Shown here: positions 1-64,000 of the stretch, one piece after another | Position numbering within the stretch: the stretch's first letter is position 1 | Layout: each line of letters begins with the position of its first letter | Assembly (NCBI RefSeq): GCF_010894435.1 | Contig: NZ_JAAIXZ010000015.1 | Coordinates: forward strand, 186,001-250,000 | Reading direction: 5' to 3' | DNA from: Pyxidicoccus trucidator | Lineage (GTDB): Bacteria > Myxococcota > Myxococcia > Myxococcales > Myxococcaceae | Length of the DNA: 64,000 nt | The notes under the pieces: generated by a model | Told to the model about the DNA's origin: nothing | The model's input: only the letters and a program-made list of their open reading frames with translations | Database searches by the model: none | Position numbers and translations under genes: made by a program

Positions 1-730
1 CGTCCAGGCCCAGCCCGCCGGTGTACTGGAACACCTTCTTCCTCAACTCCGGCATGCGCGGGTCGAACGACGCGTCCGCGCCGAACTCGAGGGCCCGCGC
101 GCGTGCCGCCTCGTTCGTGTCGAAGGCGAGGATGGGCGCCGCACCCACCATGCGCGCAATCTGCACCGCATGGACGCCCAGGCCCCCAATCCCCCACAGC
201 CCGATGGACTGCGCGGGGCGCAGCTGTGCGCGCTCCACCAGGCCCGCGTACGGCGTGGCCACGGCGTCCGCGAGGATGGCGGCCTGCTCGAAGGGCAGGT
301 GGTCGGGAATCGTGGACAGCGCGAAGTACGGCACGACGACGTACTCGGCCCAGGCGCCGTCGTAGTGGAAGCCCATGATTTGAAAGGCGAGGCACTCCTG
401 GAGCCGGCCGTTGGCGCACTTCACGCAGCGCCCGCACGGCCTGCCCCCGGCCATGGCGACGCGGTGCCCCGGCTCCCAGTGCGGCGGCACTCCGGGCCCC
501 ACCTCGTCGACGACGCCGGAGGCCTCGTGCCCCGGAGTCACCACGGGCAACGGGGACTTCAGCGAGCCGTCGAGGAGGTGCGCATCCGAGAGGCAGATGC
601 CACAGGCTTTCACCCGCACCCGCACCTCACCCGGGCCGGGCGTGGGCACCGGCACGTCCTGCACTGTCAGGGTCCGGGCGGCGGTATCGAAGCGCGCGGC
701 CCGCATCATCCGCTGGTGGGCACCACTCAT
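1..730 (-). CDS. Zinc-dependent alcohol dehydrogenase, C-terminus cut by window edge
   Basis: Medium-chain zinc alcohol dehydrogenase, expected to oxidise an alcohol with NAD(P)+ in the cytoplasm. Translating the minus strand from ATG at 730 gives 243 codons before the window ends. Cys43 (in ACGICLSD) and His68-Glu69 (in PGHEASG) fit the catalytic zinc site. A CGRCVKC cluster plus a further Cys fits the four-cysteine structural zinc lobe. GIGGLGVHA is the Rossmann nucleotide-binding turn. An AGGAGG-like ribosome site lies about 10 bases before the ATG. Roughly 100 C-terminal residues are missing. The substrate cannot be told from sequence. Confidence 0.9.
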   Translation of the reverse strand, partial: MSGAHQRMMRAARFDTAARTLTVQDVPVPTPGPGEVRVRVKACGICLSDAHLLDGSLKSPLPVVTPGHEASGVVDEVGPGVPPHWEPGHRVAMAGGRPCGRCVKCANGRLQECLAFQIMGFHYDGAWAEYVVVPYFALSTIPDHLPFEQAAILADAVATPYAGLVERAQLRPAQSIGLWGIGGLGVHAVQIARMVGAAPILAFDTNEAARARALEFGADASFDPRMPELRKKVFQYTGGLGLD

Positions 731-1057
731 GGTCAGCTCCTCCTGGCAGCAGCGTTCGTCCCCAGCGGGCGGGCGCCAACCGGCGATGGAGCGCGACGGG
801 AGCCGTCAGCCCGCCGAGCCCCGGGCAGGCCGGATGCTAGTAGCGTTCATGGAAGTCGTGGGCGAGGAACGCAGACGCGAGCGCTCAGCCTCGAACATCC
901 GCATCGCTGTTTCGCAGAGCGGAACCGACAACTGCAGCGGCGCTGGCCCCGCTCCTGGCTCCCGCGCGTGCGCTGTCAGGCGCCTGCTCGCAAGGAGGAC
1001 AGGCGGGCCTCAAGAGTGCGCCTGCCTGCCATGACCACCAGTGCATAGCGTGAGCGC
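731..1057. other. Gene-free stretch upstream of two divergent genes
   Basis: This 327-base interval separates the leftward dehydrogenase from the rightward Mpo1-like gene and should carry both promoters. The open frames crossing it have poor codon positions and extend antisense into the dehydrogenase, so I treat them as shadows. I saw no convincing promoter, hairpin or RNA gene. Confidence 0.5.
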
Positions 1058-1360
1058 ATGCTCGGCAACCGCACTTCGGAAGAGTGGATCTCGGAGTACT
1101 CGAAGAGCCACACGCACCCGGTCAACCGCTTCTGTCACACCGTGGGCATCCCGATGATTGCGTCCTCGGTGCCGTTGGCGGTGGCCTCACCCTTCGTCCC
1201 GGGGCTGTGGAAGCTGCCCACGGGGCTCTTCGTGGTGGGTTGGGTCTTCCAGTTCGCGGGCCACGCCTTCGAGCGCAAGCCACCCGAGTTCCTCAAGGAC
1301 TGGCGCTTCCTCTTCGTGGGCCTGCGGTGGTGGGCGGCGAAGGTGTCAGGCCGGGCCTGA
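1058..1360 (+). CDS. Mpo1-like (DUF962) small membrane protein
   Basis: A 100-residue protein of the DUF962/Mpo1-like family. The yeast member Mpo1 is an iron-dependent dioxygenase acting in alpha-oxidation of 2-hydroxy fatty acids. The diagnostic N-terminal block SHTHPVNRFCHTVGIP (residues 16-31) supplies clustered histidines. Two hydrophobic segments follow, around residues 32-50 and 53-70, and then GHAFERKPPEF near residue 70. Bacterial members are of similar size. The ribosome site before ATG 1058 is weak. The gene stands alone and its function in this organism is unknown; the family call is firm, the enzymatic role is inferred. Confidence 0.85.
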   Translation: MLGNRTSEEWISEYSKSHTHPVNRFCHTVGIPMIASSVPLAVASPFVPGLWKLPTGLFVVGWVFQFAGHAFERKPPEFLKDWRFLFVGLRWWAAKVSGRA

Positions 1361-1566
1361 CGCCGCTCGGAGCGAGACGATGAAGGGCCTGCGCACCTGG
1401 GTGTGCCGTGCGGTCAGGTCTTCCCCGAACCAACCTGCTGCGTCCCCGGTAGCGTGCGAAATGAAGGAATGGCTCAGGGTCCTGCCGCCGCCACGCGCTT
1501 TGCCCTATGCTTCACAGCCAGTCCTATCCCGTGTGTGCACGGGAGCCTTACGGAAAGTGGCCAGCC

Positions 1567-1866
1567 ATGGCGTGGTACGATTCTGAAGCGGAGTTCTTCG
1601 CGGCGATGGATAACGGGGAACTCTCTCTGCACGAGGTCAGCGGGTACCACACCCAGCGCGACCAGCAGCTCAACGCGAACGTAGGGACGTTCTTCGGCAT
1701 GAGCCGGGAGTACTCGGTCCGGACGAGCACCTTTGGCTCGACGGGCTACGTGCTGCACACCCATCAGGTCGGAAGCTTCATCTCCGCGGCCCACATCAAG
1801 GACGGCTCGTTCGGACGCATCACGTTCAGGTTCAACGACCTGCGCACCCTGGACAATCGCCTGTAG
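1567..1866 (+). CDS. Small hypothetical protein, 99 aa
   Basis: I do not recognise this protein. The ATG at 1567 is preferred because GGAAAG lies about 10 bases upstream; an in-frame start 60 bases earlier would add an unlikely Cys/Pro-containing leader. The product is soluble-looking, with an acidic N-terminus and a serine/threonine- and glycine-rich middle that could be beta structure. It has no signal peptide or membrane segment. Its next gene-like sequence is the leftward sigma remnant, whose end lies only 15 bases away, so the two are convergent. Confidence 0.55.
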   Translation: MAWYDSEAEFFAAMDNGELSLHEVSGYHTQRDQQLNANVGTFFGMSREYSVRTSTFGSTGYVLHTHQVGSFISAAHIKDGSFGRITFRFNDLRTLDNRL

Positions 1867-1881
1867 GCCCTGGCGCGATGC

Positions 1882-2316
1882 TCAACGCCGGCCCGCTCCA
1901 ATGCGCTCGAGCACGGCGGCCACCACCCGGTCACAGCGAGGGGCCTGGAAGGCGAAGGCCTCCTCCAACGGGTCGTCGAGTCGGGCCGCCAGCTGCTCGC
2001 GGACGAGCGTCTTGGCCCGGTGCAGCCGCGTCTTCACCACGGCCTCACTGACTGCCAGCGCCTCGGCGGTCTCCGCCGTGGACAGCTTCTCGACCTCCCG
2101 GAGCATGAAGATGGTGCGGTAGATGCCTGGCAACCCGTCGAGGGTCTGCTCCAGGTGCCGCGCCAGTTCGCGGCCGAAGGCACGTCGCTCCGGGTCGGGC
2201 TCGTTGTGCTCCAGGTGCTTCATGTCTTCCTCCCGGGTGCCATCGCCCCCGCCGCTGAGGGCGACCAGCCGGCCGCGGTGCCCCAGGCGCAGCGGGCCGC
2301 CGCGTCCATCGTGTCG
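1882..2316 (-). pseudogene. Truncated ECF-type sigma factor: region 4 only
   Basis: From ATG 2223 the frame encodes 113 residues that are only the C-terminal half of an ECF sigma factor. LDGLPGIYRTIFMLREVEKL followed by a helix-turn-helix (TAETAEALAVSEAVVKTRLHRA) is region 4, which contacts the -35 element. Region 2, needed for -10 binding and core contact, is absent. The same frame continues upstream of the ATG for about 31 codons to a TGA at 2317-2319, still reading like an interdomain linker (GRLVALSGGG). This suggests a gene whose 5' half was deleted. It could still be expressed as a region-4-only protein. No anti-sigma gene is beside it. Confidence 0.7.
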
Positions 2317-2326
2317 TCAGGGCGCT

Positions 2327-2860
2327 TCACATCCGCGAGAGAATCTCCGCCTTCTTCTGCTCGTACTCGCCCTGCGTGATGAGCTCGCCGTCCAGCATCG
2401 ACTGGAGGTCCTTCAAGGCCTTGACCGGGTCCGAGGGAGCCAGGGTTCTGGCCTCGGAATATCCAGCAGCCCCCGCGAGGAGGGCTTGGATGCTCTGGGG
2501 GCGCTGCTGCTCGACGGGCCCCAGGACGACGAACCGCTGTGGGTCGTTCGGGTCGACCTTCACCTTGAGGCGCATGCCGGGCTCCAGGATGAATGCCTTC
2601 CAATCATGTGCCCGGCTGCGGTGCTGCACCGTGTACGCGGGGCGGCCCGGCACCTTGAACTCCAGCAGGAAGTCGTAGACGTAACTCTTGTTGATCCGCA
2701 TCGACGTGCGCTCCATCCGGAGGATGGTGGCCTCGCCGGCTGTTCCGTGCTCGCGGAGGCGCTGCGTCTGCGCGTGCGAATAGAAGAAGTAACACGCCAC
2801 GCCGAGGCCGGCGATCAGCATGAGCAAGATGGGCGAGAGCATCAGGAATGACGCCAGCAT
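2327..2860 (-). CDS. Membrane protein with C-terminal SHOCT domain
   Basis: This 177-residue protein starts at ATG 2860, 7 bases after the rfbC stop, so it probably ends the rhamnose operon transcript. Residues 1-25 are hydrophobic (MLASFLMLSPILLMLIAGLG), a single anchor. The middle looks like a DUF3592-type beta domain (hydrophobic strands around YDFLLEFKVPGRPAYTVQHR). The last 32 residues, beginning DPVKALKDLQSMLDGELITQ, are a SHOCT motif, a short oligomerisation element often found at protein ends. A start 63 bases upstream would overlap rfbC and is less likely. The function is unknown. Confidence 0.75.
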   Translation of the reverse strand: MLASFLMLSPILLMLIAGLGVACYFFYSHAQTQRLREHGTAGEATILRMERTSMRINKSYVYDFLLEFKVPGRPAYTVQHRSRAHDWKAFILEPGMRLKVKVDPNDPQRFVVLGPVEQQRPQSIQALLAGAAGYSEARTLAPSDPVKALKDLQSMLDGELITQGEYEQKKAEILSRM

Positions 2861-2867
2861 GTGAAGC

Positions 2868-3419
2868 TCAGCCCCCGAACACCGGCAGCACCGGAGCATC
2901 CTTGAGCCGCGGTGCCCGAGCATCCTTCCCGGACAGCAGCGGCTCCGTCACCGGCCACGGAATCCCCAAATCCGGGTCATTCCACAGCACCCCACGCTCC
3001 GTCTCCGGCGCGTACAGCGTGGTGCACTTGTAGTGGAAGTCGGCGTACTCGCTCAGCACGCAGAAGCCGTGGGCAAACCCTGGCGGAATCCACAGCTGCC
3101 GCCGGTTCTCCGACGACAGCTCCACCGCCGACCACCTGCCGAACGTGGGCGAGCCGCGCCGCACGTCCACGGCCACGTCGTACACGGCGCCGGTGAGCAC
3201 CTGCACCAGCTTCCCCTGGGCCTGGGGCTCCTGGAAGTGCAGCCCGCGCAGGATGCCCTTCGCCGAGCGCGAGTAGTTGTCCTGCACGAAGGGCCCGGGG
3301 ATGCCCGCCTCCGCGTAGCGCTTCGCGTGGAACGTCTCCATGAAGAAGCCCCGGTCGTCGCCGAACACCTTCGGCTCCAACAGCAGCACCTCGGGCAGCT
3401 CCAGCGGGGTGACTTTCAC
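2868..3419 (-). CDS. rfbC: dTDP-4-dehydrorhamnose 3,5-epimerase
   Basis: RmlC/RfbC epimerises dTDP-4-keto-6-deoxyglucose at C3 and C5, the third step of dTDP-L-rhamnose synthesis. The 183-residue length is typical. [29 protein letters not shown] (catalytic His) and [20 protein letters not shown] are hallmark blocks of the cupin fold. The start is GTG at 3419, overlapping the rfbA stop in a GTGA arrangement, which implies translational coupling. It is fourth in rfbB-rfbD-rfbA-rfbC. Confidence 0.96.
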
Positions 3420-4297
3420 GACACCGCCCCCCGGTTCTCCGCGAGCGCGAGCAGGTACTGGCCGTACTCGTTCTTGCGCATCGGCTCCGCCAGCGTGACG
3501 AGCTGCTGCGAGTCGATGTAGCCCATGCGGAAGGCAATCTCCTCCGGGCAAGCCACCTTGAGCCCCTGCCGCCGCTCGATGATCTCGATGAAGTTGGACG
3601 CCTGCATCAGCGACTCGTGCGTGCCGGTATCCAGCCACGCGTAGCCACGCCCCATCAGCTCCACGTCCAGCTGCCCCCGGCGCAGGTACTCCGCGTTGAC
3701 GTCGGTGATCTCCAGCTCGCCGCGCTTGCTCGGCTTGAGGTTGGCGGCGATGTCGAGCACCTGGTTGTCGTAGAAGTACAGCCCGGTGACGGCATAGTTG
3801 GACTTCGGCTTCGCCGGCTTCTCCTCCAGGCTCACCGCGCGGTGGTTGGCGTCCAGCTCCACCACGCCGTACCGCTCCGGGTCCTTCACGTAGTAGCCGA
3901 ACACGGTGGCGCCGGTGGTCCGCTTCGCCGCGCGCTGGGCCATCTCCACCAGCCCGTGGCCGTAGAAGATGTTGTCACCCAGGACGAGCGACACGTTGTC
4001 CTGGCCCACGAAGTCGCGGCCGATGATGAACGCCTGGGCCAGCCCTTCCGGCTTCGGCTGCTCCGCGTAGCTGAAGCGCATGCCCCACTGCGCGCCGTCG
4101 GACAGCAGCTCGCGGAAGCGCGGCAGGTCCTGCGGGGTGGAGATGACCAGCACGTCGCGGATGCCCGCCAGCATCAGCGTGCTGAGCGGGTAGTAGATCA
4201 TCGGCTTGTCGTGCACGGGCAGCAGCTGCTTGCTGACCACGCGAGTCAGGGGGTACAGCCGCGTGCCCGAACCGCCGGCGAGAATGATGCCCTTCAT
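3416..4297 (-). CDS. rfbA: Glucose-1-phosphate thymidylyltransferase
   Basis: RmlA/RfbA couples glucose-1-phosphate to dTTP, the first step of dTDP-L-rhamnose synthesis. The N-terminal nucleotide-binding signature [16 protein letters not shown], then [18 protein letters not shown] and [10 protein letters not shown], are classic. Length is 293 residues, as expected. ATG 4297 is chosen because GAGG lies 5 bases before it; an in-frame GTG two codons upstream is possible. It lies between rfbD (15-base gap) and rfbC (4-base overlap). The product feeds rhamnose-containing surface glycans. Confidence 0.97.
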
Positions 4298-4312
4298 ATC
4301 CACCTCGGAAAG

Positions 4313-5215
4313 TCAGTGTCCCCGCGCGGCTCGCCACGCGGCGTGGAAGCGCGCCAGCGACTCGGCCAGCTCCATGGGTTGAACCGAAAGCTCGCGACGG
4401 GCCTTGTCCGTGCGCAGGCCGCTCTTCAGGGGGCGGGGGCTCGGCAGCTTCAGGTCCGCCATGCGCGTGGGGGCGATGAGCTTCGCGTCGAAGCCGAACA
4501 CCTCGCACAGCGCGAGGCCGAAGCCCACCCGGTCAATCACCGTCCCGCCGCACGTGTTCCACACGCCGCCCAGCCGCCGCTCACCCAGCTCCACCAGCAT
4601 GGCGGCCACGTTCTCCGCGAAGCTGGGGGACACCACCTGGTCCTCGAAGAGGCGCACCGGCCCGCCCTTCTCCAGCGACGTCACCAGCCACGCGCCGAAG
4701 TTCATGCGCCCTTCCACCGGCGGCCAGCCGTACACCACCGCCGTGCGGGCAATGGCGCACCCGGGCGCGAGCACCCGCGCGGCCTGCTCGCCCATGTGCT
4801 TCGTCACCGCGTAGACGCCGCGCGGGTTGGGCAGCGCGGCCTCGTCGTAGGGCCCCGCGTCGCCGTCGAAGACGTAGTCGGTGGACACGTGCACCAGGTG
4901 CGCCCCGGCCTTGCGAGCGCCCCGGGCCACCGCCGCGGCGGCGGTGACGTTGCCGGCGTAGGCGGCCTCCGGGTCCTTCTCGCAGGCGTCCACCTCCGTC
5001 ATGGAGGCGCAGTGGAGGATGACCTCGGGCGCCGCGGCCTCGATGGCGGACGCCACGTCCGCCTCGCGCGTCAGGTCCACGGCCACGTAGCCGTAGTCGC
5101 CGCCCGTGCGGCGAGCGCCCCGGCCCAGCCCCACCACCGTGTGCCCGCGCTGCTGGAGCAGCGTGCAGGCGCGGCTGCCGACCAGGCCGTTGGAGCCGGT
5201 GACGAGGAAGCGCAT
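4313..5215 (-). CDS. rfbD: dTDP-4-dehydrorhamnose reductase
   Basis: RmlD/RfbD reduces dTDP-4-keto-L-rhamnose to dTDP-L-rhamnose, the last step of the pathway. It has an N-terminal Rossmann TGSNGLVGS, the extended-SDR catalytic pair YAVTKHMGE, and the substrate-site HVSTDYVFDG typical of this reductase. Length is 300 residues, as usual. It starts 4 bases after the rfbB stop. Confidence 0.95.
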   Translation of the reverse strand: MRFLVTGSNGLVGSRACTLLQQRGHTVVGLGRGARRTGGDYGYVAVDLTREADVASAIEAAAPEVILHCASMTEVDACEKDPEAAYAGNVTAAAAVARGARKAGAHLVHVSTDYVFDGDAGPYDEAALPNPRGVYAVTKHMGEQAARVLAPGCAIARTAVVYGWPPVEGRMNFGAWLVTSLEKGGPVRLFEDQVVSPSFAENVAAMLVELGERRLGGVWNTCGGTVIDRVGFGLALCEVFGFDAKLIAPTRMADLKLPSPRPLKSGLRTDKARRELSVQPMELAESLARFHAAWRAARGH

Positions 5216-5219
5216 GGCG

Positions 5220-6245
5220 TCAGGCCTTCCCCTGCAGGCGCGAGCGGTACTGCGACTCGAAGTACTGCCGGTAGGCGCCGCTCATGACACGCTCCCACCA
5301 GGCGGGGTGGTCCACGAACCAGCGCACCGTCTCCGCCAGGCCCTGCTCGAAGGTGTGCGCGGGCGTCCAGCCCAGCTCGGTGCGCATCTTCGTCGGGTCG
5401 ATGGCGTAGCGCCGGTCATGTCCGGGGCGGTCCTTCACGTACTGGATGAGGGACTCCGGCTTGCCCACCAGCCCGAGGATGGCCTTCACAATCTCGATGT
5501 TGCGCCGCTCCGCCCCGCCGCCGATGTTGTAGACCTCGCCGGCCCGGCCCTTCTCCAGCGCCAGCAGCAGCGCCTGGCAGTGGTCCTCCACGTGGAGCCA
5601 GTCGCGCACGTTGCCACCGTCGCCATACACGGGCAGCGGCTTGTCGTGCAGCGCGTTCACCACCATGAGGGGGATGAGCTTCTCGGGGAACTGGTAGCGC
5701 CCGTAGTTGTTCGAGCAGCGCGTGACGACCACGTCCAGCTTGAAGGTGTGGTGGTACGCCAGGGCGATGAGGTCCGAGCTCGTCTTGCTGGCCGAGTACG
5801 GGCTGGACGGCTGCAGGGGCGACGTCTCGGTGAAGGCGCCGGTGGGGCCGAGGGAGCCGTAGACCTCGTCGGTGGACACCATGAGGAAGCGCTTCACGCC
5901 CCGGGCGCGGCTGGCCTCCAGCAGCTGCTGGGTGCCCAGCACGTTGGTGGTGACGAAGACCTCGGGGCCGAGGATGGAGCGGTCCACGTGGCTCTCGGCG
6001 GCCAGGTGCATCACCGCGTCGATGGAGTGCACCGCCATGAGGTGCTCGACGAGCTCGCGGTTGCCGATGTCGCCGCGCACGAAGACGTGCTGGGGGTCAC
6101 CCTCCAGCTCGGAGAGGTTCTCCAGATTCCCGGCGTACGTGAGCTTGTCGAGGTTGACCACCGTCCAACCCGGCCGCACACGGCGGAGGTACTTCACGAG
6201 GTTGGAGCCGATGAAGCCACAGCCGCCAGTCACCAGTACGTTCAT
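5220..6245 (-). CDS. rfbB: dTDP-glucose 4,6-dehydratase
   Basis: RmlB/RfbB converts dTDP-glucose to dTDP-4-keto-6-deoxyglucose using bound NAD+. The start at ATG 6245 gives 341 residues. The N-terminal TGGCGFIGSN binds NAD, VSTDEVYGSLG and YSASKTSSD carry the catalytic Asp-Glu and Tyr-Lys residues, and RCSNNYGRYQFPEKLIP is specific to this family. It is the first gene of the leftward rhamnose operon, transcribed away from the divergent glycosyltransferase at 6365. A longer reading frame upstream is not needed. Confidence 0.96.
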   Translation of the reverse strand: MNVLVTGGCGFIGSNLVKYLRRVRPGWTVVNLDKLTYAGNLENLSELEGDPQHVFVRGDIGNRELVEHLMAVHSIDAVMHLAAESHVDRSILGPEVFVTTNVLGTQQLLEASRARGVKRFLMVSTDEVYGSLGPTGAFTETSPLQPSSPYSASKTSSDLIALAYHHTFKLDVVVTRCSNNYGRYQFPEKLIPLMVVNALHDKPLPVYGDGGNVRDWLHVEDHCQALLLALEKGRAGEVYNIGGGAERRNIEIVKAILGLVGKPESLIQYVKDRPGHDRRYAIDPTKMRTELGWTPAHTFEQGLAETVRWFVDHPAWWERVMSGAYRQYFESQYRSRLQGKA

Positions 6246-6281
6246 GTCCCGCGAACCTTGGGTGCTCAGAGAGGGTGTCTG

Positions 6282-6308
6282 CGTATAAGAGGGGTTTCCT
6301 ACCGTCAA
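6282..6308 (-). promoter_or_regulatory. Candidate promoter of rfbBDAC
   Basis: On the minus strand TTGACG (6303-6308) is followed after 15 bases by TATACG (6282-6287). The spacing is shorter than the usual 16-18. Transcription would start near 6275, giving a 5' leader of about 30 bases before rfbB. Confidence 0.45.
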
Positions 6309-6310
6309 GG

Positions 6311-6346
6311 CGCCAGGGGCTCGGGCTTGTGTGCCCGCCCCTGGCG
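6311..6346. promoter_or_regulatory. Strong hairpin between divergent rfbB and glycosyltransferase
   Basis: An inverted repeat with a perfect 9-base outer stem (CGCCAGGGG, 6311-6319, with CCCCTGGCG, 6338-6346) and an inner 5-base stem (CGGGC with GCCCG) around a TTGTGT loop. It lies 18 bases before the GTG start at 6365, just upstream of the candidate rfbB promoter. It could be an operator or, in RNA, a leader structure masking the ribosome site of the rightward gene. It has no U-tract. Confidence 0.5.
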
Positions 6347-6364
6347 GCTGTAAGGGGACCGGGC

Positions 6365-8035
6365 GTGAGTGCTCAGCGAACCAGCTCCATCCACCAGGTC
6401 CTCCCCCGGCTCGCCTGGGGGGACGCGGTGGGCAACCAGGTGCGCTACCTCCAGGGGCTGCTGCGCCGCTGGGGCTACGTGTCGGAGATCTACGCGGAGA
6501 CGTGGGACGACGCCTGCAAGGACCAGGTGCGCCCGGTGCGTGACTACGCGCGCGAGGCGGGCCGGGACTCAATCCTGCTGGTGCACCACAGCTTCGAGTC
6601 GCGCCTGGTGCCGCTCATCACCCGGGCGCCCGGCCGGAAGGTGCTCGTCTACCACAACGTGACGCCTGCCCGGCTGTTCGAGGGGTTCGAGCGGAAGGTG
6701 GCCGCCGCGTGTGACGGCGCCCGTGACGAGCTGCTGGCGCTGCGGCCCCAGGTGGAGTGTGCCTTCGCCTACTCGCGCTTCAGCGCGGAGGAGCTGGTGG
6801 CGGCGGGGTACCGGAACGTCTCGGTGCTGCCCTTCGCCATCGACTGGACGGCGTTCGACACGGCGCCGGACCCGGTGCTCCAGGCGGAGCTGGGGGACGG
6901 CTGCGCCAACGTGCTCTTCGTGGGGCGCGCGGTGCCGAGCAAGAAGGTGGATGACGTGCTGCGCGTCTTCACCGCATACCAGCGGCTGTACCAGCCGAGG
7001 AGCCGGCTCGTGGTCGCCGGCTATCTGCACCGTGACGGCGCCTATGGGGCCTACCTGCACGGGCTGAAGGACGTGCTCGGCGCGGAGCAGGTGCGCTTCC
7101 TCGGGAGGGTGAGCGCGGCACAGCTCTCCGCGTGCTTCGCTACCGCGTCGGCGTACCTTTCCATGAGCCGGCACGAGGGCTTTGGCGTCCCGCTGCTGGA
7201 GGCCATGTACCGGGGCGTGCCGGTGGTGGCGTACGGGGCCGCGGCGGTGCCGGAGACGATGGGCGGCGCGGGGCTCGCGACGCTCTCGGACGACCCGGGC
7301 GACGTGGCGGAGCTGCTCGCGGTGCTGGAGCGGAGCCCGGCCCTGCGCGAGCAGGTCATCACCGCCCAGCGCGAGCGGCTGGCCACGCTGACCCAGGACG
7401 CCGTGGCCGAGCAGGTGCGGAAGGCCTTCCAGGGAGTGCTCTCCGGGGGCGCGGAAACGTCCCCTGCCCCGTCCCCGGCCGCCTCGGTGGAGCTGGTGTG
7501 CCCGGGCTTCACGCTGCGCCCTGACGACGCCATGTCCCGTCTCGCGCGGAGGATGGCGGAGCGGCTGCCGGGGGCTCGCATCCTTGCCCTCCGTCAACGG
7601 GGCGCGGAGCCCTCCCTGGGCCTGGGCCCCGAAGACGTGGGAGGAGTCCCGGTGTGGCACTTCACTCCGGACCAGCCGCCGCGACGTGAATCGGAGGCGC
7701 TGCCCGGGTCCTCGTCACTGGAGACGGTGGCGCGGGGCTCCCCGGCGTCGGTGCTGCTGCCCGGCTCCTCGTCGCTGGAGACTGCGGTGCGAGTCTCCTC
7801 GGCGCCGGTGGTGCTGCTGGGTACGGACACGCTCGCCGCGCAGGCAGTGCTGCCCCACGTGAAGGAGCGGGCCTGGGGGGTGTACGAGGCCTCGCTTCCC
7901 GGGTCGCTCCTCGAACCTGCACGGCAGCAACTGGGCCGGCGGATGGTGATGCTGGACGCGTCGAGTCCCGACGATGCCCTGCGGGCGATGCTGAGCGCCC
8001 TGCCCTCTACAGCTGGAGGTTCCCGTGCGACCTGA
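6365..8035 (+). CDS. Glycosyltransferase family 4 with extra C-terminal domain
   Basis: A 556-residue cytoplasmic glycosyltransferase starting at GTG 6365, preceded by AAGGGG. Residues about 1-370 form a GT-B fold of the GT4 family: NVLFVGRAVPSKKVDDVL, then SMSRHEGFGVPLLEAMYRGVPVVA, the EX7E-type donor-sugar site. A Pro/Ser linker and a second C-terminal segment of about 180 residues follow, holding a 19-residue tandem duplication. That segment is not recognised. The gene overlaps the next by 11 bases. It probably adds a sugar during O-antigen or other surface-glycan assembly; donor and acceptor are unknown. Confidence 0.88.
   Translation: MSAQRTSSIHQVLPRLAWGDAVGNQVRYLQGLLRRWGYVSEIYAETWDDACKDQVRPVRDYAREAGRDSILLVHHSFESRLVPLITRAPGRKVLVYHNVTPARLFEGFERKVAAACDGARDELLALRPQVECAFAYSRFSAEELVAAGYRNVSVLPFAIDWTAFDTAPDPVLQAELGDGCANVLFVGRAVPSKKVDDVLRVFTAYQRLYQPRSRLVVAGYLHRDGAYGAYLHGLKDVLGAEQVRFLGRVSAAQLSACFATASAYLSMSRHEGFGVPLLEAMYRGVPVVAYGAAAVPETMGGAGLATLSDDPGDVAELLAVLERSPALREQVITAQRERLATLTQDAVAEQVRKAFQGVLSGGAETSPAPSPAASVELVCPGFTLRPDDAMSRLARRMAERLPGARILALRQRGAEPSLGLGPEDVGGVPVWHFTPDQPPRRESEALPGSSSLETVARGSPASVLLPGSSSLETAVRVSSAPVVLLGTDTLAAQAVLPHVKERAWGVYEASLPGSLLEPARQQLGRRMVMLDASSPDDALRAMLSALPSTAGGSRAT
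7700..7813 (+). repeat. 57-bp tandem duplication inside glycosyltransferase
   Basis: Two adjacent 57-base units (7700-7756 and 7757-7813) each encode a diverged 19-residue unit beginning LPGSSSLET. They lie in the unrecognised C-terminal part of the glycosyltransferase. The reading frame is kept. Confidence 0.75.
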
Positions 8036-8699
8036 AGACCTGCTCACCCGCGCACCCTCGCCCGAGGCAGTGGCGCGTGAGACGCGGAAGCTGGCGCAGC
8101 CTTCGGAGGAAGCGCGCGAGGCGCTGCGCCGCTCCCTGGAGGCCGCCGCGAGTCCACCGGCTCCCGCGCCCTGGCCGGCGCTGCTCCAGGAAGCGCGCGG
8201 GAAGATGGACAGCCGCTACGCCGAGCCGGCGACGTCGCACCGGGGCGGGCTCGCGGGGCTGGCGCTGGTGGTGTCGAAGCGGGTCTTCCGCCGCGTCTTC
8301 CAGCCCTTCATCAACGAGGCGCTGCGCAAGCAGGTGGAGTTCAACGAGTCCATCCTCGACGCGCTCGCGACCATCCACGACGTGCAGCGCGAGCACTCGC
8401 GCACCCAGGCCACGTGGCGGCAGGAGCTGGAGCGCAGGCTGGCCCGCATCGAAGCCGCAGCGGAGCGTGCCGCGGCGCATGCACCCTCCGACACCACGCA
8501 CCAGGCCACGAAGCCCTCGGCGAGCAAGTCGTCCGAGCCTGCTCCCGCCAACGCCGCCCGCCAGGCCACGAAGCCTTCGGCGCCCAAGTCGGCCGAGCCT
8601 GCTCCCGCCAACGCCACCCGCGCGGGAGAAGCCTCGCGGCCCCCTCCGCCCGAGCCCGCCCGTGGCGGCACCTCGCGTGGACGCTCCAGGCGGCGCTAG
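8025..8699 (+). CDS. Hypothetical protein with SHR/QxEFN module, polysaccharide cluster
   Basis: A 224-residue protein starting at GTG 8025 with a strong site (GGAGG 5 bases upstream), overlapping the previous gene by 11 bases. Residues 70-118 (SHRGGLAGLALVVSKR, then EALRKQVEFNESI) match a module present at least twice at the N-terminus of the wbgA product. I recall similar SHR...KR...Q.EFN segments ahead of methyltransferase and glycosyltransferase domains in O-antigen clusters. Residues 120-150 look coiled-coil. Residues 160-199 are two 20-residue Ala/Pro/Lys-rich repeats, and the tail is very basic. No enzymatic domain is visible; a membrane-associated adaptor for the neighbouring transferases is a guess. 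Confidence 0.7.
   Translation: MRPEDLLTRAPSPEAVARETRKLAQPSEEAREALRRSLEAAASPPAPAPWPALLQEARGKMDSRYAEPATSHRGGLAGLALVVSKRVFRRVFQPFINEALRKQVEFNESILDALATIHDVQREHSRTQATWRQELERRLARIEAAAERAAAHAPSDTTHQATKPSASKSSEPAPANAARQATKPSAPKSAEPAPANATRAGEASRPPPPEPARGGTSRGRSRRR
8502..8621 (+). repeat. 60-bp tandem duplication
   Basis: Two 60-base units (8502-8561, 8562-8621), each encoding QATKPSA.KS.EPAPANA.R. They form a flexible, Lys/Pro/Ala-rich linker near the C-terminus of the SHR-module protein. Confidence 0.85.
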
Positions 8700-8743
8700 C
8701 GCTGCCCGGGGCGCGGCCCGCTCCCCCCTTCGAGGTACTCCCC

Positions 8744-10933
8744 TTGCGAATCTGTCTCGTCTCCAGAGCGCTCGCGCCATTCTCCGCGGGAGACCTCGCC
8801 GCGTATGTCTCACGGATGTCCCGCGCCTTCGCCGAGGCGGGCCACGAGGTCCACGTCCTCACCGCGCCCCAGCCGGGCCTCGTCGCGGCGGCGGAGACCG
8901 AGCTGCCCGGCGTGCGCGTCCACACCGTGGAGGAGCTGACCTCCGGCTTCGCGGGCGCCTTCTCGCATGCGCCCATCCGCCACGCGATGCAGGTCTACAC
9001 GGCGCTGCGCAGGCTTCACGAGCAGCACCCCTTCGACTTCATCGAGTTCCCCGAGCGCGAGTGCGAGGGCGCCTTCGCGCTCCGAGCGAAGCGCACGCTG
9101 GGCCACTTCGCCTCCGCCGTGCTCGCGGTGCGCCTGCACACGCCCACGGCCGAACTCCAGAAGCTGAACCGCGTCGCCGCGCTGACGCTGGACACCGCGC
9201 AGCAGGAGTTCTTCGAGGCCAGCTCCCTCCGCGAGGCGGACCTGCTCCTCTCCCCCACCCGTGCCCTGCTGGACCGGGTGACGCAGCAGCTCGGCCTCGG
9301 CGACATCGGCGTGGTGGTGCCCTACCCCTTCGCTCCGCTCACCGTGCCCACCGAGCCGCGGCCGCCCCCCGAAACCCTCCCGTGCGTGCGCTACGCCGGC
9401 CCGTTGGAGTACCGGAAGGGCGTCCACCTGCTCATCGACGCCATGCAGGTCCTCTTCGAGCGCGGGCTCCACGCGGAGGTGCGGCTCATCGGCGATGACA
9501 CGCCGACGGGCCCTGCGGGCCGCTCCTATCTTCAGTGGCTGCAGCGGCGCATCGCCCCCGCGTGGAAGGACCGGTTCCACTTCGCGGCGCGCGACACGCG
9601 CACTGAGCACATCCTCACCGGAGCGGCGGTGTGCTGCGTCCCCTCCCTCTGGGACAACCTCCCCTACGAAGGTCTGGAGGCCATGGCCTCCGGCCACCTC
9701 GTGGTGGCCAGCGACGCGGGCGGCCTCGCCGAGCTCATCGAGGATGGCCACAGCGGGCTCCTCTTCCGCACGGGCGACGTGCCGCACCTCGCAGCCGTCC
9801 TGGAGAAGGCGCTCGGAACACCCGCCCCACGAGACACCGCGCGTCAGGCGGCACCAGCGCGCATCGCCCGCCACTGCGACCCGGCGAGCCTCGTGAAGCA
9901 GGTCGAGGAAGCAGTGGCCCGCGCAGCCCCCACGAGGCACCAGGGACCGCCGAAGCCCGCGTCACGGCTTCCGGAGCCCGGCACGCCGCGCGTCTCCTTC
10001 CTGGTGCCCTACTACAACATGGGGCGCTACCTGCCGGAGACGCTGCGCTCCATCCGCGCGCAGACCTTCACCGACTACGAAATCGTCCTCGTGGACGACG
10101 GCTCGACAGACGCGGAGAGCATCGCGCTGCTGGACACGCTCCAGGCGCCGGACCTGCGCATCCTCCGCCAGCGGAACGGTGGGCTCAGCGCGGCACGCAA
10201 CACGGGCCTGCGCGCCGCTCGGGGGCACTACATCCTGCCGCTGGACCCGGACGACCTCATCGAGCCCACCTTCCTGGAGAAGGCGCTGGCGGTGATGGAG
10301 GGCACACCCGGGCTGGCCTATGTCACGTCCCTGGTCGCCTACTTCCGCGAGACGCCAGACAACGTGGTGGGAGGCTGGGTGCCCTCGGGCCTGGACCGCG
10401 ACGCGCTCTGGGTGGTCAACGTGGCGTCCACCTGCACGGCGTTGATGGAGCGCCGGCTCGTGGAGGAGCTCGGTGGCTATGACGAGTGGCTCGCCTCGTA
10501 CGAGGACTGGGACGTCTTCTCCCGGATGGCGGAGCGCGGTCTCACGGGGACGGTCCTCCCGGAGCCCCTCTTCCTGTACCGGCTGCGCCCGGACTCGATG
10601 ACCCGCAGCCTGCGGCTGAACGAGCGTCAGCAGAGCCTCGCGTACCTGAGCCACAAGCACCCCATCCTCGCGCTGGACCCGGGACGCGCCCTCCGCATCC
10701 GCGAAGGCGAGGCCCACAGGCTCGAAGTGCGGCTGCGTGAGGAGGCCGCGGCGGCCATCCCACCGCCCCTGCTCAACCGGGTGGCGGACCGGGTGAATGG
10801 CACCCTCAAGCAGTTCGACTTCCTCCACGACACGCTGCGGCGAGCCGCCCGGCTGGTGGCGCCGGACGCGTCCCGCCCCATCCGACATCAGCTCATGGAG
10901 CGCCTCCGGAAGAAGCCGCCCACCGACTCCTGA
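8744..10933 (+). CDS. Bifunctional glycosyltransferase: GT4 fused to GT2
   Basis: A 729-residue fusion. The start is taken as TTG 8744, with GAGG 8-9 bases upstream, because the first Rossmann strand (RICLVSRALAPFSAGDLAA) begins there; longer frames cover the previous gene. Residues about 1-390 are a GT4 GT-B enzyme (YAGPLEYRKGVHLLIDAM, then LWDNLPYEGLEAMASGHLVV). Residues about 410-650 are a GT2 GT-A enzyme: VSFLVPYYNMGRYLPETLRS, VDDGSTD, NGGLSAARNTGL and LDPDDLIEP as the metal-binding DXD. The two domains may add successive sugars to one acceptor. Confidence 0.9.
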   Translation: MRICLVSRALAPFSAGDLAAYVSRMSRAFAEAGHEVHVLTAPQPGLVAAAETELPGVRVHTVEELTSGFAGAFSHAPIRHAMQVYTALRRLHEQHPFDFIEFPERECEGAFALRAKRTLGHFASAVLAVRLHTPTAELQKLNRVAALTLDTAQQEFFEASSLREADLLLSPTRALLDRVTQQLGLGDIGVVVPYPFAPLTVPTEPRPPPETLPCVRYAGPLEYRKGVHLLIDAMQVLFERGLHAEVRLIGDDTPTGPAGRSYLQWLQRRIAPAWKDRFHFAARDTRTEHILTGAAVCCVPSLWDNLPYEGLEAMASGHLVVASDAGGLAELIEDGHSGLLFRTGDVPHLAAVLEKALGTPAPRDTARQAAPARIARHCDPASLVKQVEEAVARAAPTRHQGPPKPASRLPEPGTPRVSFLVPYYNMGRYLPETLRSIRAQTFTDYEIVLVDDGSTDAESIALLDTLQAPDLRILRQRNGGLSAARNTGLRAARGHYILPLDPDDLIEPTFLEKALAVMEGTPGLAYVTSLVAYFRETPDNVVGGWVPSGLDRDALWVVNVASTCTALMERRLVEELGGYDEWLASYEDWDVFSRMAERGLTGTVLPEPLFLYRLRPDSMTRSLRLNERQQSLAYLSHKHPILALDPGRALRIREGEAHRLEVRLREEAAAAIPPPLLNRVADRVNGTLKQFDFLHDTLRRAARLVAPDASRPIRHQLMERLRKKPPTDS

Positions 10934-11098
10934 GTACGGGGCCGTGGCGCCACCTGCGCGCCCGCCCGCCTGGTCGCCTGGCGAAAATGGGTCGTTAAAT
11001 GAGCATTAAATGGGCGTGTCGATTCGCCAGGAGCTCGTTCGACGTGTCAGTAGAACCGGCACTGAGGCCGGCCCACACGAACCCAGGGAGATACGACG

Positions 11099-11530
11099 AT
11101 GCGCTTCATGATCTTGATCAAGGCCAACAAGGACTCCGAGGCCGCCGTGATGCCCGACGAGAAGATGCTGACCGAGATGGGCAAGTACAACGAGGAGCTG
11201 GTGAAGGCCGGAATCATGCTCGCCGGCGAGGGGCTCCACCCCAGCTCGAAGGGCGCGCGGATCCATTTCTCCGGCAACAAGCGGACCGTCATCGACGGCC
11301 CCTTCTCCGAGACGAAGGAGCTGATCGCCGGCTTCTGGCTGTGGCAGGTGAAGTCGAAGGAAGAGGCCATCGAGTGGGTGAAGCGCTGCCCCAACCCGAC
11401 CGGCGAGGAGTCCGAAATCGAAATCCGCCAGGTCTTCGAGACCGCGGACTTCGGCGAGGTGCTCACGCCCGAGCTCCGTGAGCAGGAGGACCGGCTCCGC
11501 GCGACCGTCGAGAAGCAGCAGCGCGGCTAG
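11099..11530 (+). CDS. YciI/DGPF-family protein
   Basis: A 143-residue YciI-like (DGPFAETKE) protein. MRFMILIKAN opens the ferredoxin-like fold, and VIDGPFSETKELIAGFWLW carries the family signature. Such proteins often sit beside ECF sigma factors of the SigJ type, but none adjoins here. AGGGAGA lies 9 bases before ATG 11099. Its TAG stop (11528-11530) overlaps the TAG of the opposite-strand ELW gene in one CTAG, so the genes abut tail to tail. The biochemical role of the family is unsettled. Confidence 0.88.
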   Translation: MRFMILIKANKDSEAAVMPDEKMLTEMGKYNEELVKAGIMLAGEGLHPSSKGARIHFSGNKRTVIDGPFSETKELIAGFWLWQVKSKEEAIEWVKRCPNPTGEESEIEIRQVFETADFGEVLTPELREQEDRLRATVEKQQRG

Positions 11531-14500
11531 TCAGCCCCTCGGGAGGTGGGCGGAGGGCTCAGCCCTTCGCCGCCCCCAGGCTCGTGTAGACGGTCTGCAG
11601 GCCGTCCGGCCCCACCGACACGCCGATTGGCCAGCAGCGCCAGCAGCGCCAACCCGAGCAGTCCCGTCCCCGCGCCACCGGACTGCTGGCAGCCGCAGCC
11701 GCTCGAGTCGAGAGGCGGTGGCGGTGGGCTCGTACCCGGGGAGCCCGCGTCCGGCCCCTGGCTCCCGGCATCCGCCCCCTGGCTCCCAGCATCCGGCACC
11801 GTGCTACCGCCATCCGGCACCGTGCTACCGCCATCCGGAGTCCCCCCGTCAACGCGGGATGCCGCCTGCACCCGCACCTCGAAGGTGCAGCTCCGGCTGT
11901 TGCCGCTCGTGTCCGTGGCCGTGGCTTGCACCTCGGTGGTGCCCACGGAGAACACGCTGCCCCGCGCAGGAGCGTAGGCCACCGTCACGGCGGCGGAGAC
12001 CGTGTCCGACGCCATCGCCTCCGGCCACTCCACGGCCACTCCCGCCGCGGACGTCGCCGTCGCGGACTGCGCGGGCGGGCACTCCAGGGCCGGAGGCGTC
12101 GTGTCCCGCACGGTGACGGTGAAGGCGCACGTCGCCACATTGCCCCCGCTGTCGGTGGCGGTGACACGCACCTCGGTGGCTCCCAGCGCGAAGGTGCCGC
12201 CACTGGCATGGCTGTAGGCCACCATCGGAGTCTCCCCCGGGTCCGTCGCGGTGGCCGGAGGGTAGCTCACTGGCGCGCCCTGCCCGTTCACCGCCTCCAC
12301 CACCTGCGCTGCGGGACAGGTCACCTGGGGAGGCTCCGCATCCTCCGCCGTCCAGGTCGCCGCCCACAGCTCCACTCCCGAGGTCGCGGTCCAGGCCGGG
12401 AAGTACAGGCGCTGTCCCGACGTCACAAACCAGCGCGGCGCGGACGACGCGACGCCCGGGGCGATATCCGCCACGCGCACCGTGCCCTCAGGCGTGCCAT
12501 TCGTCCGCCACAGCTCCTGCCCGGACAGCCCATCCGACGCGGAGAAGACGAGCGGCCCCGTCGCCCCCAGACGCGTGAAGGGCCCTGGGATGCTGGCGCT
12601 CGTGCCACCACCCTTGCGGAGCTCCTTCACCCGCACCGTACCGGCCGCCGTGCCGTCACTGCGCCACGGCTGGTAGCCACTGGCACCGTCATCGGCCCAG
12701 AACACCAGTGTGTTTCCGAAGGAGGTGAGCTGCACGGGCGGGAGCACCTTCTCGTTCGTCCCGAACGCGCGGACCTTCATCGGGGCGCCGCCATCGCTCT
12801 TCCACAGCTCGGGCGGGCCATTCTGGGGCTCGGCGGTGAAGAAGAGCGTGCTTCCCAGGATGGCCGTGTTCGTCGGCCCGGTCTTCTTCCAGGACTTGGA
12901 GGGCACGGAGCCCAGCAGGCGCGTCCCTGCCGCCGTTCCATCACTCGTCCACAGCGCCCGACCCTGCGTCTCGGTGGTGGCCCAGAAGTAGAGCCGGCCA
13001 TTCATGGCGATGAGGTGGTCGAAGGTGACGCTCTTGTCGGGCGCATCCAGGCCCGTCACCCGCACGGTGCCATTCACGGTGCCATCACTCGTCCACAGCT
13101 CCTCGTGGCGCCAGTCGGTGGAGCCCGTGAAGAAGACCCGCGAGCCCAGCGCGGTGAGCAGCCGGGGCCGCCACCCCGGCGAAGGGAGGGAGACCTGCCG
13201 CAGGCGCAGCGTCCCCCCCGGCGTCCCATCCGTGCGCCAGAGGGAGTCCCCCTCGAAGGAATAGTTCGTGAAGAAGGCCAGTGCGCCCGCGGTGACGACG
13301 GGGCGGTCGTCATTGATCCCGAAATCCATGGGCCCCAGCTGCTGGGGGGCCTGCGCGCTCGCGTCCAGGCTCCAGAGGAAGCGCTCACCCGTGGCGGCGT
13401 CGGTGGCTGCCCCCATGAGGAGCTTTCGCCCGAACCGGGTGAGGTACCTGGGACTCCAGAACGAAGTGGAGCCGCCCACCGCCACCGTGCCCCCCGACGT
13501 GCCGTCGGTCCGCCACAGGCGTTCGCCCTCGCCGTCATTCGCACTGAAGAAGAGCGTCCCCTCCAGGTCCAGGCCCCCGCCGCGCGTATCGAAGCCGAGG
13601 CCGCCCAGCGTGTAGTTGGCGAGCTTCGACACGCGCTGCGTCCCTTGCGTCGTGCCATCGCTCCGCCACAGCTCGTCGTCATCCCCCCAGAAGTGCAGCG
13701 CTCCCTGAGACCAGACGCCGCGCAACCCGGTGAAGTCGAAGTCGGTGGGCGTGTGGTTGGACAGCCGCACCGTCCCCTGGGAGGTGCCGTCCGTCTTCCA
13801 GAGCTCGACGCCGGTGACGCCGTCGTTGGCCATGAAGAACAGGCCCACGGGGGAGGAAATCATCGTCAGGGTTTCGACGTCGTCACTCGCCCATTCAATC
13901 CCCGGCGCCAGATCCGCGACCCGGCTCGTGCCCTGCGGCGTGCCATCGCTCTTCCAGAGCTCATGGCCGGCCGAGGCATCCCAGGCCCAGAAGTAGAACG
14001 CCCCGCCGTGAGGGGTGTAGGTCCCCGGGAACGAGCCCTCGGTACCGGGTGCCAGGTCGGCCATGCGGACGGTGCCGTCCGTCGTGCCGTCGCTCTTCCA
14101 GAGCTCCCGGCCGGCCTCCGCGTCCCAGGCGGAGAAGTAGAACGTGCCTCCGAAGCAGAAGAGCTGGGGCGGGAACTGGGCCCCCGGGGAGGACGGGTCG
14201 GCGGTGTCGATGTCCTTCAGGAGGACCGTCCCCGAGTCGGTGCCATCCGTCCGCCAGAGGGAGTTGCGCCCGAACTCGCGCGCCGCCCAGAAGAGGACCT
14301 TGCCGCCGCACTCGGTGAGCCCGCCGGTGTGCAGGCTGTGGAAGGGCGGCGGGTTCTGCATCACCCTCGTGGTGCCCGCGGGCGTGCCGTCGCTCTTCCA
14401 GAGCGCCATGCCGCGGGTGTCATCCGTCGCCGCGAAGAGGAGCGTGTCCCCCAGCCACGCGTGGGGGTGCCAGCCCACTGTCCCCGACGACGCATGCTCC

Positions 14501-15102
14501 CGGCGCAGCAGCACCGTGCCCTCGGGCGTGCCGTCGCTCTTCCACAGCGAGAAGCCCGAGCTGGGGCTCTCCGAGTCGGTGGTCCCGATGTACAGCACGC
14601 CATTGCGTTGCGTGAGGAAGCTGCCCTGCGCGCGAAGGGACTTCACCAGCACGGTGCCCTGCGCGGTGCCGTCGCTGCTCCACAGGCCGTTCAGATATGC
14701 CCCTGTCGACGCGGCGAGGAAGTACAGCCGCCCGTTCATCACCAGGGAATGGGACGGAGCCGACCCGGCGTAGCCCGGCAGCAGGTCCACCACCATGGAG
14801 GTGCCCCCGGCAGTGCCGTCCGTCCGCCACAGCTCCTGGCCATGGACCTTGTCGCTGGCGCCGAAGAGGACCGTGTTGCCGAGCGCGGCGAACATCGTCG
14901 GCTCTTCGAACACGAAGACGTCCGGCCCCGTGCCAGCGAGGAGGTCCCGCACCTGGAAGGGCGTGCCCACGAGCGCGGCGGAGTGCTCACGCGGCGCGCT
15001 CTCGGGCGCGGCCTTCGTCGCCTTCTCCTCGGCGCAGCCCATACCCAGGCACGCCGCCAGGGAAGCCCCCAGCAGCGCGCGCAGTCCTTGTCCCACGTTC
15101 AT
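11527..15102 (-). CDS. Surface lipoprotein with ELWxxDGT repeats, HYR domains, MYXO-CTERM-like tail
   Basis: A 1,191-residue exported protein. The N-terminus is a lipoprotein signal ending LGMGC (Cys23). About 16 repeats of the form LW(K/R)(S/T)DGTxxGT span residues about 50-920 and probably form beta-propeller-like blades. Two HYR-type immunoglobulin-like domains follow (TCPAAQVVEA..., ECPPAQSATA...), each with DTTPP- or TDSGGN-style motifs. A PDGGSTV/PDAGSQG linker then leads to SSGCGCQQ, a hydrophobic stretch and NRR, which resembles a MYXO-CTERM sorting tail. About 30 further residues after NRR have poor codon quality (see findings). Its role, perhaps adhesion or cell contact, is inferred from architecture alone. 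Confidence 0.85.
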   Translation of the reverse strand: MNVGQGLRALLGASLAACLGMGCAEEKATKAAPESAPREHSAALVGTPFQVRDLLAGTGPDVFVFEEPTMFAALGNTVLFGASDKVHGQELWRTDGTAGGTSMVVDLLPGYAGSAPSHSLVMNGRLYFLAASTGAYLNGLWSSDGTAQGTVLVKSLRAQGSFLTQRNGVLYIGTTDSESPSSGFSLWKSDGTPEGTVLLRREHASSGTVGWHPHAWLGDTLLFAATDDTRGMALWKSDGTPAGTTRVMQNPPPFHSLHTGGLTECGGKVLFWAAREFGRNSLWRTDGTDSGTVLLKDIDTADPSSPGAQFPPQLFCFGGTFYFSAWDAEAGRELWKSDGTTDGTVRMADLAPGTEGSFPGTYTPHGGAFYFWAWDASAGHELWKSDGTPQGTSRVADLAPGIEWASDDVETLTMISSPVGLFFMANDGVTGVELWKTDGTSQGTVRLSNHTPTDFDFTGLRGVWSQGALHFWGDDDELWRSDGTTQGTQRVSKLANYTLGGLGFDTRGGGLDLEGTLFFSANDGEGERLWRTDGTSGGTVAVGGSTSFWSPRYLTRFGRKLLMGAATDAATGERFLWSLDASAQAPQQLGPMDFGINDDRPVVTAGALAFFTNYSFEGDSLWRTDGTPGGTLRLRQVSLPSPGWRPRLLTALGSRVFFTGSTDWRHEELWTSDGTVNGTVRVTGLDAPDKSVTFDHLIAMNGRLYFWATTETQGRALWTSDGTAAGTRLLGSVPSKSWKKTGPTNTAILGSTLFFTAEPQNGPPELWKSDGGAPMKVRAFGTNEKVLPPVQLTSFGNTLVFWADDGASGYQPWRSDGTAAGTVRVKELRKGGGTSASIPGPFTRLGATGPLVFSASDGLSGQELWRTNGTPEGTVRVADIAPGVASSAPRWFVTSGQRLYFPAWTATSGVELWAATWTAEDAEPPQVTCPAAQVVEAVNGQGAPVSYPPATATDPGETPMVAYSHASGGTFALGATEVRVTATDSGGNVATCAFTVTVRDTTPPALECPPAQSATATSAAGVAVEWPEAMASDTVSAAVTVAYAPARGSVFSVGTTEVQATATDTSGNSRSCTFEVRVQAASRVDGGTPDGGSTVPDGGSTVPDAGSQGADAGSQGPDAGSPGTSPPPPPLDSSGCGCQQSGGAGTGLLGLALLALLANRRVGGAGRPADRLHEPGGGEGLSPPPTSRGAD
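11791..11832 (-). repeat. 21-bp tandem repeat coding for PDGGSTV linker
   Basis: Two exact 21-base copies (11791-11811, 11812-11832), with further degenerate copies on the low-coordinate side down to about 11745. They encode the seven-residue Asp/Gly/Ser linker before the MYXO-CTERM-like tail. Confidence 0.8.
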
Positions 15103-15131
15103 TTGATGTCCCCGGTTGGAGAATGTTCGCC

Positions 15132-15162
15132 AGTATACGGAGCCCTCCCCCGGACGGAGGGC
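15132..15162 (-). promoter_or_regulatory. Hairpin after wbgA and candidate -10 for ELW gene
   Basis: GCCCTCC (15142-15148) and GGAGGGC (15156-15162) form a perfect 7-base stem 13 bases beyond the wbgA stop, but without a U-tract. On the minus strand TATACT (15132-15137) follows, 30 bases before the ELW ATG. No good -35 is visible. This may end the wzm-wzt-wbgA transcript and start the next one. Confidence 0.4.
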
Positions 15163-15175
15163 ACGGCGCGGCGCG

Positions 15176-18100
15176 TCAGGCGGCTCCGGCGATGGGGGCG
15201 GTCCGTCCGAGCAGGTGCTCCATCATCCGGTCCACCTGGGCCTCCCAGGTGGTGCGCCGCACGCGCTCGGCGGCGGCGGTGCCCAGGCGCTGGCGCAGCG
15301 CCGCGTCACCCACCGCGCGGCGGAGCTGCGCCAGCACGGAGCCGGGGGTCGGCGCCGTGAGCAGGCAGTTCTCTCCATCGTGGAGCAGCCAGTGGTTGGC
15401 CGGGTTGTCGTTGGTCACCACCGTCATCCCGCTCGCCATCATCTCCAGCGGCAGGTACGAGGGGTGCTTGGTGAACATGAAGCACAGCCCCACGTCGCAC
15501 TCGCGGTACAGCGCGGCGGTGCGCTCGGCGGGGAGCACGCCCAGGTTCGTCACCAGCCCGCGCACGCCGTAGGACTCGGGGTGCCACTCGGCGCCGGCCG
15601 TCACCACTTCCACCGCGGGGCCCAGCTCGCGCTTCAGTCGGGCCAGCGCCGCCAGTCCCAGCTCGAAGCCGTTCCGCTCGTTGCCCGGGCGCCCGTAGAA
15701 GAAGACGCGCACGGGCCCCTGGCGCTCCGGCCGCCGCGCGTGGAACAGCGCCCCGTCCACGGCGGGCTCGAAGGCGAAGCCGTCCATGCCGTGTTGGGCC
15801 TTCACGTAGTCGCGCAGGCCCGGCGTGTTGAAGATGCCCTGGAAGCCCAGCGAGTACGTCTGCTCCGCCAGCGCCCACTGGGTGCCGGCGGCGAAGAACA
15901 TGGGCTCGTAGTCCTGCACGAAGTAGCCACGCACCGCCGCGCGCGGGTGCCGCAGCACCTGGTACACGGAAGTCCAGTAGGTGGCGATGGCCAGGTCGCA
16001 CGCGGGCAGCTCCGCCAGCGCCGCCGGCCCGGACAGCACGCGGAAGGCGCCCGAGGCGCCGGGGAACACCGTGGCCGCGCGAGACTCGAAGTCGCCAGGA
16101 CTGGCGCCCGGCTTGTCGTAGACGACGAAGTCGCTGCGCACGCCGTGGCGCCGGTGCATCAGGTCCGCGAAGCGGAAAATCGTGTGCACGCCCGCGAAGA
16201 CATGGCCGAAGGCCGGCACGAACCACGTGGCCGTCTCCACCTTCCCGCGCGAGCGCAGGGCCGCCAGCGCCGCCGGGGCGGACTCGCGCGACGCCTTCGC
16301 CTGCTCCGGCGTGCAGTCCAGCGCGTCCAGGTGCTCCACGGTGTGGCGCTGCGCCCGGGCGCGCTCCTCCAGCGCCGGGTCCACCGCGCTAGGTACGTCG
16401 CGCGACAGCGTGCGCACGGCCAGCGTCTCACCGTCCTCGGGGTGCTGACGCAGGACGCAGTCGGTGCCCAGCAGCGTGAGGTTCGGGTTGTAGAAGGGGT
16501 CCCCGCGAGCGCCCAGCCACGGGCGATAGGCCACGTAGGACCACCAGTAGTCGGCCTCGGGAATCGCGTCCGCGCGGCGGCTGGCGGACTCGTGGTGGAT
16601 GACGCGCGCGTGCGGCGTGTACACCACGCGCAGGCCGCGCTGGTTCAGCCGCAGGCCGAGGTCCACGTCGCTGCCGCACACCTGGAAGCGCTCGTCGAAG
16701 CCGCCCAGCTCCTCGAAGACGGGGCGGCGGAGGATGACGCACGCGCTGGTGACGGACAGCCAGTTGCGCGTCGACTCGGTGTCGCCGAAGGGCGTGCGGA
16801 GGGGCCCGTCCGGCAGGCGCCAGAAGGGGTGTCCCGCCATGCCGGTGAAGCCCACGACGACGCCCGCGTGCTGCACGGTGCCCTCGGGGAAGAGGAGCTT
16901 GCAGCCCACCGCGCCCACCTCGGGCCGCTGGGCCTGGGACACCAGCTCGTCCAGCCAGCCGGGGTCCACCACCTCCATGTCGTTGTTGAGGAAGAGGAGC
17001 AGCTCGCCCGTGGCCTGCTTCGCCGCCCAGTTGTTGATGGCCGGGTAGTTGAAGGGGAAGTCCCACGTCAGCTTCACCAGCCGGGGGTCCGTCAGCCGCT
17101 CCAGCAGCGCGAAGGTCTCCGGCTTCGTGCTGTTGTTGGAGACCAGCAGCACCTCGAAGTTCGGATAGGTGGTGCGCGACAGCAGGCCCGGCAGCAGCAG
17201 CTCCAGCAGGTCCGGCCGGTCCTTGAACGGGACGATGATGGAGACCTTTGGCGGCGCGCCGCGCACCGGGTAGCGGACGCGGTACCGGCCGGGTGCGAAG
17301 CTCGTCACCTCGGCGGGCTCGCCGGTGCGGGCCAGGTGCTCGCGCAGGGCCCGCGCTCCCGCCTCCGTGGCCGCCTGCCCTGGCTCCGCGTGGGCGCGCG
17401 AGTGGTACAGCACCTTCGGCACGTGGCCGATTCCCCGCGTGGCCTCGCTCAGCCGCAGGACGAGCTCGTAGTCCTCGGCGCCGTCGAAGCCCTCGCGCAC
17501 GCCGCCCACGGCCTCCAGCACGGAGCGCCGCGCGACGAGGAAGTGGCGGATGTAGTTCAGCGAGCGCAGCAGGTCCGGAGACCAGTCCGGCTTGAAGGAG
17601 GGCCCGGTGCGGCGCCCCTCCCCGTCCAGCCGGTCCTCGTCGCTGTAGAGGACGTCCAGCGAAGGCTCCGCCGCGAGCACCACCTCCGCCAGGGCATGCG
17701 GGGCCAGCGTGTCACCGGCCTCCAGGAAGCCCACCCACTCACCGCGCGCGGCGGCCAGGCCCGCGCTCAGCGCCCCGGCGAGGCCACCGTCCCGGCGCTC
17801 GCGAGTCACCACGCGGACGCGCGGGTTGCGCGCGGCGGCCTCGCGCAGCACCGCCGCCACGTGCGGGGCCGTGCTGGCGTCGTCCACCAGCACCCACTCC
17901 CACTCGGGGTACACCTGCGCCTCCACGGAGGCGAGGCCCTCGCGGAGGAAGGCCTCGGGCGTGTCGCGCACGGCCGTGACGAGCGACACCCGGGGCTTCA
18001 CCTCCAGCCGCGCCACCGCGTCGCGCGCGGCGGAGAGGTCGGCAGGCTCCCGCCGGGCGCACCAGCCCTCGTAGTCACCCAGCTCGGGAACCTGGGGCGG

Positions 18101-18964
18101 CGGCGTGCGCGCGCCCAGCACCCCGGCCAGCGCCAGCACCGCCTGCTCGTTGAAGCGCGTCTGCCGGCGCAGCAGCTCGGTCCACAGTGGAGCGCCCGCG
18201 CGCAGCGCCCTGGGCAGGACCTCCGGGCGCAGCGGGTCATTGCGCCCGACGAGCCCGGCCACGGACTTCGCGCCCTCCGCCTCGGACGGCGGCTTTGGCG
18301 CGGCGGCGGCGGCGAGCGCCTCCACCATGGCCGAGTTCCACTCCGCCTGCCCGCGCAGCAGGGCCTCCAGCACCGGACCCGCCGCGGAGAGGTACGAGCG
18401 CTTCGCCGCATCCACCACGGAGCCGAGCGCCCCGCTCCGGTGCGAGCGCACCGACTTCCACCGCGTGGGGTCCGCCTTGGACTCGAGCTGCGCGCGCACC
18501 CAGCCGGACACGTCGTCGCGCAGGCCCAGGCTCCGGTGGACGGACAGGTACTCCAGCACGCGCACCACGGCCTTGTTGAACTCGGCCTGGGGGCGGAGCG
18601 ACTCCACGTGGAAGGGGTGGAGCCCCTCGATGAAGGCGCGCTTGGTGGCCGTCACCATGCGCCCCATGCCGGAGGCGCGGTGCGACTCGGGCACGGTGAA
18701 CTCGTGGGGCACCGCCAGCCGCGAGGCCTCCTGCAACGGGGACAGCGCCTGCGAGCCCGAGGGCCTCGCGCGGTGGAGCTGCTCGGTGAGCAGCCGCAGC
18801 GTCCCCTCCAGCGCGGACACCTCGGCGCACCGCTCGGGCAGGCACGGGCGGCGCGCGTCGAGCAGCGCGCGCACCACGGCCACCATCCGCGCCAGGTCCC
18901 CCGCGCTCGGCGCCGTGTCCGGAGCCACCGCGTCCCCGGAGAGCTTCTCCAGTCCTGTCTTCAC
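15176..18964 (-). CDS. wbgA: Multidomain O-antigen glycosyltransferase (WbgA-like)
   Basis: A 1,262-residue cytoplasmic protein, third gene of wzm-wzt-wbgA, an order known from the M. xanthus O-antigen locus. Residues 90-290 hold two clear and one weak copy of an SHR...KR...QxEFN module. Residues about 325-560 are a first GT2 domain (VSLVTAVRDTPEAFL, LVDDAST, SDEDRLDGEG). Residues about 573-850 are a second GT2 domain (VSIIVPFKDRPDLLE, FPFNYPAINNWAA, FLNNDMEVVDPGWL). Residues about 930-1262 resemble the rhamnan-synthesis/WsaF GT-B enzymes (YFVQDYEPMFFAAGTQWALA). It probably adds several sugars, perhaps rhamnose from the nearby pathway. The start is ATG 18964, 81 bases after wzt. Confidence 0.88.
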   Translation of the reverse strand: MKTGLEKLSGDAVAPDTAPSAGDLARMVAVVRALLDARRPCLPERCAEVSALEGTLRLLTEQLHRARPSGSQALSPLQEASRLAVPHEFTVPESHRASGMGRMVTATKRAFIEGLHPFHVESLRPQAEFNKAVVRVLEYLSVHRSLGLRDDVSGWVRAQLESKADPTRWKSVRSHRSGALGSVVDAAKRSYLSAAGPVLEALLRGQAEWNSAMVEALAAAAAPKPPSEAEGAKSVAGLVGRNDPLRPEVLPRALRAGAPLWTELLRRQTRFNEQAVLALAGVLGARTPPPQVPELGDYEGWCARREPADLSAARDAVARLEVKPRVSLVTAVRDTPEAFLREGLASVEAQVYPEWEWVLVDDASTAPHVAAVLREAAARNPRVRVVTRERRDGGLAGALSAGLAAARGEWVGFLEAGDTLAPHALAEVVLAAEPSLDVLYSDEDRLDGEGRRTGPSFKPDWSPDLLRSLNYIRHFLVARRSVLEAVGGVREGFDGAEDYELVLRLSEATRGIGHVPKVLYHSRAHAEPGQAATEAGARALREHLARTGEPAEVTSFAPGRYRVRYPVRGAPPKVSIIVPFKDRPDLLELLLPGLLSRTTYPNFEVLLVSNNSTKPETFALLERLTDPRLVKLTWDFPFNYPAINNWAAKQATGELLLFLNNDMEVVDPGWLDELVSQAQRPEVGAVGCKLLFPEGTVQHAGVVVGFTGMAGHPFWRLPDGPLRTPFGDTESTRNWLSVTSACVILRRPVFEELGGFDERFQVCGSDVDLGLRLNQRGLRVVYTPHARVIHHESASRRADAIPEADYWWSYVAYRPWLGARGDPFYNPNLTLLGTDCVLRQHPEDGETLAVRTLSRDVPSAVDPALEERARAQRHTVEHLDALDCTPEQAKASRESAPAALAALRSRGKVETATWFVPAFGHVFAGVHTIFRFADLMHRRHGVRSDFVVYDKPGASPGDFESRAATVFPGASGAFRVLSGPAALAELPACDLAIATYWTSVYQVLRHPRAAVRGYFVQDYEPMFFAAGTQWALAEQTYSLGFQGIFNTPGLRDYVKAQHGMDGFAFEPAVDGALFHARRPERQGPVRVFFYGRPGNERNGFELGLAALARLKRELGPAVEVVTAGAEWHPESYGVRGLVTNLGVLPAERTAALYRECDVGLCFMFTKHPSYLPLEMMASGMTVVTNDNPANHWLLHDGENCLLTAPTPGSVLAQLRRAVGDAALRQRLGTAAAERVRRTTWEAQVDRMMEHLLGRTAPIAGAA

Positions 18965-19045
18965 CGCCGTACCGCCTCTCTCGTTTTCACGCGGGCCGGG
19001 CGGGTGTGACTCCCCTCTCCCGGCGCGCCAGCCGGTGGCTGAAGC

Positions 19046-20368
19046 TCAGGGATGACCGCCGCCGGCGGCCCGGGGCACGGCGCCCCCGGCCAGCGCGGGC
19101 ACCACCGCCTGCGCCACCGGCGCCGACTCCACCACCCAGCGGTGCGCCGGGCGGAACACGCCCCGCTCCGCCACCGTGGAGCTCACCTGGAAGGTCCGTC
19201 GCTCCGTGGACGCGCCTCCCGAGGAGCGGGCCGTCACCTGGAGGGCATACTCCCCCGCCAGCAGGCCCAGCCGCTCCAGCACGAAGCGCACGCGGCCCTC
19301 CGGAGGAAGCTGTCGTGGCAGCTGCACCTCCTCCAGGAGGGTGCTCGTCTCGTACAGCGGCTTGCCGTCCGCGGTCTGGAGGGACACCTCGAACTCCACG
19401 TCCGTGGCGCGCTCGTCCGCGGTGAAGTCCACGCACACCTCCACCGGCGTCTCCGGTGTCAGCGGCGTGTCCTCGCCCTCGGGCGACGACAGGTGCAACC
19501 GGGTGAGGCGCACGGCCATGGTGGACGACGGCAGCACCTGCGCCGCGCCGGGCACCTGCGGCAGCGCCCCTCCCCCTTCGGTGAGGGCCGGTGGCGTGAA
19601 GGACTGGGACTGGGACTCCGCCAGGGCAATGGCCTGCCGGTACTCGGCCGTCACGTCCGCGGAGCGGCCCACCCGGCGCACGTACCCGCCGTCAATCCAT
19701 GCCGCCAGGTCGCACCACTTGTCCACCGTGTTCAGGTCATGCGTGACGAGGACGATGGTCTTCCCCTGCCGCTTGAAGTCCATCATCTTGGCGAGGCTCT
19801 TCTTGCTGAAGTGCTCGTCGCCCACGGCCAGGATCTCATCGATGATGAGGATGTCCGGGTCCACGTGCGTGGCCACCGCGAAGGCCAGGCGCATGTACAT
19901 GCCGCTGGAGTAGGTGCGCACCGGCTCGTCGATGAACTCGCCCAGTTCGCTGAAGGCGATGATTTCATCCATCCGCGCGCGCACCTCGGCCCGCGACATG
20001 CCGAGGATGATGCCGTTGATGAGGATGTTCTCCCGCCCGGAGAAGTCCGGGTGGAAGCCCGCGCCCAGGTCCAGCAGCGCGGAGATGCGGCCGTTGATCT
20101 GCAAGAGGCCGGAGGTGGGCGTGTAGATGCCGGTGATGAGCTTGAGCAGCGTGCTCTTCCCCGAGCCGTTACGCCCGATGATGCCGACCGTCTTGCCCTT
20201 GGGGATGGTGAGGTTGATACCGCGCAGCGCGGTGATGAGTCCGGCCTCGCGGGCCTGGCGCTTGCCGCGCAGCCAGCGCAGCAGCTCGGACTTGAACGTC
20301 GTGTACTCGCCCCGGATGGTCCGCTTCCGGAAGCTCTTCACGACGTCCTGCATGACGATGGCGTCCAT
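19046..20368 (-). CDS. wzt: O-antigen ABC exporter ATPase with carbohydrate-binding domain
   Basis: The ATPase half of the polysaccharide ABC exporter. From ATG 20368 (AGGAA 4 bases upstream) it has 440 residues; ATG 20380 is an alternative without a ribosome site. Walker A GRNGSGKST is at residues 65-73, the ABC signature is YSSGMYMRLAFA, and Walker B is DILIIDEILAVGD. Residues about 320-440 form an extra beta-rich domain like the Wzt C-terminal module that recognises the O-antigen end, so this exporter probably reads a terminal sugar signal. It follows wzm by about 20 bases. Confidence 0.94.
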   Translation of the reverse strand: MDAIVMQDVVKSFRKRTIRGEYTTFKSELLRWLRGKRQAREAGLITALRGINLTIPKGKTVGIIGRNGSGKSTLLKLITGIYTPTSGLLQINGRISALLDLGAGFHPDFSGRENILINGIILGMSRAEVRARMDEIIAFSELGEFIDEPVRTYSSGMYMRLAFAVATHVDPDILIIDEILAVGDEHFSKKSLAKMMDFKRQGKTIVLVTHDLNTVDKWCDLAAWIDGGYVRRVGRSADVTAEYRQAIALAESQSQSFTPPALTEGGGALPQVPGAAQVLPSSTMAVRLTRLHLSSPEGEDTPLTPETPVEVCVDFTADERATDVEFEVSLQTADGKPLYETSTLLEEVQLPRQLPPEGRVRFVLERLGLLAGEYALQVTARSSGGASTERRTFQVSSTVAERGVFRPAHRWVVESAPVAQAVVPALAGGAVPRAAGGGHP

Positions 20369-20388
20369 GGATTCCTGCATGGCAGCGG

Positions 20389-21171
20389 TCAAATGGACTC
20401 CGCGAATTCCTCGCGGCGGGCTTCGAAGATCATCGACGCGGCCCACAACAGCACGACGGAGAAGACACCCAGCGCCAACAGCGGCGCCGCGTCCGGGAGG
20501 CGGTGCTCATAGAAGAGGGCCTGATACGAGGTGATGATGGGGGCCATGGGGTTCAGCACGAACATCGCCGTGCGCAGCGTCTCGTCCTGGAAGTTGGAGA
20601 GCGGATACAGCACGGGCGTCCCGAAGAACCACATCGTCAGCAGGTTGGTGACGATGTGCTGCAGGTCCCGGAACGTCACGTTGATGGCCGCGAGGATGTA
20701 CGTCATCGCCAGCGTGAAGGTGAGCTGGATGAGGACCACCACCGGGAAGAAGAGGACGTGCCAGGTGGGCCACTGCCCGTAGATGATGCCCAACCCGAGC
20801 ATCAGCGGCAGGGACAGCGTGTAGTTGCAGAGGTTGGTGACCACCACCGTGGTGGGCAGCACCTGGGCGGGGAAGCGGACCTTGGTCATCAGGTCTCGCC
20901 GGTCGCTGATGGCGCTCGCGCCACCGCTGATGGAGCTGGAGAACCAGATCCACGGCAACAAGCCCACGAACATGAAGAAGGCGTAGTTGGGCGTGTTCTG
21001 CCGCATCACCACGGTGAAGAGCAGCGCGTACACCAGCATGTGCAGCGTCGGGTTCAGGAACGTCCACAGGAACCCGAGGAACGAGCCACGGTAGCGCGCC
21101 TTCAGCTCGCGCTGGACGAGGCTGAGCAGCAGGCCCCGATACTGGTACAGCTCACGGACGAGGCGAATCAT
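20389..21171 (-). CDS. wzm: O-antigen ABC exporter permease
   Basis: A 260-residue ABC-2 type inner-membrane permease that carries lipid-linked O-antigen to the periplasm with Wzt. It opens with ELYQYRGLLLSLVQRELKARYRGSFLGFLW, whose amphipathic helix and RYRGSxLG motif are typical, followed by about six membrane segments. ATG 21171 has AAGGGG about 9 bases upstream; a start five codons earlier lacks one. It is the first gene of wzm-wzt-wbgA. Confidence 0.94.
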   Translation of the reverse strand: MIRLVRELYQYRGLLLSLVQRELKARYRGSFLGFLWTFLNPTLHMLVYALLFTVVMRQNTPNYAFFMFVGLLPWIWFSSSISGGASAISDRRDLMTKVRFPAQVLPTTVVVTNLCNYTLSLPLMLGLGIIYGQWPTWHVLFFPVVVLIQLTFTLAMTYILAAINVTFRDLQHIVTNLLTMWFFGTPVLYPLSNFQDETLRTAMFVLNPMAPIITSYQALFYEHRLPDAAPLLALGVFSVVLLWAASMIFEARREEFAESI

Positions 21172-21556
21172 GAGGGGGCCCTTCATATAGCAGGGCAGAG
21201 CCCGGATGCGAGGCAGCCCGGTGAACCCGCCACCCGCCGCCGGTGCGCCCGGATGACCGTCTGCCCCGGGTACGGCCATGCATACGGCCCCGGATTTCAA
21301 AGCGTTTCATGGCGGCTCGCAGCAGCGGGCGCTGGACTCCGGTGGAGACGCCACCACCCACCAGCCCGCCGGAGCCCGTCCTCACGCCTGCCGGAAACCC
21401 CTTCGAGCCTGAAGCCGGGAGCGGCCTCCGCCACTGGAACCGGAGCTCGGAGCGACCACGCGGCCTGAGGTGAGCGGTGTCTCCGGGCCCGCGAGACATG
21501 CCCGCTCGCCTGCCTTCGCGTTGATAACGGGGGCGGCGCGAGAACCCAGACACCGG
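21172..21556. other. Gene-free stretch upstream of wzm
   Basis: About 385 bases between the wzm start and the tRNA terminator. Open frames here are short, with poor codon positions. It must contain the wzm promoter. TATATG lies about 12 bases before the wzm ATG on the minus strand but has no matching -35, so I make no promoter call. Confidence 0.5.
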
Positions 21557-21590
21557 AAAAGAAAAAGGCCCCCTGGTTTCCCAGGGGGCC
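21557..21590 (-). terminator. Rho-independent terminator of tRNA-Gly
   Basis: On the minus strand GGCCCCCTGG, a GAAA loop and CCAGGGGGCC form a perfect 10-base stem. It is followed by TTTTTCTTTT. It begins 9 bases beyond the tRNA CCA end. This is a textbook intrinsic terminator. Confidence 0.93.
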
Positions 21591-21598
21591 TCTTAATC

Positions 21599-21673
21599 TG
21601 GAGCGGGAAAAGGGATTTGAACCCTCGACCCTCGCCTTGGCAAGGCGATGCTCTACCGCTGAGCTATTCCCGC
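21599..21673 (-). tRNA. tRNA-Gly (GCC anticodon)
   Basis: The minus strand from 21673 folds as a cloverleaf. The acceptor stem is GCGGGAA paired with TTCCCGC, the D arm is AGCTCAGCGGTAGAGC, and the anticodon stem-loop is CGCCTTGCCAAGGCG with GCC at its centre. The T arm has GGTTCAAATCC. The discriminator T (21602) is followed by an encoded CCA (21601-21599). Confidence 0.97.
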
Positions 21674-21732
21674 ATCAGGTACCGCGACTTCGTTTCGGCG
21701 GCCGGTTCAGCGCCGCGCCGAAAGTGAGGCTG

Positions 21733-21761
21733 GATATACAGAGCCCTTCCGGACCCGTCAA
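21733..21761 (-). promoter_or_regulatory. Promoter of tRNA-Gly
   Basis: On the minus strand TTGACG (21756-21761) is followed by exactly 17 bases and TATATC (21733-21738). Transcription would start near 21726, about 53 bases before the mature tRNA. The -35 element overlaps the pgsA stop codon at 21758-21760. Confidence 0.75.
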
Positions 21762-22447
21762 ACACTTTTCGCACCGGTCGGCTCGCCTCCACGCTTCGCG
21801 AGCATGGCGAGGAACGCACGGAAGTAGACGACCGCGCTCCACACCGAGAAGGCACCCGAGAGGTAGACGAGCACCTTGCCCACGAGGTTGTAGTCCACGG
21901 GCACGGAGGTGGCGCCAACCTGCAGTGGGTGCACGTAGTGGACGCAGAGTGAAATGATGCCCACGAGCTGGAGGGACGTCTTCCACTTCCCCTCCTGGCC
22001 GGCGGCGATGACCATGCCCTCGCTGGCGGCGATGGTGCGCAGGCCGCTGACGATGAGCTCGCGCGCCAGCAGGACGATGACGACCCACGCGGCGATGCGC
22101 CCCAGCCGCACCATCATCACCAGCGCCGCCATGGCGATGAGCTTGTCGGCGAGCGGGTCCATGAACTTGCCGACCACGGTGATGAGGTTCCACTTGCGCG
22201 CCAGGTAGCCGTCAATCACGTCGGTGATGGAGGCCACGGCGAACACCAGCCCCGCCCACAGGGAGTTGAGGGGGTCGGCGTCGTAGGTCAGCCAGACGAA
22301 GAGGGGGATGAGGAAGATGCGCCCCAACGTGAGCATGTTGGGGAGGTTCCAGAACTCCTGCACCAACACGCTGGGCTGACGCTCCGCGCGGCGGCGCGCC
22401 CGCTCCTCCCGCTTCAGCTTCTTCCGGGTCGCTCGGTCCAAGGCCAT
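21758..22447 (-). CDS. pgsA: CDP-diacylglycerol-glycerol-3-phosphate phosphatidyltransferase
   Basis: PgsA makes phosphatidylglycerol phosphate from CDP-diacylglycerol and glycerol-3-phosphate at the inner membrane. The CDP-alcohol phosphotransferase motif is complete: DGYLAR, eight residues, G, three residues, D, three residues, D (within DVIDGYLARKW and GKFMDPLADK). Several membrane helices surround it. The 229-residue version from ATG 22447 is preferred, with AAGGTG 7 bases before; GTG 22456 is possible. A basic N-terminus of about 25 residues precedes the first helix. It lies 12 bases downstream of the TPR gene. Confidence 0.92.
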   Translation of the reverse strand: MALDRATRKKLKREERARRRAERQPSVLVQEFWNLPNMLTLGRIFLIPLFVWLTYDADPLNSLWAGLVFAVASITDVIDGYLARKWNLITVVGKFMDPLADKLIAMAALVMMVRLGRIAAWVVIVLLARELIVSGLRTIAASEGMVIAAGQEGKWKTSLQLVGIISLCVHYVHPLQVGATSVPVDYNLVGKVLVYLSGAFSVWSAVVYFRAFLAMLAKRGGEPTGAKSV

Positions 22448-22459
22448 GGAGGGCACCTT

Positions 22460-24325
22460 CTAGCGGACACCAAGGGCGATGAGGGCAAAACCTTCACCGC
22501 TCAGCTCCACCGCGGTCCGGAGCACCTCACCGGTGGGCGACTTGAGCAGGGGCACGACGCGGGGCGTGAGGTTGCCCTGCCAGCCCACCAGGTGCGTCAG
22601 GGGCACCGTCACCGTGCCCTCCATCCGCACCGGCACCGAGCGCAGCGCCCCGGGCAGGCTCAGCAGCACCCGCCCCTGCCCGCGCAGGTGCACGAGGTCC
22701 AGGTCCGGAGCAATGTCCGACGGCACACGTCCGTTCTCGAACATCACCGGCTCTTCGAAGGCGAAGATGCACTCGTCGCGGAAGTAGGCGGAGTCCTCGC
22801 CCAGGTCCACCGCCAGGAAGGTGCGCTTCTCGGAGGGCTCCATATAGAGGACGCCACGACCCCGGGCCCGGACCATCCGCGCCGCGCCCTCGCCAAAGGA
22901 CTTGTCCGTGGCGCGGCCCCGGAAGCGCTTCATCTCCGGCTGGAAGGCCAGCTGGCCGCTGAAGGCCACCAGCCCGTCCAGCCGCGTGAGCAGCTCTCCG
23001 TCCACGGAGACAGAGAAGCTGCCCTCGCCCAGGACGAAGGGATGCGCGGGGTCCGCCCCCGCCAGCGCCACCGCGGGCGCCAGCTCCGCCAGCGGCGGCA
23101 CGAAGGCGCCCGGGAGTCCCGCCGCACCTTCATGGCCCGCGACTTCCGGTGTGGAAGGTGGGGTGGTGGCGCCGGCTCCCGTGAGCGGCGCGGCCGACGT
23201 GGCCGTGGCACCGGCTCCCGCGACAGGCGCGGCGGTGGCACGCGCGCCCGGCGTCGCACCGCCGACCGTGCCGGGAGCAGCGGCGCCGGCTTCGAGCGGG
23301 GCCCCGGCCGTCACCGGGGCTGACGACGGGCCCGTGCCCGTCGTCCTGGCCACCATGCCGGCGGGCGTCGTCGCGCGGGACAGCATCGCCTTCGACAGGG
23401 GCACCGGGGTCAGCGGCACGCTGGCGGCGAGCGCGGCGGAGGTCTCCTCGAAGTCGTGCTGGGCCTCCATGGCCAGCTCTTCCGCGTCCTCGGGCGTGGC
23501 GGTGAGCACCGGCAGCTCCTCCCCACCGGCAAGGGAGCTGGGCCCCTCGTCCTCGGCGAGGCGGATCTCCTCTTCCTCCGGCTCCTGCGCGGCCGGTGCA
23601 GTGGCCCGGCCCGAGGGCCCGGGTCCACCGTCCAGTCCGAACTGCGCGCCCCAGTCGCCCTCGGGCAGCCCACCCGAGCGGCCCTGGGCGCGCGATGCCT
23701 CGGCGGCGGGCGGCGTCGCGGCCGGAGCGCCGGGCGTGGCCACCGGCTCACCGCCCTGCTCCCGCACCCCCTCGCTGCCCTCCAGTTCGGCGAGGCCCCG
23801 GGCGCGCGCGGGCTGCGCGGACGCGGGCCGGGAGTAACCCTCCCCGGCGATGGCGCGCGTCATCTTCTCCGCCATGGCGTCGCTGCCCGCCAGCAGGAAG
23901 TGCTCGCGCGCGCGGCCGTACTCGCCCATCTGCGCGAGTGTCAGGCCCAGGTAGTTCTGCGCCTTCTGGTGCTCGGGAGCCAGGTCGGTGGCCGTCTCGA
24001 ACTCGCGCGCGGCGCGCTGGAGCGCGCTCGTCTTCAGATACACGAGCCCCAGGTTGACCCGCAGTGTCGGGTCCACCGGGTTGTCTCGCACCAGCATCTC
24101 GTACAGCTCCGCCGCCCGGTCGAACATGCCGAGCTTGAAGTAGCAAAGGCCCAGCAGGTTCTGCGCCTTCTCCTGACGGGGCTGGAGCTGGTGGGCGCGC
24201 TCCAGGAACTCCTTTGCCTCGATGACCTTCCCGGCGGCCAGCAGCTCGCCACCGCGGTAGAGCTGTTGGAGGAACTCGTCGTCAGCGGGGCTCTTCTCCC
24301 CCCGCCCCTTCGCGCGCGTCGTCAT
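22460..24325 (-). CDS. TPR protein with C-terminal AIM24-like domain
   Basis: A 621-residue protein. Residues about 15-165 contain three to four tetratricopeptide repeats (AQNLLGLCYFKLGMFDRAAE, LRVNLGLVYLKTSALQRAAR). A long Ala/Pro/Gly/Glu-rich low-complexity linker covers residues about 170-420. The last 190 residues are beta-rich, from PFVLGEGSFSVSVDGELLTR onward, and resemble the AIM24/TIGR00266-like fold, a moderate-confidence match. ATG 24325 overlaps the upstream transglycosylase gene by 44 bases, so the two are coupled. There is no signal peptide, so it is probably cytoplasmic. Confidence 0.75.
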   Translation of the reverse strand: MTTRAKGRGEKSPADDEFLQQLYRGGELLAAGKVIEAKEFLERAHQLQPRQEKAQNLLGLCYFKLGMFDRAAELYEMLVRDNPVDPTLRVNLGLVYLKTSALQRAAREFETATDLAPEHQKAQNYLGLTLAQMGEYGRAREHFLLAGSDAMAEKMTRAIAGEGYSRPASAQPARARGLAELEGSEGVREQGGEPVATPGAPAATPPAAEASRAQGRSGGLPEGDWGAQFGLDGGPGPSGRATAPAAQEPEEEEIRLAEDEGPSSLAGGEELPVLTATPEDAEELAMEAQHDFEETSAALAASVPLTPVPLSKAMLSRATTPAGMVARTTGTGPSSAPVTAGAPLEAGAAAPGTVGGATPGARATAAPVAGAGATATSAAPLTGAGATTPPSTPEVAGHEGAAGLPGAFVPPLAELAPAVALAGADPAHPFVLGEGSFSVSVDGELLTRLDGLVAFSGQLAFQPEMKRFRGRATDKSFGEGAARMVRARGRGVLYMEPSEKRTFLAVDLGEDSAYFRDECIFAFEEPVMFENGRVPSDIAPDLDLVHLRGQGRVLLSLPGALRSVPVRMEGTVTVPLTHLVGWQGNLTPRVVPLLKSPTGEVLRTAVELSGEGFALIALGVR

Positions 24326-24971
24326 TCTGGGATGTGGGCTCGCGGGGGCCGCTCTCGGCGGTCCGCTCGCGCTCCTTGTAGTGGAAGTAGAGCTGGAGCA
24401 CCTTGCGCACGTACCCCTGCGTCTCGTCGTAGGGGGGCACCTTGCCACCGTAGCGCTTCACCGCCTCGGGGCCGGCGTTGTACGCGGCAATCATCTTCAC
24501 CATGTCGCCGTCGAACATGTTGGCGAGCACGCGCAGGTAGCGCACCCCGCCCTCGATGTTGTCGCGCTCGTTGAAGATGTCCTTCACGTACATGTCCGAC
24601 GCCGTGGCCGGCATCAACTGCATCAGCCCGCTGGCGCCCTTGTGGCTCAGCGCGTTCGGGTTGAAGTTGCTCTCGGTGTGCATGATGGCGCGCACCAGTG
24701 CCGTGGGGATGCGGTAGCGCAGCGCCGCCGCCGCGATGTGCGGGTCCAGCTCCGGCGGCGTCTTCTTGCGCCCCACCACCGGCGCGCTCTTCGCCGGCGC
24801 CGGGGTGAAGGAGCCCTTCATCCGCTTCGCCTGCTTGGCGCCGGAGGGAGGGACATTCGTGTAGACGATGGTCCCGTCCTTCTCCACGTAGCGGTAGACG
24901 GACTCGGAGGCTCCCGCCGTCAACGGCAGGGCCAGCAGGGTGGCGGCAAGGAGCGCGGGAAGGGCACGCAT
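24282..24971 (-). CDS. Lytic transglycosylase (SLT) with DUF4124 N-terminus
   Basis: A 229-residue exported murein hydrolase. From ATG 24971 a signal peptide ends near ALPLTAGA. Residues 22-45 (SESVYRYVEKDGTIVYTNVP) are a DUF4124-type segment. The SLT domain follows: AIMHTESNFNP has catalytic Glu100, then GASGLMQLMPATA and AAYNAGPEAVKRYGG. It should cleave the glycan between MurNAc and GlcNAc in the periplasm. The Arg/Glu-rich tail overlaps the next gene. A TTG start 15 bases upstream is possible. Confidence 0.92.
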   Translation of the reverse strand: MRALPALLAATLLALPLTAGASESVYRYVEKDGTIVYTNVPPSGAKQAKRMKGSFTPAPAKSAPVVGRKKTPPELDPHIAAAALRYRIPTALVRAIMHTESNFNPNALSHKGASGLMQLMPATASDMYVKDIFNERDNIEGGVRYLRVLANMFDGDMVKMIAAYNAGPEAVKRYGGKVPPYDETQGYVRKVLQLYFHYKERERTAESGPREPTSQNDDAREGAGGEEPR

Positions 24972-24985
24972 ATCGGCAGCCCTCA

Positions 24986-25014
24986 ACCTTAGACAAGCGC
25001 CGGAAAGTCCTCAA
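24986..25014 (-). promoter_or_regulatory. Candidate promoter of the transglycosylase-TPR-pgsA unit
   Basis: On the minus strand TTGAGG (25009-25014) and TAAGGT (24986-24991) are separated by 17 bases. The -10 matches only half the consensus. The start point would be close to the ATG at 24971, leaving a leader of only about 10 bases. Confidence 0.35.
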
Positions 25015-25060
25015 GAAAACGCCTTGTTTCCGGCACTTACCGCCATTAAGGCTGTCCACC

Positions 25061-32962: not shown

Positions 32963-34837
32963 TTAGCGGCCCGACGAACGCGTGGGTAGCGCCTTGAGCT
33001 TTCGCTCGAGCACCGCGCGCTGTCCGGGGGGCTCCGCCGACTCGGGGTCCAGCGCCAGCACGTCCAGGGCGCGGCGCCAGGCACCGGCCGCCTCTTCGCT
33101 CCGGGAGGCCCGCTGGTAGGCGTCTCCCAGGTGCTCCAGGATGACGGGCTCGTCCGGAGTCAGCGACGAGGCCCGCTCCAGCGCCTCCACCGCGCGCAGG
33201 TACTCGCCGCGCCGGAAGTACACCCACCCCAGCGAATCCAGGAAGGCCCCGGTGTCCGGGCGCAACTGGAGCGCGCGCAGCACGCGCCGCTCGGCTTCGT
33301 CCAGGTCCCTGCCCGACTGGGCCAGCAGGTAGCCCAGGAAGTTGAGCGCCGGGGCGTGGTCCGGGTCCACCTCCAGCACCGCCCGCATCCGCGCCAGCGC
33401 GCCGTCCACGTCGCCCTGCCGCTCGTGGGCCGCGCCGAGCACGTAGAGCAGCTCCTCGTCCCGGGGCTTGCGCGCCACCACCTCGCGCAGCAGCGTCAGC
33501 GCCTCCGTCCCCCGCCCCTGCCGGTGCAGCGTGGCGGCCAGCGCGTCGTACAGCACGGGCGTGGGCCCGGCGGCCAGCCCTTCCCTCAGCACCGCCTCCG
33601 CCCTCGCGCCCGCCCCGCTCCGCTCCAGGGCGCGGGCGTACTGCAGCCGCGCCTCCAGGTCCTCCGGTGTGTCCTGGAGCGCGGCCCGCAGCAGCGCCAG
33701 GGCCCGGGAGTGCTCTCCCGCCAGCGACAGGCAGCGGGCGCGGCGCAGGCGGGCGTCGGCGAAGACTTCCGAGCCCTCGGGCACCCCGGCGAAGGCGGCC
33801 GCCGCCTCCGCGAAGCGGCGCATCCGCTCGTGCACCAGGCCCGCGTAGTAGGACAGGCGGGGCTCGTCCGCGCCGGCCTTCCGGGCCGACTCCAGCACCT
33901 CCGCGGCGGCGGCCGGCTCGCGCGCGGCCAGGTAGCTGAAGGCCACGCGCACGGCCGTCTCCGGCTCGGAGGAGAGCGACAGCAGCCGGTCGAAGTACGC
34001 TCGCGCCCGCACCAGGGAGCCGGCCTTGAGCGCGGCGCGGCCCGCGCCCAGCAGCACCTCCTGGCTGTCCGGGTCCTTGCGCAGCGCGCGGGCGAGGGCG
34101 TCCTCCGCCTCGGCGGGGCGGCCGGAGTCCTCGTACAGCTTCGCCAGGGCGGCCAGCACCTCCACGTCGCCCGGGTCCCTCCGGCTGGCCTCCGTCAGCA
34201 GGCGCTCGGCGCGGAGGACATCGCCCCGCTCCGCCAGGGCCAGCCCCAGGCGCCGGTGGCCGGAGGCCTCGCCGGGCAGCGCCAGCGCCAGCGCCTCCAC
34301 CACCTTCACCGCCTCGTCGGGCGCGCCGGCCTGGAGGTGCAATTGGGCCAGCACCAGGTACGCCTCGGGCTCGCGCGGCTTGAGGGCCACTGCGCGCCGC
34401 AGGTGCAGCCGCGCCCGGGTGTAGCGCCCGGACTCCAGCAGCACGCGACCCAGCAGCACGTGGGCCGGGTAGTACGCCGGGGAGCGCTCCACCGCCCGGC
34501 GCAGCTCGCGCTCGGCCTTCTCCAAATCCCCCAGGCGCGCGTACTCCTCCCCCAGTTGGGTGAGCAGCAGCGGGTGCCCGTCGTCCGTGGCCAGGGCCAG
34601 GCGCAGCGCATCCACCGCGCCCCGGTGGTCTCCGGAATGGTGCAGCAACCGCGACTGGAGGTAGTTCGCATAGCTGGCGGACGAGGAGAAGCTCCCCTCG
34701 TCCGTGGCCGCCGCGTCCATGGCCTCGCGAATGGCCTCGCGGTCCACGCGCGGGCGCTTGGGCGGAGGGGCCGCGAGGGCCCCCCGCGCCACGAAGACGC
34801 CCAGCAGGACGGAGACGAGGAGGCGGGAAGGGCTCAC
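32963..34837 (-). CDS. Exported multi-TPR protein
   Basis: A 624-residue exported protein starting at GTG 34837 with signal peptide SRLLVSVLLGVFVARGALAA. Nearly all the rest is tetratricopeptide or related repeats, about a dozen (YPAHVLLGRVLLESGRYTRA, PEAYLVLAQLHLQAGAPDEA, ALNFLGYLLAQSGRDLDEAE, AFLDSLGWVYFRRGEYLRAV). Such proteins are periplasmic scaffolds. The ribosome site at the GTG is poor, so the start is chosen from the signal peptide. Partners are unknown. It probably shares a transcript with the downstream hydrolase. Confidence 0.85.
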   Translation of the reverse strand: MSPSRLLVSVLLGVFVARGALAAPPPKRPRVDREAIREAMDAAATDEGSFSSSASYANYLQSRLLHHSGDHRGAVDALRLALATDDGHPLLLTQLGEEYARLGDLEKAERELRRAVERSPAYYPAHVLLGRVLLESGRYTRARLHLRRAVALKPREPEAYLVLAQLHLQAGAPDEAVKVVEALALALPGEASGHRRLGLALAERGDVLRAERLLTEASRRDPGDVEVLAALAKLYEDSGRPAEAEDALARALRKDPDSQEVLLGAGRAALKAGSLVRARAYFDRLLSLSSEPETAVRVAFSYLAAREPAAAAEVLESARKAGADEPRLSYYAGLVHERMRRFAEAAAAFAGVPEGSEVFADARLRRARCLSLAGEHSRALALLRAALQDTPEDLEARLQYARALERSGAGARAEAVLREGLAAGPTPVLYDALAATLHRQGRGTEALTLLREVVARKPRDEELLYVLGAAHERQGDVDGALARMRAVLEVDPDHAPALNFLGYLLAQSGRDLDEAERRVLRALQLRPDTGAFLDSLGWVYFRRGEYLRAVEALERASSLTPDEPVILEHLGDAYQRASRSEEAAGAWRRALDVLALDPESAEPPGQRAVLERKLKALPTRSSGR

Positions 34838-34925
34838 GCGAGGAGGAGTCTAGCGCGGCCCCGCCCGGCGTGCAGGCGGCACACACCGCCTCCGCCGGAA
34901 CCCGTCAGGTCTGCTCCCGAGGCCG

Positions 34926-37433
34926 TCACACCTCTTCCTGAGGCGGCGCGCCCAGCTTCTCCAGCAGCTTCTCCACCGGGTCGCTGTCCTGGCTCACGTC
35001 CGCCACCGCCGAGCGGTACTCGGTGTCCGTTGCCTTCTCGACGTCCGGCAGCATGCGGCTGATGACGTTGCGCGCCGGCTCCGCCTGGCACTCGGGGAGG
35101 ATGACGACGAACACACCTCCGCCCAGGTGGGAGATGGCATCCGGGTGGCGCACCCGCTTGCGCATGATGTCGGCGATGCTGGCCGGAATCGGGTCCACCG
35201 GCCGGTCCGGCCGCAGCACCGCCAGACTGAGGGGACGGTGGAAGCGCCGGCTGCGCGTCAGCTCCTGCTCCAGCCGCAGCAGCAGCCCGCGCCGGTCATG
35301 CAGGCCCGTGGCCGGGTCGCTGCCGGTGCGCCGCTGCAGGGCGCTGGCCTTCTCCTTCTCCTGCTGCTCTCGCTCGCCCTGGCGCAGCTTGAGCGCACGG
35401 TCGGTGCGGTTGAGGAGCTCCACCGCGTTGAACGGCTTGCTCATGTAGTCCACCGCGCCCAGGTTGAGCGAGCGGACCTTCTCCGCCACGCCCTGGTGGG
35501 CGGACAGGAGGATGACGGGGATGTTCGCCGTGTCCGACGAGGACTTGAGCGCCATCGCCGCGTCCAGCCCGTCCAGCTTGGGCAGGAACACGTCCATGAC
35601 CACCAGGTCCGGCCGCTGCGCGCGCGCCTTGGCGAGACCTTCCGCACCGTCGCGGGCCACCTCCACCCGGTACTTGGAGCGCAGCACCTCCGACAGCACG
35701 GCCGCGATTTCCGGCTCGTCCTCCACCACCAGCACGCGCGGCTGCTCATGGGGGTTGGTCGCGGCGGGCTGCTGCGGCCTCGGGTTGCGCGGCGCCTCCT
35801 GCGCCAGCGGCAGCGTGAAGACGAAGATGCAGCCGTTGGCCGGAGGGCTCTCCGCCCAGATTTCGCCGCCGTGCAGCTCCACGAACTCCTTGCAGATGGC
35901 CAGCCCCAGCCCCGTGCCCTTGCCGCCATGGCGGTAGCGGTCGAAGACCAGGTGCAGCTCGTCCGGGGGAATGCCCACGCCGTCGTCCTGCACGCACACC
36001 TTGGCCGCGTCGCCGTCCGGGCGCCCCAGCCGCTGCGTGCTCACCACCACCTCGCCGTCCTGGCGCGCGTGGTGGATGGCGTTGGTGATGAGGTTCTGCA
36101 GCACCTCGTGCAGCTTCATCTCGTCGCCGATGAGCATCAGGCTGTCCGGGCAGTCCGCGCGCAGCGACACGCCGCGGTTGGCCGCCAGGATTTCCAGCTC
36201 ATTGACCGCGTCCCGGCACAGCTGCGCCACGTCCAGCACGCGCGGCTCAATCGACAGCCGCGCCGCCTCGCCCTTCCCCTTCTCCAGCAGCGACTCGACC
36301 AGCCCGAGGATCTTCTTGCCCTGGCGGATCATCGCCTCGGCGGACTGCTTCTGCTGGGCCTCCAGCGGGCCCTCCTGCAGCAGGCGGCCATGGCCCAGCA
36401 GCACCTGGAGCGGCGCGCGCAGGTCATGGCTGCAGACGGCGATGATCTCGTCCTTGAGCCGGTTGAGCTCCTTGAGGCGGCGGTTGGCGTCGTTCAGCTC
36501 CTGGTAGCGCTGCACGTACGCCAGCTCCAGGTCCTCGCGCTTCTTCTTCACCGCCGTGTGCAGGCGCGCGTTGCGGATGGAGTTGGCCAGCACGCCGGCC
36601 ACCGCCTGCGCGAACTCCTGCTCGTCCCGGCCGAAGGACGCGTCCACCCGCGACACGCGCAGGAAGAGCGCGCCCAGCAGGTCGTCCTGGCAGATGAGCG
36701 GCTGGACGAGGATGGACTTCACACCCAGCGGGAGGATGGAGGTGCGGACCTCCGCCATCAGCGGATCTCGCTGCGCCTCTTCAATCAGCACCGGGTGCCG
36801 CGTCTCCAGCGCACGGCGCAGCTCCGGGTAGCGGGCCACCTCGATGTCCAGCTCGACGAGGCTCGGGTCCTCCTGCGTGGCCACCACGCGGGCGGTGCGG
36901 GCATGGCTGCCCTCCACCAGCACCACCGAGCAGCGGTCCGTCCCGGTGACGCGCCCCACCTTGTCCACGGCGATGCGCAGGATTTCCTCCAGCTCCAGCG
37001 AGCTGGTGGCCGCCTGGGTGATCTCCAGCAGCATCCCCATGCGCATGCGGATGCGCTCTTCCCTGTCGCGCAGCCGGCCCGCGCGCAGCGCCGCCTCCAG
37101 CCGCGGCACCACCTCGTCCGCGCTGCGAATCCAATCGTCCACTGCCAGACGTTTGAAGGCCTCCGCGGAGCGGGTGCGCCCCAGGTCCACCAGCACCGGC
37201 AGTCGCTGCAGGCGCTCCACCTTGCGCAGCGAGTCCAGCATCTCCGCCGCCCGCTTCGCCGTCACCGCGAGCAGCACGACCTCCGGCTGGAGCGTGTCCG
37301 CCGCCTGCGACAGGCTGCTCTCCCGCTCCGCCGCGGCGCACTGGTAGCCGCTCGCCGTGAGCCGCTCGATGAGGGCGTCTCCCGCCTCCTTGGCGGCCAC
37401 CACCAGCACGCGTCCCCGCTGATCCGCCTGCAT
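34926..37433 (-). CDS. Hybrid histidine kinase with GAF, receiver and degenerate GGDEF domain
   Basis: An 835-residue cytoplasmic sensor kinase with no membrane segment. Order: receiver-like N-terminus (residues 7-120) without clear phosphoacceptor; GAF (about 165-315, LEEILRIAVDKVGRVTGTDR); HisKA with CSHDLRAPLQVLLGHG; HATPase_c with VCVQDDGVGIPPDEL and GKGTGLGLAICKEF; receiver (about 583-700, VLVVEDEPEIA, VVMDVFLPKLDG, VDYMSKPF); and a GGDEF-like end (about 712-825). There the catalytic motif reads HLGGGVFVVILPE, GGGVF for GGDEF, so diguanylate cyclase activity is unlikely. GTG 37445 is an alternative start. Confidence 0.9.
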   Translation of the reverse strand: MQADQRGRVLVVAAKEAGDALIERLTASGYQCAAAERESSLSQAADTLQPEVVLLAVTAKRAAEMLDSLRKVERLQRLPVLVDLGRTRSAEAFKRLAVDDWIRSADEVVPRLEAALRAGRLRDREERIRMRMGMLLEITQAATSSLELEEILRIAVDKVGRVTGTDRCSVVLVEGSHARTARVVATQEDPSLVELDIEVARYPELRRALETRHPVLIEEAQRDPLMAEVRTSILPLGVKSILVQPLICQDDLLGALFLRVSRVDASFGRDEQEFAQAVAGVLANSIRNARLHTAVKKKREDLELAYVQRYQELNDANRRLKELNRLKDEIIAVCSHDLRAPLQVLLGHGRLLQEGPLEAQQKQSAEAMIRQGKKILGLVESLLEKGKGEAARLSIEPRVLDVAQLCRDAVNELEILAANRGVSLRADCPDSLMLIGDEMKLHEVLQNLITNAIHHARQDGEVVVSTQRLGRPDGDAAKVCVQDDGVGIPPDELHLVFDRYRHGGKGTGLGLAICKEFVELHGGEIWAESPPANGCIFVFTLPLAQEAPRNPRPQQPAATNPHEQPRVLVVEDEPEIAAVLSEVLRSKYRVEVARDGAEGLAKARAQRPDLVVMDVFLPKLDGLDAAMALKSSSDTANIPVILLSAHQGVAEKVRSLNLGAVDYMSKPFNAVELLNRTDRALKLRQGEREQQEKEKASALQRRTGSDPATGLHDRRGLLLRLEQELTRSRRFHRPLSLAVLRPDRPVDPIPASIADIMRKRVRHPDAISHLGGGVFVVILPECQAEPARNVISRMLPDVEKATDTEYRSAVADVSQDSDPVEKLLEKLGAPPQEEV

Positions 37434-37445
37434 CTCGACTCTCAC

Positions 37446-38011
37446 GGTGAACCTCGGACCCGCCGGCCCAGGAAGGACGGATGGAGAGGCTGCGTCAATC
37501 CACTGCGTGCGAAAGGGTACATGGTTCGGATCCGGATCATGCCGCTGAACACGCCCGTGGGCCAGAGCGGCGCACATCCCAGGAAGGGCGGGCATGTGAG
37601 AGGAAATGCGCGGCCTGGCCGCACTGGCCGTACGCCCGCCACCCGCCATCCCCCCTGGCCCCTCCCTCATGCACCCTGGTGGCTATCACGTCCGCGCCCC
37701 CGGGGGGATGCTTCACGTCCCCACCCCCGGCAGATGCCCGGCCGGTCGCCCCTTCCACCGTCGATCAGGCGCCAGCACGGCTGCAATTGTAATCCCCTGG
37801 CGCTTACACGGCCGCTACTCCCACCGAGAAGCCCCCGCCGCCCGCGCGGAGCCTCCAGGTCCGGGGATTCCGGACTCCGGGCCCCAGGCATCCAGGCTCG
37901 CCTCCAGCTCCGGGCTCCCCGTCTCCGAGCCCCGAGCCCCGAGCCCCCGCGCTCGCCGCCCCCGGGGCACGGTGATGCCCGGACCGCGGGTACGGGATAG
38001 AGTGCCGCGCC
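37446..38011. other. 566-bp gene-free stretch between divergent genes
   Basis: This interval separates the leftward kinase from the rightward lipoprotein. The frames crossing it are Pro/Arg-rich artefacts of C-rich sequence. Around 37,860-37,960 there are several GGCTC/GAGCC and CCGGACTCCGG-like inverted or tandem motifs, including three GAGCCCC units near 37,935-37,955. I found no tRNA, convincing promoter or small gene. Confidence 0.5.
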
Positions 38012-39619
38012 ATGCCCCATCCTCCCCTGACGCGGCACGCATGGCGCGCCGCCCTCGCCCTTGCCGCCAGCCTGTCCGCCGCCTGCGGCGGTGACCCCAA
38101 GCCGCCCCCCACGCCGGACCCGCCCCAGGTCGCCCTCACGGTGCCCGAGTCCAACGTCGCGGGCACCAGCCTCAAGGTCATCGTCAACGTGACTGGCTGC
38201 GACACGGTCTCCTCCCTCAACCTCCTGGACCGGGAGACGTTCCTCAAGACGTTCACCTACGCGGGGAAGGACACCACGCTGGAGCTGCTGTCCGCGGACA
38301 TCCCCTACAAGACGGTGGGTCTGTCGGCCAGCCTCGCGCTGGTCGCCGAGGCCGTGTGCGATGACGGCCGGAAGAACAAGTCCCAGCCCCAGCCGGCCGT
38401 CTTCTTCCCCGTGACGCGCGTGGTGGACGACCCGCAGGCCCGGGAGCAGGTCTTCACCATGCCCTTCGTCGCCGAGGGCACGGGCACCAATGTGGCATTC
38501 CTTGGCTGCAAAGGCCCCACCGCGGGGGCGCACACGCTCTACCGCCAGCCGCTCTCGGGCACCGCGCAGTCGGTGGCGATGCCCACGCTCTGCACCCCGA
38601 ACACCGTCATCAGCGCGCCCGCGTCTGACGGCACTCGCTGGGTCTGGACTCCCGGCTCCAGCGCCTTCGCGGTGGACCCCAGCTTCCAGATTACCTCCCG
38701 CTCCCACCCGGACCTCGCGATTGGCACGCTGACGGTGATGGACAATGGCGACGCGCTCATCCGCAACCAGAGCGCCGGCCGCATCATCCGCCTGTCCCGC
38801 CGGGCACCCAGCCCCGGTGGCGTCGGCACGGAGATCTGGGTCTTCGAGTACCAGACCGGGAAGGTCGGCTATCCGCTGGCCCCGCTGAAGGTGCGCAACG
38901 GCCGCGTGCTGGTCGCCTCGCAGTACCCCTCAGGCGACGGCCGCGCGCAGATCATCGTGGAGGAACTGGACGCTGGCGACTCCAACCCCGCCACGGGTGG
39001 CACGCTCCTGACCCAGCACGTCATCCGCGACGTCCTCAGCACCAGCGTGGAGCCCCCCGTTCCGGCGGCGGCCTTCAGCGCGGACGGCAGCGTGCTGTAC
39101 CTCGGCTTCTACCCGGTCGCGACGGACCGCTCGCAGGTCGTGGCCTGCGCCTCCGACGCCGACGGGTGCGAGGGGGCCAACTCCCGCTGGTCCAGCATCC
39201 AGCTCGTGGGCCCGGTGAGGGCGCTGATTCCCTATGCGAACGACTCGCGCCTCGCCGCCGTGGGCACGCAGCGCGTCTGGCCGCTGGCCACCGCCGATGG
39301 CGTCGTGCGCGGCAAGGACAGCACCTCGGTGGACGCCAACGGCGCGCTGAACGTGCTCTACATGCTCCCGAGCCGGCCCCCGTCCACCGACGTCTTCTTC
39401 CTCAACGGCCCCGCGCGAGTCGGCCAGAGCGCCTCGCTGCCGGTGGAAATCGTGGGCATGGACCAGTCCTCCAGCGGCGAGGGCCGCGAGGTCTTCCGCT
39501 ACCAGGTGGCCGTCAGCATGGGCGCCGCGGTGGACGGCGATGGCCGCCTGTGGCTGCGCACCGGCGGCAAGTTCCACCAGGCGCTCCCCATCAGCCAGTA
39601 CCGGAGCGCCCGGCCGTAA
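38012..39619 (+). CDS. Hypothetical lipoprotein, beta-propeller-like
   Basis: A 535-residue lipoprotein with signal peptide ending SLSAACGG (Cys25) and a Pro-rich spacer (PKPPPTPDPP). The mature part starts with an Ig-like segment (VALTVPESNVAGTSLKVIVN). Later repeated strand patterns resemble a beta-propeller (WVWTPGSSAFAVDPSFQITS, AAFSADGSVLYLGFYPVATD, AAVDGDGRLWLRTGGKFH). Cysteines occur in pairs, in keeping with export. I do not recognise a family. It ends 9 bases from the convergent tlyA gene. Confidence 0.75.
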   Translation: MPHPPLTRHAWRAALALAASLSAACGGDPKPPPTPDPPQVALTVPESNVAGTSLKVIVNVTGCDTVSSLNLLDRETFLKTFTYAGKDTTLELLSADIPYKTVGLSASLALVAEAVCDDGRKNKSQPQPAVFFPVTRVVDDPQAREQVFTMPFVAEGTGTNVAFLGCKGPTAGAHTLYRQPLSGTAQSVAMPTLCTPNTVISAPASDGTRWVWTPGSSAFAVDPSFQITSRSHPDLAIGTLTVMDNGDALIRNQSAGRIIRLSRRAPSPGGVGTEIWVFEYQTGKVGYPLAPLKVRNGRVLVASQYPSGDGRAQIIVEELDAGDSNPATGGTLLTQHVIRDVLSTSVEPPVPAAAFSADGSVLYLGFYPVATDRSQVVACASDADGCEGANSRWSSIQLVGPVRALIPYANDSRLAAVGTQRVWPLATADGVVRGKDSTSVDANGALNVLYMLPSRPPSTDVFFLNGPARVGQSASLPVEIVGMDQSSSGEGREVFRYQVAVSMGAAVDGDGRLWLRTGGKFHQALPISQYRSARP

Positions 39620-39628
39620 CAGCAACGC

Positions 39629-40369
39629 TCAGGGCCTGTCGGCGACGAGGAGTGCCTCCACGTTGCCGGCGGGCCCGGGCACGGGCGAGTCCATCAGCCC
39701 ACGCACGGTGAGGCCCTGCTCGCGCACGAAGGCCGTCACCGTGTCGATGGCGTCCTGGCGCGCGGCGGCGTCCCGCACCACGCCGCCCTTGCCCACCCGC
39801 TCGGGGCCCACCTCGAACTGGGGCTTCACCAGCGCCACCAGCAGCCCGCCCGGCTCGAGGAAGGTCAGCACCGAGGGCAGCACCTGGGTGAGCGAGATGA
39901 AGCTCACGTCGATGACGATGGCGCCCACCTTCTCCGGCAAATCTTCGTCCGTGAGGTAGCGCGCGTTGACGCGCTCGCGCGAGCGCACCCGCGGGTCCTT
40001 CCGCAGCTTCTCGTGCAGCTGGCCGTAGCCCACGTCGATGGCGTGCACGCGCGTGGCCCCGTGCTGGAGCAGGCAGTCCGTGAAGCCGCCGGTGCTGGCG
40101 CCGATGTCCGCGCACACCCGGCCCGTCACGTCGAGCCCGAAGCGGTCCATGGCCCCCTTCAGCTTCAGCCCACCGCGCGACACGTAGGGCAGCACCTCGC
40201 CCTTGAGGCGCAGCTCCGCCTCCACCGGCACCAGCGAGCCGGGCTTGTCCACGCGCTGGTCGTCCACCACCACCTGTCCGGCGAGGATGAGCGCCTGCGC
40301 CTTGGTGCGCGACTCCGCCAGCCCGCGCTCCACCACCAGCACGTCCACGCGCTCCTTGCGAGGCTTCAC
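39629..40369 (-). CDS. tlyA: TlyA-family rRNA methyltransferase
   Basis: A 246-residue 2'-O-methyltransferase. TlyA members methylate cytidines of 16S and 23S rRNA, a change linked to capreomycin susceptibility in mycobacteria. Residues about 5-65 are an S4 RNA-binding domain (RVDVLVVERGLAESRTKAQA). Residues 65-246 are an FtsJ-like domain: YVSRGGLKLKGAMDRF, ADIGASTGGFTDCLL for S-adenosylmethionine, VDVSFISLTQVLP-type and LVKPQFEVGPERVGKGGVVR blocks. The ATG overlaps the dxs stop (ATGA), so it is coupled to isoprenoid genes, an arrangement seen in many bacteria. Confidence 0.93.
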   Translation of the reverse strand: MKPRKERVDVLVVERGLAESRTKAQALILAGQVVVDDQRVDKPGSLVPVEAELRLKGEVLPYVSRGGLKLKGAMDRFGLDVTGRVCADIGASTGGFTDCLLQHGATRVHAIDVGYGQLHEKLRKDPRVRSRERVNARYLTDEDLPEKVGAIVIDVSFISLTQVLPSVLTFLEPGGLLVALVKPQFEVGPERVGKGGVVRDAAARQDAIDTVTAFVREQGLTVRGLMDSPVPGPAGNVEALLVADRP

Positions 40370-42117
40370 CGCCCGCCTCCTTCCAGCAGCTCACGGCCCG
40401 TCCGCAGCAGGCCCGCCGCGTCCAGGCCCAGCTCCGCGCGCTGCACCCGCGCGTCGCCATGCGCGACGAACACGTCCGGCATGCCCACCAGGCGCACCCG
40501 CGCGGTGATGCCCCGGGCCGCGTACAGCTCCAGCACCGCGCCACCCAGTCCGCCGCGCGTCGTGCCCTCCTCCACCACCACCACGTGGCCGCACGCGGCG
40601 GCCTCCAGCAGCGCGGCCTCGTCCAGCGGCGAGGCACAGCGCGCGTCCAGCACGCTCCAGCCTGGCTGGCCCCGCGCGGCCTCCAGCGCGGCCAGCCCCA
40701 GCGGGCCCAGCGTCACCAGCGTCAGCCGGGGCCGCTCGGCGCGCAGCAGCCAGCGCGCGCCCACCAGCGGCGCCTCGCCCGCGAGCACCCCCGGAGGCAG
40801 CGGCGGCAGCGTGCCGCGCGGGAAGCGGAGGACGGACGGGTGCGGCGCCGCCAGCGCGGTGTCCAGCATGGGCGCCAGGTCCTCGCCCACCATGGGCGAC
40901 CAGAGCTGGAGCCCGGGCAGCGGCCGCAGCGACGCGACGTCGAAGGTGCCCTGGTGCGTGGCGCCGTCAGCGCCCACCAGCCCCGCGCGGTCCACCGCGA
41001 AGACGACGGGCAGGCCCGGCAGGCACACGTCGTGGATGACCTGGTCGTACGCGCGCTGGAGGAAGGTGGAGTAGATGGCGCAGACGGGGCGCGCGCCCGC
41101 CGCGGCCAGCCCCGCGCTGAAGGTGACGGCGTGCTGCTCGGCGATGCCCACGTCGTGCACCCGGTCCGGAAAGCGCGCCTTCAGCTCGTTGAGCGCCGAG
41201 CCCTCCAGCATGGCCGGCGTCACCGCCACCACGCGCGAGTCCTTCGCCATGGCGTCCTCCAGCACCGCCGCGAAGGCCTCGCTGAAGGTCCGCTGCCCCT
41301 TGCGCGAGCGCACCAGCTTGCCGTCCCGCCACTCGTACGGGCCCATGGCGTGCCCGCGCGTCTGCGCGTCCGCCTCCGCCGGGGGGAAGCCCTTCCCCTT
41401 GAGCGTGAGCGCGTGCACCACCACCGGCCGCGAGGACACCTTCGCCTCGCGCAGCGCGTGCACCAGCGCGCCCAGGTCATGCCCGTCCACCGGCCCCAGG
41501 TAGGTGAAGCCCAGCCCCTCGAAGAAGGCGCGCGCGCCCCGTGTGCGCAGCAGCGCCGGAATGGCGCCCACGTTGGCGCTGATGGACATCTGGTTGTCGT
41601 TGAGCACCACCACCAGCGGCAGGTCGCTGCCCCCCGCGTTGTTGAGCCCCTCGAAGGTGAGCCCGCCGGTGAGCCCGCCGTCACCCAGCACCGCCACCAC
41701 GTGGCCGCGCCGGCCCAGCACCCGGCGCCCCTCCAGCATGCCCAGGGCCGCGGACACCGCCGTGCACGAGTGGCCCGCCAGCAGCGCGTCATGCGGGCTC
41801 TCACGCGGGTCCAGGAAGGGCCCCAGCCCGCCGGCCTGCCGCAGCGTATGCATGCGCTCTCGCCGCCCGGTGAGCAGCTTGTGCGCGTACGCCTGGTGCC
41901 CCACGTCGAAGAGGAGCGCGTCCGTCGGCGAGTGGAACACCCGGTGCAGCGCGACGATGAGCTCCACCGCGCCCAGCGATGCGCCCAGGTGCCCGCCCAC
42001 GCGGCCGCACAGGGAGATGATGTCCTCGCGCAGCGCCTCGCACAGCGCCGGCAGCTCCGCCTCCGGAAGCGACCGCACGTCGGAGGGCGAGGCGATGCGC
42101 TCCAGCAACCCCGTCAT
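40366..42117 (-). CDS. dxs: 1-deoxy-D-xylulose-5-phosphate synthase
   Basis: Dxs condenses pyruvate and glyceraldehyde-3-phosphate using thiamine diphosphate, the first step of the MEP isoprenoid pathway. The thiamine motif VLGDGGLTGGLTFEGLNN, DVGHQAYAHKLLTGRR, GPVDGHDLGALV and DVGIAEQHAVTFSAG are present. Length is 583 residues, against about 620-640 usually. The gap lies after SISANVGAIPALL, where a loop of roughly forty residues seen in E. coli is missing, with FFEGLGFTYLGPVDGHD resuming at once. Start ATG 42117 overlaps the ispA stop (ATGA). Confidence 0.95.
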   Translation of the reverse strand: MTGLLERIASPSDVRSLPEAELPALCEALREDIISLCGRVGGHLGASLGAVELIVALHRVFHSPTDALLFDVGHQAYAHKLLTGRRERMHTLRQAGGLGPFLDPRESPHDALLAGHSCTAVSAALGMLEGRRVLGRRGHVVAVLGDGGLTGGLTFEGLNNAGGSDLPLVVVLNDNQMSISANVGAIPALLRTRGARAFFEGLGFTYLGPVDGHDLGALVHALREAKVSSRPVVVHALTLKGKGFPPAEADAQTRGHAMGPYEWRDGKLVRSRKGQRTFSEAFAAVLEDAMAKDSRVVAVTPAMLEGSALNELKARFPDRVHDVGIAEQHAVTFSAGLAAAGARPVCAIYSTFLQRAYDQVIHDVCLPGLPVVFAVDRAGLVGADGATHQGTFDVASLRPLPGLQLWSPMVGEDLAPMLDTALAAPHPSVLRFPRGTLPPLPPGVLAGEAPLVGARWLLRAERPRLTLVTLGPLGLAALEAARGQPGWSVLDARCASPLDEAALLEAAACGHVVVVEEGTTRGGLGGAVLELYAARGITARVRLVGMPDVFVAHGDARVQRAELGLDAAGLLRTGRELLEGGGR

Positions 42118-43010
42118 CAGGACTTCCGCTCCACCGAGTACCGCGCCAGTGCGGCCAGCGGCCCGTCGGCGCCTTCCAGCGGCCGCACCGCCGCCATCGC
42201 CTGGGCCACCTTCTCCTCCGCCATGCGCTTGGACGCTTCCAGCCCCACCACCGCCGGGAAGGTGAAGCGCCCCGCCGCCGCGTCCGCACCCGCCGGCTTG
42301 CCCAGCTGCTCCGGCGTGGCCGTCACGTCCAGCACGTCGTCGGCAATCTGGAAGGCCAGCCCCACCGCGTCGCCATAGCTGTCCGCGCGGGCCAGCGCGT
42401 CCGCGTCCCCGCCCCCGGCCAGCACGCCCATGCGGCACGCGGCGCGGATGAGGGCGCCCGTCTTCAGGCGGTGCAGCCGGATGAGGTAGTCCAGCGCGGC
42501 CGGCCGGTCCTCGGCGATGTCCAGCACCTGCCCGCCCACCATGCCCGCCGCGCCCGCCGCCACGGCCAGCTCGCGGCACAGCGCCGCGCGCACCGGCTCC
42601 GGCCCCGAGGCCACCAGGGTGAAGGCCTCCGTCAGCAGCGCGTCTCCGGCGAGAATGGCCATGGCCTCGCCGTGCACCTTGTGGTTGGTGAGCCGGCCCC
42701 GGCGGTAGTCGTCGTCGTCCATGGCCGGCAGGTCGTCATGCACCAGCGAGTACGTGTGCACGTACTCCACCGCGCACGCCGCGTCGCCCGCCAGCGCGGA
42801 AGCATTGCTGGCGCGCGCCACGGTGTCCGCGAAGGCCAGGCACAGCACCGGGCGCAGGCGCTTGCCGCCGGCCAGCAGCGAGTAGCGCATGGCCTCGGCC
42901 AGCTTCGGCGGGGTGCCAGACGGTTGGAGGAGGTCCGCGCGCTCGCGCAGCAGCGACTCCACCCGCGCCTGCTGGGCGCTCAGGAAGGAGTCCAGATTGA
43001 AGGGTGCCAA
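42117..43010 (-). CDS. ispA: Polyprenyl (farnesyl/geranylgeranyl) diphosphate synthase
   Basis: Short-chain isoprenyl diphosphate synthase building C15-C20 chains from IPP and DMAPP. YSLLAGGKRLRPVLCLA, the first aspartate motif DDLPAMDDDD, GRLTNHKVHGEAMAILAGDA and the second motif FQIADDVLD are complete. A TTG start at 43010 (GAGGAG 9 bases upstream) gives 297 residues, close to E. coli IspA at 299; no ATG fits and longer frames cover the response regulator. Chain length is not certain. It is coupled to dxs by ATGA overlap. Confidence 0.93.
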   Translation of the reverse strand: MAPFNLDSFLSAQQARVESLLRERADLLQPSGTPPKLAEAMRYSLLAGGKRLRPVLCLAFADTVARASNASALAGDAACAVEYVHTYSLVHDDLPAMDDDDYRRGRLTNHKVHGEAMAILAGDALLTEAFTLVASGPEPVRAALCRELAVAAGAAGMVGGQVLDIAEDRPAALDYLIRLHRLKTGALIRAACRMGVLAGGGDADALARADSYGDAVGLAFQIADDVLDVTATPEQLGKPAGADAAAGRFTFPAVVGLEASKRMAEEKVAQAMAAVRPLEGADGPLAALARYSVERKS

Positions 43011-43024
43011 GAGTCCGTACTCCT

Positions 43025-43405
43025 CTAGGGGGGCTGCGTGGCCACGAGCTCGTGCACGCGCTTCACGAGCTTGTCCATGTCCAGCGGCTTGACGAAGTAA
43101 TCCGCGGCGCCGACCTCGAAGCCGTGCCGCTTGTCCTCCGGGTCCCCTCGCCCGCTGATGAAGATGACGGGGATGTCCCGGAAGTGCTCGTTCTTCTTCA
43201 CTGCCCGACACAGCTCGAAGCCGTCAATCCAGGACATATTCACGTCCAGGAGGATGGCGTGCGGCCGGTGCAGCTGGAGGGAGGCGATGAGGCGCAGGCC
43301 GTTGGCAGCCATGGTGACGTCGAAGCCCTCGTCCTCCAGGGCCGCCGCCAGCAGCTCCCGCGTGTCGCGGTCATCATCGACGATGGTGATCTTCGGCTTC
43401 GACAT
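43025..43405 (-). CDS. Single-domain response regulator
   Basis: A 126-residue receiver with no output domain. The acidic pocket is Asp10-Asp11-Asp12 (TIVDDDRDTREL), phosphoacceptor Asp54 (ILLDVNMSWIDG), the Ser of FISGRGDPEDK and the Lys of DYFVKPLD. It lies between xseB (24-base gap) and ispA (14-base gap), an unusual place for a signalling protein. No cognate kinase adjoins. It may act as a phosphate shuttle or a direct effector. Confidence 0.92.
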   Translation of the reverse strand: MSKPKITIVDDDRDTRELLAAALEDEGFDVTMAANGLRLIASLQLHRPHAILLDVNMSWIDGFELCRAVKKNEHFRDIPVIFISGRGDPEDKRHGFEVGAADYFVKPLDMDKLVKRVHELVATQPP

Positions 43406-43429
43406 GCCGGAAGTGGGCGCCCGAACGGC

Positions 43430-43783
43430 CTAGAACGGGACGTCATCCTCCGGGGGAGGCCTGGGGGCAGGCGCAGCGGGCGCTCGGGGGGCCGCGGCCG
43501 GGGCAGGACGTCCCGCAACCGACAGCGGCGCCACCACGTCCTTGCCATCCTCGTCCAGCAGCAGCTGCTCGATTCGCTGCTCCGCCTCGGTGAGCAGCTT
43601 CTCGCCGCGGCGCACGAGCCGGATGCCCTCCTCGAAGGCCTTGAGAGAGTCCTCCAGGGACAGGTTGCCGCTCTCCAGCCGGCCCACCGTCTCCTCCAGT
43701 CGCGTCACCACGTCCCCGTACTGCTCGGGAACCTCGGGCTCCGCCACCTTGTCCGCCTTGGGCGCCTTGTCCGACTTCGCCAC
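43430..43783 (-). CDS. xseB: Exodeoxyribonuclease VII small subunit
   Basis: XseB forms exonuclease VII with XseA and degrades single-stranded DNA. The conserved helical hairpin is at residues about 22-80 (VVTRLEETVGRLESGNLSLE, then DSLKAFEEGIRLVRRGEKLL). At 117 residues it is longer than the usual 70-80 because of a Lys/Glu-rich N-terminus and a Pro/Ala-rich tail ending EDDVPF, which resembles the acidic-hydrophobic tips that bind SSB- or clamp-type partners. That tail function is a guess. It follows xseA by 46 bases. Confidence 0.9.
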   Translation of the reverse strand: MAKSDKAPKADKVAEPEVPEQYGDVVTRLEETVGRLESGNLSLEDSLKAFEEGIRLVRRGEKLLTEAEQRIEQLLLDEDGKDVVAPLSVAGRPAPAAAPRAPAAPAPRPPPEDDVPF

Positions 43784-43829
43784 AGCCTTCCACCTCCCCG
43801 TGGGGCGCGGGACTCTAGAGGGTGGCCCG

Positions 43830-45575
43830 TTAGCAGTCCACCGGCCCTTTCACGCCCGTGACGGTGACTTCGACTTCCTCACACCCGCCCAGCGTCTTCG
43901 CCCCGTTCACCGCGAGTTTGATGCCCAGGTGCTCTCCCACCTGTACGTCGGTGCTGGTGCGCACCACCGCCCCATCCCGCTGGCGGAAGACCACCGAATA
44001 CCCGCGCGACATGACCTTCAACGGACTCATCGCGTCCAGTCGTCCCTCCAGACGCTGGAAACGCCGCTGCGCATCCGCCAGGGTGCCCTGCTGGAGCGCC
44101 AGCAGCCGTGCCCGGTGCGCGGCCAGCCGGGCACGCTCCTTCGCCACCCGCGCCGTCGGCGAAACCCGCTCCAGGCCCAGGTGCGCCGTCGCCAGCGACG
44201 CCTGCCGGCTCGCCACGCCCGCGCGGGCCGCCTCCGACAGCCGCCGGGCCAGCCTCAGCAGATGGGCCCGCTGCTCGCCCAGCCGTGCCTGGGGCCGGAC
44301 CCGCTGCAGGCGCTCGGACAGCACGCGCAGCCCGTCCCGGTGCTCGCGCACCGCGGGCCGCAGCACGCGCATCATCGCCTCCACCTGCTCGGACAGGTGC
44401 AGTCGCTGGTGGTTGATGGCGCGCCGCGGGTCCTCGAGCTCCGCCGAGAGCTGGCCCAGCTCCTCGCGCAGCTCCAGCACCCGCCGCTCCGTGGCCCGCC
44501 GCAGCCGCCCGGCCTGCGTGGCCAGCGTCAGCTCCAGGTCCGCCAGCACCGGCGCCAGCCGCTCCGCCGCCGCGCTGGGCGTGGGCGCCCGCAGGTCCGC
44601 GACGAAGTCGGAGATGGTGAAGTCGATTTCGTGGCCGATGGCCGACACCACCGGCACCGGCGAGGCGAAGATGGCGCGCGCCACCAGCTCCTCGTTGAAC
44701 GTCCAGAGGTCCTCCACGGAGCCTCCGCCGCGCGTCACCACGATGACGTCCACGTCGGTGCGCGACAGCCGCTCAATCGCCCGCGCCACGTCCACCGCGG
44801 CACCCTCGCCCTGCACGCGCGCGTCCGCCAGCAGCACGCTCTGCCGGGGGTTGCGCGAGTGCAGCACGCGCAGGAAGTCCTGGAGCGCCGCGCCGGTGCG
44901 GCTGGTGACGATGCCGATGCGCCGGGGCAGGAAGGGCAGCGGGCGCGGCGCGCGCTTGCGCCGGTCGCCGATGAGCCCCTCCGCCGCCAACCGCTCCTTG
45001 AGCTGCTCGAAGGCGAGCGCCAGCGCGCCCTCCCCCACCGGCTCCAGCCGCTGGACGATGAGGCTGTAGCGCCCCTGCGGCTCGTACAGGTCCACGCTGC
45101 CCTCGGCCAGCACCTCCATGCCGTCGCGCAGCGCGAAGCGCAGCCGGGCCGCCAGCGACGCCCACACCTTCGCGTCGATGGCCGCGGACGCGTCCTTCAG
45201 CGAGAAGTACCAGTGCCCGCGCGCGTTGGGCCCGCGAAAGCCCGTCACCTCGCCGCGCACGATGACGCGCGCGAAGCGCGACTCCAGCGTCTGCTTCAGC
45301 TGGCGCGTCAGCTCGCCCACCGACAGCACCAGGCGCTCGGGCTTGGGCGGCGGCGGAGGCGCGCCCTCCAGCGGCCCCAGCAGCGCGGTGCCGTCCGCAT
45401 CCACCGGCGGCGGAGGCGGGGGCGGCTTCCTGGGCATGGCCACCACGCGGCCCGCGGGCCGGACCTCACCCGAGTCCACGGAGGCCTCGGGAGCGGAGGC
45501 CGGCAGGCCGAACAAGTCGCCCTGGCCGGGGATGGCCGGCGGAGGAGCCCCGCCCGCGCCCTTGGACTTCTTCAT
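43830..45575 (-). CDS. xseA: Exodeoxyribonuclease VII large subunit with N-terminal extension
   Basis: The catalytic subunit of exonuclease VII. From ATG 45575 it has 581 residues, against about 450 in E. coli. Residues 1-83 are an added Pro/Gly-rich disordered extension (including PRKPPPPPPPVDADG). The OB-fold domain begins at VLSVGELTRQLKQTLESRFA. The nuclease core has IGIVTSRTGAALQDFL, VTRGGGSVEDLWTFN and SAIGHEIDFTISDFVADLRA, followed by a long coiled coil and LKVMSRGYSVVF. The start overlaps the upstream FHA gene (ATGA). Confidence 0.93.
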   Translation of the reverse strand: MKKSKGAGGAPPPAIPGQGDLFGLPASAPEASVDSGEVRPAGRVVAMPRKPPPPPPPVDADGTALLGPLEGAPPPPPKPERLVLSVGELTRQLKQTLESRFARVIVRGEVTGFRGPNARGHWYFSLKDASAAIDAKVWASLAARLRFALRDGMEVLAEGSVDLYEPQGRYSLIVQRLEPVGEGALALAFEQLKERLAAEGLIGDRRKRAPRPLPFLPRRIGIVTSRTGAALQDFLRVLHSRNPRQSVLLADARVQGEGAAVDVARAIERLSRTDVDVIVVTRGGGSVEDLWTFNEELVARAIFASPVPVVSAIGHEIDFTISDFVADLRAPTPSAAAERLAPVLADLELTLATQAGRLRRATERRVLELREELGQLSAELEDPRRAINHQRLHLSEQVEAMMRVLRPAVREHRDGLRVLSERLQRVRPQARLGEQRAHLLRLARRLSEAARAGVASRQASLATAHLGLERVSPTARVAKERARLAAHRARLLALQQGTLADAQRRFQRLEGRLDAMSPLKVMSRGYSVVFRQRDGAVVRTSTDVQVGEHLGIKLAVNGAKTLGGCEEVEVTVTGVKGPVDC

Positions 45576-47341
45576 CGCGAGAGCTTCTCGACCCAGGTCT
45601 GCGCCTTCTGGTGGTACTCGTCCTCGGCCGGCGTCATCGCCACCACGTCCTTGAACTTGGGCAGCGCCTCGTCGGGAGCGGAGTCCTTGATGGAGTAGGC
45701 GGAGAGGTACAGGTCCTTCGCCTTGGTCTTCATCTCGCTGATGATGTTGGTGGCGCCGGCATGGCCGGAGTCCGCCTGCAGGGCGCGCCGCGCGAACTCC
45801 ATGGCCCGGCCCCACTGACCCGCCGCCTTCGCCGCGGTGGCGCTCTTGTAATAGATGGTGGCCGCGCGCGTGCCCGCATTGCGAGCCATCTTGCTGGGCC
45901 GCCCGTCGGTGATGTCCTTGTCCAACGCCAGCAGCTTCGTCAGCAGCTTGCCGTCCAGGTCCTCCAGGCGCTTGTACAGGTTGCTGAACTCGGTCATCTG
46001 CCCGAGCAGCTTCTTGCACTGCGGCGTCTTGCCCGAGCACGCGTTGAGGATGGCGCTCGCGCCGGACACGTCGCCGTCGCGGAAGCGGTCCACGGCCGGC
46101 TCCCACGGCTTGGGCGCCGCCGCCTGGTAGACCGGCTTGGGCGCGTCGCGCACGAGGATGGCCTGCGCCGCCTGCTCGTTGATGAGCTTCGCGTCGCGGT
46201 CCTCCGGGAAGGCCAACAGCACGTCGTCGGTGATGGCCTTGGCCTCGTTCAGCTGGTTGCCGTCCAGCGCCTTGCGCGCCTCCAGCGTGCGCTTCTGGGC
46301 CGCGGTCACCAGGTCGCGCTTCGCCGTGCGGACATGGTCGTCCAGGAACTGCGTCCTGCCCGTCTTCGCCAGCGCCGCCGAGGCCTTGCCCAGCTCGTTC
46401 TTCGCCAGCGCGGCCCGCGCGTCCGCCAGGCTGCGCTGGATGGGAATCTCCCGCTCCGCGTGCCCGAGGTAGTCCGTCACGCCCGGATACTCCGGGGCCT
46501 GCGCCTGGAGCTCCTCCAGCTTCGCCTGCGCCTCAATCCACTTGCCCTCGCGCACCAGGTTCTTCGACTCCTGGAACAGCGCGCTGAGCGCGTCGCGCCG
46601 GGCCTTGCCCTCCATGGCCTCCTGCATCTCCGCGGCCTGCTGGCGGCTCACGTTCATCCGCACCACGCCCAGGCCGGCGAACAGCAGCACCACCACGCCG
46701 GCCGCGGCCAGCTTGATGCGCATCTTCTTCTTCAGCTCCTCCGGGCTCGGCGGCGTGACGGCCGAGGTGCGCGAGGTGCGCACGCGCCCGCCCTCGGTGC
46801 GCGGCGGCGGACGGGCCGGCACCCCGGCGCGAGCGCCGGACGCGGAAGTCGAGGGCCGGGGCCGCGAGCCACTCGGGGGCGCGGACACCGACATCGTGGA
46901 GTTCGCCACGTCCTCGAAGCGCAGCTCCGTGTCGCCCAGCGTGACGACGTCGCCGTTGGCCAGCGGCGTCTCGTCGTTGATGACGTCGCCGTTGACGAGC
47001 GTGCCGTTGCCGGAGCCCATGTCGCTCACCGCCCAGCCCGCACCCAGCTTGCGGACCATGACGTGCTTGCGCGACACGGACGTGTCGGGGATGCAGATGG
47101 GGTTATCGGTGGCGCGGCCGATGGTGTACTCGCCGTCCTCCAGCGAGAACTCCTCACCGGCCTTGGGGCCGGCGATGCACACGAGCCGCGACGCGGCGGA
47201 CACGGGGGCGGACCGGGAAGCGGAGGCGCCAGGGGACGTCCTGCGCACGGGCCGGGAGCCCGTTCCACCCGAGGGCGGGCCGCCGCCGGAAGGCGTTCCG
47301 GAAGTGGGCCTGCGACGCGCCGGAGGGGAACCGTTCGACAT
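45572..47341 (-). CDS. FHA-domain membrane protein with helical-repeat region
   Basis: A 589-residue protein. A Ser/Pro/Arg-rich N-terminus is followed by an FHA domain at residues about 50-150 (GEYTIGRATDNPICIPDTSV, SRKHVMVRKL, MGSGNGTLVNG), which binds phosphothreonine peptides. A linker and one membrane helix (IKLAAAGVVVLLFAGLGVVR, about 210-230) follow. The remaining 350 residues are helical TPR-like repeats that would be periplasmic. It is the second of two adjacent FHA genes downstream of tadB-tadC, so a role in regulating the Tad-type machine is plausible. Confidence 0.85.
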   Translation of the reverse strand: MSNGSPPARRRPTSGTPSGGGPPSGGTGSRPVRRTSPGASASRSAPVSAASRLVCIAGPKAGEEFSLEDGEYTIGRATDNPICIPDTSVSRKHVMVRKLGAGWAVSDMGSGNGTLVNGDVINDETPLANGDVVTLGDTELRFEDVANSTMSVSAPPSGSRPRPSTSASGARAGVPARPPPRTEGGRVRTSRTSAVTPPSPEELKKKMRIKLAAAGVVVLLFAGLGVVRMNVSRQQAAEMQEAMEGKARRDALSALFQESKNLVREGKWIEAQAKLEELQAQAPEYPGVTDYLGHAEREIPIQRSLADARAALAKNELGKASAALAKTGRTQFLDDHVRTAKRDLVTAAQKRTLEARKALDGNQLNEAKAITDDVLLAFPEDRDAKLINEQAAQAILVRDAPKPVYQAAAPKPWEPAVDRFRDGDVSGASAILNACSGKTPQCKKLLGQMTEFSNLYKRLEDLDGKLLTKLLALDKDITDGRPSKMARNAGTRAATIYYKSATAAKAAGQWGRAMEFARRALQADSGHAGATNIISEMKTKAKDLYLSAYSIKDSAPDEALPKFKDVVAMTPAEDEYHQKAQTWVEKLSR

Positions 47342-47377
47342 GGGAAATCACCGACTCACTGCGAGGGGGGCACGCGA

Positions 47378-48850
47378 CTACAGCTCGTGCTCGTAAGCCA
47401 ATTCCAACGCCCGATTGTGGCAGCGATGCTCGGCCGTAGGGAAGCGCCTGCTCACCTCTTGCAGGGCCGCCCGGGCCTTCCTGGCGTTGCGGTACTGTAC
47501 GCTGCGTTGGAAATCGAGCATCAGCTGGCTGCACTTGTGGTCCAGCTCGGTTGTCACCTGACCAAGCTGGAAGCGCACGTCCTGGTACAGGTCCGGCTTC
47601 TCGTCCAGGGCCTCCAGGGTGATCCACGCGAAGCGGTACTGCTGCCATGCCTTGAAGAGGTTCTCCGCGCCCACGGCCTTCGTCTCGTAGAAGCGGGCAC
47701 CCGTCTGGGCGTACTGTCGCGCCTTGGACAGCACGTCGTCCCGTGACAGCTCCGGCACGGGGATGATTTCCAGCCGGAGGTTCCACACCCGCCACGTCTC
47801 GTTGCCCGGCGGGTTGCGGACGTTGTCGAAGACGAGCGAGTTCTGCTCGCCGCGCTTGAGCGTGATGACCGGGAGGATGGACTCCAGCTCCCGCTCCGCG
47901 GTGCTCGTCGTATCCGGAGGCACCCAGCCCAGGTTGACCCCGTTGAGCACCAGCGCCACCTCCTCCTTGGAGATGCCGCTCGCCTGGTAGTGGATCAGCG
48001 CCACCGCCCGGGTGGGCGTGACGAACTGGAAGTCGAAGGCCTTCTGGTCCGGGCGCTCCCACTGGACGCCCTCGCCCAGGCCGAACGAGTCCGGCACCAG
48101 CTCCAGCCCGAGCTCCATCGGCTCGGGTCCGCTCGAGCCCAGGACTCCGCCGTGCGGCAGGAACACCCAGCCCACCGCGCCCAGGCCGCCGAGCAGCACC
48201 AGCAGCACCGGCACGCCCACCGCGATGCGGGCCCCCAGCGACAGCGCGCCCCACCACAGCGCGAGCTGCCCGCCACTGCTGCCGGCCAGCTCGCGGCGGC
48301 GGCGCGCGCGGTCGGCGGCGGACAGCCCGTCGGCCCCGGCGGGCACGGGCGCAGGCGCCGGAGCAGCCCTCGCGGGCACCGGGAGCGACGCCACCGGTGC
48401 CAGCGCCGCCGGAGCGGGCGACGGCGAGTCCGCGGGCCTTACCGGGCTGACGGCGGGGAGCCGCCCCGTGGGGACGTTCTCCGCCACGCCGTCGATGGGC
48501 GCCCCCAGCGGCGGGTGGCGGCGGATGGGGCGGGTGGCGTCCTCGTCGCCGTCGGGCGGAACCCAGACGAAGGTGAACTCCACCGGCCCCACGGTGATGC
48601 GGTCCCCGTCCCTCAGCTGCTGCTCACCCGGGAGCAGCGTGCCGTTGAGCGCGGTGCCGTTGGAGCTGCCCACATCCGCGGCGAAGTACAGGCCCGCACG
48701 CTCGAGGATGCGAGCATGCCGCCGGGACACGCCATGGTCATGCAGCACCAGGTCGTTCTCCGAGGTGCGGCCGATCTTCACTTCGGCCTGCTCGAAGACG
48801 AGCTCCCTCCCTTCCTGGAGCCCCTTGGTGATGGTCAGACGGATAGGCAG
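47378..48850 (-). CDS. FHA-domain membrane protein, probable CTG start
   Basis: A 490-residue protein if translation begins at CTG 48850, which has GAGG 8 bases upstream and lies 10 bases after tadC. The first conventional start, GTG 48781, would delete the first FHA strands (RLTITKGLQEGRELVFEQAE). The FHA core follows: IGRTSENDLVLHDHGVSRRH and GSSNGTALNGTLL. After a Pro/Ala-rich linker one membrane helix (GVPVLLVLLGGLGAVGWVFL) leads to a mixed periplasmic domain of about 270 residues. No family is recognised for that part. It is next to tadC, suggesting a link to the Tad-type apparatus. Confidence 0.8.
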   Translation of the reverse strand: MPIRLTITKGLQEGRELVFEQAEVKIGRTSENDLVLHDHGVSRRHARILERAGLYFAADVGSSNGTALNGTLLPGEQQLRDGDRITVGPVEFTFVWVPPDGDEDATRPIRRHPPLGAPIDGVAENVPTGRLPAVSPVRPADSPSPAPAALAPVASLPVPARAAPAPAPVPAGADGLSAADRARRRRELAGSSGGQLALWWGALSLGARIAVGVPVLLVLLGGLGAVGWVFLPHGGVLGSSGPEPMELGLELVPDSFGLGEGVQWERPDQKAFDFQFVTPTRAVALIHYQASGISKEEVALVLNGVNLGWVPPDTTSTAERELESILPVITLKRGEQNSLVFDNVRNPPGNETWRVWNLRLEIIPVPELSRDDVLSKARQYAQTGARFYETKAVGAENLFKAWQQYRFAWITLEALDEKPDLYQDVRFQLGQVTTELDHKCSQLMLDFQRSVQYRNARKARAALQEVSRRFPTAEHRCHNRALELAYEHEL

Positions 48851-48860
48851 GGCAACAACC

Positions 48861-49745
48861 TCAGGAGATCTCGCCGAAGAAGAACTGGAACACGATGGGC
48901 CCGAACAGCACCATGAACACCGTCGGGAAGATGCAGGCGATGAGCGGGAAGAGCATCTTCACCGGGGCCTCGCCGGCCAGCTTCTCCGCCCGCTGGGTGC
49001 GGTCGATGCGCATCTGCGTGGACTGGATGCGCAGCACCTTGCCAAGGCTGGTGCCCATCTTGTCCGCCTGGATGAGCGCGGTGATGAACGTCGTCAGCGG
49101 CGGCAGGTCCACCCGGACGATCATGCTCTTCATGCCCTCTTCACGCGTCTTGCCCATCTTCAGCTGCTTGAGCACCAGCTGCAGCTCCTCGCGCAGCGGG
49201 CCCGCCTTGCCCTTCTCCACCACCTTCGCCAGCGCGGCGGTGAAGTCCAGGCCCGCTTCCACGGACAGCGTCAGGAGGTCGAGGCTGTAGGGCAGCGCGC
49301 GGCTGATCTGCAGGTGGCGCTTCTTCACCTGGTCGTTCAGCCACATGATGGGGTAGTAGGTGCCGAGCAGCAGGAACAGCACGCACCACGCCAGGTTCTG
49401 GCCCGTGCCGTTGAGGATGAACAGGCCCATCAGCAGGCCCACCACGGCGCTCACCTCCTGCAGCGCCATGATGTCCTCGGGCTTGTAGCCCTGCGGCTCA
49501 CCGGCCTTGATGAGGTTGCGGCGCGCCTTGGCCTCGTAGCCCGGCCACATGAAGCGCCGGTTCATCGCGCCCAGCCGGCGGATGACCACGCCACCCGCGC
49601 CCTTCACACCACCCGCCGACTCCTCGCGAACCTCCGAGAGGAAGCGCTCCAACAGCGTCTGGTACAGGCCCAGGCCCAGGAAGCCCACGGCCCCCGCGAA
49701 GAGCAGCGCCGAGCTGCCGACCAGCACTTGCGTCAGGACATCCAC
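48861..49745 (-). CDS. tadC: Tad-type inner-membrane platform protein TadC
   Basis: A 294-residue T2SSF-family protein. An N-terminal helix (VLVGSSALLFAGAVGFLGLG), two central helices and a C-terminal pair (LFPLIACIFPTVFMVLFGPI) surround the T2SSF core (LPYSLDLLTLSVEAGLDFTA, LIQADKMGTSLGKVLRIQST). With TadB it forms the assembly platform at the inner membrane, driven by a TadA/CpaF ATPase not encoded here. It starts 10 bases after tadB. In M. xanthus the corresponding Kil proteins take part in contact-dependent killing of prey. Confidence 0.92.
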   Translation of the reverse strand: MDVLTQVLVGSSALLFAGAVGFLGLGLYQTLLERFLSEVREESAGGVKGAGGVVIRRLGAMNRRFMWPGYEAKARRNLIKAGEPQGYKPEDIMALQEVSAVVGLLMGLFILNGTGQNLAWCVLFLLLGTYYPIMWLNDQVKKRHLQISRALPYSLDLLTLSVEAGLDFTAALAKVVEKGKAGPLREELQLVLKQLKMGKTREEGMKSMIVRVDLPPLTTFITALIQADKMGTSLGKVLRIQSTQMRIDRTQRAEKLAGEAPVKMLFPLIACIFPTVFMVLFGPIVFQFFFGEIS

Positions 49746-49755
49746 GGTGCACCCC

Positions 49756-50601
49756 TCAGATATCGATGTTGACGATGCGCCGGATGATGAGGATGCCCAT
49801 CACTTCCATGATGGCGATGATGACCACGAGGATCCATCCGAAGATGTGGTTCATCATGGGCTCCATCAGGTCCGGCCGCATGTAGTTGAGCACCATGCCC
49901 AGCACGCCCGGCATGGCCGCGACAATCCACCCCTGCAGCTTGCCCTGCGAGGTGAGCGCGTCGATCTTCCCCTCCAGGCGGAACCGCTCGCGAATCACCG
50001 TGGAGATGGTCTCGAACATCTCGGCCATGTTGCCGCCGAGCTGCCGGGCGATGTTCGTGGACACCACCACCAGCTCCAGGTCGTCGCTGCCCACCCGGCG
50101 CCCCATGTTGATGAGCGCCTCTTCCAGGGGCACGCCCAGCTTCACTTCCTTCACGAACAGGCCGAACTCCTGGGACAGCGGCGCCATCGCCTCGCGCGCC
50201 ACGTGCTCAATCGCCTGAGGGAAGGTGAGGCCCGCCTTGAAGGCGTTGGCCATGGCCTGCAGCGCGTCCACCAGCTGGACGTTGAACTTCTTGATGCGCC
50301 GCTTGCGGTAGTGCTTGACCATCAGCATCGGCAGGAAGAAGCCGAACACCGTGGCCACCACCGCGAGGATGGGGTTGAAGATGATGTAGGAGAGGATCCC
50401 CAGCAAGCACATGCAGGCGATGTTGAGGATCAACATCTGCCGGGGGTCGATGAAGAGGAACATGTCGCTCAAGTCGTTCATCGACTTGGCGACGTAGCGC
50501 TCCTGGTACTGCTCATACGCCTTCGACAGGACGCTGAAGATCACCAGGCTGAAGAAGAAGACAGACCCGGTGACGAGGAGGAGGACGATTCCGGCGAGCA
50601 T
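49756..50601 (-). CDS. tadB: Tad-type inner-membrane platform protein TadB
   Basis: A 281-residue T2SSF-family protein with an N-terminal helix (GIVLLLVTGSVFFFSLVIFS), a central pair (MLILNIACMCLLGILSYIIF) and a C-terminal pair (WILVVIIAIMEVMGILIIRR). The core QLVDALQAMANAFKAGLTFP and VSTNIARQLGGNMAEMFETI is typical of TadB. It lies 45 bases after cpaB. The usual order has secretin, TadZ and ATPase genes between cpaB and tadB; none is present. Confidence 0.92.
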   Translation of the reverse strand: MLAGIVLLLVTGSVFFFSLVIFSVLSKAYEQYQERYVAKSMNDLSDMFLFIDPRQMLILNIACMCLLGILSYIIFNPILAVVATVFGFFLPMLMVKHYRKRRIKKFNVQLVDALQAMANAFKAGLTFPQAIEHVAREAMAPLSQEFGLFVKEVKLGVPLEEALINMGRRVGSDDLELVVVSTNIARQLGGNMAEMFETISTVIRERFRLEGKIDALTSQGKLQGWIVAAMPGVLGMVLNYMRPDLMEPMMNHIFGWILVVIIAIMEVMGILIIRRIVNIDI

Positions 50602-50646
50602 GGGCGTGGTTCCCTGGGAGGGGGGGAGGACCCGCGAGGAGCGCCG

Positions 50647-51462
50647 TTACGGCGCTCCGGCGCCGGCGGCCTTCTCCGCTCCGCCCTTGATGATCTGGAT
50701 GATCTCCCGGCGCTTCTGCTCCAGCACCCGGGTGCGCTCGCCGGACAGCAGCGTGCTGATGGTGGCGCGGCCGCGCTCCTCGATGAGGTCCACGTCGTCC
50801 TCGTTGCGCAGGGTGAGCGTCAGCGCGCCCAGCTCCGTCGCCAGCACGAGGATTTCCGCCTCTTCCGGCAGCACCATCAGCGAGATGTTGTTGTACTCGC
50901 GCTGGCCCTCCGGAATCAGGTTCACGTTCGTGGTGCCTGTGATCTTGCCCGTGGCCACCACGATGACGTTCTGGAGCAGCGTCACGGCCACGCTCTCGTC
51001 CGTCTGCGGATCACGGAACGTGCCGATGACGTCCACCTTGTCGTTGGGGCGGATCCACCCGCCCACCGACGTGGTGTTCTTCGCCTCGATGGTGATGGCG
51101 CGAGCCTTGCGCTGCACCTTCGAGGACAGCCGCTCGGCGGCCTTGGTGGTCTCGAACTGGCTCCACAGCAGCGGATCACCCGACTGCAGCGCCACCAGCA
51201 CCTTCTGGTTCACCACGTAGGAGGCCGAGTCCGGACGCACCACCGACGAGGTGACGAACTGCTCCGGCACCGAGCGCTGGGAGATCATCTCGAAAGTGAT
51301 GACCGTGCCTTCGGGGACATCCTGGGCCGCGACGACAACCGGCACCAGGTTCCAACCGCGGCGGACATCCGCCTCCTTCTTCTTGATGGCGGAATACGCG
51401 ATGACGCCGGCCAGCAGGCCCAGCACGAGCGCGACGACAAGCGGAGTCTTGCCCTTCAGCAT
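50647..51462 (-). CDS. cpaB: Flp/Tad assembly protein CpaB (RcpC)
   Basis: A 271-residue periplasmic protein anchored by one N-terminal helix (PLVVALVLGLLAGVIAYSAI). The SAF-like domain follows (VPVVVAAQDVPEGTVITFEM), then the RcpC beta domain (RAITIEAKNTTSVGGWIRPN, KVDVIGTFRDP, TLLQNVIVVATG). It is thought to stabilise the secretin channel. It is the first gene of cpaB-tadB-tadC, with its own good promoter about 100 bases upstream. Confidence 0.92.
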   Translation of the reverse strand: MLKGKTPLVVALVLGLLAGVIAYSAIKKKEADVRRGWNLVPVVVAAQDVPEGTVITFEMISQRSVPEQFVTSSVVRPDSASYVVNQKVLVALQSGDPLLWSQFETTKAAERLSSKVQRKARAITIEAKNTTSVGGWIRPNDKVDVIGTFRDPQTDESVAVTLLQNVIVVATGKITGTTNVNLIPEGQREYNNISLMVLPEEAEILVLATELGALTLTLRNEDDVDLIEERGRATISTLLSGERTRVLEQKRREIIQIIKGGAEKAAGAGAP

Positions 51463-51564
51463 GATTCAGGAACCTCCAAAACGGGGGGTGCCGTTCGGCG
51501 GTGAGGCGGGGTCCAGAGGGGGTGTTCGAATACAGTCAGGCGCAACAGGCGCGAATGGCGCGGG

Positions 51565-51594
51565 ATGTTAGCCGTGCAATACGGCAGGTGTCAA
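51565..51594 (-). promoter_or_regulatory. Promoter of cpaB-tadB-tadC
   Basis: On the minus strand a perfect -35 TTGACA (51589-51594) and TAACAT (51565-51570) are 18 bases apart. The start would be near 51558, leaving a leader of about 95 bases before cpaB. It is the best sigma-70-like match I found besides the tRNA promoter. Confidence 0.65.
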
Positions 51595-51666
51595 AACCAC
51601 CTCCCGCGATAGCCCCGCATCCCGCGCCAATCCGGAACGAAAGTCCCGGGGTTTTCAGAGGGAGTG

Positions 51667-52371
51667 CTACAGGTCGTCGATGTCGTCGCGGTCCGACGCC
51701 GTGAGGCCCTTGCCCTCGGTGATGCTGTAGATGGCGTCCTGCACCACGTCGGCGTCGTCCTCGCTGTCGATGCGCTTGTCCGCCAGCAGGCCGAGCAACT
51801 CCTGGAGGGCGGCGTCGCTGGTGACGGGCCCGATGCGGTAGGGGGTGCCCCGCTCGTTGGGGTTCTGCGACTCGTTGAGGCAGTACGTGAAGAGGGGCAC
51901 CACCTCGGCCTCGGGGTCCGTGCCTCCATCCGGCGGCCCGCCGGAGCCATTGTCCGTGGGCGGCACCGTCACGACGACGCGCTCCACCAGCAGGCCGTTC
52001 TGGAAGCCCTCGGAGGCGGAGACGATGACGAGCCCCGGGGGGAACACCACCTGCACCGGCGCGCCCGTGCTGTTGCGCAGCGGCACGCAGACCTGCACGT
52101 ACTCGCCGGAGCCGTTGCCCGGAACGCCGTTGCCACAGTCCGACGACAGGTCGTCCGCGCCGAACACCGTGCCGCTGACCGTCACGCCCGCCGGCAACGT
52201 GAAGGGCGTGCCCCGCGGCTCGCCCGGGTCGTCGCCCAGGCCGGGGCGGACTTCATTCTCGCCGGTGCCGGGCGGGTCGTCCGTCCCCTCGTCATCATCG
52301 CCACTGCACGCCAGCACTCCCGCTCCCACACCCACCGCGACGACCAGCCACTTCCAGGCCGCATGCGCCAT
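51667..52371 (-). CDS. Lipoprotein A of a tandem pair in the Tad-type locus
   Basis: A 234-residue lipoprotein (Cys22 in AGVLACSG), followed by an acidic spacer. AAGGAG precedes the ATG by 7 bases. Residues 52-140 are beta-rich, with Cys79 and Cys95 probably paired and a hydrophobic core (PVQVVFPPGLVIVSASEGFQ). Then YCLNE (Cys164) and VVQDAIYSITEGKGL (Gln211) follow. It is a clear paralogue of the neighbouring lipoprotein, with several near-identical blocks. The family is not recognised by name. A role as an outer-membrane partner of the Tad-type filament is inferred from position. Confidence 0.8.
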   Translation of the reverse strand: MAHAAWKWLVVAVGVGAGVLACSGDDDEGTDDPPGTGENEVRPGLGDDPGEPRGTPFTLPAGVTVSGTVFGADDLSSDCGNGVPGNGSGEYVQVCVPLRNSTGAPVQVVFPPGLVIVSASEGFQNGLLVERVVVTVPPTDNGSGGPPDGGTDPEAEVVPLFTYCLNESQNPNERGTPYRIGPVTSDAALQELLGLLADKRIDSEDDADVVQDAIYSITEGKGLTASDRDDIDDL

Positions 52372-52485
52372 TGCGCGCTCCTTGGTTTTCGTCAGTGCTG
52401 CGAGGGCGGCCCGTCCGGCCGCGAGCCGCCCCGTCCTCTGCCGCGCCAGGCCCGCCCCGCGAAGGGACGGAGGGCCTCGCGCGGA

Positions 52486-53181
52486 TTACAGGTCCTTGAG
52501 GGCCTCGCGGTCCTCGGCCGTGAGGCCGTCGCCATCGGAGACGCTGAAGACGGCCTCCTGGACGGCTTCCACCGGATCTCGCTGGTTGGAGATGTCCTTG
52601 CCCTCCATCAGCGTGAAGATTTCACGCATCTTCGGGTGGTCGGTGATGGGGCCCAGCTCGAAGCGCGCGGACGAGTCGGACGGGTCACTCGACTTGTTGA
52701 TGCAGTACAAGTGCAGGGGGATGCTCACCGTCTCCGACTCGGCGCCCCCGTCGACCCCACCGGGCCCGTTCGAGGTGGGAGGTATCGTGACGACCTCTCG
52801 CTCCACCAGGATGCCGTTCTGGTACGTCTCCGAAGCGGAGACGATGACGAGGCCCGGGGGGAAGACCACCTGCACCGGAGCGCCCGTGGTGTTCCTCACC
52901 TCGAGGCAGCCCCGCACATTGAGGCCACTGCCCACGGGGGCCACCTGGGACTCCGAGCAGTCGCCGTCATCGTTCGCGCCCTTGATGGTGCCGGACACCA
53001 CCTGCACGCCCGCGGGGAACGAGAACGGCGTGCCCTTCGGCGCGCTCCGGTTCTTGCCGAAGCCGGGCTCCACCCCCGCCGGCGTGTCGTCATCCGGGTC
53101 CGTCCCGTCCCCATCGTCCTTACAACCCGCCGCCCCCACCAGGGCCGCGACCATCAGCCACGTCCAACGCGCCTTTGCCAT
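52486..53181 (-). CDS. Lipoprotein B of a tandem pair in the Tad-type locus
   Basis: A 231-residue lipoprotein (Cys20 in VGAAGCKDD) with an Asp-rich spacer. Its layout matches the neighbour: beta-rich segment with Cys75 and Cys92, the shared core PVQVVFPPGLVIVSASETYQ, LYCIN (Cys160) and AVQEAVFSVSDGDGL (Gln208), ending in a short acidic tail. It is the upstream copy. The pair clearly arose by duplication. The 114 bases between them contain a GGGCGGC/GCCGCCC inverted repeat (52404-52431). Confidence 0.8.
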   Translation of the reverse strand: MAKARWTWLMVAALVGAAGCKDDGDGTDPDDDTPAGVEPGFGKNRSAPKGTPFSFPAGVQVVSGTIKGANDDGDCSESQVAPVGSGLNVRGCLEVRNTTGAPVQVVFPPGLVIVSASETYQNGILVEREVVTIPPTSNGPGGVDGGAESETVSIPLHLYCINKSSDPSDSSARFELGPITDHPKMREIFTLMEGKDISNQRDPVEAVQEAVFSVSDGDGLTAEDREALKDL

Positions 53182-53298
53182 ATGCGCCTCTCCCTGAGCT
53201 GCCAGCAGCGCCCTCCGAAGGGAGGTGCCGCCGGGTCAGTATGAACCCGGAGCCTCGCCGGGCCTGCTTTCCGAGGCAACCCCGCAAGCATCCCCTCG

Positions 53299-54042
53299 TC
53301 AAGGAAGCAATGAAGCGGGGGGTTCAGCGGCAGGCAGGTCGGGGTTGAAGAGGCCGGTGAGGACGACAGGCTCGCCGGTGTCGTCGCGAAGGAGCGCGGG
53401 CTGCCCCTGCTCCAGGCCGACCACGCGCAGGGTGAAGGTGACGCCATCCGGGGAGACGAAGAGCCACACGTCTCCCGGGGTGGGCTGCTCCACCCGCGAG
53501 TCCGGCGCCTCGACGCGCACCACCCGCGGCGGCACGGCCTGGAAGGTCCGGTTCCGCACGCGGGCGTCCGCGCGGAGTCCCTGCTCCAGCAGGGCCTGCC
53601 AGGGCGCGGTCTCCACCGGCACCTCGGCCCGCGTCTGCAGCCGCTGCACCATCTCCAGGTGGACGCGGCGCGCGGAGGCGAGGATGGCCAGGTTGGCCCG
53701 CTGCTCGGAGCGCGCCGCGGGCGGCTCACGCCCCAGGGCGAGCGTCCCTCCAAGGCCCGCGAGCACCGCCAGCGAGGCCCACAGCGGCGCGGAGCGGCGC
53801 AGCACCAGTCCCACCAGCAGCCGTGCCGCGCCCACCGCCGCCGCCACCGAGCCCAGCAGCAGCACCCCCCGTGGCGGAGCGCCCACGTGGAAGGAGCGGG
53901 AGAGGGCGTCCAGCAGGTGCCGCCACTCGGGAAGCGCGGCGCCCAGCGGCACCGCCGACAGGGCGAGGAAGACGCCCGCGTGCACCAGGCGCAGGCCCCA
54001 GGACGAGGGGCCCCCTTCCCTGCTCCGGACCACCGCCGTCAT
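53299..54042 (-). CDS. Membrane protein of unknown function in the Tad-type locus
   Basis: A 247-residue protein. Three hydrophobic segments (LVHAGVFLALSAVPLGAALP, GVLLLGSVAAAVGAARLLVG, LWASLAVLAGLGGTLALG) fill residues about 18-110. A soluble domain of about 135 residues follows, with a helix and several strands (GDVWLFVSPDGVTFTLRVVG), likely periplasmic. No family is recognised. Its ATG overlaps the stop of the Flp-like prepilin gene (ATGA), so the two are made together. The 117 bases beyond its stop precede lipoprotein B. Confidence 0.75.
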   Translation of the reverse strand: MTAVVRSREGGPSSWGLRLVHAGVFLALSAVPLGAALPEWRHLLDALSRSFHVGAPPRGVLLLGSVAAAVGAARLLVGLVLRRSAPLWASLAVLAGLGGTLALGREPPAARSEQRANLAILASARRVHLEMVQRLQTRAEVPVETAPWQALLEQGLRADARVRNRTFQAVPPRVVRVEAPDSRVEQPTPGDVWLFVSPDGVTFTLRVVGLEQGQPALLRDDTGEPVVLTGLFNPDLPAAEPPASLLP

Positions 54043-54269
54043 GGGAACGGCAGGTTGAGCACGAAGTAGAACGAGTCGTAATAGACCTGGTAGGCCTCCA
54101 TGAACAGGTCGATGACGTTGGACTGCCGGTCATCGGTCCACCGGACCTTCACCGACGCTCCGACGATGAGCGCCACGACGAGGACCCAGTTGAGCAGGGA
54201 GTATTCCAACATCGCCTGTCCACGCGAGGCACGGCGGCTGGAGCGCGGCATCTTCGTCGCGGGATTCAT
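54039..54269 (-). CDS. Flp-like prepilin, 76 aa
   Basis: A small protein from ATG 54269 with GAGGAG 5 bases upstream. A basic leader of 17 residues ends SRRASRG, followed by QAMLEYSLLNWVLVVALIVG. This is exactly the G/XXXXEY processing motif of Tad/Flp prepilins, with Glu and Tyr at mature positions 5 and 6. The mature form would be 59 residues with an aromatic C-terminus (YQVYYDSFYFVLNLPFP). It is the best candidate in the window for the main filament subunit. It overlaps the flanking genes at both ends. The processing peptidase is not encoded nearby. Confidence 0.8.
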   Translation of the reverse strand: MNPATKMPRSSRRASRGQAMLEYSLLNWVLVVALIVGASVKVRWTDDRQSNVIDLFMEAYQVYYDSFYFVLNLPFP

Positions 54270-55081
54270 GGGCTCTCCTCTTCCTCTTCGCCTTCCTCCG
54301 ACTGTAGCCAGGGAAGGTTGGCGAACTTCTGTTCGGCGTACTCGAGGCGGATCTGCGGCTCGTTCGGCAGCGGCATGCGGATGCGGGACTTCGCGTCCAC
54401 ACCATACTCCGCCACCTCCATGCTCTGGCCGATTCCTGGAATCTCGATTTTCGCCAGGTTGATGACGGGCAGCTCGCGGCTGATCCACATGCGCTTGATG
54501 ACGGTGGAGCGCAGCACCACCTCCACCGGGACGGCGGTGACGGTGCCCGCGTGCGTCATCAGGCGCGACTGCTTGCCGGCGCGGACGGACGGGCGGGGCA
54601 TGGCGCTCGGCGGCGGGGACGCCTTCGCCCGGGGGGCCTCCTCCGGGGGTGGCTTCTTCTTCAGCGAGTGCTCCAGCGCCTCGGGCGAGTACTCCTGCGG
54701 CTTGCCGTAGCCCGCGGAGGCGATGAGTCGGGTGATGGGGTGATGCTTCGGGTTCTCCTCCTCACCCAGGGCGACCAGCATCTTCATCTGCCCGAGGGGC
54801 GAGCGCATCGCCGGGTGGGTTCCGAACTCCACCTCCAGCCACACCGCGTCCCGCTCGTACCGGTCCTTCTCCTGCCCCACGACGGCCATGCGCCAGTAGT
54901 GCACGCGCGCGCCGCCCCCATCCATGCGGTAGGTGACCCAGTCGCCCACCCGCGAGGTCCGCGCGCCCTTGGACATGTGGTCCATCAAGGCCTGCATCGC
55001 GGGCTGCGGCGGCGCCGCGGCGCGGGCGGGCGCGGCGGACAGCAGCAGGGCCAGTGCGAGGCAGGTCACCCGGGCGTTCAC
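54266..55081 (-). CDS. Periplasmic protein of unknown function, 271 aa
   Basis: It starts at GTG 55081, overlapping the previous stop (GTGA). A signal peptide (ARVTCLALALLLSAAPARAA) leads to a mature protein with strands near GDWVTYRMDGGGARVHYWRM and AVWLEVEFGTHPAM. A Lys/Pro-rich insert follows (KKKPPPEEAPRAKASPPP), then a second beta segment (VPVEVVLRSTVIKRMWISRE), and it ends in a Glu run. It resembles no named family I know. Tight overlaps place it in one translation unit with the Flp-like prepilin. Confidence 0.75.
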   Translation of the reverse strand: MNARVTCLALALLLSAAPARAAAPPQPAMQALMDHMSKGARTSRVGDWVTYRMDGGGARVHYWRMAVVGQEKDRYERDAVWLEVEFGTHPAMRSPLGQMKMLVALGEEENPKHHPITRLIASAGYGKPQEYSPEALEHSLKKKPPPEEAPRAKASPPPSAMPRPSVRAGKQSRLMTHAGTVTAVPVEVVLRSTVIKRMWISRELPVINLAKIEIPGIGQSMEVAEYGVDAKSRIRMPLPNEPQIRLEYAEQKFANLPWLQSEEGEEEEESP

Positions 55082-55857
55082 TTCGAGCCCTCCTGGGGCG
55101 TGCGCTTCGAGCGCTCGTGGGCCTGCCGGCTCTCCCGCACGGCGTCGTTGTTGGGCATGGCATCGGGCCGGTCGGAGCCCACCCACATCTGTACCATGGC
55201 CGTCAGCCCCGCCTCCACGGGCCGCAGGGTCGTCACCACCTGCTCGCCCTTCCGGGCATGCTCCAGGGTGAGCTGCGTCTCCCCGCCCAGCTTCAGGGCG
55301 GCCTGGCGCACCGGCTCGTAGCCCTGCTTGCCGAGCTCCTGGCTGACACGCAGGCGCACCTCCTCCATGCTGCCTTTGACGAGCGAGGAGCGGTTCTGCG
55401 AGCCCCCGGGCGCGTCCCGCGTGGACATGTCCTGGGTGAAGAGCATCCCCTCCACCTTGACCAGCCCGGGAGACGGATTCTTCGGCGCGCTCACCCACAA
55501 GTCACGCAGCACGGTGAAGCCCACCGTCTTGCCCAGGTGCCGGCGGAGGACGACGCCCCGCTGCAGGCCCTCGCGCGTGTAGAGGGCGGACACCACCGCC
55601 TCGTTCTCCAGGTCCCCGTCCACCGACGTCGGGTAGCCCTGCGAGCGCCAGTGGCGCGTGAAGTAGTCCGCCACCTTCTGCAGGGAGTCGTCCGTGGTGA
55701 AGTACGCCATGCGGTAGTACTCACCGGCGATGACCAGGTCATTGCCGATGCGCGTGTGCACCGTGCCCGGGTAGACGGGCAGTTCCTGCTGGGCATGGGC
55801 GGCCAGGGCCCCCACCGTCAGCAGCAGCGCGCAGAGCCGGGCGAGAAGGCTACTCAC
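55078..55857 (-). CDS. Periplasmic protein of unknown function, 259 aa
   Basis: GTG 55857 overlaps the upstream TadE-like stop by 8 bases. A signal peptide (LLARLCALLLTVGALAAHAQ) is followed by a folded domain with YPGTVHTRIGNDLVIAGEYY and KVADYFTRHWRSQGYPTSVD. This strand-then-helix pattern is typical of small periplasmic alpha/beta modules. The C-terminus has another alpha/beta unit and a charged tail. The sequence around MVQMWVGSDRPD has no recognised motif. The function is probably tied to the Tad-type apparatus by context. Confidence 0.75.
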   Translation of the reverse strand: MSSLLARLCALLLTVGALAAHAQQELPVYPGTVHTRIGNDLVIAGEYYRMAYFTTDDSLQKVADYFTRHWRSQGYPTSVDGDLENEAVVSALYTREGLQRGVVLRRHLGKTVGFTVLRDLWVSAPKNPSPGLVKVEGMLFTQDMSTRDAPGGSQNRSSLVKGSMEEVRLRVSQELGKQGYEPVRQAALKLGGETQLTLEHARKGEQVVTTLRPVEAGLTAMVQMWVGSDRPDAMPNNDAVRESRQAHERSKRTPQEGSK

Positions 55858-57031
55858 AGTTGATGATGTCCTCGTTCTTGTCGCCCTGGGTGGAGTCGTT
55901 GCTGGTGGGCGCCGACGCATCCTCCGCCTGGGGGTTCTTGCAGCCCATGAAGTGCTCACCGCGGGCCGCGAAGATCTTCGCGTACTGCGCGTTCGCATAC
56001 GTGTTGTCCCGGAACGGAGCGGTGTCGAAGCACTGCGGCCGCTCCGTGTCGAGCAGCTCGACGTCGTCCGACATCTGGTCCTGGAGGCCGTGCGCCGCGG
56101 GCAGTGGATAGCTGTCGACACCGGTGCAGTCGGACGGAGGCGCGTCCGGCAACCCGTAGTTCTTGGAGATGACGAAGGTGCCGAGGAAGGCCGGCGCGAA
56201 GGACTTGAAGAAGTCCAGCGCGGCCCCCACCGGCGAGCTCTCGATGCGCTCCTTGACGCCCAGGAAGGTCATCCGGTTGACCTGCGCGTACAGGCCATGG
56301 GGGTCGCTGCCCTCGGTATGACCGCCCGCCCGCCGGCCATTGATGACAGCATCGCCGCCGTCCGGCAGGTGCCACCCGGTGGCGTACATGGAGTGGCGGG
56401 TGCTCAGCTGCAGGCTGGCGAGCGACTGGCCTCCGAAGGTGTCCACCTGGGCGAAGCCGCCCTGGCCCCGCTCGAGATAGCGCTGGGGGAGGATGACGTT
56501 GTCGAAGCTCATCGACACCCGCGACTCCACCCAGCCCTTGGTGTTGAACCGCCAGAAGCCCAGCAGGCCGTTGGCGCCGCCGTTCACCGCGCCGAGGATG
56601 GTGTTGGCCATGCCGTCGCTGCTGTTGCCCAGCACCAGGCCGGCCTCGATGAAGGGCACGTCCTTGTTGGTCACATCCGCCTGGATGTTGGCGTAGCGCG
56701 CGATGAAGGAGCCGGGCTGGGCATTGGTCTCCACCGAGTCCATGTCCCTGAAGCGCTCCTGGACCTCTTCCATGGCCTCGCGCTTCGCGTCCTCGAAGGC
56801 GCCGTCATGGTCCGCGTTGCCGAAGTCGGACAGGGTGTAGCTGGTCATCTCCCAGGAGGAGTAGCGCGCCAGCTCCAGGAGCTTCACCTTCGCCCGCACC
56901 AGCTCGGTGAGATACATGCTGAACATCAAAATCATCACCAGCACCGGCACGGCGAGCGCGAACTCGACGGTGGCGGCGCCCCGGCGCGGGGCCCTGCGCT
57001 GTCTTGGAGAGTGCATCCGCGGGCTCCGCAT
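55850..57031 (-). CDS. TadE-like minor pseudopilin, 393 aa
   Basis: ATG 57031 overlaps the stop of the TadG-like gene (ATGA). A basic leader (RQRRAPRRG) is followed by AATVEFALAVPVLVMILMFS, a TadE-type prepilin motif with Glu at mature position 5. The remaining 340 residues are a large exported domain with several cysteines (DCTGVDS, PQCFDT, MGCKNP, INCE at the very end). Typical TadE proteins are under 200 residues, so this is oversized, as reported for the large pilin-like subunits of the M. xanthus Kil system. Confidence 0.82.
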   Translation of the reverse strand: MRSPRMHSPRQRRAPRRGAATVEFALAVPVLVMILMFSMYLTELVRAKVKLLELARYSSWEMTSYTLSDFGNADHDGAFEDAKREAMEEVQERFRDMDSVETNAQPGSFIARYANIQADVTNKDVPFIEAGLVLGNSSDGMANTILGAVNGGANGLLGFWRFNTKGWVESRVSMSFDNVILPQRYLERGQGGFAQVDTFGGQSLASLQLSTRHSMYATGWHLPDGGDAVINGRRAGGHTEGSDPHGLYAQVNRMTFLGVKERIESSPVGAALDFFKSFAPAFLGTFVISKNYGLPDAPPSDCTGVDSYPLPAAHGLQDQMSDDVELLDTERPQCFDTAPFRDNTYANAQYAKIFAARGEHFMGCKNPQAEDASAPTSNDSTQGDKNEDIINCE

Positions 57032-59118
57032 CAGTGGGTGATGATCTTGGGGGCGATGCTCTGGAGCATGCCCGGCAGGCTGTCGTGCAGGCTGCCGACC
57101 AGGGGCAGGTTGTGGCGGCCCTGGTAGACGGAGGCCAGGCGCGGGCGCCAGTACGGATTGAAGAAGTTGGGGTGCTCCGTCCAGTTGCCGGGCCGGTGGT
57201 AGTAGGTCTGCCCGCGGGTGATGACGTTGAGACCCTCGGAGAAGCTGAGGAACTTCTTCCGGTTGTTCTCCATTTCCAGCCCGTCCGTGTCGGCGGTGAA
57301 GTTGAAGCGCACCTTGCCCTCCTCGTTCAGCAGCGCGGGGGCGTTGGTGCCGGCTTCCTTGTCCTTCAGGTCCCGGTTGGTGATTTCGTCCGGGGACTTG
57401 TTGAGCGCGACCCAGGTGGACGGCTGGTTGAAGTCGAACCTGTAGCGCGGCGCCGCTCCGTTGGTGGCCGTGCGGCCGCACACGCCCTGGAACTGGCCCG
57501 GCTCGAAGTGCATGAACGGGATGACGCCCTTCCACGGGTGGTTGCCGTCCTCCGCCGGGTGCACGTTCGCGGTGTAGACGTCCATCTCCCCAGCGCCGAG
57601 GATACAGACGGGGAGGACGCAGACCTCGTTCTTGGTGACGCCCACCTCGCCCTCGGGGCCCTCGGGGCGCCGGCGGTCCCGCCAGCGGCTGTCACCCGTC
57701 GGCAGCCGGTCGGGATGGACACGCCAGTGCACGCCGCCGTCGCGGTACGAGCCCTCCTGGTCGTTCATGGCCCAGATGCTCGTCTTGGCCATGAACTGGT
57801 AGGGCAGCTTCTTCCGAGAGGTGTCGTCCAGGCCCTTGCGAGGGTCACCCCAGCAGCGCCCGACGTTCCTCTCGTCGGTCTTGCAGGACAGCGGGTTGGT
57901 GACGCCGGGGAAGCCCGCCGGACCGAACTTGATCCAATACAGGTCGTCAGAGCCGAGGTTGTCTCCCTGGGCCATCATGCCGAGTGACGGAATGATGCCG
58001 TCATTCCAGTCGCGGATGGTGTTGCGCGTCCTGCGCGTGTTGACGGCCTTGTCGCGGTTCGGGTTGTTGTGCGTCAGCAGGCGCGTCTGCCCCAGCTTGC
58101 CGAAGCTGAAGACCCCGGGGATGTCGACCTCGTTGTTGAGCCACTCCCCGATGATGCCCAGGAAGTCCGGCAGGGGGATGAGGTCGCCCAGCCGACGCGA
58201 GGTGATGAACTTCTGCTGGCAGGAGATGAGGTCCACCCCGCCGACTCCCAGCCCGCCCTTCGAGTCACACGCATAGCGGGTCGCATTGGAGATGCCGCCC
58301 ATGGAGCGCTTGGCGCGCGCCTCCTTGGACTCATAGGAGGTCGCCTTCGGGTCGATGGGCTTGAACGGATTGACGGGCATGCCCAGGGGGCGGCCTCCGG
58401 CCTCGGCGAAGTGGGCCTGGTCGAACAGGCACTGACTGATGACGCCGGTGACGCCCTGACTGATGAGCGAGTCGATGTTCTTGTCGTTGTCCGCGATGAC
58501 CGAGTCCGTCGTCTGCAGCACGTGCGTGGAGGCGGACATCATCACCGCCTGCGAGGCGAAGAACAGCACGCTGTTGAGCACCCAGTGCGTGGGGATGACG
58601 AGCTTGCCGATGAGCTTGTCCGGGTTGGTCGTTGTTATCAGCGTATGGAAGGCCATCACGACGGCACGCCACGCCTCCATCGCCGTGTCGATGACCTTGA
58701 GCACCTGCCCCACCACGGGAATCAGCTTCAAGGCGGGACAGGCTATCTTCCAGAAGAGGCCGTCATCGTCTCCCGCGCAGGGATTCAAGGTCTTCATGAA
58801 CCCGTAGGTGTCCGCCAGGAACGCCTCGGCGAAGTAGATGAGTGACAGCAACGACTGCCACAGCATCGCCGAGACGTAGTGGGACACCTGCGTGCGGTTG
58901 GCGTACGCGTAGAAGTTGAACGCGCGCGCCTCCATGGCGGCCATGGAGTAGGCGGCGGAGTCCGCCGTGTTCTGCAGGCGGATGCGCTCGTGCACCGTGT
59001 GGCCGATGTTGACGGTGGTCAACACGGCGATGGACATGACGAGCACCATCAGCGCGGCCAGCACCAGCGCCTGGCCTTCCTGGCGGCGGAAGCTCTGTCG
59101 GAGGGTCCGGGTAATCAT
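57031..59118 (-). CDS. TadG-like protein, 695 aa
   Basis: From ATG 59118, 2 bases after the preceding gene. The N-terminus RRQEGQALVLAALMVLVMSI resembles TadG and pseudopilin starts but lacks the Glu at position 5. It continues TVNIGHTVHERIRLQNTADS-AAYSMAAMEARA, a known TadG/DUF2134-style block that places mature helices in the periplasm. A second hydrophobic region (VSAMLWQSLLSLIYFAEAFL) and a large cysteine-containing domain follow. It may anchor the filament base or form a tip complex. Confidence 0.8.
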   Translation of the reverse strand: MITRTLRQSFRRQEGQALVLAALMVLVMSIAVLTTVNIGHTVHERIRLQNTADSAAYSMAAMEARAFNFYAYANRTQVSHYVSAMLWQSLLSLIYFAEAFLADTYGFMKTLNPCAGDDDGLFWKIACPALKLIPVVGQVLKVIDTAMEAWRAVVMAFHTLITTTNPDKLIGKLVIPTHWVLNSVLFFASQAVMMSASTHVLQTTDSVIADNDKNIDSLISQGVTGVISQCLFDQAHFAEAGGRPLGMPVNPFKPIDPKATSYESKEARAKRSMGGISNATRYACDSKGGLGVGGVDLISCQQKFITSRRLGDLIPLPDFLGIIGEWLNNEVDIPGVFSFGKLGQTRLLTHNNPNRDKAVNTRRTRNTIRDWNDGIIPSLGMMAQGDNLGSDDLYWIKFGPAGFPGVTNPLSCKTDERNVGRCWGDPRKGLDDTSRKKLPYQFMAKTSIWAMNDQEGSYRDGGVHWRVHPDRLPTGDSRWRDRRRPEGPEGEVGVTKNEVCVLPVCILGAGEMDVYTANVHPAEDGNHPWKGVIPFMHFEPGQFQGVCGRTATNGAAPRYRFDFNQPSTWVALNKSPDEITNRDLKDKEAGTNAPALLNEEGKVRFNFTADTDGLEMENNRKKFLSFSEGLNVITRGQTYYHRPGNWTEHPNFFNPYWRPRLASVYQGRHNLPLVGSLHDSLPGMLQSIAPKIITH

Positions 59119-59120
59119 GG

Positions 59121-60113
59121 TTACAGGCCCCAGTCGGGGTTGAGGTGCATGATCCACTTCCGGTGGAAGTTGGACTGCATGCGCATGGTGTACGTGGCCG
59201 TCAGCGGGATGAAGTAGCGCTTGCCGGCAAGGTCTGAGACGAGGGGGATGCTGCCGGTGGCCAGGCCCCAGAGCACCGCCATCTCCAGCGGGTAGACGGA
59301 GTCATAGCCCTTCTCGTGCTGGATGCCCCGGACGGACGCGGCGGCCAGGCCGGTGAGGTTGCCGTCGCTCATGATGTTGCCGCGAGGGTCCATCGTCGCC
59401 CGGTCGATGGCGCCGTGGAGGGCGAGGCCCGCGTTGGAGGCGAACCACGAGGTGAAGATGATCCAGTTCGCGAAGGGCACCCGCAGCTGGTACCAGTAGC
59501 GCAGGCGGATGGTGAGCCGCGTCGACTTGCGGAAGACGAGCTCCGACTCGTCCGGCTCCGGCAGGTTGAAGAACTTGCGGATGTGGTTCTCCAGCGTGGG
59601 CACCTCGGGGAAGCTGTCCGCCCCGTCGAAGTCCAGTTCCTGCCAGTTGACGCCGCTGCGCAGCTTCCAGATGGTGTTGATGGGCGTGAAGTAGGCCGGG
59701 TTGATGGTGTCCACCCGGATGATGCCCAGCAGGTTGGAGCCGTTGACGGTGCGGGGCACCACGCCGCCACCGAAGTTCAGCGCGCTCATGCCCGTGTCGT
59801 AGGCCGCGTGCAGCGCGAACGTCTTCGCGAGGTTCGGCAGGTCGTTCGTGGCGCCCATGGTGGGCAGCAGCGCGACGATGGCCGCGTCGTGCATGCGCTC
59901 GTTGTTGCCGTTCCACACGCTGCCGGCCCGCGCCGCCTGGTACGCGGCGTACTCGGTCATCAGCTTCGCGTGCTGCATCATCGTGAGCTGGATGATGCCC
60001 AACGTCATGAAGACGGTCAGTGGCATGATCATCGCCGCCTCGACAGCGGCCTGACCCGACTGTCTGCGGCGCGGCGCCCCCTGTGCCCGCCCTTCCTGTG
60101 CTTCCTGTCCCAT
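59121..60113 (-). CDS. TadE-like minor pseudopilin, 330 aa
   Basis: ATG 60113 gives 330 residues; an ATG 36 bases upstream lacks a ribosome site. A basic leader (APRRRQSG) precedes QAAVEAAMIMPLTVFMTLGI, with Glu at mature position 5, as in TadE/F. The next block YAAYQAARAGSVWNGN is typical of TadE helices. The rest is a large exported domain with many aromatic residues (RLRYWYQLRVPFANWIIFTS). It is the first gene of the prepilin run 60113-53299, whose members overlap or nearly touch. Confidence 0.82.
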   Translation of the reverse strand: MGQEAQEGRAQGAPRRRQSGQAAVEAAMIMPLTVFMTLGIIQLTMMQHAKLMTEYAAYQAARAGSVWNGNNERMHDAAIVALLPTMGATNDLPNLAKTFALHAAYDTGMSALNFGGGVVPRTVNGSNLLGIIRVDTINPAYFTPINTIWKLRSGVNWQELDFDGADSFPEVPTLENHIRKFFNLPEPDESELVFRKSTRLTIRLRYWYQLRVPFANWIIFTSWFASNAGLALHGAIDRATMDPRGNIMSDGNLTGLAAASVRGIQHEKGYDSVYPLEMAVLWGLATGSIPLVSDLAGKRYFIPLTATYTMRMQSNFHRKWIMHLNPDWGL

Positions 60114-60217
60114 GCCCACATTATCCGGGCAGGCAGCCTTCGAATGCATCGGTCAAATGGACAGCGATGCGAGCCCGCCTGCTCGCGATTTCTCAGTGCT
60201 CAGTAAGTCGCAGACCT

Positions 60218-61693
60218 TCATTTTCCGGGAGCAGCGGATTTCGCGGGTGCTTCGAGGCTCGTGGGCTCGCGGGAGAGACGACGGCGGGCGGCCTGGGCGG
60301 CACTGGAGCCCGGGGCCTCTGTCAGGATCTGGTTGCAGGCGGCGACGCCCGCGGCCTGACGCCCCAGGAACAGCTCCGCGTCACACAGGCGGTTGAGAAG
60401 GCCCAGCCGCTCCGTGCCGGTGGCCCCGGCCGCCAGCGCCGAGCGCAGCAGGCCCGCCTCCATGGCGCGGTCCCCGTCGTCGAACGCTTCCCGGGCCCGG
60501 CGTGACAGCTCCGCCACGCTCGGACGCGGCTCCGCCGCGGCGACCTGGGGGCGAGACGTCGGCGCCCTCGTCGGCGCGCTCACGGCCTCGCCCTTCTTCC
60601 GCTTCGCCGTCGAGAAGTCCTGCTCGGCGTTGGAGTCACTGCGCTCGGCCAACGCCTCCTGCACACTGGCCGCGCCACGGCCGGCGCTCGGAGCCGTGGG
60701 CATGGGGGCCGCCGCCACGACGGGCGCGGGAGGCGGCGGCGCGGCCGTGGCGGGCCCCGCCGCCGCATACCCGAGGGCCCCAGCCTGCGACTGCGCCGCG
60801 AGGGACTCGGGCTCGGCCTCCTCCGCCTGGGCGGGCTCGCCGTCGTCCGCGACGCCCCCGTAGGCCGGAGACGTTCCCCCCAGCCGCAGCGAGTCGCGCG
60901 GAGGCACCAGCTTCGGAGCCTGCGAGTCGGCCACGCGGCCTTCGGGCGCGGACAGGGCGTCTTCCTCGTCCAGGTCCTTCTGGAACAGGGCCATCTTCTT
61001 GCCAGGCGCCGGCTTCATCGTCGCCGCCTTGTCGCTCACACTGCGCGCGCGCTCCTTGCTGCTTCCGAAGTCACGCTTCGCCTTCGACTCATTCTCACGG
61101 ACGAGGCGGGCGTCGAGTCCGCCCCCGCTGCCCTCCTTCTCCCAACCCTCGGCACGTCGCGGCGCCTCGTCCCCGGCGACCAGGGCCGAAGCGACCTCGG
61201 CGGGCGCCTCCTGCATCGGCGCGCCTTGAAGAGCGGGAGCGGGAGCCATGGGTCTCGGCTCCTGGCGCGCGGGAGCGGACTCCGCCTTCCGCGCCAGCTC
61301 CGGCTCCGCCGCGGCCATGCTCAGGTTGGGCCGCGTGAGGTCGGGGTTGCGCTGCTGGATGGCGAGGATGCCGAAGGTGCTCACCGAGGCCAGCCCCACC
61401 ACCGGCAGCAGCCAGCGACGCCAGCGCGAGGGCCGGGGCGCGGGGCCGGCGGCGGCGCGACGCGCGGACTGCTGCGCGTAGGCCAGGAGCGACTCCAGGC
61501 CGGCGTCCGGCGCGGACTCCGAGGAGAGCTGGGACATGGTGGCGCGCACGCCGCGAATGTCGTCCAGGGCCTGGGTGCAGCGGGCGCAGCCCTGCAGGTG
61601 CGCTTCCACTGCCCGGGCCTCGGGGACGGGCAGCTCGCCGTAGACGAAGTCGAGGAGTCTGTCCTCGTGCGCGTGGAGGTTCTGCGGATTCAT
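60218..61693 (-). CDS. Anti-sigma factor (zf-HC2) with long linker
   Basis: A 491-residue membrane anti-sigma factor. Residues 1-45 are a zinc-binding anti-sigma domain (His32-x3-Cys36-x2-Cys39 in HLQGCARCTQAL). One membrane helix (WLLPVVGLASVSTFGILAIQ) lies near residue 92. About 280 residues of Ala/Pro/Glu/Ser-rich sequence follow, then a helical C-terminus (VAELSRRAREAFDDGDRAME onward) with TPR-like periodicity. The ATG overlaps the stop of the sigma gene (ATGA). The protein probably holds its partner inactive until an envelope signal frees it. Confidence 0.85.
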   Translation of the reverse strand: MNPQNLHAHEDRLLDFVYGELPVPEARAVEAHLQGCARCTQALDDIRGVRATMSQLSSESAPDAGLESLLAYAQQSARRAAAGPAPRPSRWRRWLLPVVGLASVSTFGILAIQQRNPDLTRPNLSMAAAEPELARKAESAPARQEPRPMAPAPALQGAPMQEAPAEVASALVAGDEAPRRAEGWEKEGSGGGLDARLVRENESKAKRDFGSSKERARSVSDKAATMKPAPGKKMALFQKDLDEEDALSAPEGRVADSQAPKLVPPRDSLRLGGTSPAYGGVADDGEPAQAEEAEPESLAAQSQAGALGYAAAGPATAAPPPPAPVVAAAPMPTAPSAGRGAASVQEALAERSDSNAEQDFSTAKRKKGEAVSAPTRAPTSRPQVAAAEPRPSVAELSRRAREAFDDGDRAMEAGLLRSALAAGATGTERLGLLNRLCDAELFLGRQAAGVAACNQILTEAPGSSAAQAARRRLSREPTSLEAPAKSAAPGK

Positions 61694-62322
61694 CCCGTCA
61701 CCGTCCTTCCGTCCTCGGCGAGGTCGCCGTCCACGCCCATCTCCGCCAGGCGTCGGCGCAACCCGTCGAGCGCGTAGCGCATCCGGCTCTTCACGGTGTT
61801 CTCGGACACGCCCGTCACCTCGGCGATGTCCTTGAAGGGGATGCCGCTGTACTCACGCAGGATGAACACTTCTCGCTGCTCCTCCGGGAGGGACGCCAGG
61901 GCCCGTTCCAGCATCGGCCGCAGACGTGCGTTGTAGGCCCCCCGCTCGGGGCTGGCTCCGGTGTCCGGCAGCCCCTCGCCCAGCGGACGTCCCTCGTCCC
62001 CGTCCACTCCCGCGGCGGGGGCTTCCAGGGACGACGCCTGGCGGTAGCTCTCTTTGCGCGCACTGTCCACGCAGAGGTTCCTCGCAATCGTGTAGAGCCA
62101 GGTCGTGAACTTCGCCTTGGGCGTGTACTCGCCGGCGCTCCGTACCACCTTCAGCCACGTCTCCTGCAGCACGTCCTCCGCCCGTGCCCGCTGCCCGACG
62201 AATCGGAGGACGAAGTTGAACACCGGCGTCCGGTGCTTGCGCACCAACGCCTCGAACGCGCGCGCGTCCCCCGCCTGGAAGGCGAGCATCAGCCGCTCGT
62301 CTGAGGTCTCCGGTCCCAACAC
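61690..62322 (-). CDS. ECF sigma factor
   Basis: An RNA polymerase sigma factor of the ECF group. GTG 62322 gives 210 residues; a start 45 bases upstream is possible. Region 2 is complete (LMLAFQAGDARAFEALVRKH, RAEDVLQETWLKVV, TWLYTIARNLCVDSAR) and so is region 4 (LPEEQREVFILREYSGIPFK, GVSENTVKSRMRYALDGLRR). It is paired with the zf-HC2 anti-sigma that overlaps it. Targets are unknown; the Tad-type genes immediately downstream are obvious candidates. Confidence 0.92.
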   Translation of the reverse strand: MLGPETSDERLMLAFQAGDARAFEALVRKHRTPVFNFVLRFVGQRARAEDVLQETWLKVVRSAGEYTPKAKFTTWLYTIARNLCVDSARKESYRQASSLEAPAAGVDGDEGRPLGEGLPDTGASPERGAYNARLRPMLERALASLPEEQREVFILREYSGIPFKDIAEVTGVSENTVKSRMRYALDGLRRRLAEMGVDGDLAEDGRTVTG

Positions 62323-62403
62323 TCCCCCGTCTCTCCTGGAGCACCCGCTACCCCGACCCCTCCTCAACCCGTGCCGTCATAACGGACGAGGGGCCAAGAG
62401 GGT

Positions 62404-62817
62404 CTATCCCGAGCGCGGTCTCCGGTAAGTGGCGAGAATGACAGGGACCGCCACGGCTGTCACCAGGGCGGCCTGGGCCAGCAGCACGTCCGGAAGGGGC
62501 CGCTGGACATGCACCTGGAGCGAGCGTCCGAGCGCCAGCCCCAGCAGCACCCCGGTGAGCGTACGCACCGCGTTGGAGCCGGCCGCCGGGCGGAAGCGCC
62601 CCACCGCCCAGTCCACCAGGGCGGGCAGCGTGAGGCCCAGCACCACCGGCACGTCCCAACGCCACTCGCGCGGCGCACGCAGAATGAAGAGGCCCACCAG
62701 CGTGGCGAGCATCACCGGGTACGTGCCCAGGCAGCGCGCGCACACGCGCACTCCGCCCAGCACGTAGGTGCGGTTGTACTCATCCGGGTGGTGGTGGCTG
62801 AGCCAGAACACCGGCAT
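62404..62817 (-). CDS. DUF2085 membrane protein
   Basis: A DUF2085-family protein of 137 residues from ATG 62817, with GGAGG just 2 bases away; a start at 62892 would add 25 Pro-rich residues. [11 protein letters not shown], then [12 protein letters not shown], with His and a Cys-x2-Cys pair, is the family signature and may bind metal. Four hydrophobic segments follow. The 3' end of the ABC transporter gene overlaps it by 38 bases, so it is co-transcribed. The function of the family is not known. Confidence 0.8.
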
Positions 62818-63832
62818 CACCTCCGGAGGTGGGGGCGGAGCTGACTTCCCGCGCGTCTCCTTCCACGAGAAAACAAGCGGCCGTGTGCCCATCCCCGAGC
62901 GGGTACAGCGGCGGGGACTCGCGCCGGCAGCGCTCCATGGCGTGGGGGCAGCGCGGGTGGAAGGCGCACCCGGACGGCGGGTTGAGCGGCGACGGCGGCT
63001 CGCCCGGCACCAGCAGGCGGGTGCGCGCGCGGCCCGGGTCCGGCACCGGCACGGCGGACAGCAGCGCCTGCGTGTACGGGTGGCGCGGTCGGCGGTACAG
63101 CTCCGCGGCGGGCGCCAGTTCGACGATGCGGCCCAGGTACATGACGGCCACCCGGGTGGAGACGTACTCGACGATTTTCAGGTCGTGCGCGATGAAGACG
63201 TAGGTGAGGCCGCGCTCGCGCTGCAGGTCCACCAGCAGATTGACGATCTGCGCCTGGATGGACACGTCCAGCGCGCTGATGGGCTCGTCCGCCACCACCA
63301 GGTCCGGGCGCAATGCGATGGCGCGTGCAATGCCGATGCGCTGGCGCTGCCCGCCGGAGAACTCGTGGGGGTAGCGCTCCAGCGCCTCGCGCGGCAGGCC
63401 CATGGCGTCCACCAGGGCGGCCACCTCGCGCTCCCGCTCGCCGCGCTCGCGCGCGAGGCCGTGGATGGTGAAGGGCTCGCCCAGAATCTCCCGCACCGTC
63501 ATCCTCGGGTTGAGCGAGGCATACGGGTCCTGGAAGACGAGCTGCATGCGCCGGCGCAGCGGGCGCAGCCTCCGCTGGGACTGGCCCGTCAGCTCCTGTC
63601 CGTCGAAGCGGATGGAGCCGGCGGTGGGCTCCACCAGCCGCAGCAGCGCGCGCCCGAGGGTGCTCTTGCCGCAGCCGCTCTCCCCCACCAGCCCGAGCGT
63701 CTCCCCGCGCACCACGTCGAAGCCCACGCCGTCCACGGCCTTCACCGCGCCGCGCACCCGGCCCAGCAGCCCGCCGCGCACGGGGAAGTGCACCTTCAAG
63801 TCCTTCACCTGGAGCAGCGGCCCGGAGCTCAT
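62780..63832 (-). CDS. Oligopeptide/dipeptide ABC transporter ATPase (OppF/DppF)
   Basis: A 350-residue ATP-binding subunit from ATG 63832. Walker [11 protein letters not shown]-loop [15 protein letters not shown], signature [14 protein letters not shown], Walker [14 protein letters not shown] and the H-loop IAHDLKIV are all intact. The C-terminal oligopeptide extension is present ([32 protein letters not shown]), with the four cysteines seen in such ATPases. It pairs with the OppD-like gene it overlaps. The transported substrate is unclear. Confidence 0.93.
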
Positions 63833-64000
63833 GGCGCGGGCACCGGGTTGTGGCAGGCGGCGAGCTGCCCGTCCCGCTTCGGCTCCAGCGGCGGCACCAC
63901 GCGCGCGCACACCTCCAGCGCGCGCTCGCACCTGTCGCGGAAGGCGCAGCCCGAGGGCAGCCTGCCCAGCGAGGGCACCATGCCGGGAATGGCCTGGAGC
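63829..64000 (-). CDS. Oligopeptide ABC transporter ATPase (OppD/DppD), C-terminal fragment
   Basis: The last 56 residues of a partner ATPase run off the right edge. [18 protein letters not shown] and CHNPVP are the C-terminal cysteine motif of OppD/DppD-type subunits. The TGA stop (63829-63831) overlaps the start of the OppF-like gene (ATGA). The nucleotide-binding core lies outside the window. Confidence 0.88.

What the first reader, a model, noticed from the sequence alone, without database searches (positions are those of the whole stretch)
8025..18964. Shared SHR/KR/QxEFN module in two polysaccharide proteins
Residues 70-118 of the 224-aa protein at 8025 align by eye with residues 93-142 and 173-222 of the WbgA-like enzyme: SHR, then about 14 residues to KR, then (L/A)R.Q.E(F/W)N. 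A third weaker copy in WbgA (about 250-285) has LLRRQTRFNEQAV. Similar segments precede transferase domains in other O-antigen clusters, as I recall, but their role is not established. A stand-alone copy plus tandem copies in one enzyme suggests a docking or membrane-surface module that organises the assembly complex.
Basis: partly seen in the sequence, partly recalled or inferred. Interest (0 to 1): 0.65.

Follow-up and report, generated by a model that had tools for sequence, protein, structure and literature searches.

The report
Shared helix in glycan-assembly enzymes
Two proteins in a bacterial surface-sugar gene cluster share a short helical segment that turns out to be an unnamed, widespread part of sugar-chain building enzymes, often encoded right beside the pump that exports the chains, and probably holds those enzymes on the inner face of the membrane.

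Summary
The 224-aa protein (S) and WbgA share an SHR–KR–QxxFN segment: once in S, twice in WbgA, plus a third half-copy. A profile built from 51 non-Myxococcota rows finds all four (40.6, 27.1, 20.5, 8.7 bits; best of 1000 shuffles 1.1). No Pfam or NCBIfam match over it reaches its cut-off.

It is an unnamed domain of many phyla, stand-alone or N-terminal to methyltransferases (23 of 46 fused proteins) or GT2 enzymes (15 of 46). Statistics and models suggest a basic amphipathic helix running into a coiled coil. Fused forms often follow wzt: in one family searched by profile, 8 of 11 carrier genomes have Wzt_C 217–282 bp upstream.

A membrane-surface assembly module is thus supported as a prediction. 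Docking of the stand-alone copy onto WbgA as the general role is not: 25 of 30 non-Myxococcota genomes hold one copy. Stand-alones sit beside GT4 genes in Myxococcaceae (12 of 12) and Aminicenantes (16 of 17 tested), but Deltaproteobacteria-type MAG copies mostly lack a glycan neighbour. Function is untested; the closest layout is a reversed WbdD-type ruler and terminator.

The parts
8025..8699 (+). S, 224-aa stand-alone protein; N-terminal helices, module, long helix to residue 152, low-confidence P/K/A-rich tail
8223..8390 (+). module copy in S (residues 67-122; SHR, KR, QxEFN)
15176..18964 (-). WbgA-like enzyme, 1262 aa: module copies 1-3, GT2, GT2, WsaF-like GT4
18536..18697 (-). WbgA module copy W1 (residues 90-143)
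18308..18454 (-). WbgA module copy W2 (residues 171-219)
18125..18193 (-). WbgA half-copy W3 (residues 258-280; RRQTRFN)
19046..20446 (-). Wzt, ABC transporter ATPase with Wzt_C domain; its end lies 81 bp before the start of WbgA
20389..21300 (-). Wzm, ABC-2 permease (overlaps the mechanical ORF of wzt; the true start of wzt may be later)
6275..8035 (+). GT4 glycosyltransferase, overlaps the start of S by 11 bases; a GT4 lies upstream in 12 of 12 Myxococcaceae stand-alone loci tested
8744..10933 (+). GT4-GT2 glycosyltransferase downstream of S (start at 8744 is my reading of the sequence; the mechanical ORF starts at 8414)

Best explanation
The segment is an unnamed helical module. Its first half, after the SHR cap, is a basic amphipathic helix that lies on the inner face of the cytoplasmic membrane. 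Its second half, from QxxFN on, starts a coiled coil. It therefore acts as a surface anchor and oligomerisation seed that keeps enzymes of polyprenol-linked glycan assembly at the membrane, close to the lipid-linked chain and to the Wzm/Wzt exporter. In half of the fused relatives sampled the payload is a C-terminal methyltransferase on a coiled coil of varying length, a reversed version of the WbdD ruler and terminator. In WbgA the payload is the polymerase candidate (GT2-GT2-GT4), held by tandem copies. In S there is no payload, and S most likely serves the GT4 encoded just before it. Shown: homology of the copies, distribution, architectures, gene order. Predicted: helix, amphipathicity, coiled coil. 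Inferred: membrane contact, recruitment, any effect on chain length.
For: Homology. Architectures: 23 of 46 fused proteins match Methyltransf_23, 15 of 46 GT2, 3 of 46 FkbM. Gene order: Wzt_C lies within 1.5 kb upstream on the same strand for 16 of 37 copies in 15 of 30 genomes, 13 of them at 194-370 bp; about 0.01 expected. In one family searched by profile 10 of 11 carrier genomes have Wzt_C within 1.8 kb, 8 of 11 just upstream. Wzx (PF01943, E up to 1e-10): the nearest match on a contig that bears a copy is about 54 kb away (G173; my reading). Structure: one helix 76-152 in S; helices 99-145, 179-220 and 252-264/266-283 in WbgA. Composition over 70 sequences: net charge +4.0 per 18 residues (range +1 to +6), moment z 1.8 for the helix start; the basic columns I picked fall at 220-360 degrees and 11 of the 13 hydrophobic columns picked at 20-200 degrees of the helical wheel. 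Linkers to the methyltransferase 57-240 residues in 22 proteins, Pro+Gly 4.2% against 11.4% in the enzyme domain, heptad-like periodicity z>1.64 in 15 of 22. Precedents: WbdD carries a coiled-coil ruler and a membrane-associated amphipathic helix with a polymerase recruitment site (passages of PMC11231755); PglH has a basic amphipathic membrane helix (passages of PMC5792488).
Against: No membrane binding, oligomerisation or glycan phenotype was measured. The moment of the helix start is moderate (z 1.8) and that of the five other windows tried is weaker (z 0.6-0.9). Models are monomers with shallow alignments (53 and 19 rows). Among neighbours of stand-alone copies in Deltaproteobacteria and other MAGs 8 of 17 are Peripla_BP_2-like, against 2 with GT2 and 2 with GT4 domains, and one Sumerlaeota region shows release-factor, amylase-like and amidohydrolase genes, so the module is not confined to glycan loci. 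At genome level the link with Wzt_C in the one family tested is weak (10 of 11 against 56 of 93; one-sided p 0.04): the link is one of adjacency. The 30 genomes were picked by me.
Confidence: 0.55

Rival explanations
1. The basic helix is a lipid-carrier grip: its K/R ladder (columns 13/14, 17/18, 21) binds the pyrophosphate of the polyprenol-linked glycan, as the PglH ruler helix does, and so presents the chain to the enzyme; membrane binding is a by-product.
For: Basic residues about one turn apart on one face, net charge of the helix start never below +1 over 70 sequences; PglH precedent (K68, R72, K75; passages); frequent neighbourhood of GT4 genes or fusion to methyltransferases.
Against: Stand-alone copies with no glycan gene beside them. 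No structure with ligand; the ladder is equally expected for plain membrane binding.
Confidence: 0.2
2. The module binds the transporter itself (Wzt or Wzm) and hands the finished chain over.
For: Many fused copies are encoded directly after wzt.
Against: In one search only 1 of 12 Myxococcaceae stand-alone loci and none of the Aminicenantes loci except L064 show a Wzt-like gene within the 8-kb locus; one carrier of the family tested shows no Wzt_C at E up to 1e-5 (G244).
Confidence: 0.14
3. Homotypic docking: S pairs with the tandem copies of WbgA and scaffolds the polymerase.
For: By my count, a stand-alone and a WbgA-type copy lie on one contig about 7-16 kb apart in 21 of the 25 genomes of the window's genus (3 others have them on different contigs, 1 shows only a half-copy); both are predicted helical.
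Against: 25 of 30 non-Myxococcota genomes have only one copy, so pairing of different copies cannot be the general role.
Confidence: 0.1
4. No common module: a chance or convergent likeness of helical, charged segments in high-GC proteins.
For: Helical low-information segments can look alike.
Against: 0 of 2000 shuffles for five of six pairs; 1.1 bits best of 1000 shuffles against 8.7-40.6; 117 of 118 pattern matches in other genomes read in frame as module proteins.
Confidence: 0.01

Closest known systems
WbdD-type chain terminators (E. coli O9a / Klebsiella O3, O5) and the O4, O7, O12 terminators
   Same: Terminator at the far end of a long coiled coil; in WbdD a membrane-associated amphipathic helix at the other end; ABC-transporter pathway (passages of PMC11231755).
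   Different: Order reversed: the module is N-terminal and the methyltransferase C-terminal. The methyltransferase finds PDB 3dli best; no WbdD chain was listed. No kinase family among the 25 of 31 Pfam families shown.
PglH ruler helix (Campylobacter N-glycan GT)
   Same: Amphipathic helix with basic residues about one turn apart, at the membrane surface (passages of PMC5792488).
   Different: PglH's helix is an internal part of its glycosyltransferase fold; here it is a separate module followed by a coiled coil, or a protein of its own.
Myxococcus xanthus RfbC/WbgA of the rfbABC (wzm-wzt-wbgA) O-antigen operon
   Same: Same gene order in the window; a record titled Myxococcus xanthus carries the module in the same kind of enzyme (L150). 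That rfbC is WbgA is recalled; the 1996 paper was seen only as a reference-list entry and is not held.
   Different: None of my literature searches named its N-terminal region as a module (searches listed in Tried and rejected).
WsaF rhamnosyltransferase (S-layer glycan)
   Same: WbgA C-terminal GT4 matches WsaF_C, E 6.5e-30.
   Different: WsaF concerns the catalytic end, not the module; its paper was seen only as search listing and start of abstract.

Membership tests
WbdD-type ruler and terminator proteins (for the methyltransferase-fused relatives) | catalytic domain separated by a coiled coil from the membrane/polymerase end | tested here: met
   22 proteins: module, 57-240 residue Pro/Gly-poor linker (heptad-like in 15 of 22), methyltransferase; coiled coil is a prediction
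WbdD-type ruler and terminator proteins (for the methyltransferase-fused relatives) | methyltransferase homologous to WbdD | tested here: inconclusive
   Best PDB relative 3dli; WbdD not listed at E 1e-3 (phmmer) or 1e-8 (profile)
WbdD-type ruler and terminator proteins (for the methyltransferase-fused relatives) | stops chain growth and sets chain length | not testable with these tools
   needs mutants and glycan analysis
WbdD-type ruler and terminator proteins (for WbgA and S) | carries a recognisable terminator domain (methyltransferase or kinase) | tested here: not met
   WbgA has GT2, GT2, GT4 only; S has no catalytic family
ABC-transporter-dependent (Wzm/Wzt) glycan systems | gene next to wzm and wzt with Wzt_C domain | tested here: met
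   WbgA 81 bp after wzt in the window; many fused relatives. Not met for most stand-alones outside Myxococcota
PglH-like ruler helix | basic amphipathic helix with basic residues about one turn apart | tested here: met
   (by sequence only)
PglH-like ruler helix | binds the pyrophosphate of the lipid-linked glycan | not testable with these tools
   needs binding assay or structure
a named Pfam-A or NCBIfam family over the module | match over the module residues that reaches the curated cut-off | tested here: not met
   In WbgA no match shown lies over residues 1-310; in S only sub-cut-off matches touch the region (PF09720 15.9 bits against 23.3; five NCBIfam models 10.7-17.6 bits, all far below their cut-offs); L060 has one sub-cut-off coil match. 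Coordinates for most members were not shown
known fold of the WbgA N-terminal bundle | clear match in solved structures | tested here: inconclusive
   no Foldseek match with E under 0.001; VIA-align best Z 9.1 to a designed helical bundle, within the range the tool gives for any helical bundle

The most novel reading that the evidence does not exclude
An unnamed domain marks a second, reversed class of chain-length rulers in Wzm/Wzt-dependent glycan assembly across Gram-positive and Gram-negative phyla: membrane or lipid-carrier dock at the N-terminus, coiled-coil ruler, terminator at the C-terminus, encoded right after wzt; in Myxococcaceae the same dock, in tandem, moved to the polymerase and also became a free subunit of a GT4.
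Probability: 0.35. Interest if true: 0.75.

Novelty: new variant of a known kind. Interest (0 to 1): 0.6.

Why it matters
ABC-transporter-dependent glycans include O-antigens, capsules and S-layer glycans. How their cytoplasmic enzymes are gathered at the membrane is, to my knowledge, worked out for a few enteric systems only. A short, recognisable module placed right after wzt in several phyla would let one find the terminator or polymerase in uncharacterised clusters by profile alone, and would make the ruler idea testable in Gram-positive and myxobacterial systems. It also gives a function to test for a family of small proteins without a named domain.

Tried and rejected
That pattern fixes S, H, R, G, K, Q, F and N and their spacing, so conservation of those letters in A3, A5 and searches is ascertainment; searches used profiles instead. 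Plasmid tblastn with the module found nothing; with a module-methyltransferase (L051) it found 43 records, of which the 40 listed do not cover the module. The PDB profile search found one weak match (E 0.24), taken as chance. Matches L033 and L034 look like chance by eye; L063 is a chance match and was dropped from all counts; L175 (E 0.24) was not followed. Fold searches gave no clear relative of the WbgA bundle; S was not fold-searched. One search translated minus-strand loci on the wrong strand and was redone for those needed; one search took the wrong domain rows and was redone. Genome-level co-occurrence with Wzt_C is weak (p 0.04); adjacency is the signal. The 290-aa limit between long and short frames was set after seeing the data. 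One search scored at most 45 candidates per genome, so its counts are lower bounds. Literature: searched by gene and protein terms in open-licence PMC papers and listed nothing that names the module; the module has no name to search by, and InterPro, CDD and PANTHER were not available, so I do not claim that it is absent from print.

Rows left out: A3 holds S and 63 of the 117 loci rows (near-duplicates dropped by eye); A4 46 of 47 fused rows (second copy in L068 dropped); A5 S, L006 and 51 of 63 stand-alones; A8 17 of 20 downstream neighbours found at 23 Aminicenantes/Acidobacteria-type loci (upstream ones not scanned there, apart from one); A9 11 of 12 upstream and 6 of 9 downstream neighbours found at 18 Deltaproteobacteria and other MAG loci; A10 18 of 23 neighbours found at 16 Bacillota, Nitrospirae-type and Sumerlaeota loci (L117 among them is a frame cut by its contig end); A11 12 of 12 upstream neighbours (downstream not scanned). 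Pooled searches do not tell which member matched, apart from the first.
Full report
WHAT WAS CHECKED. The finding names a 224-aa protein (S, 8025-8699 +) and a 1262-aa WbgA-like enzyme (15176-18964 -). Both ORFs exist. The window lies on contig C15 of an unnamed 12.7-Mb genome. Named records with the closest module proteins are Myxococcaceae. Neighbouring genes are rml-like nucleotide-sugar genes (label recalled, not scanned), two glycosyltransferases flanking S, and wzm-wzt-wbgA. WbgA starts 81 bp after the end of wzt.

OBSERVATION. Pairwise scores of the copies lie far above shuffles (0 of 2000 for five of six pairs, 1 of 2000 for W1/W3). Profiles recover the copies from one another: with four copies as seed, the untrained W3 comes up at E 0.044, and W3 of 16 orthologs at 0.0017-0.056 by my count. 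A pan-phylum profile with S as its only row from this genome finds W1 (6e-14), the C5 paralog (1e-10), W2 (1.6e-6) and W3 (0.06). With every Myxococcota row removed (51 rows left), S scores 40.6 bits, W1 27.1, W2 20.5 and W3 8.7, against 1.1 for the best of 1000 shuffled proteins. W3 is a half-copy: only the RRQxxFN part is kept, and it recurs in most WbgA-type relatives aligned.

DISTRIBUTION. Thirty of 41 genomes (the own one included) have a match at E up to 0.1, two of them (G033, G035) chance by eye. In 146 genomes of the phylum 65 have one at E up to 0.01; by my count of the listing, 61 of 65 genomes of the window's own family and four others. Titles name Paenibacillus, Cohnella, Desulfosporosinus, Aminicenantes, Acidobacteria, Sumerlaeota, Nitrospirae and Nitrospinae, Rokuibacteriota, Deltaproteobacteria and Myxococcaceae. 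No Pfam or NCBIfam match over the module reaches its curated cut-off; S has a few sub-cut-off matches that touch it, such as PF09720 at 15.9 bits against 23.3. The PDB profile search gave one weak match, E 0.24.

ARCHITECTURES. Of 46 fused proteins, 23 match Methyltransf_23, 15 GT2 and 3 FkbM. In 22 methyltransferase proteins with a full or nearly full domain the linker between QxxFN and the enzyme is 57 to 240 residues, median 160.5, poor in Pro and Gly (4.2% against 11.4%), with heptad-like periodicity above z 1.64 in 15 of 22. The enzyme domain is closest to PDB 3dli, deposited simply as a methyltransferase. Stand-alone frames, read from stop to stop, mostly have about 130-220 residues, some in Myxococcaceae more.

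GENE ORDER. In 30 non-Myxococcota genomes that I chose from these loci there are 37 copies, one copy only in 25 genomes. Wzt_C was found in 30 of 30 (2 of 14 control genomes). Sixteen of 37 copies in 15 genomes lie within 1.5 kb downstream of Wzt_C on the same strand, 13 of them at 194-370 bp; about 0.01 copies would be expected. Copies near Wzt_C are mostly long frames (14 of 16 at least 290 aa), the others mostly short (16 of 21; p 1.4e-4, limit set after seeing the data). The flippase family PF01943 (E up to 1e-10) has no match nearer than about 54 kb on a contig that bears a copy, by my reading. As a test free of my choice of genomes, the family of one Paenibacillus carrier was searched by profile: 11 of 104 genomes have the module, 10 of these have Wzt_C against 56 of the 93 others (p 0.04), and in 8 of 11 Wzt_C lies 217-282 bp upstream, in 2 it lies 1.7-1.8 kb downstream, in 1 (G244) it was not found at E up to 1e-5. 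In the 8-kb loci, 15 of 29 fused rows outside Myxococcota show a Wzt-like gene (8 of the 29 had under 1.3 kb upstream flank), 14 of 18 fused rows in Myxococcota do, 1 of 12 stand-alone rows in Myxococcaceae does, and 5 of 58 stand-alone rows elsewhere do, two of the five being frames cut at the 3' end.

STAND-ALONES. Their neighbours differ by lineage: GT4 upstream in 12 of 12 Myxococcaceae loci, GT4 in 16 of 17 downstream neighbours tested in Aminicenantes/Acidobacteria-type loci, GT4 in 9 and ABC transporter in 3 of 18 neighbours in Bacillota, Nitrospirae-type and Sumerlaeota loci. In Deltaproteobacteria and other MAGs 8 of 17 pooled neighbours match Peripla_BP_2, 2 GT2 and 2 GT4. One Sumerlaeota region shows peptide-release-factor, amylase-like and amidohydrolase genes. 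So the glycan link is strong for fused forms and for several stand-alone lineages, and weak or absent for others. Beside the second stand-alone of this genome lie GT4-like frames; no other window-type glycan gene was found within its 20 kb.

STRUCTURE. The S model (mean pLDDT 77.4) shows one helix from residue 76 to 152, starting just after SHR, then a low-confidence tail. The model of WbgA 1-310 (pLDDT 80.5, pTM 0.69) shows helices 99-145, 179-220 and 252-264/266-283 for the three copies. Over 70 sequences under 70% identity the first 18 helix residues carry a mean net charge of +4.0 and a moment z of 1.8, the five other windows tried z 0.6-0.9; from F34 hydrophobic columns follow at 38, 41/42, 45, 49, 52. 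On a helical wheel the basic columns I picked fall at 220-360 degrees and 11 of 13 hydrophobic ones at 20-200. Fold searches were uninformative.

MECHANISM. The simplest reading is a membrane-surface helix that seeds a coiled coil and holds enzymes of glycan assembly at the membrane. [quoted passage not shown] The methyltransferase relatives look like WbdD reversed. M. xanthus O-antigen is made by the Wzm/Wzt pathway (passage of PMC7484181). Single-copy genomes argue against pairing between different copies as the common role. Membrane contact, partners and effects on chain length are inferred, not shown.

VERDICT. Observation confirmed, interpretation partly supported. It is an unnamed module of a known kind of machine in a new arrangement. 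Interest 0.6.

Noticed in passing
L058/L209 and L092/L211, and other members of alignment A9: In Deltaproteobacteria and other MAGs the stand-alone module gene tends to follow a ~310-aa gene; 8 of 17 pooled neighbours match Peripla_BP_2 (shown one by one only for L058/L209 and L092/L211), a pairing with no evident glycan link.
   Followed up: partly
L145:1204-3432 (+): A 743-aa frame reads by eye as a radical-SAM-like protein, then an SHR module with two further Q..FN half-repeats 18 and 25 residues on, then a further tail (label recalled); the half-repeats resemble the W3 half-copy of WbgA.
   Followed up: no
G000 contig C5, 130499-130657 (-); L002, L206: A second stand-alone module protein (278 aa) with a long P/A/K-rich tail follows a GT4-like gene.
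   Followed up: partly
window 11527-15102 (-): A 1191-aa protein rich in ELWxxDGT repeats lies between wbgA and the other glycosyltransferase genes, with a YCII-like small ORF at 11099-11530 beside it (labels recalled).
   Followed up: no
window 8501-8620 (+): The tail of S holds an imperfect tandem repeat of 20 residues (QATKPSA.KS.EPAPANA..R), in a low-confidence part of the model; the tails of the C5-type orthologs vary in length.
   Followed up: no
L218:5181-7394 (-): Next to an Aminicenantes stand-alone and its GT4 and GT2 genes lie an AAA ATPase and a CAP12/Pycsar TIR-domain protein.
   Followed up: no
L204, L222; G173 contig C24 63529-64988 (-): Two module copies in neighbouring frames (open frames 389 and 394 aa) in one Nitrospiria genome; one frame matches the methyltransferase profile, the other was not resolved there.
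   Followed up: no
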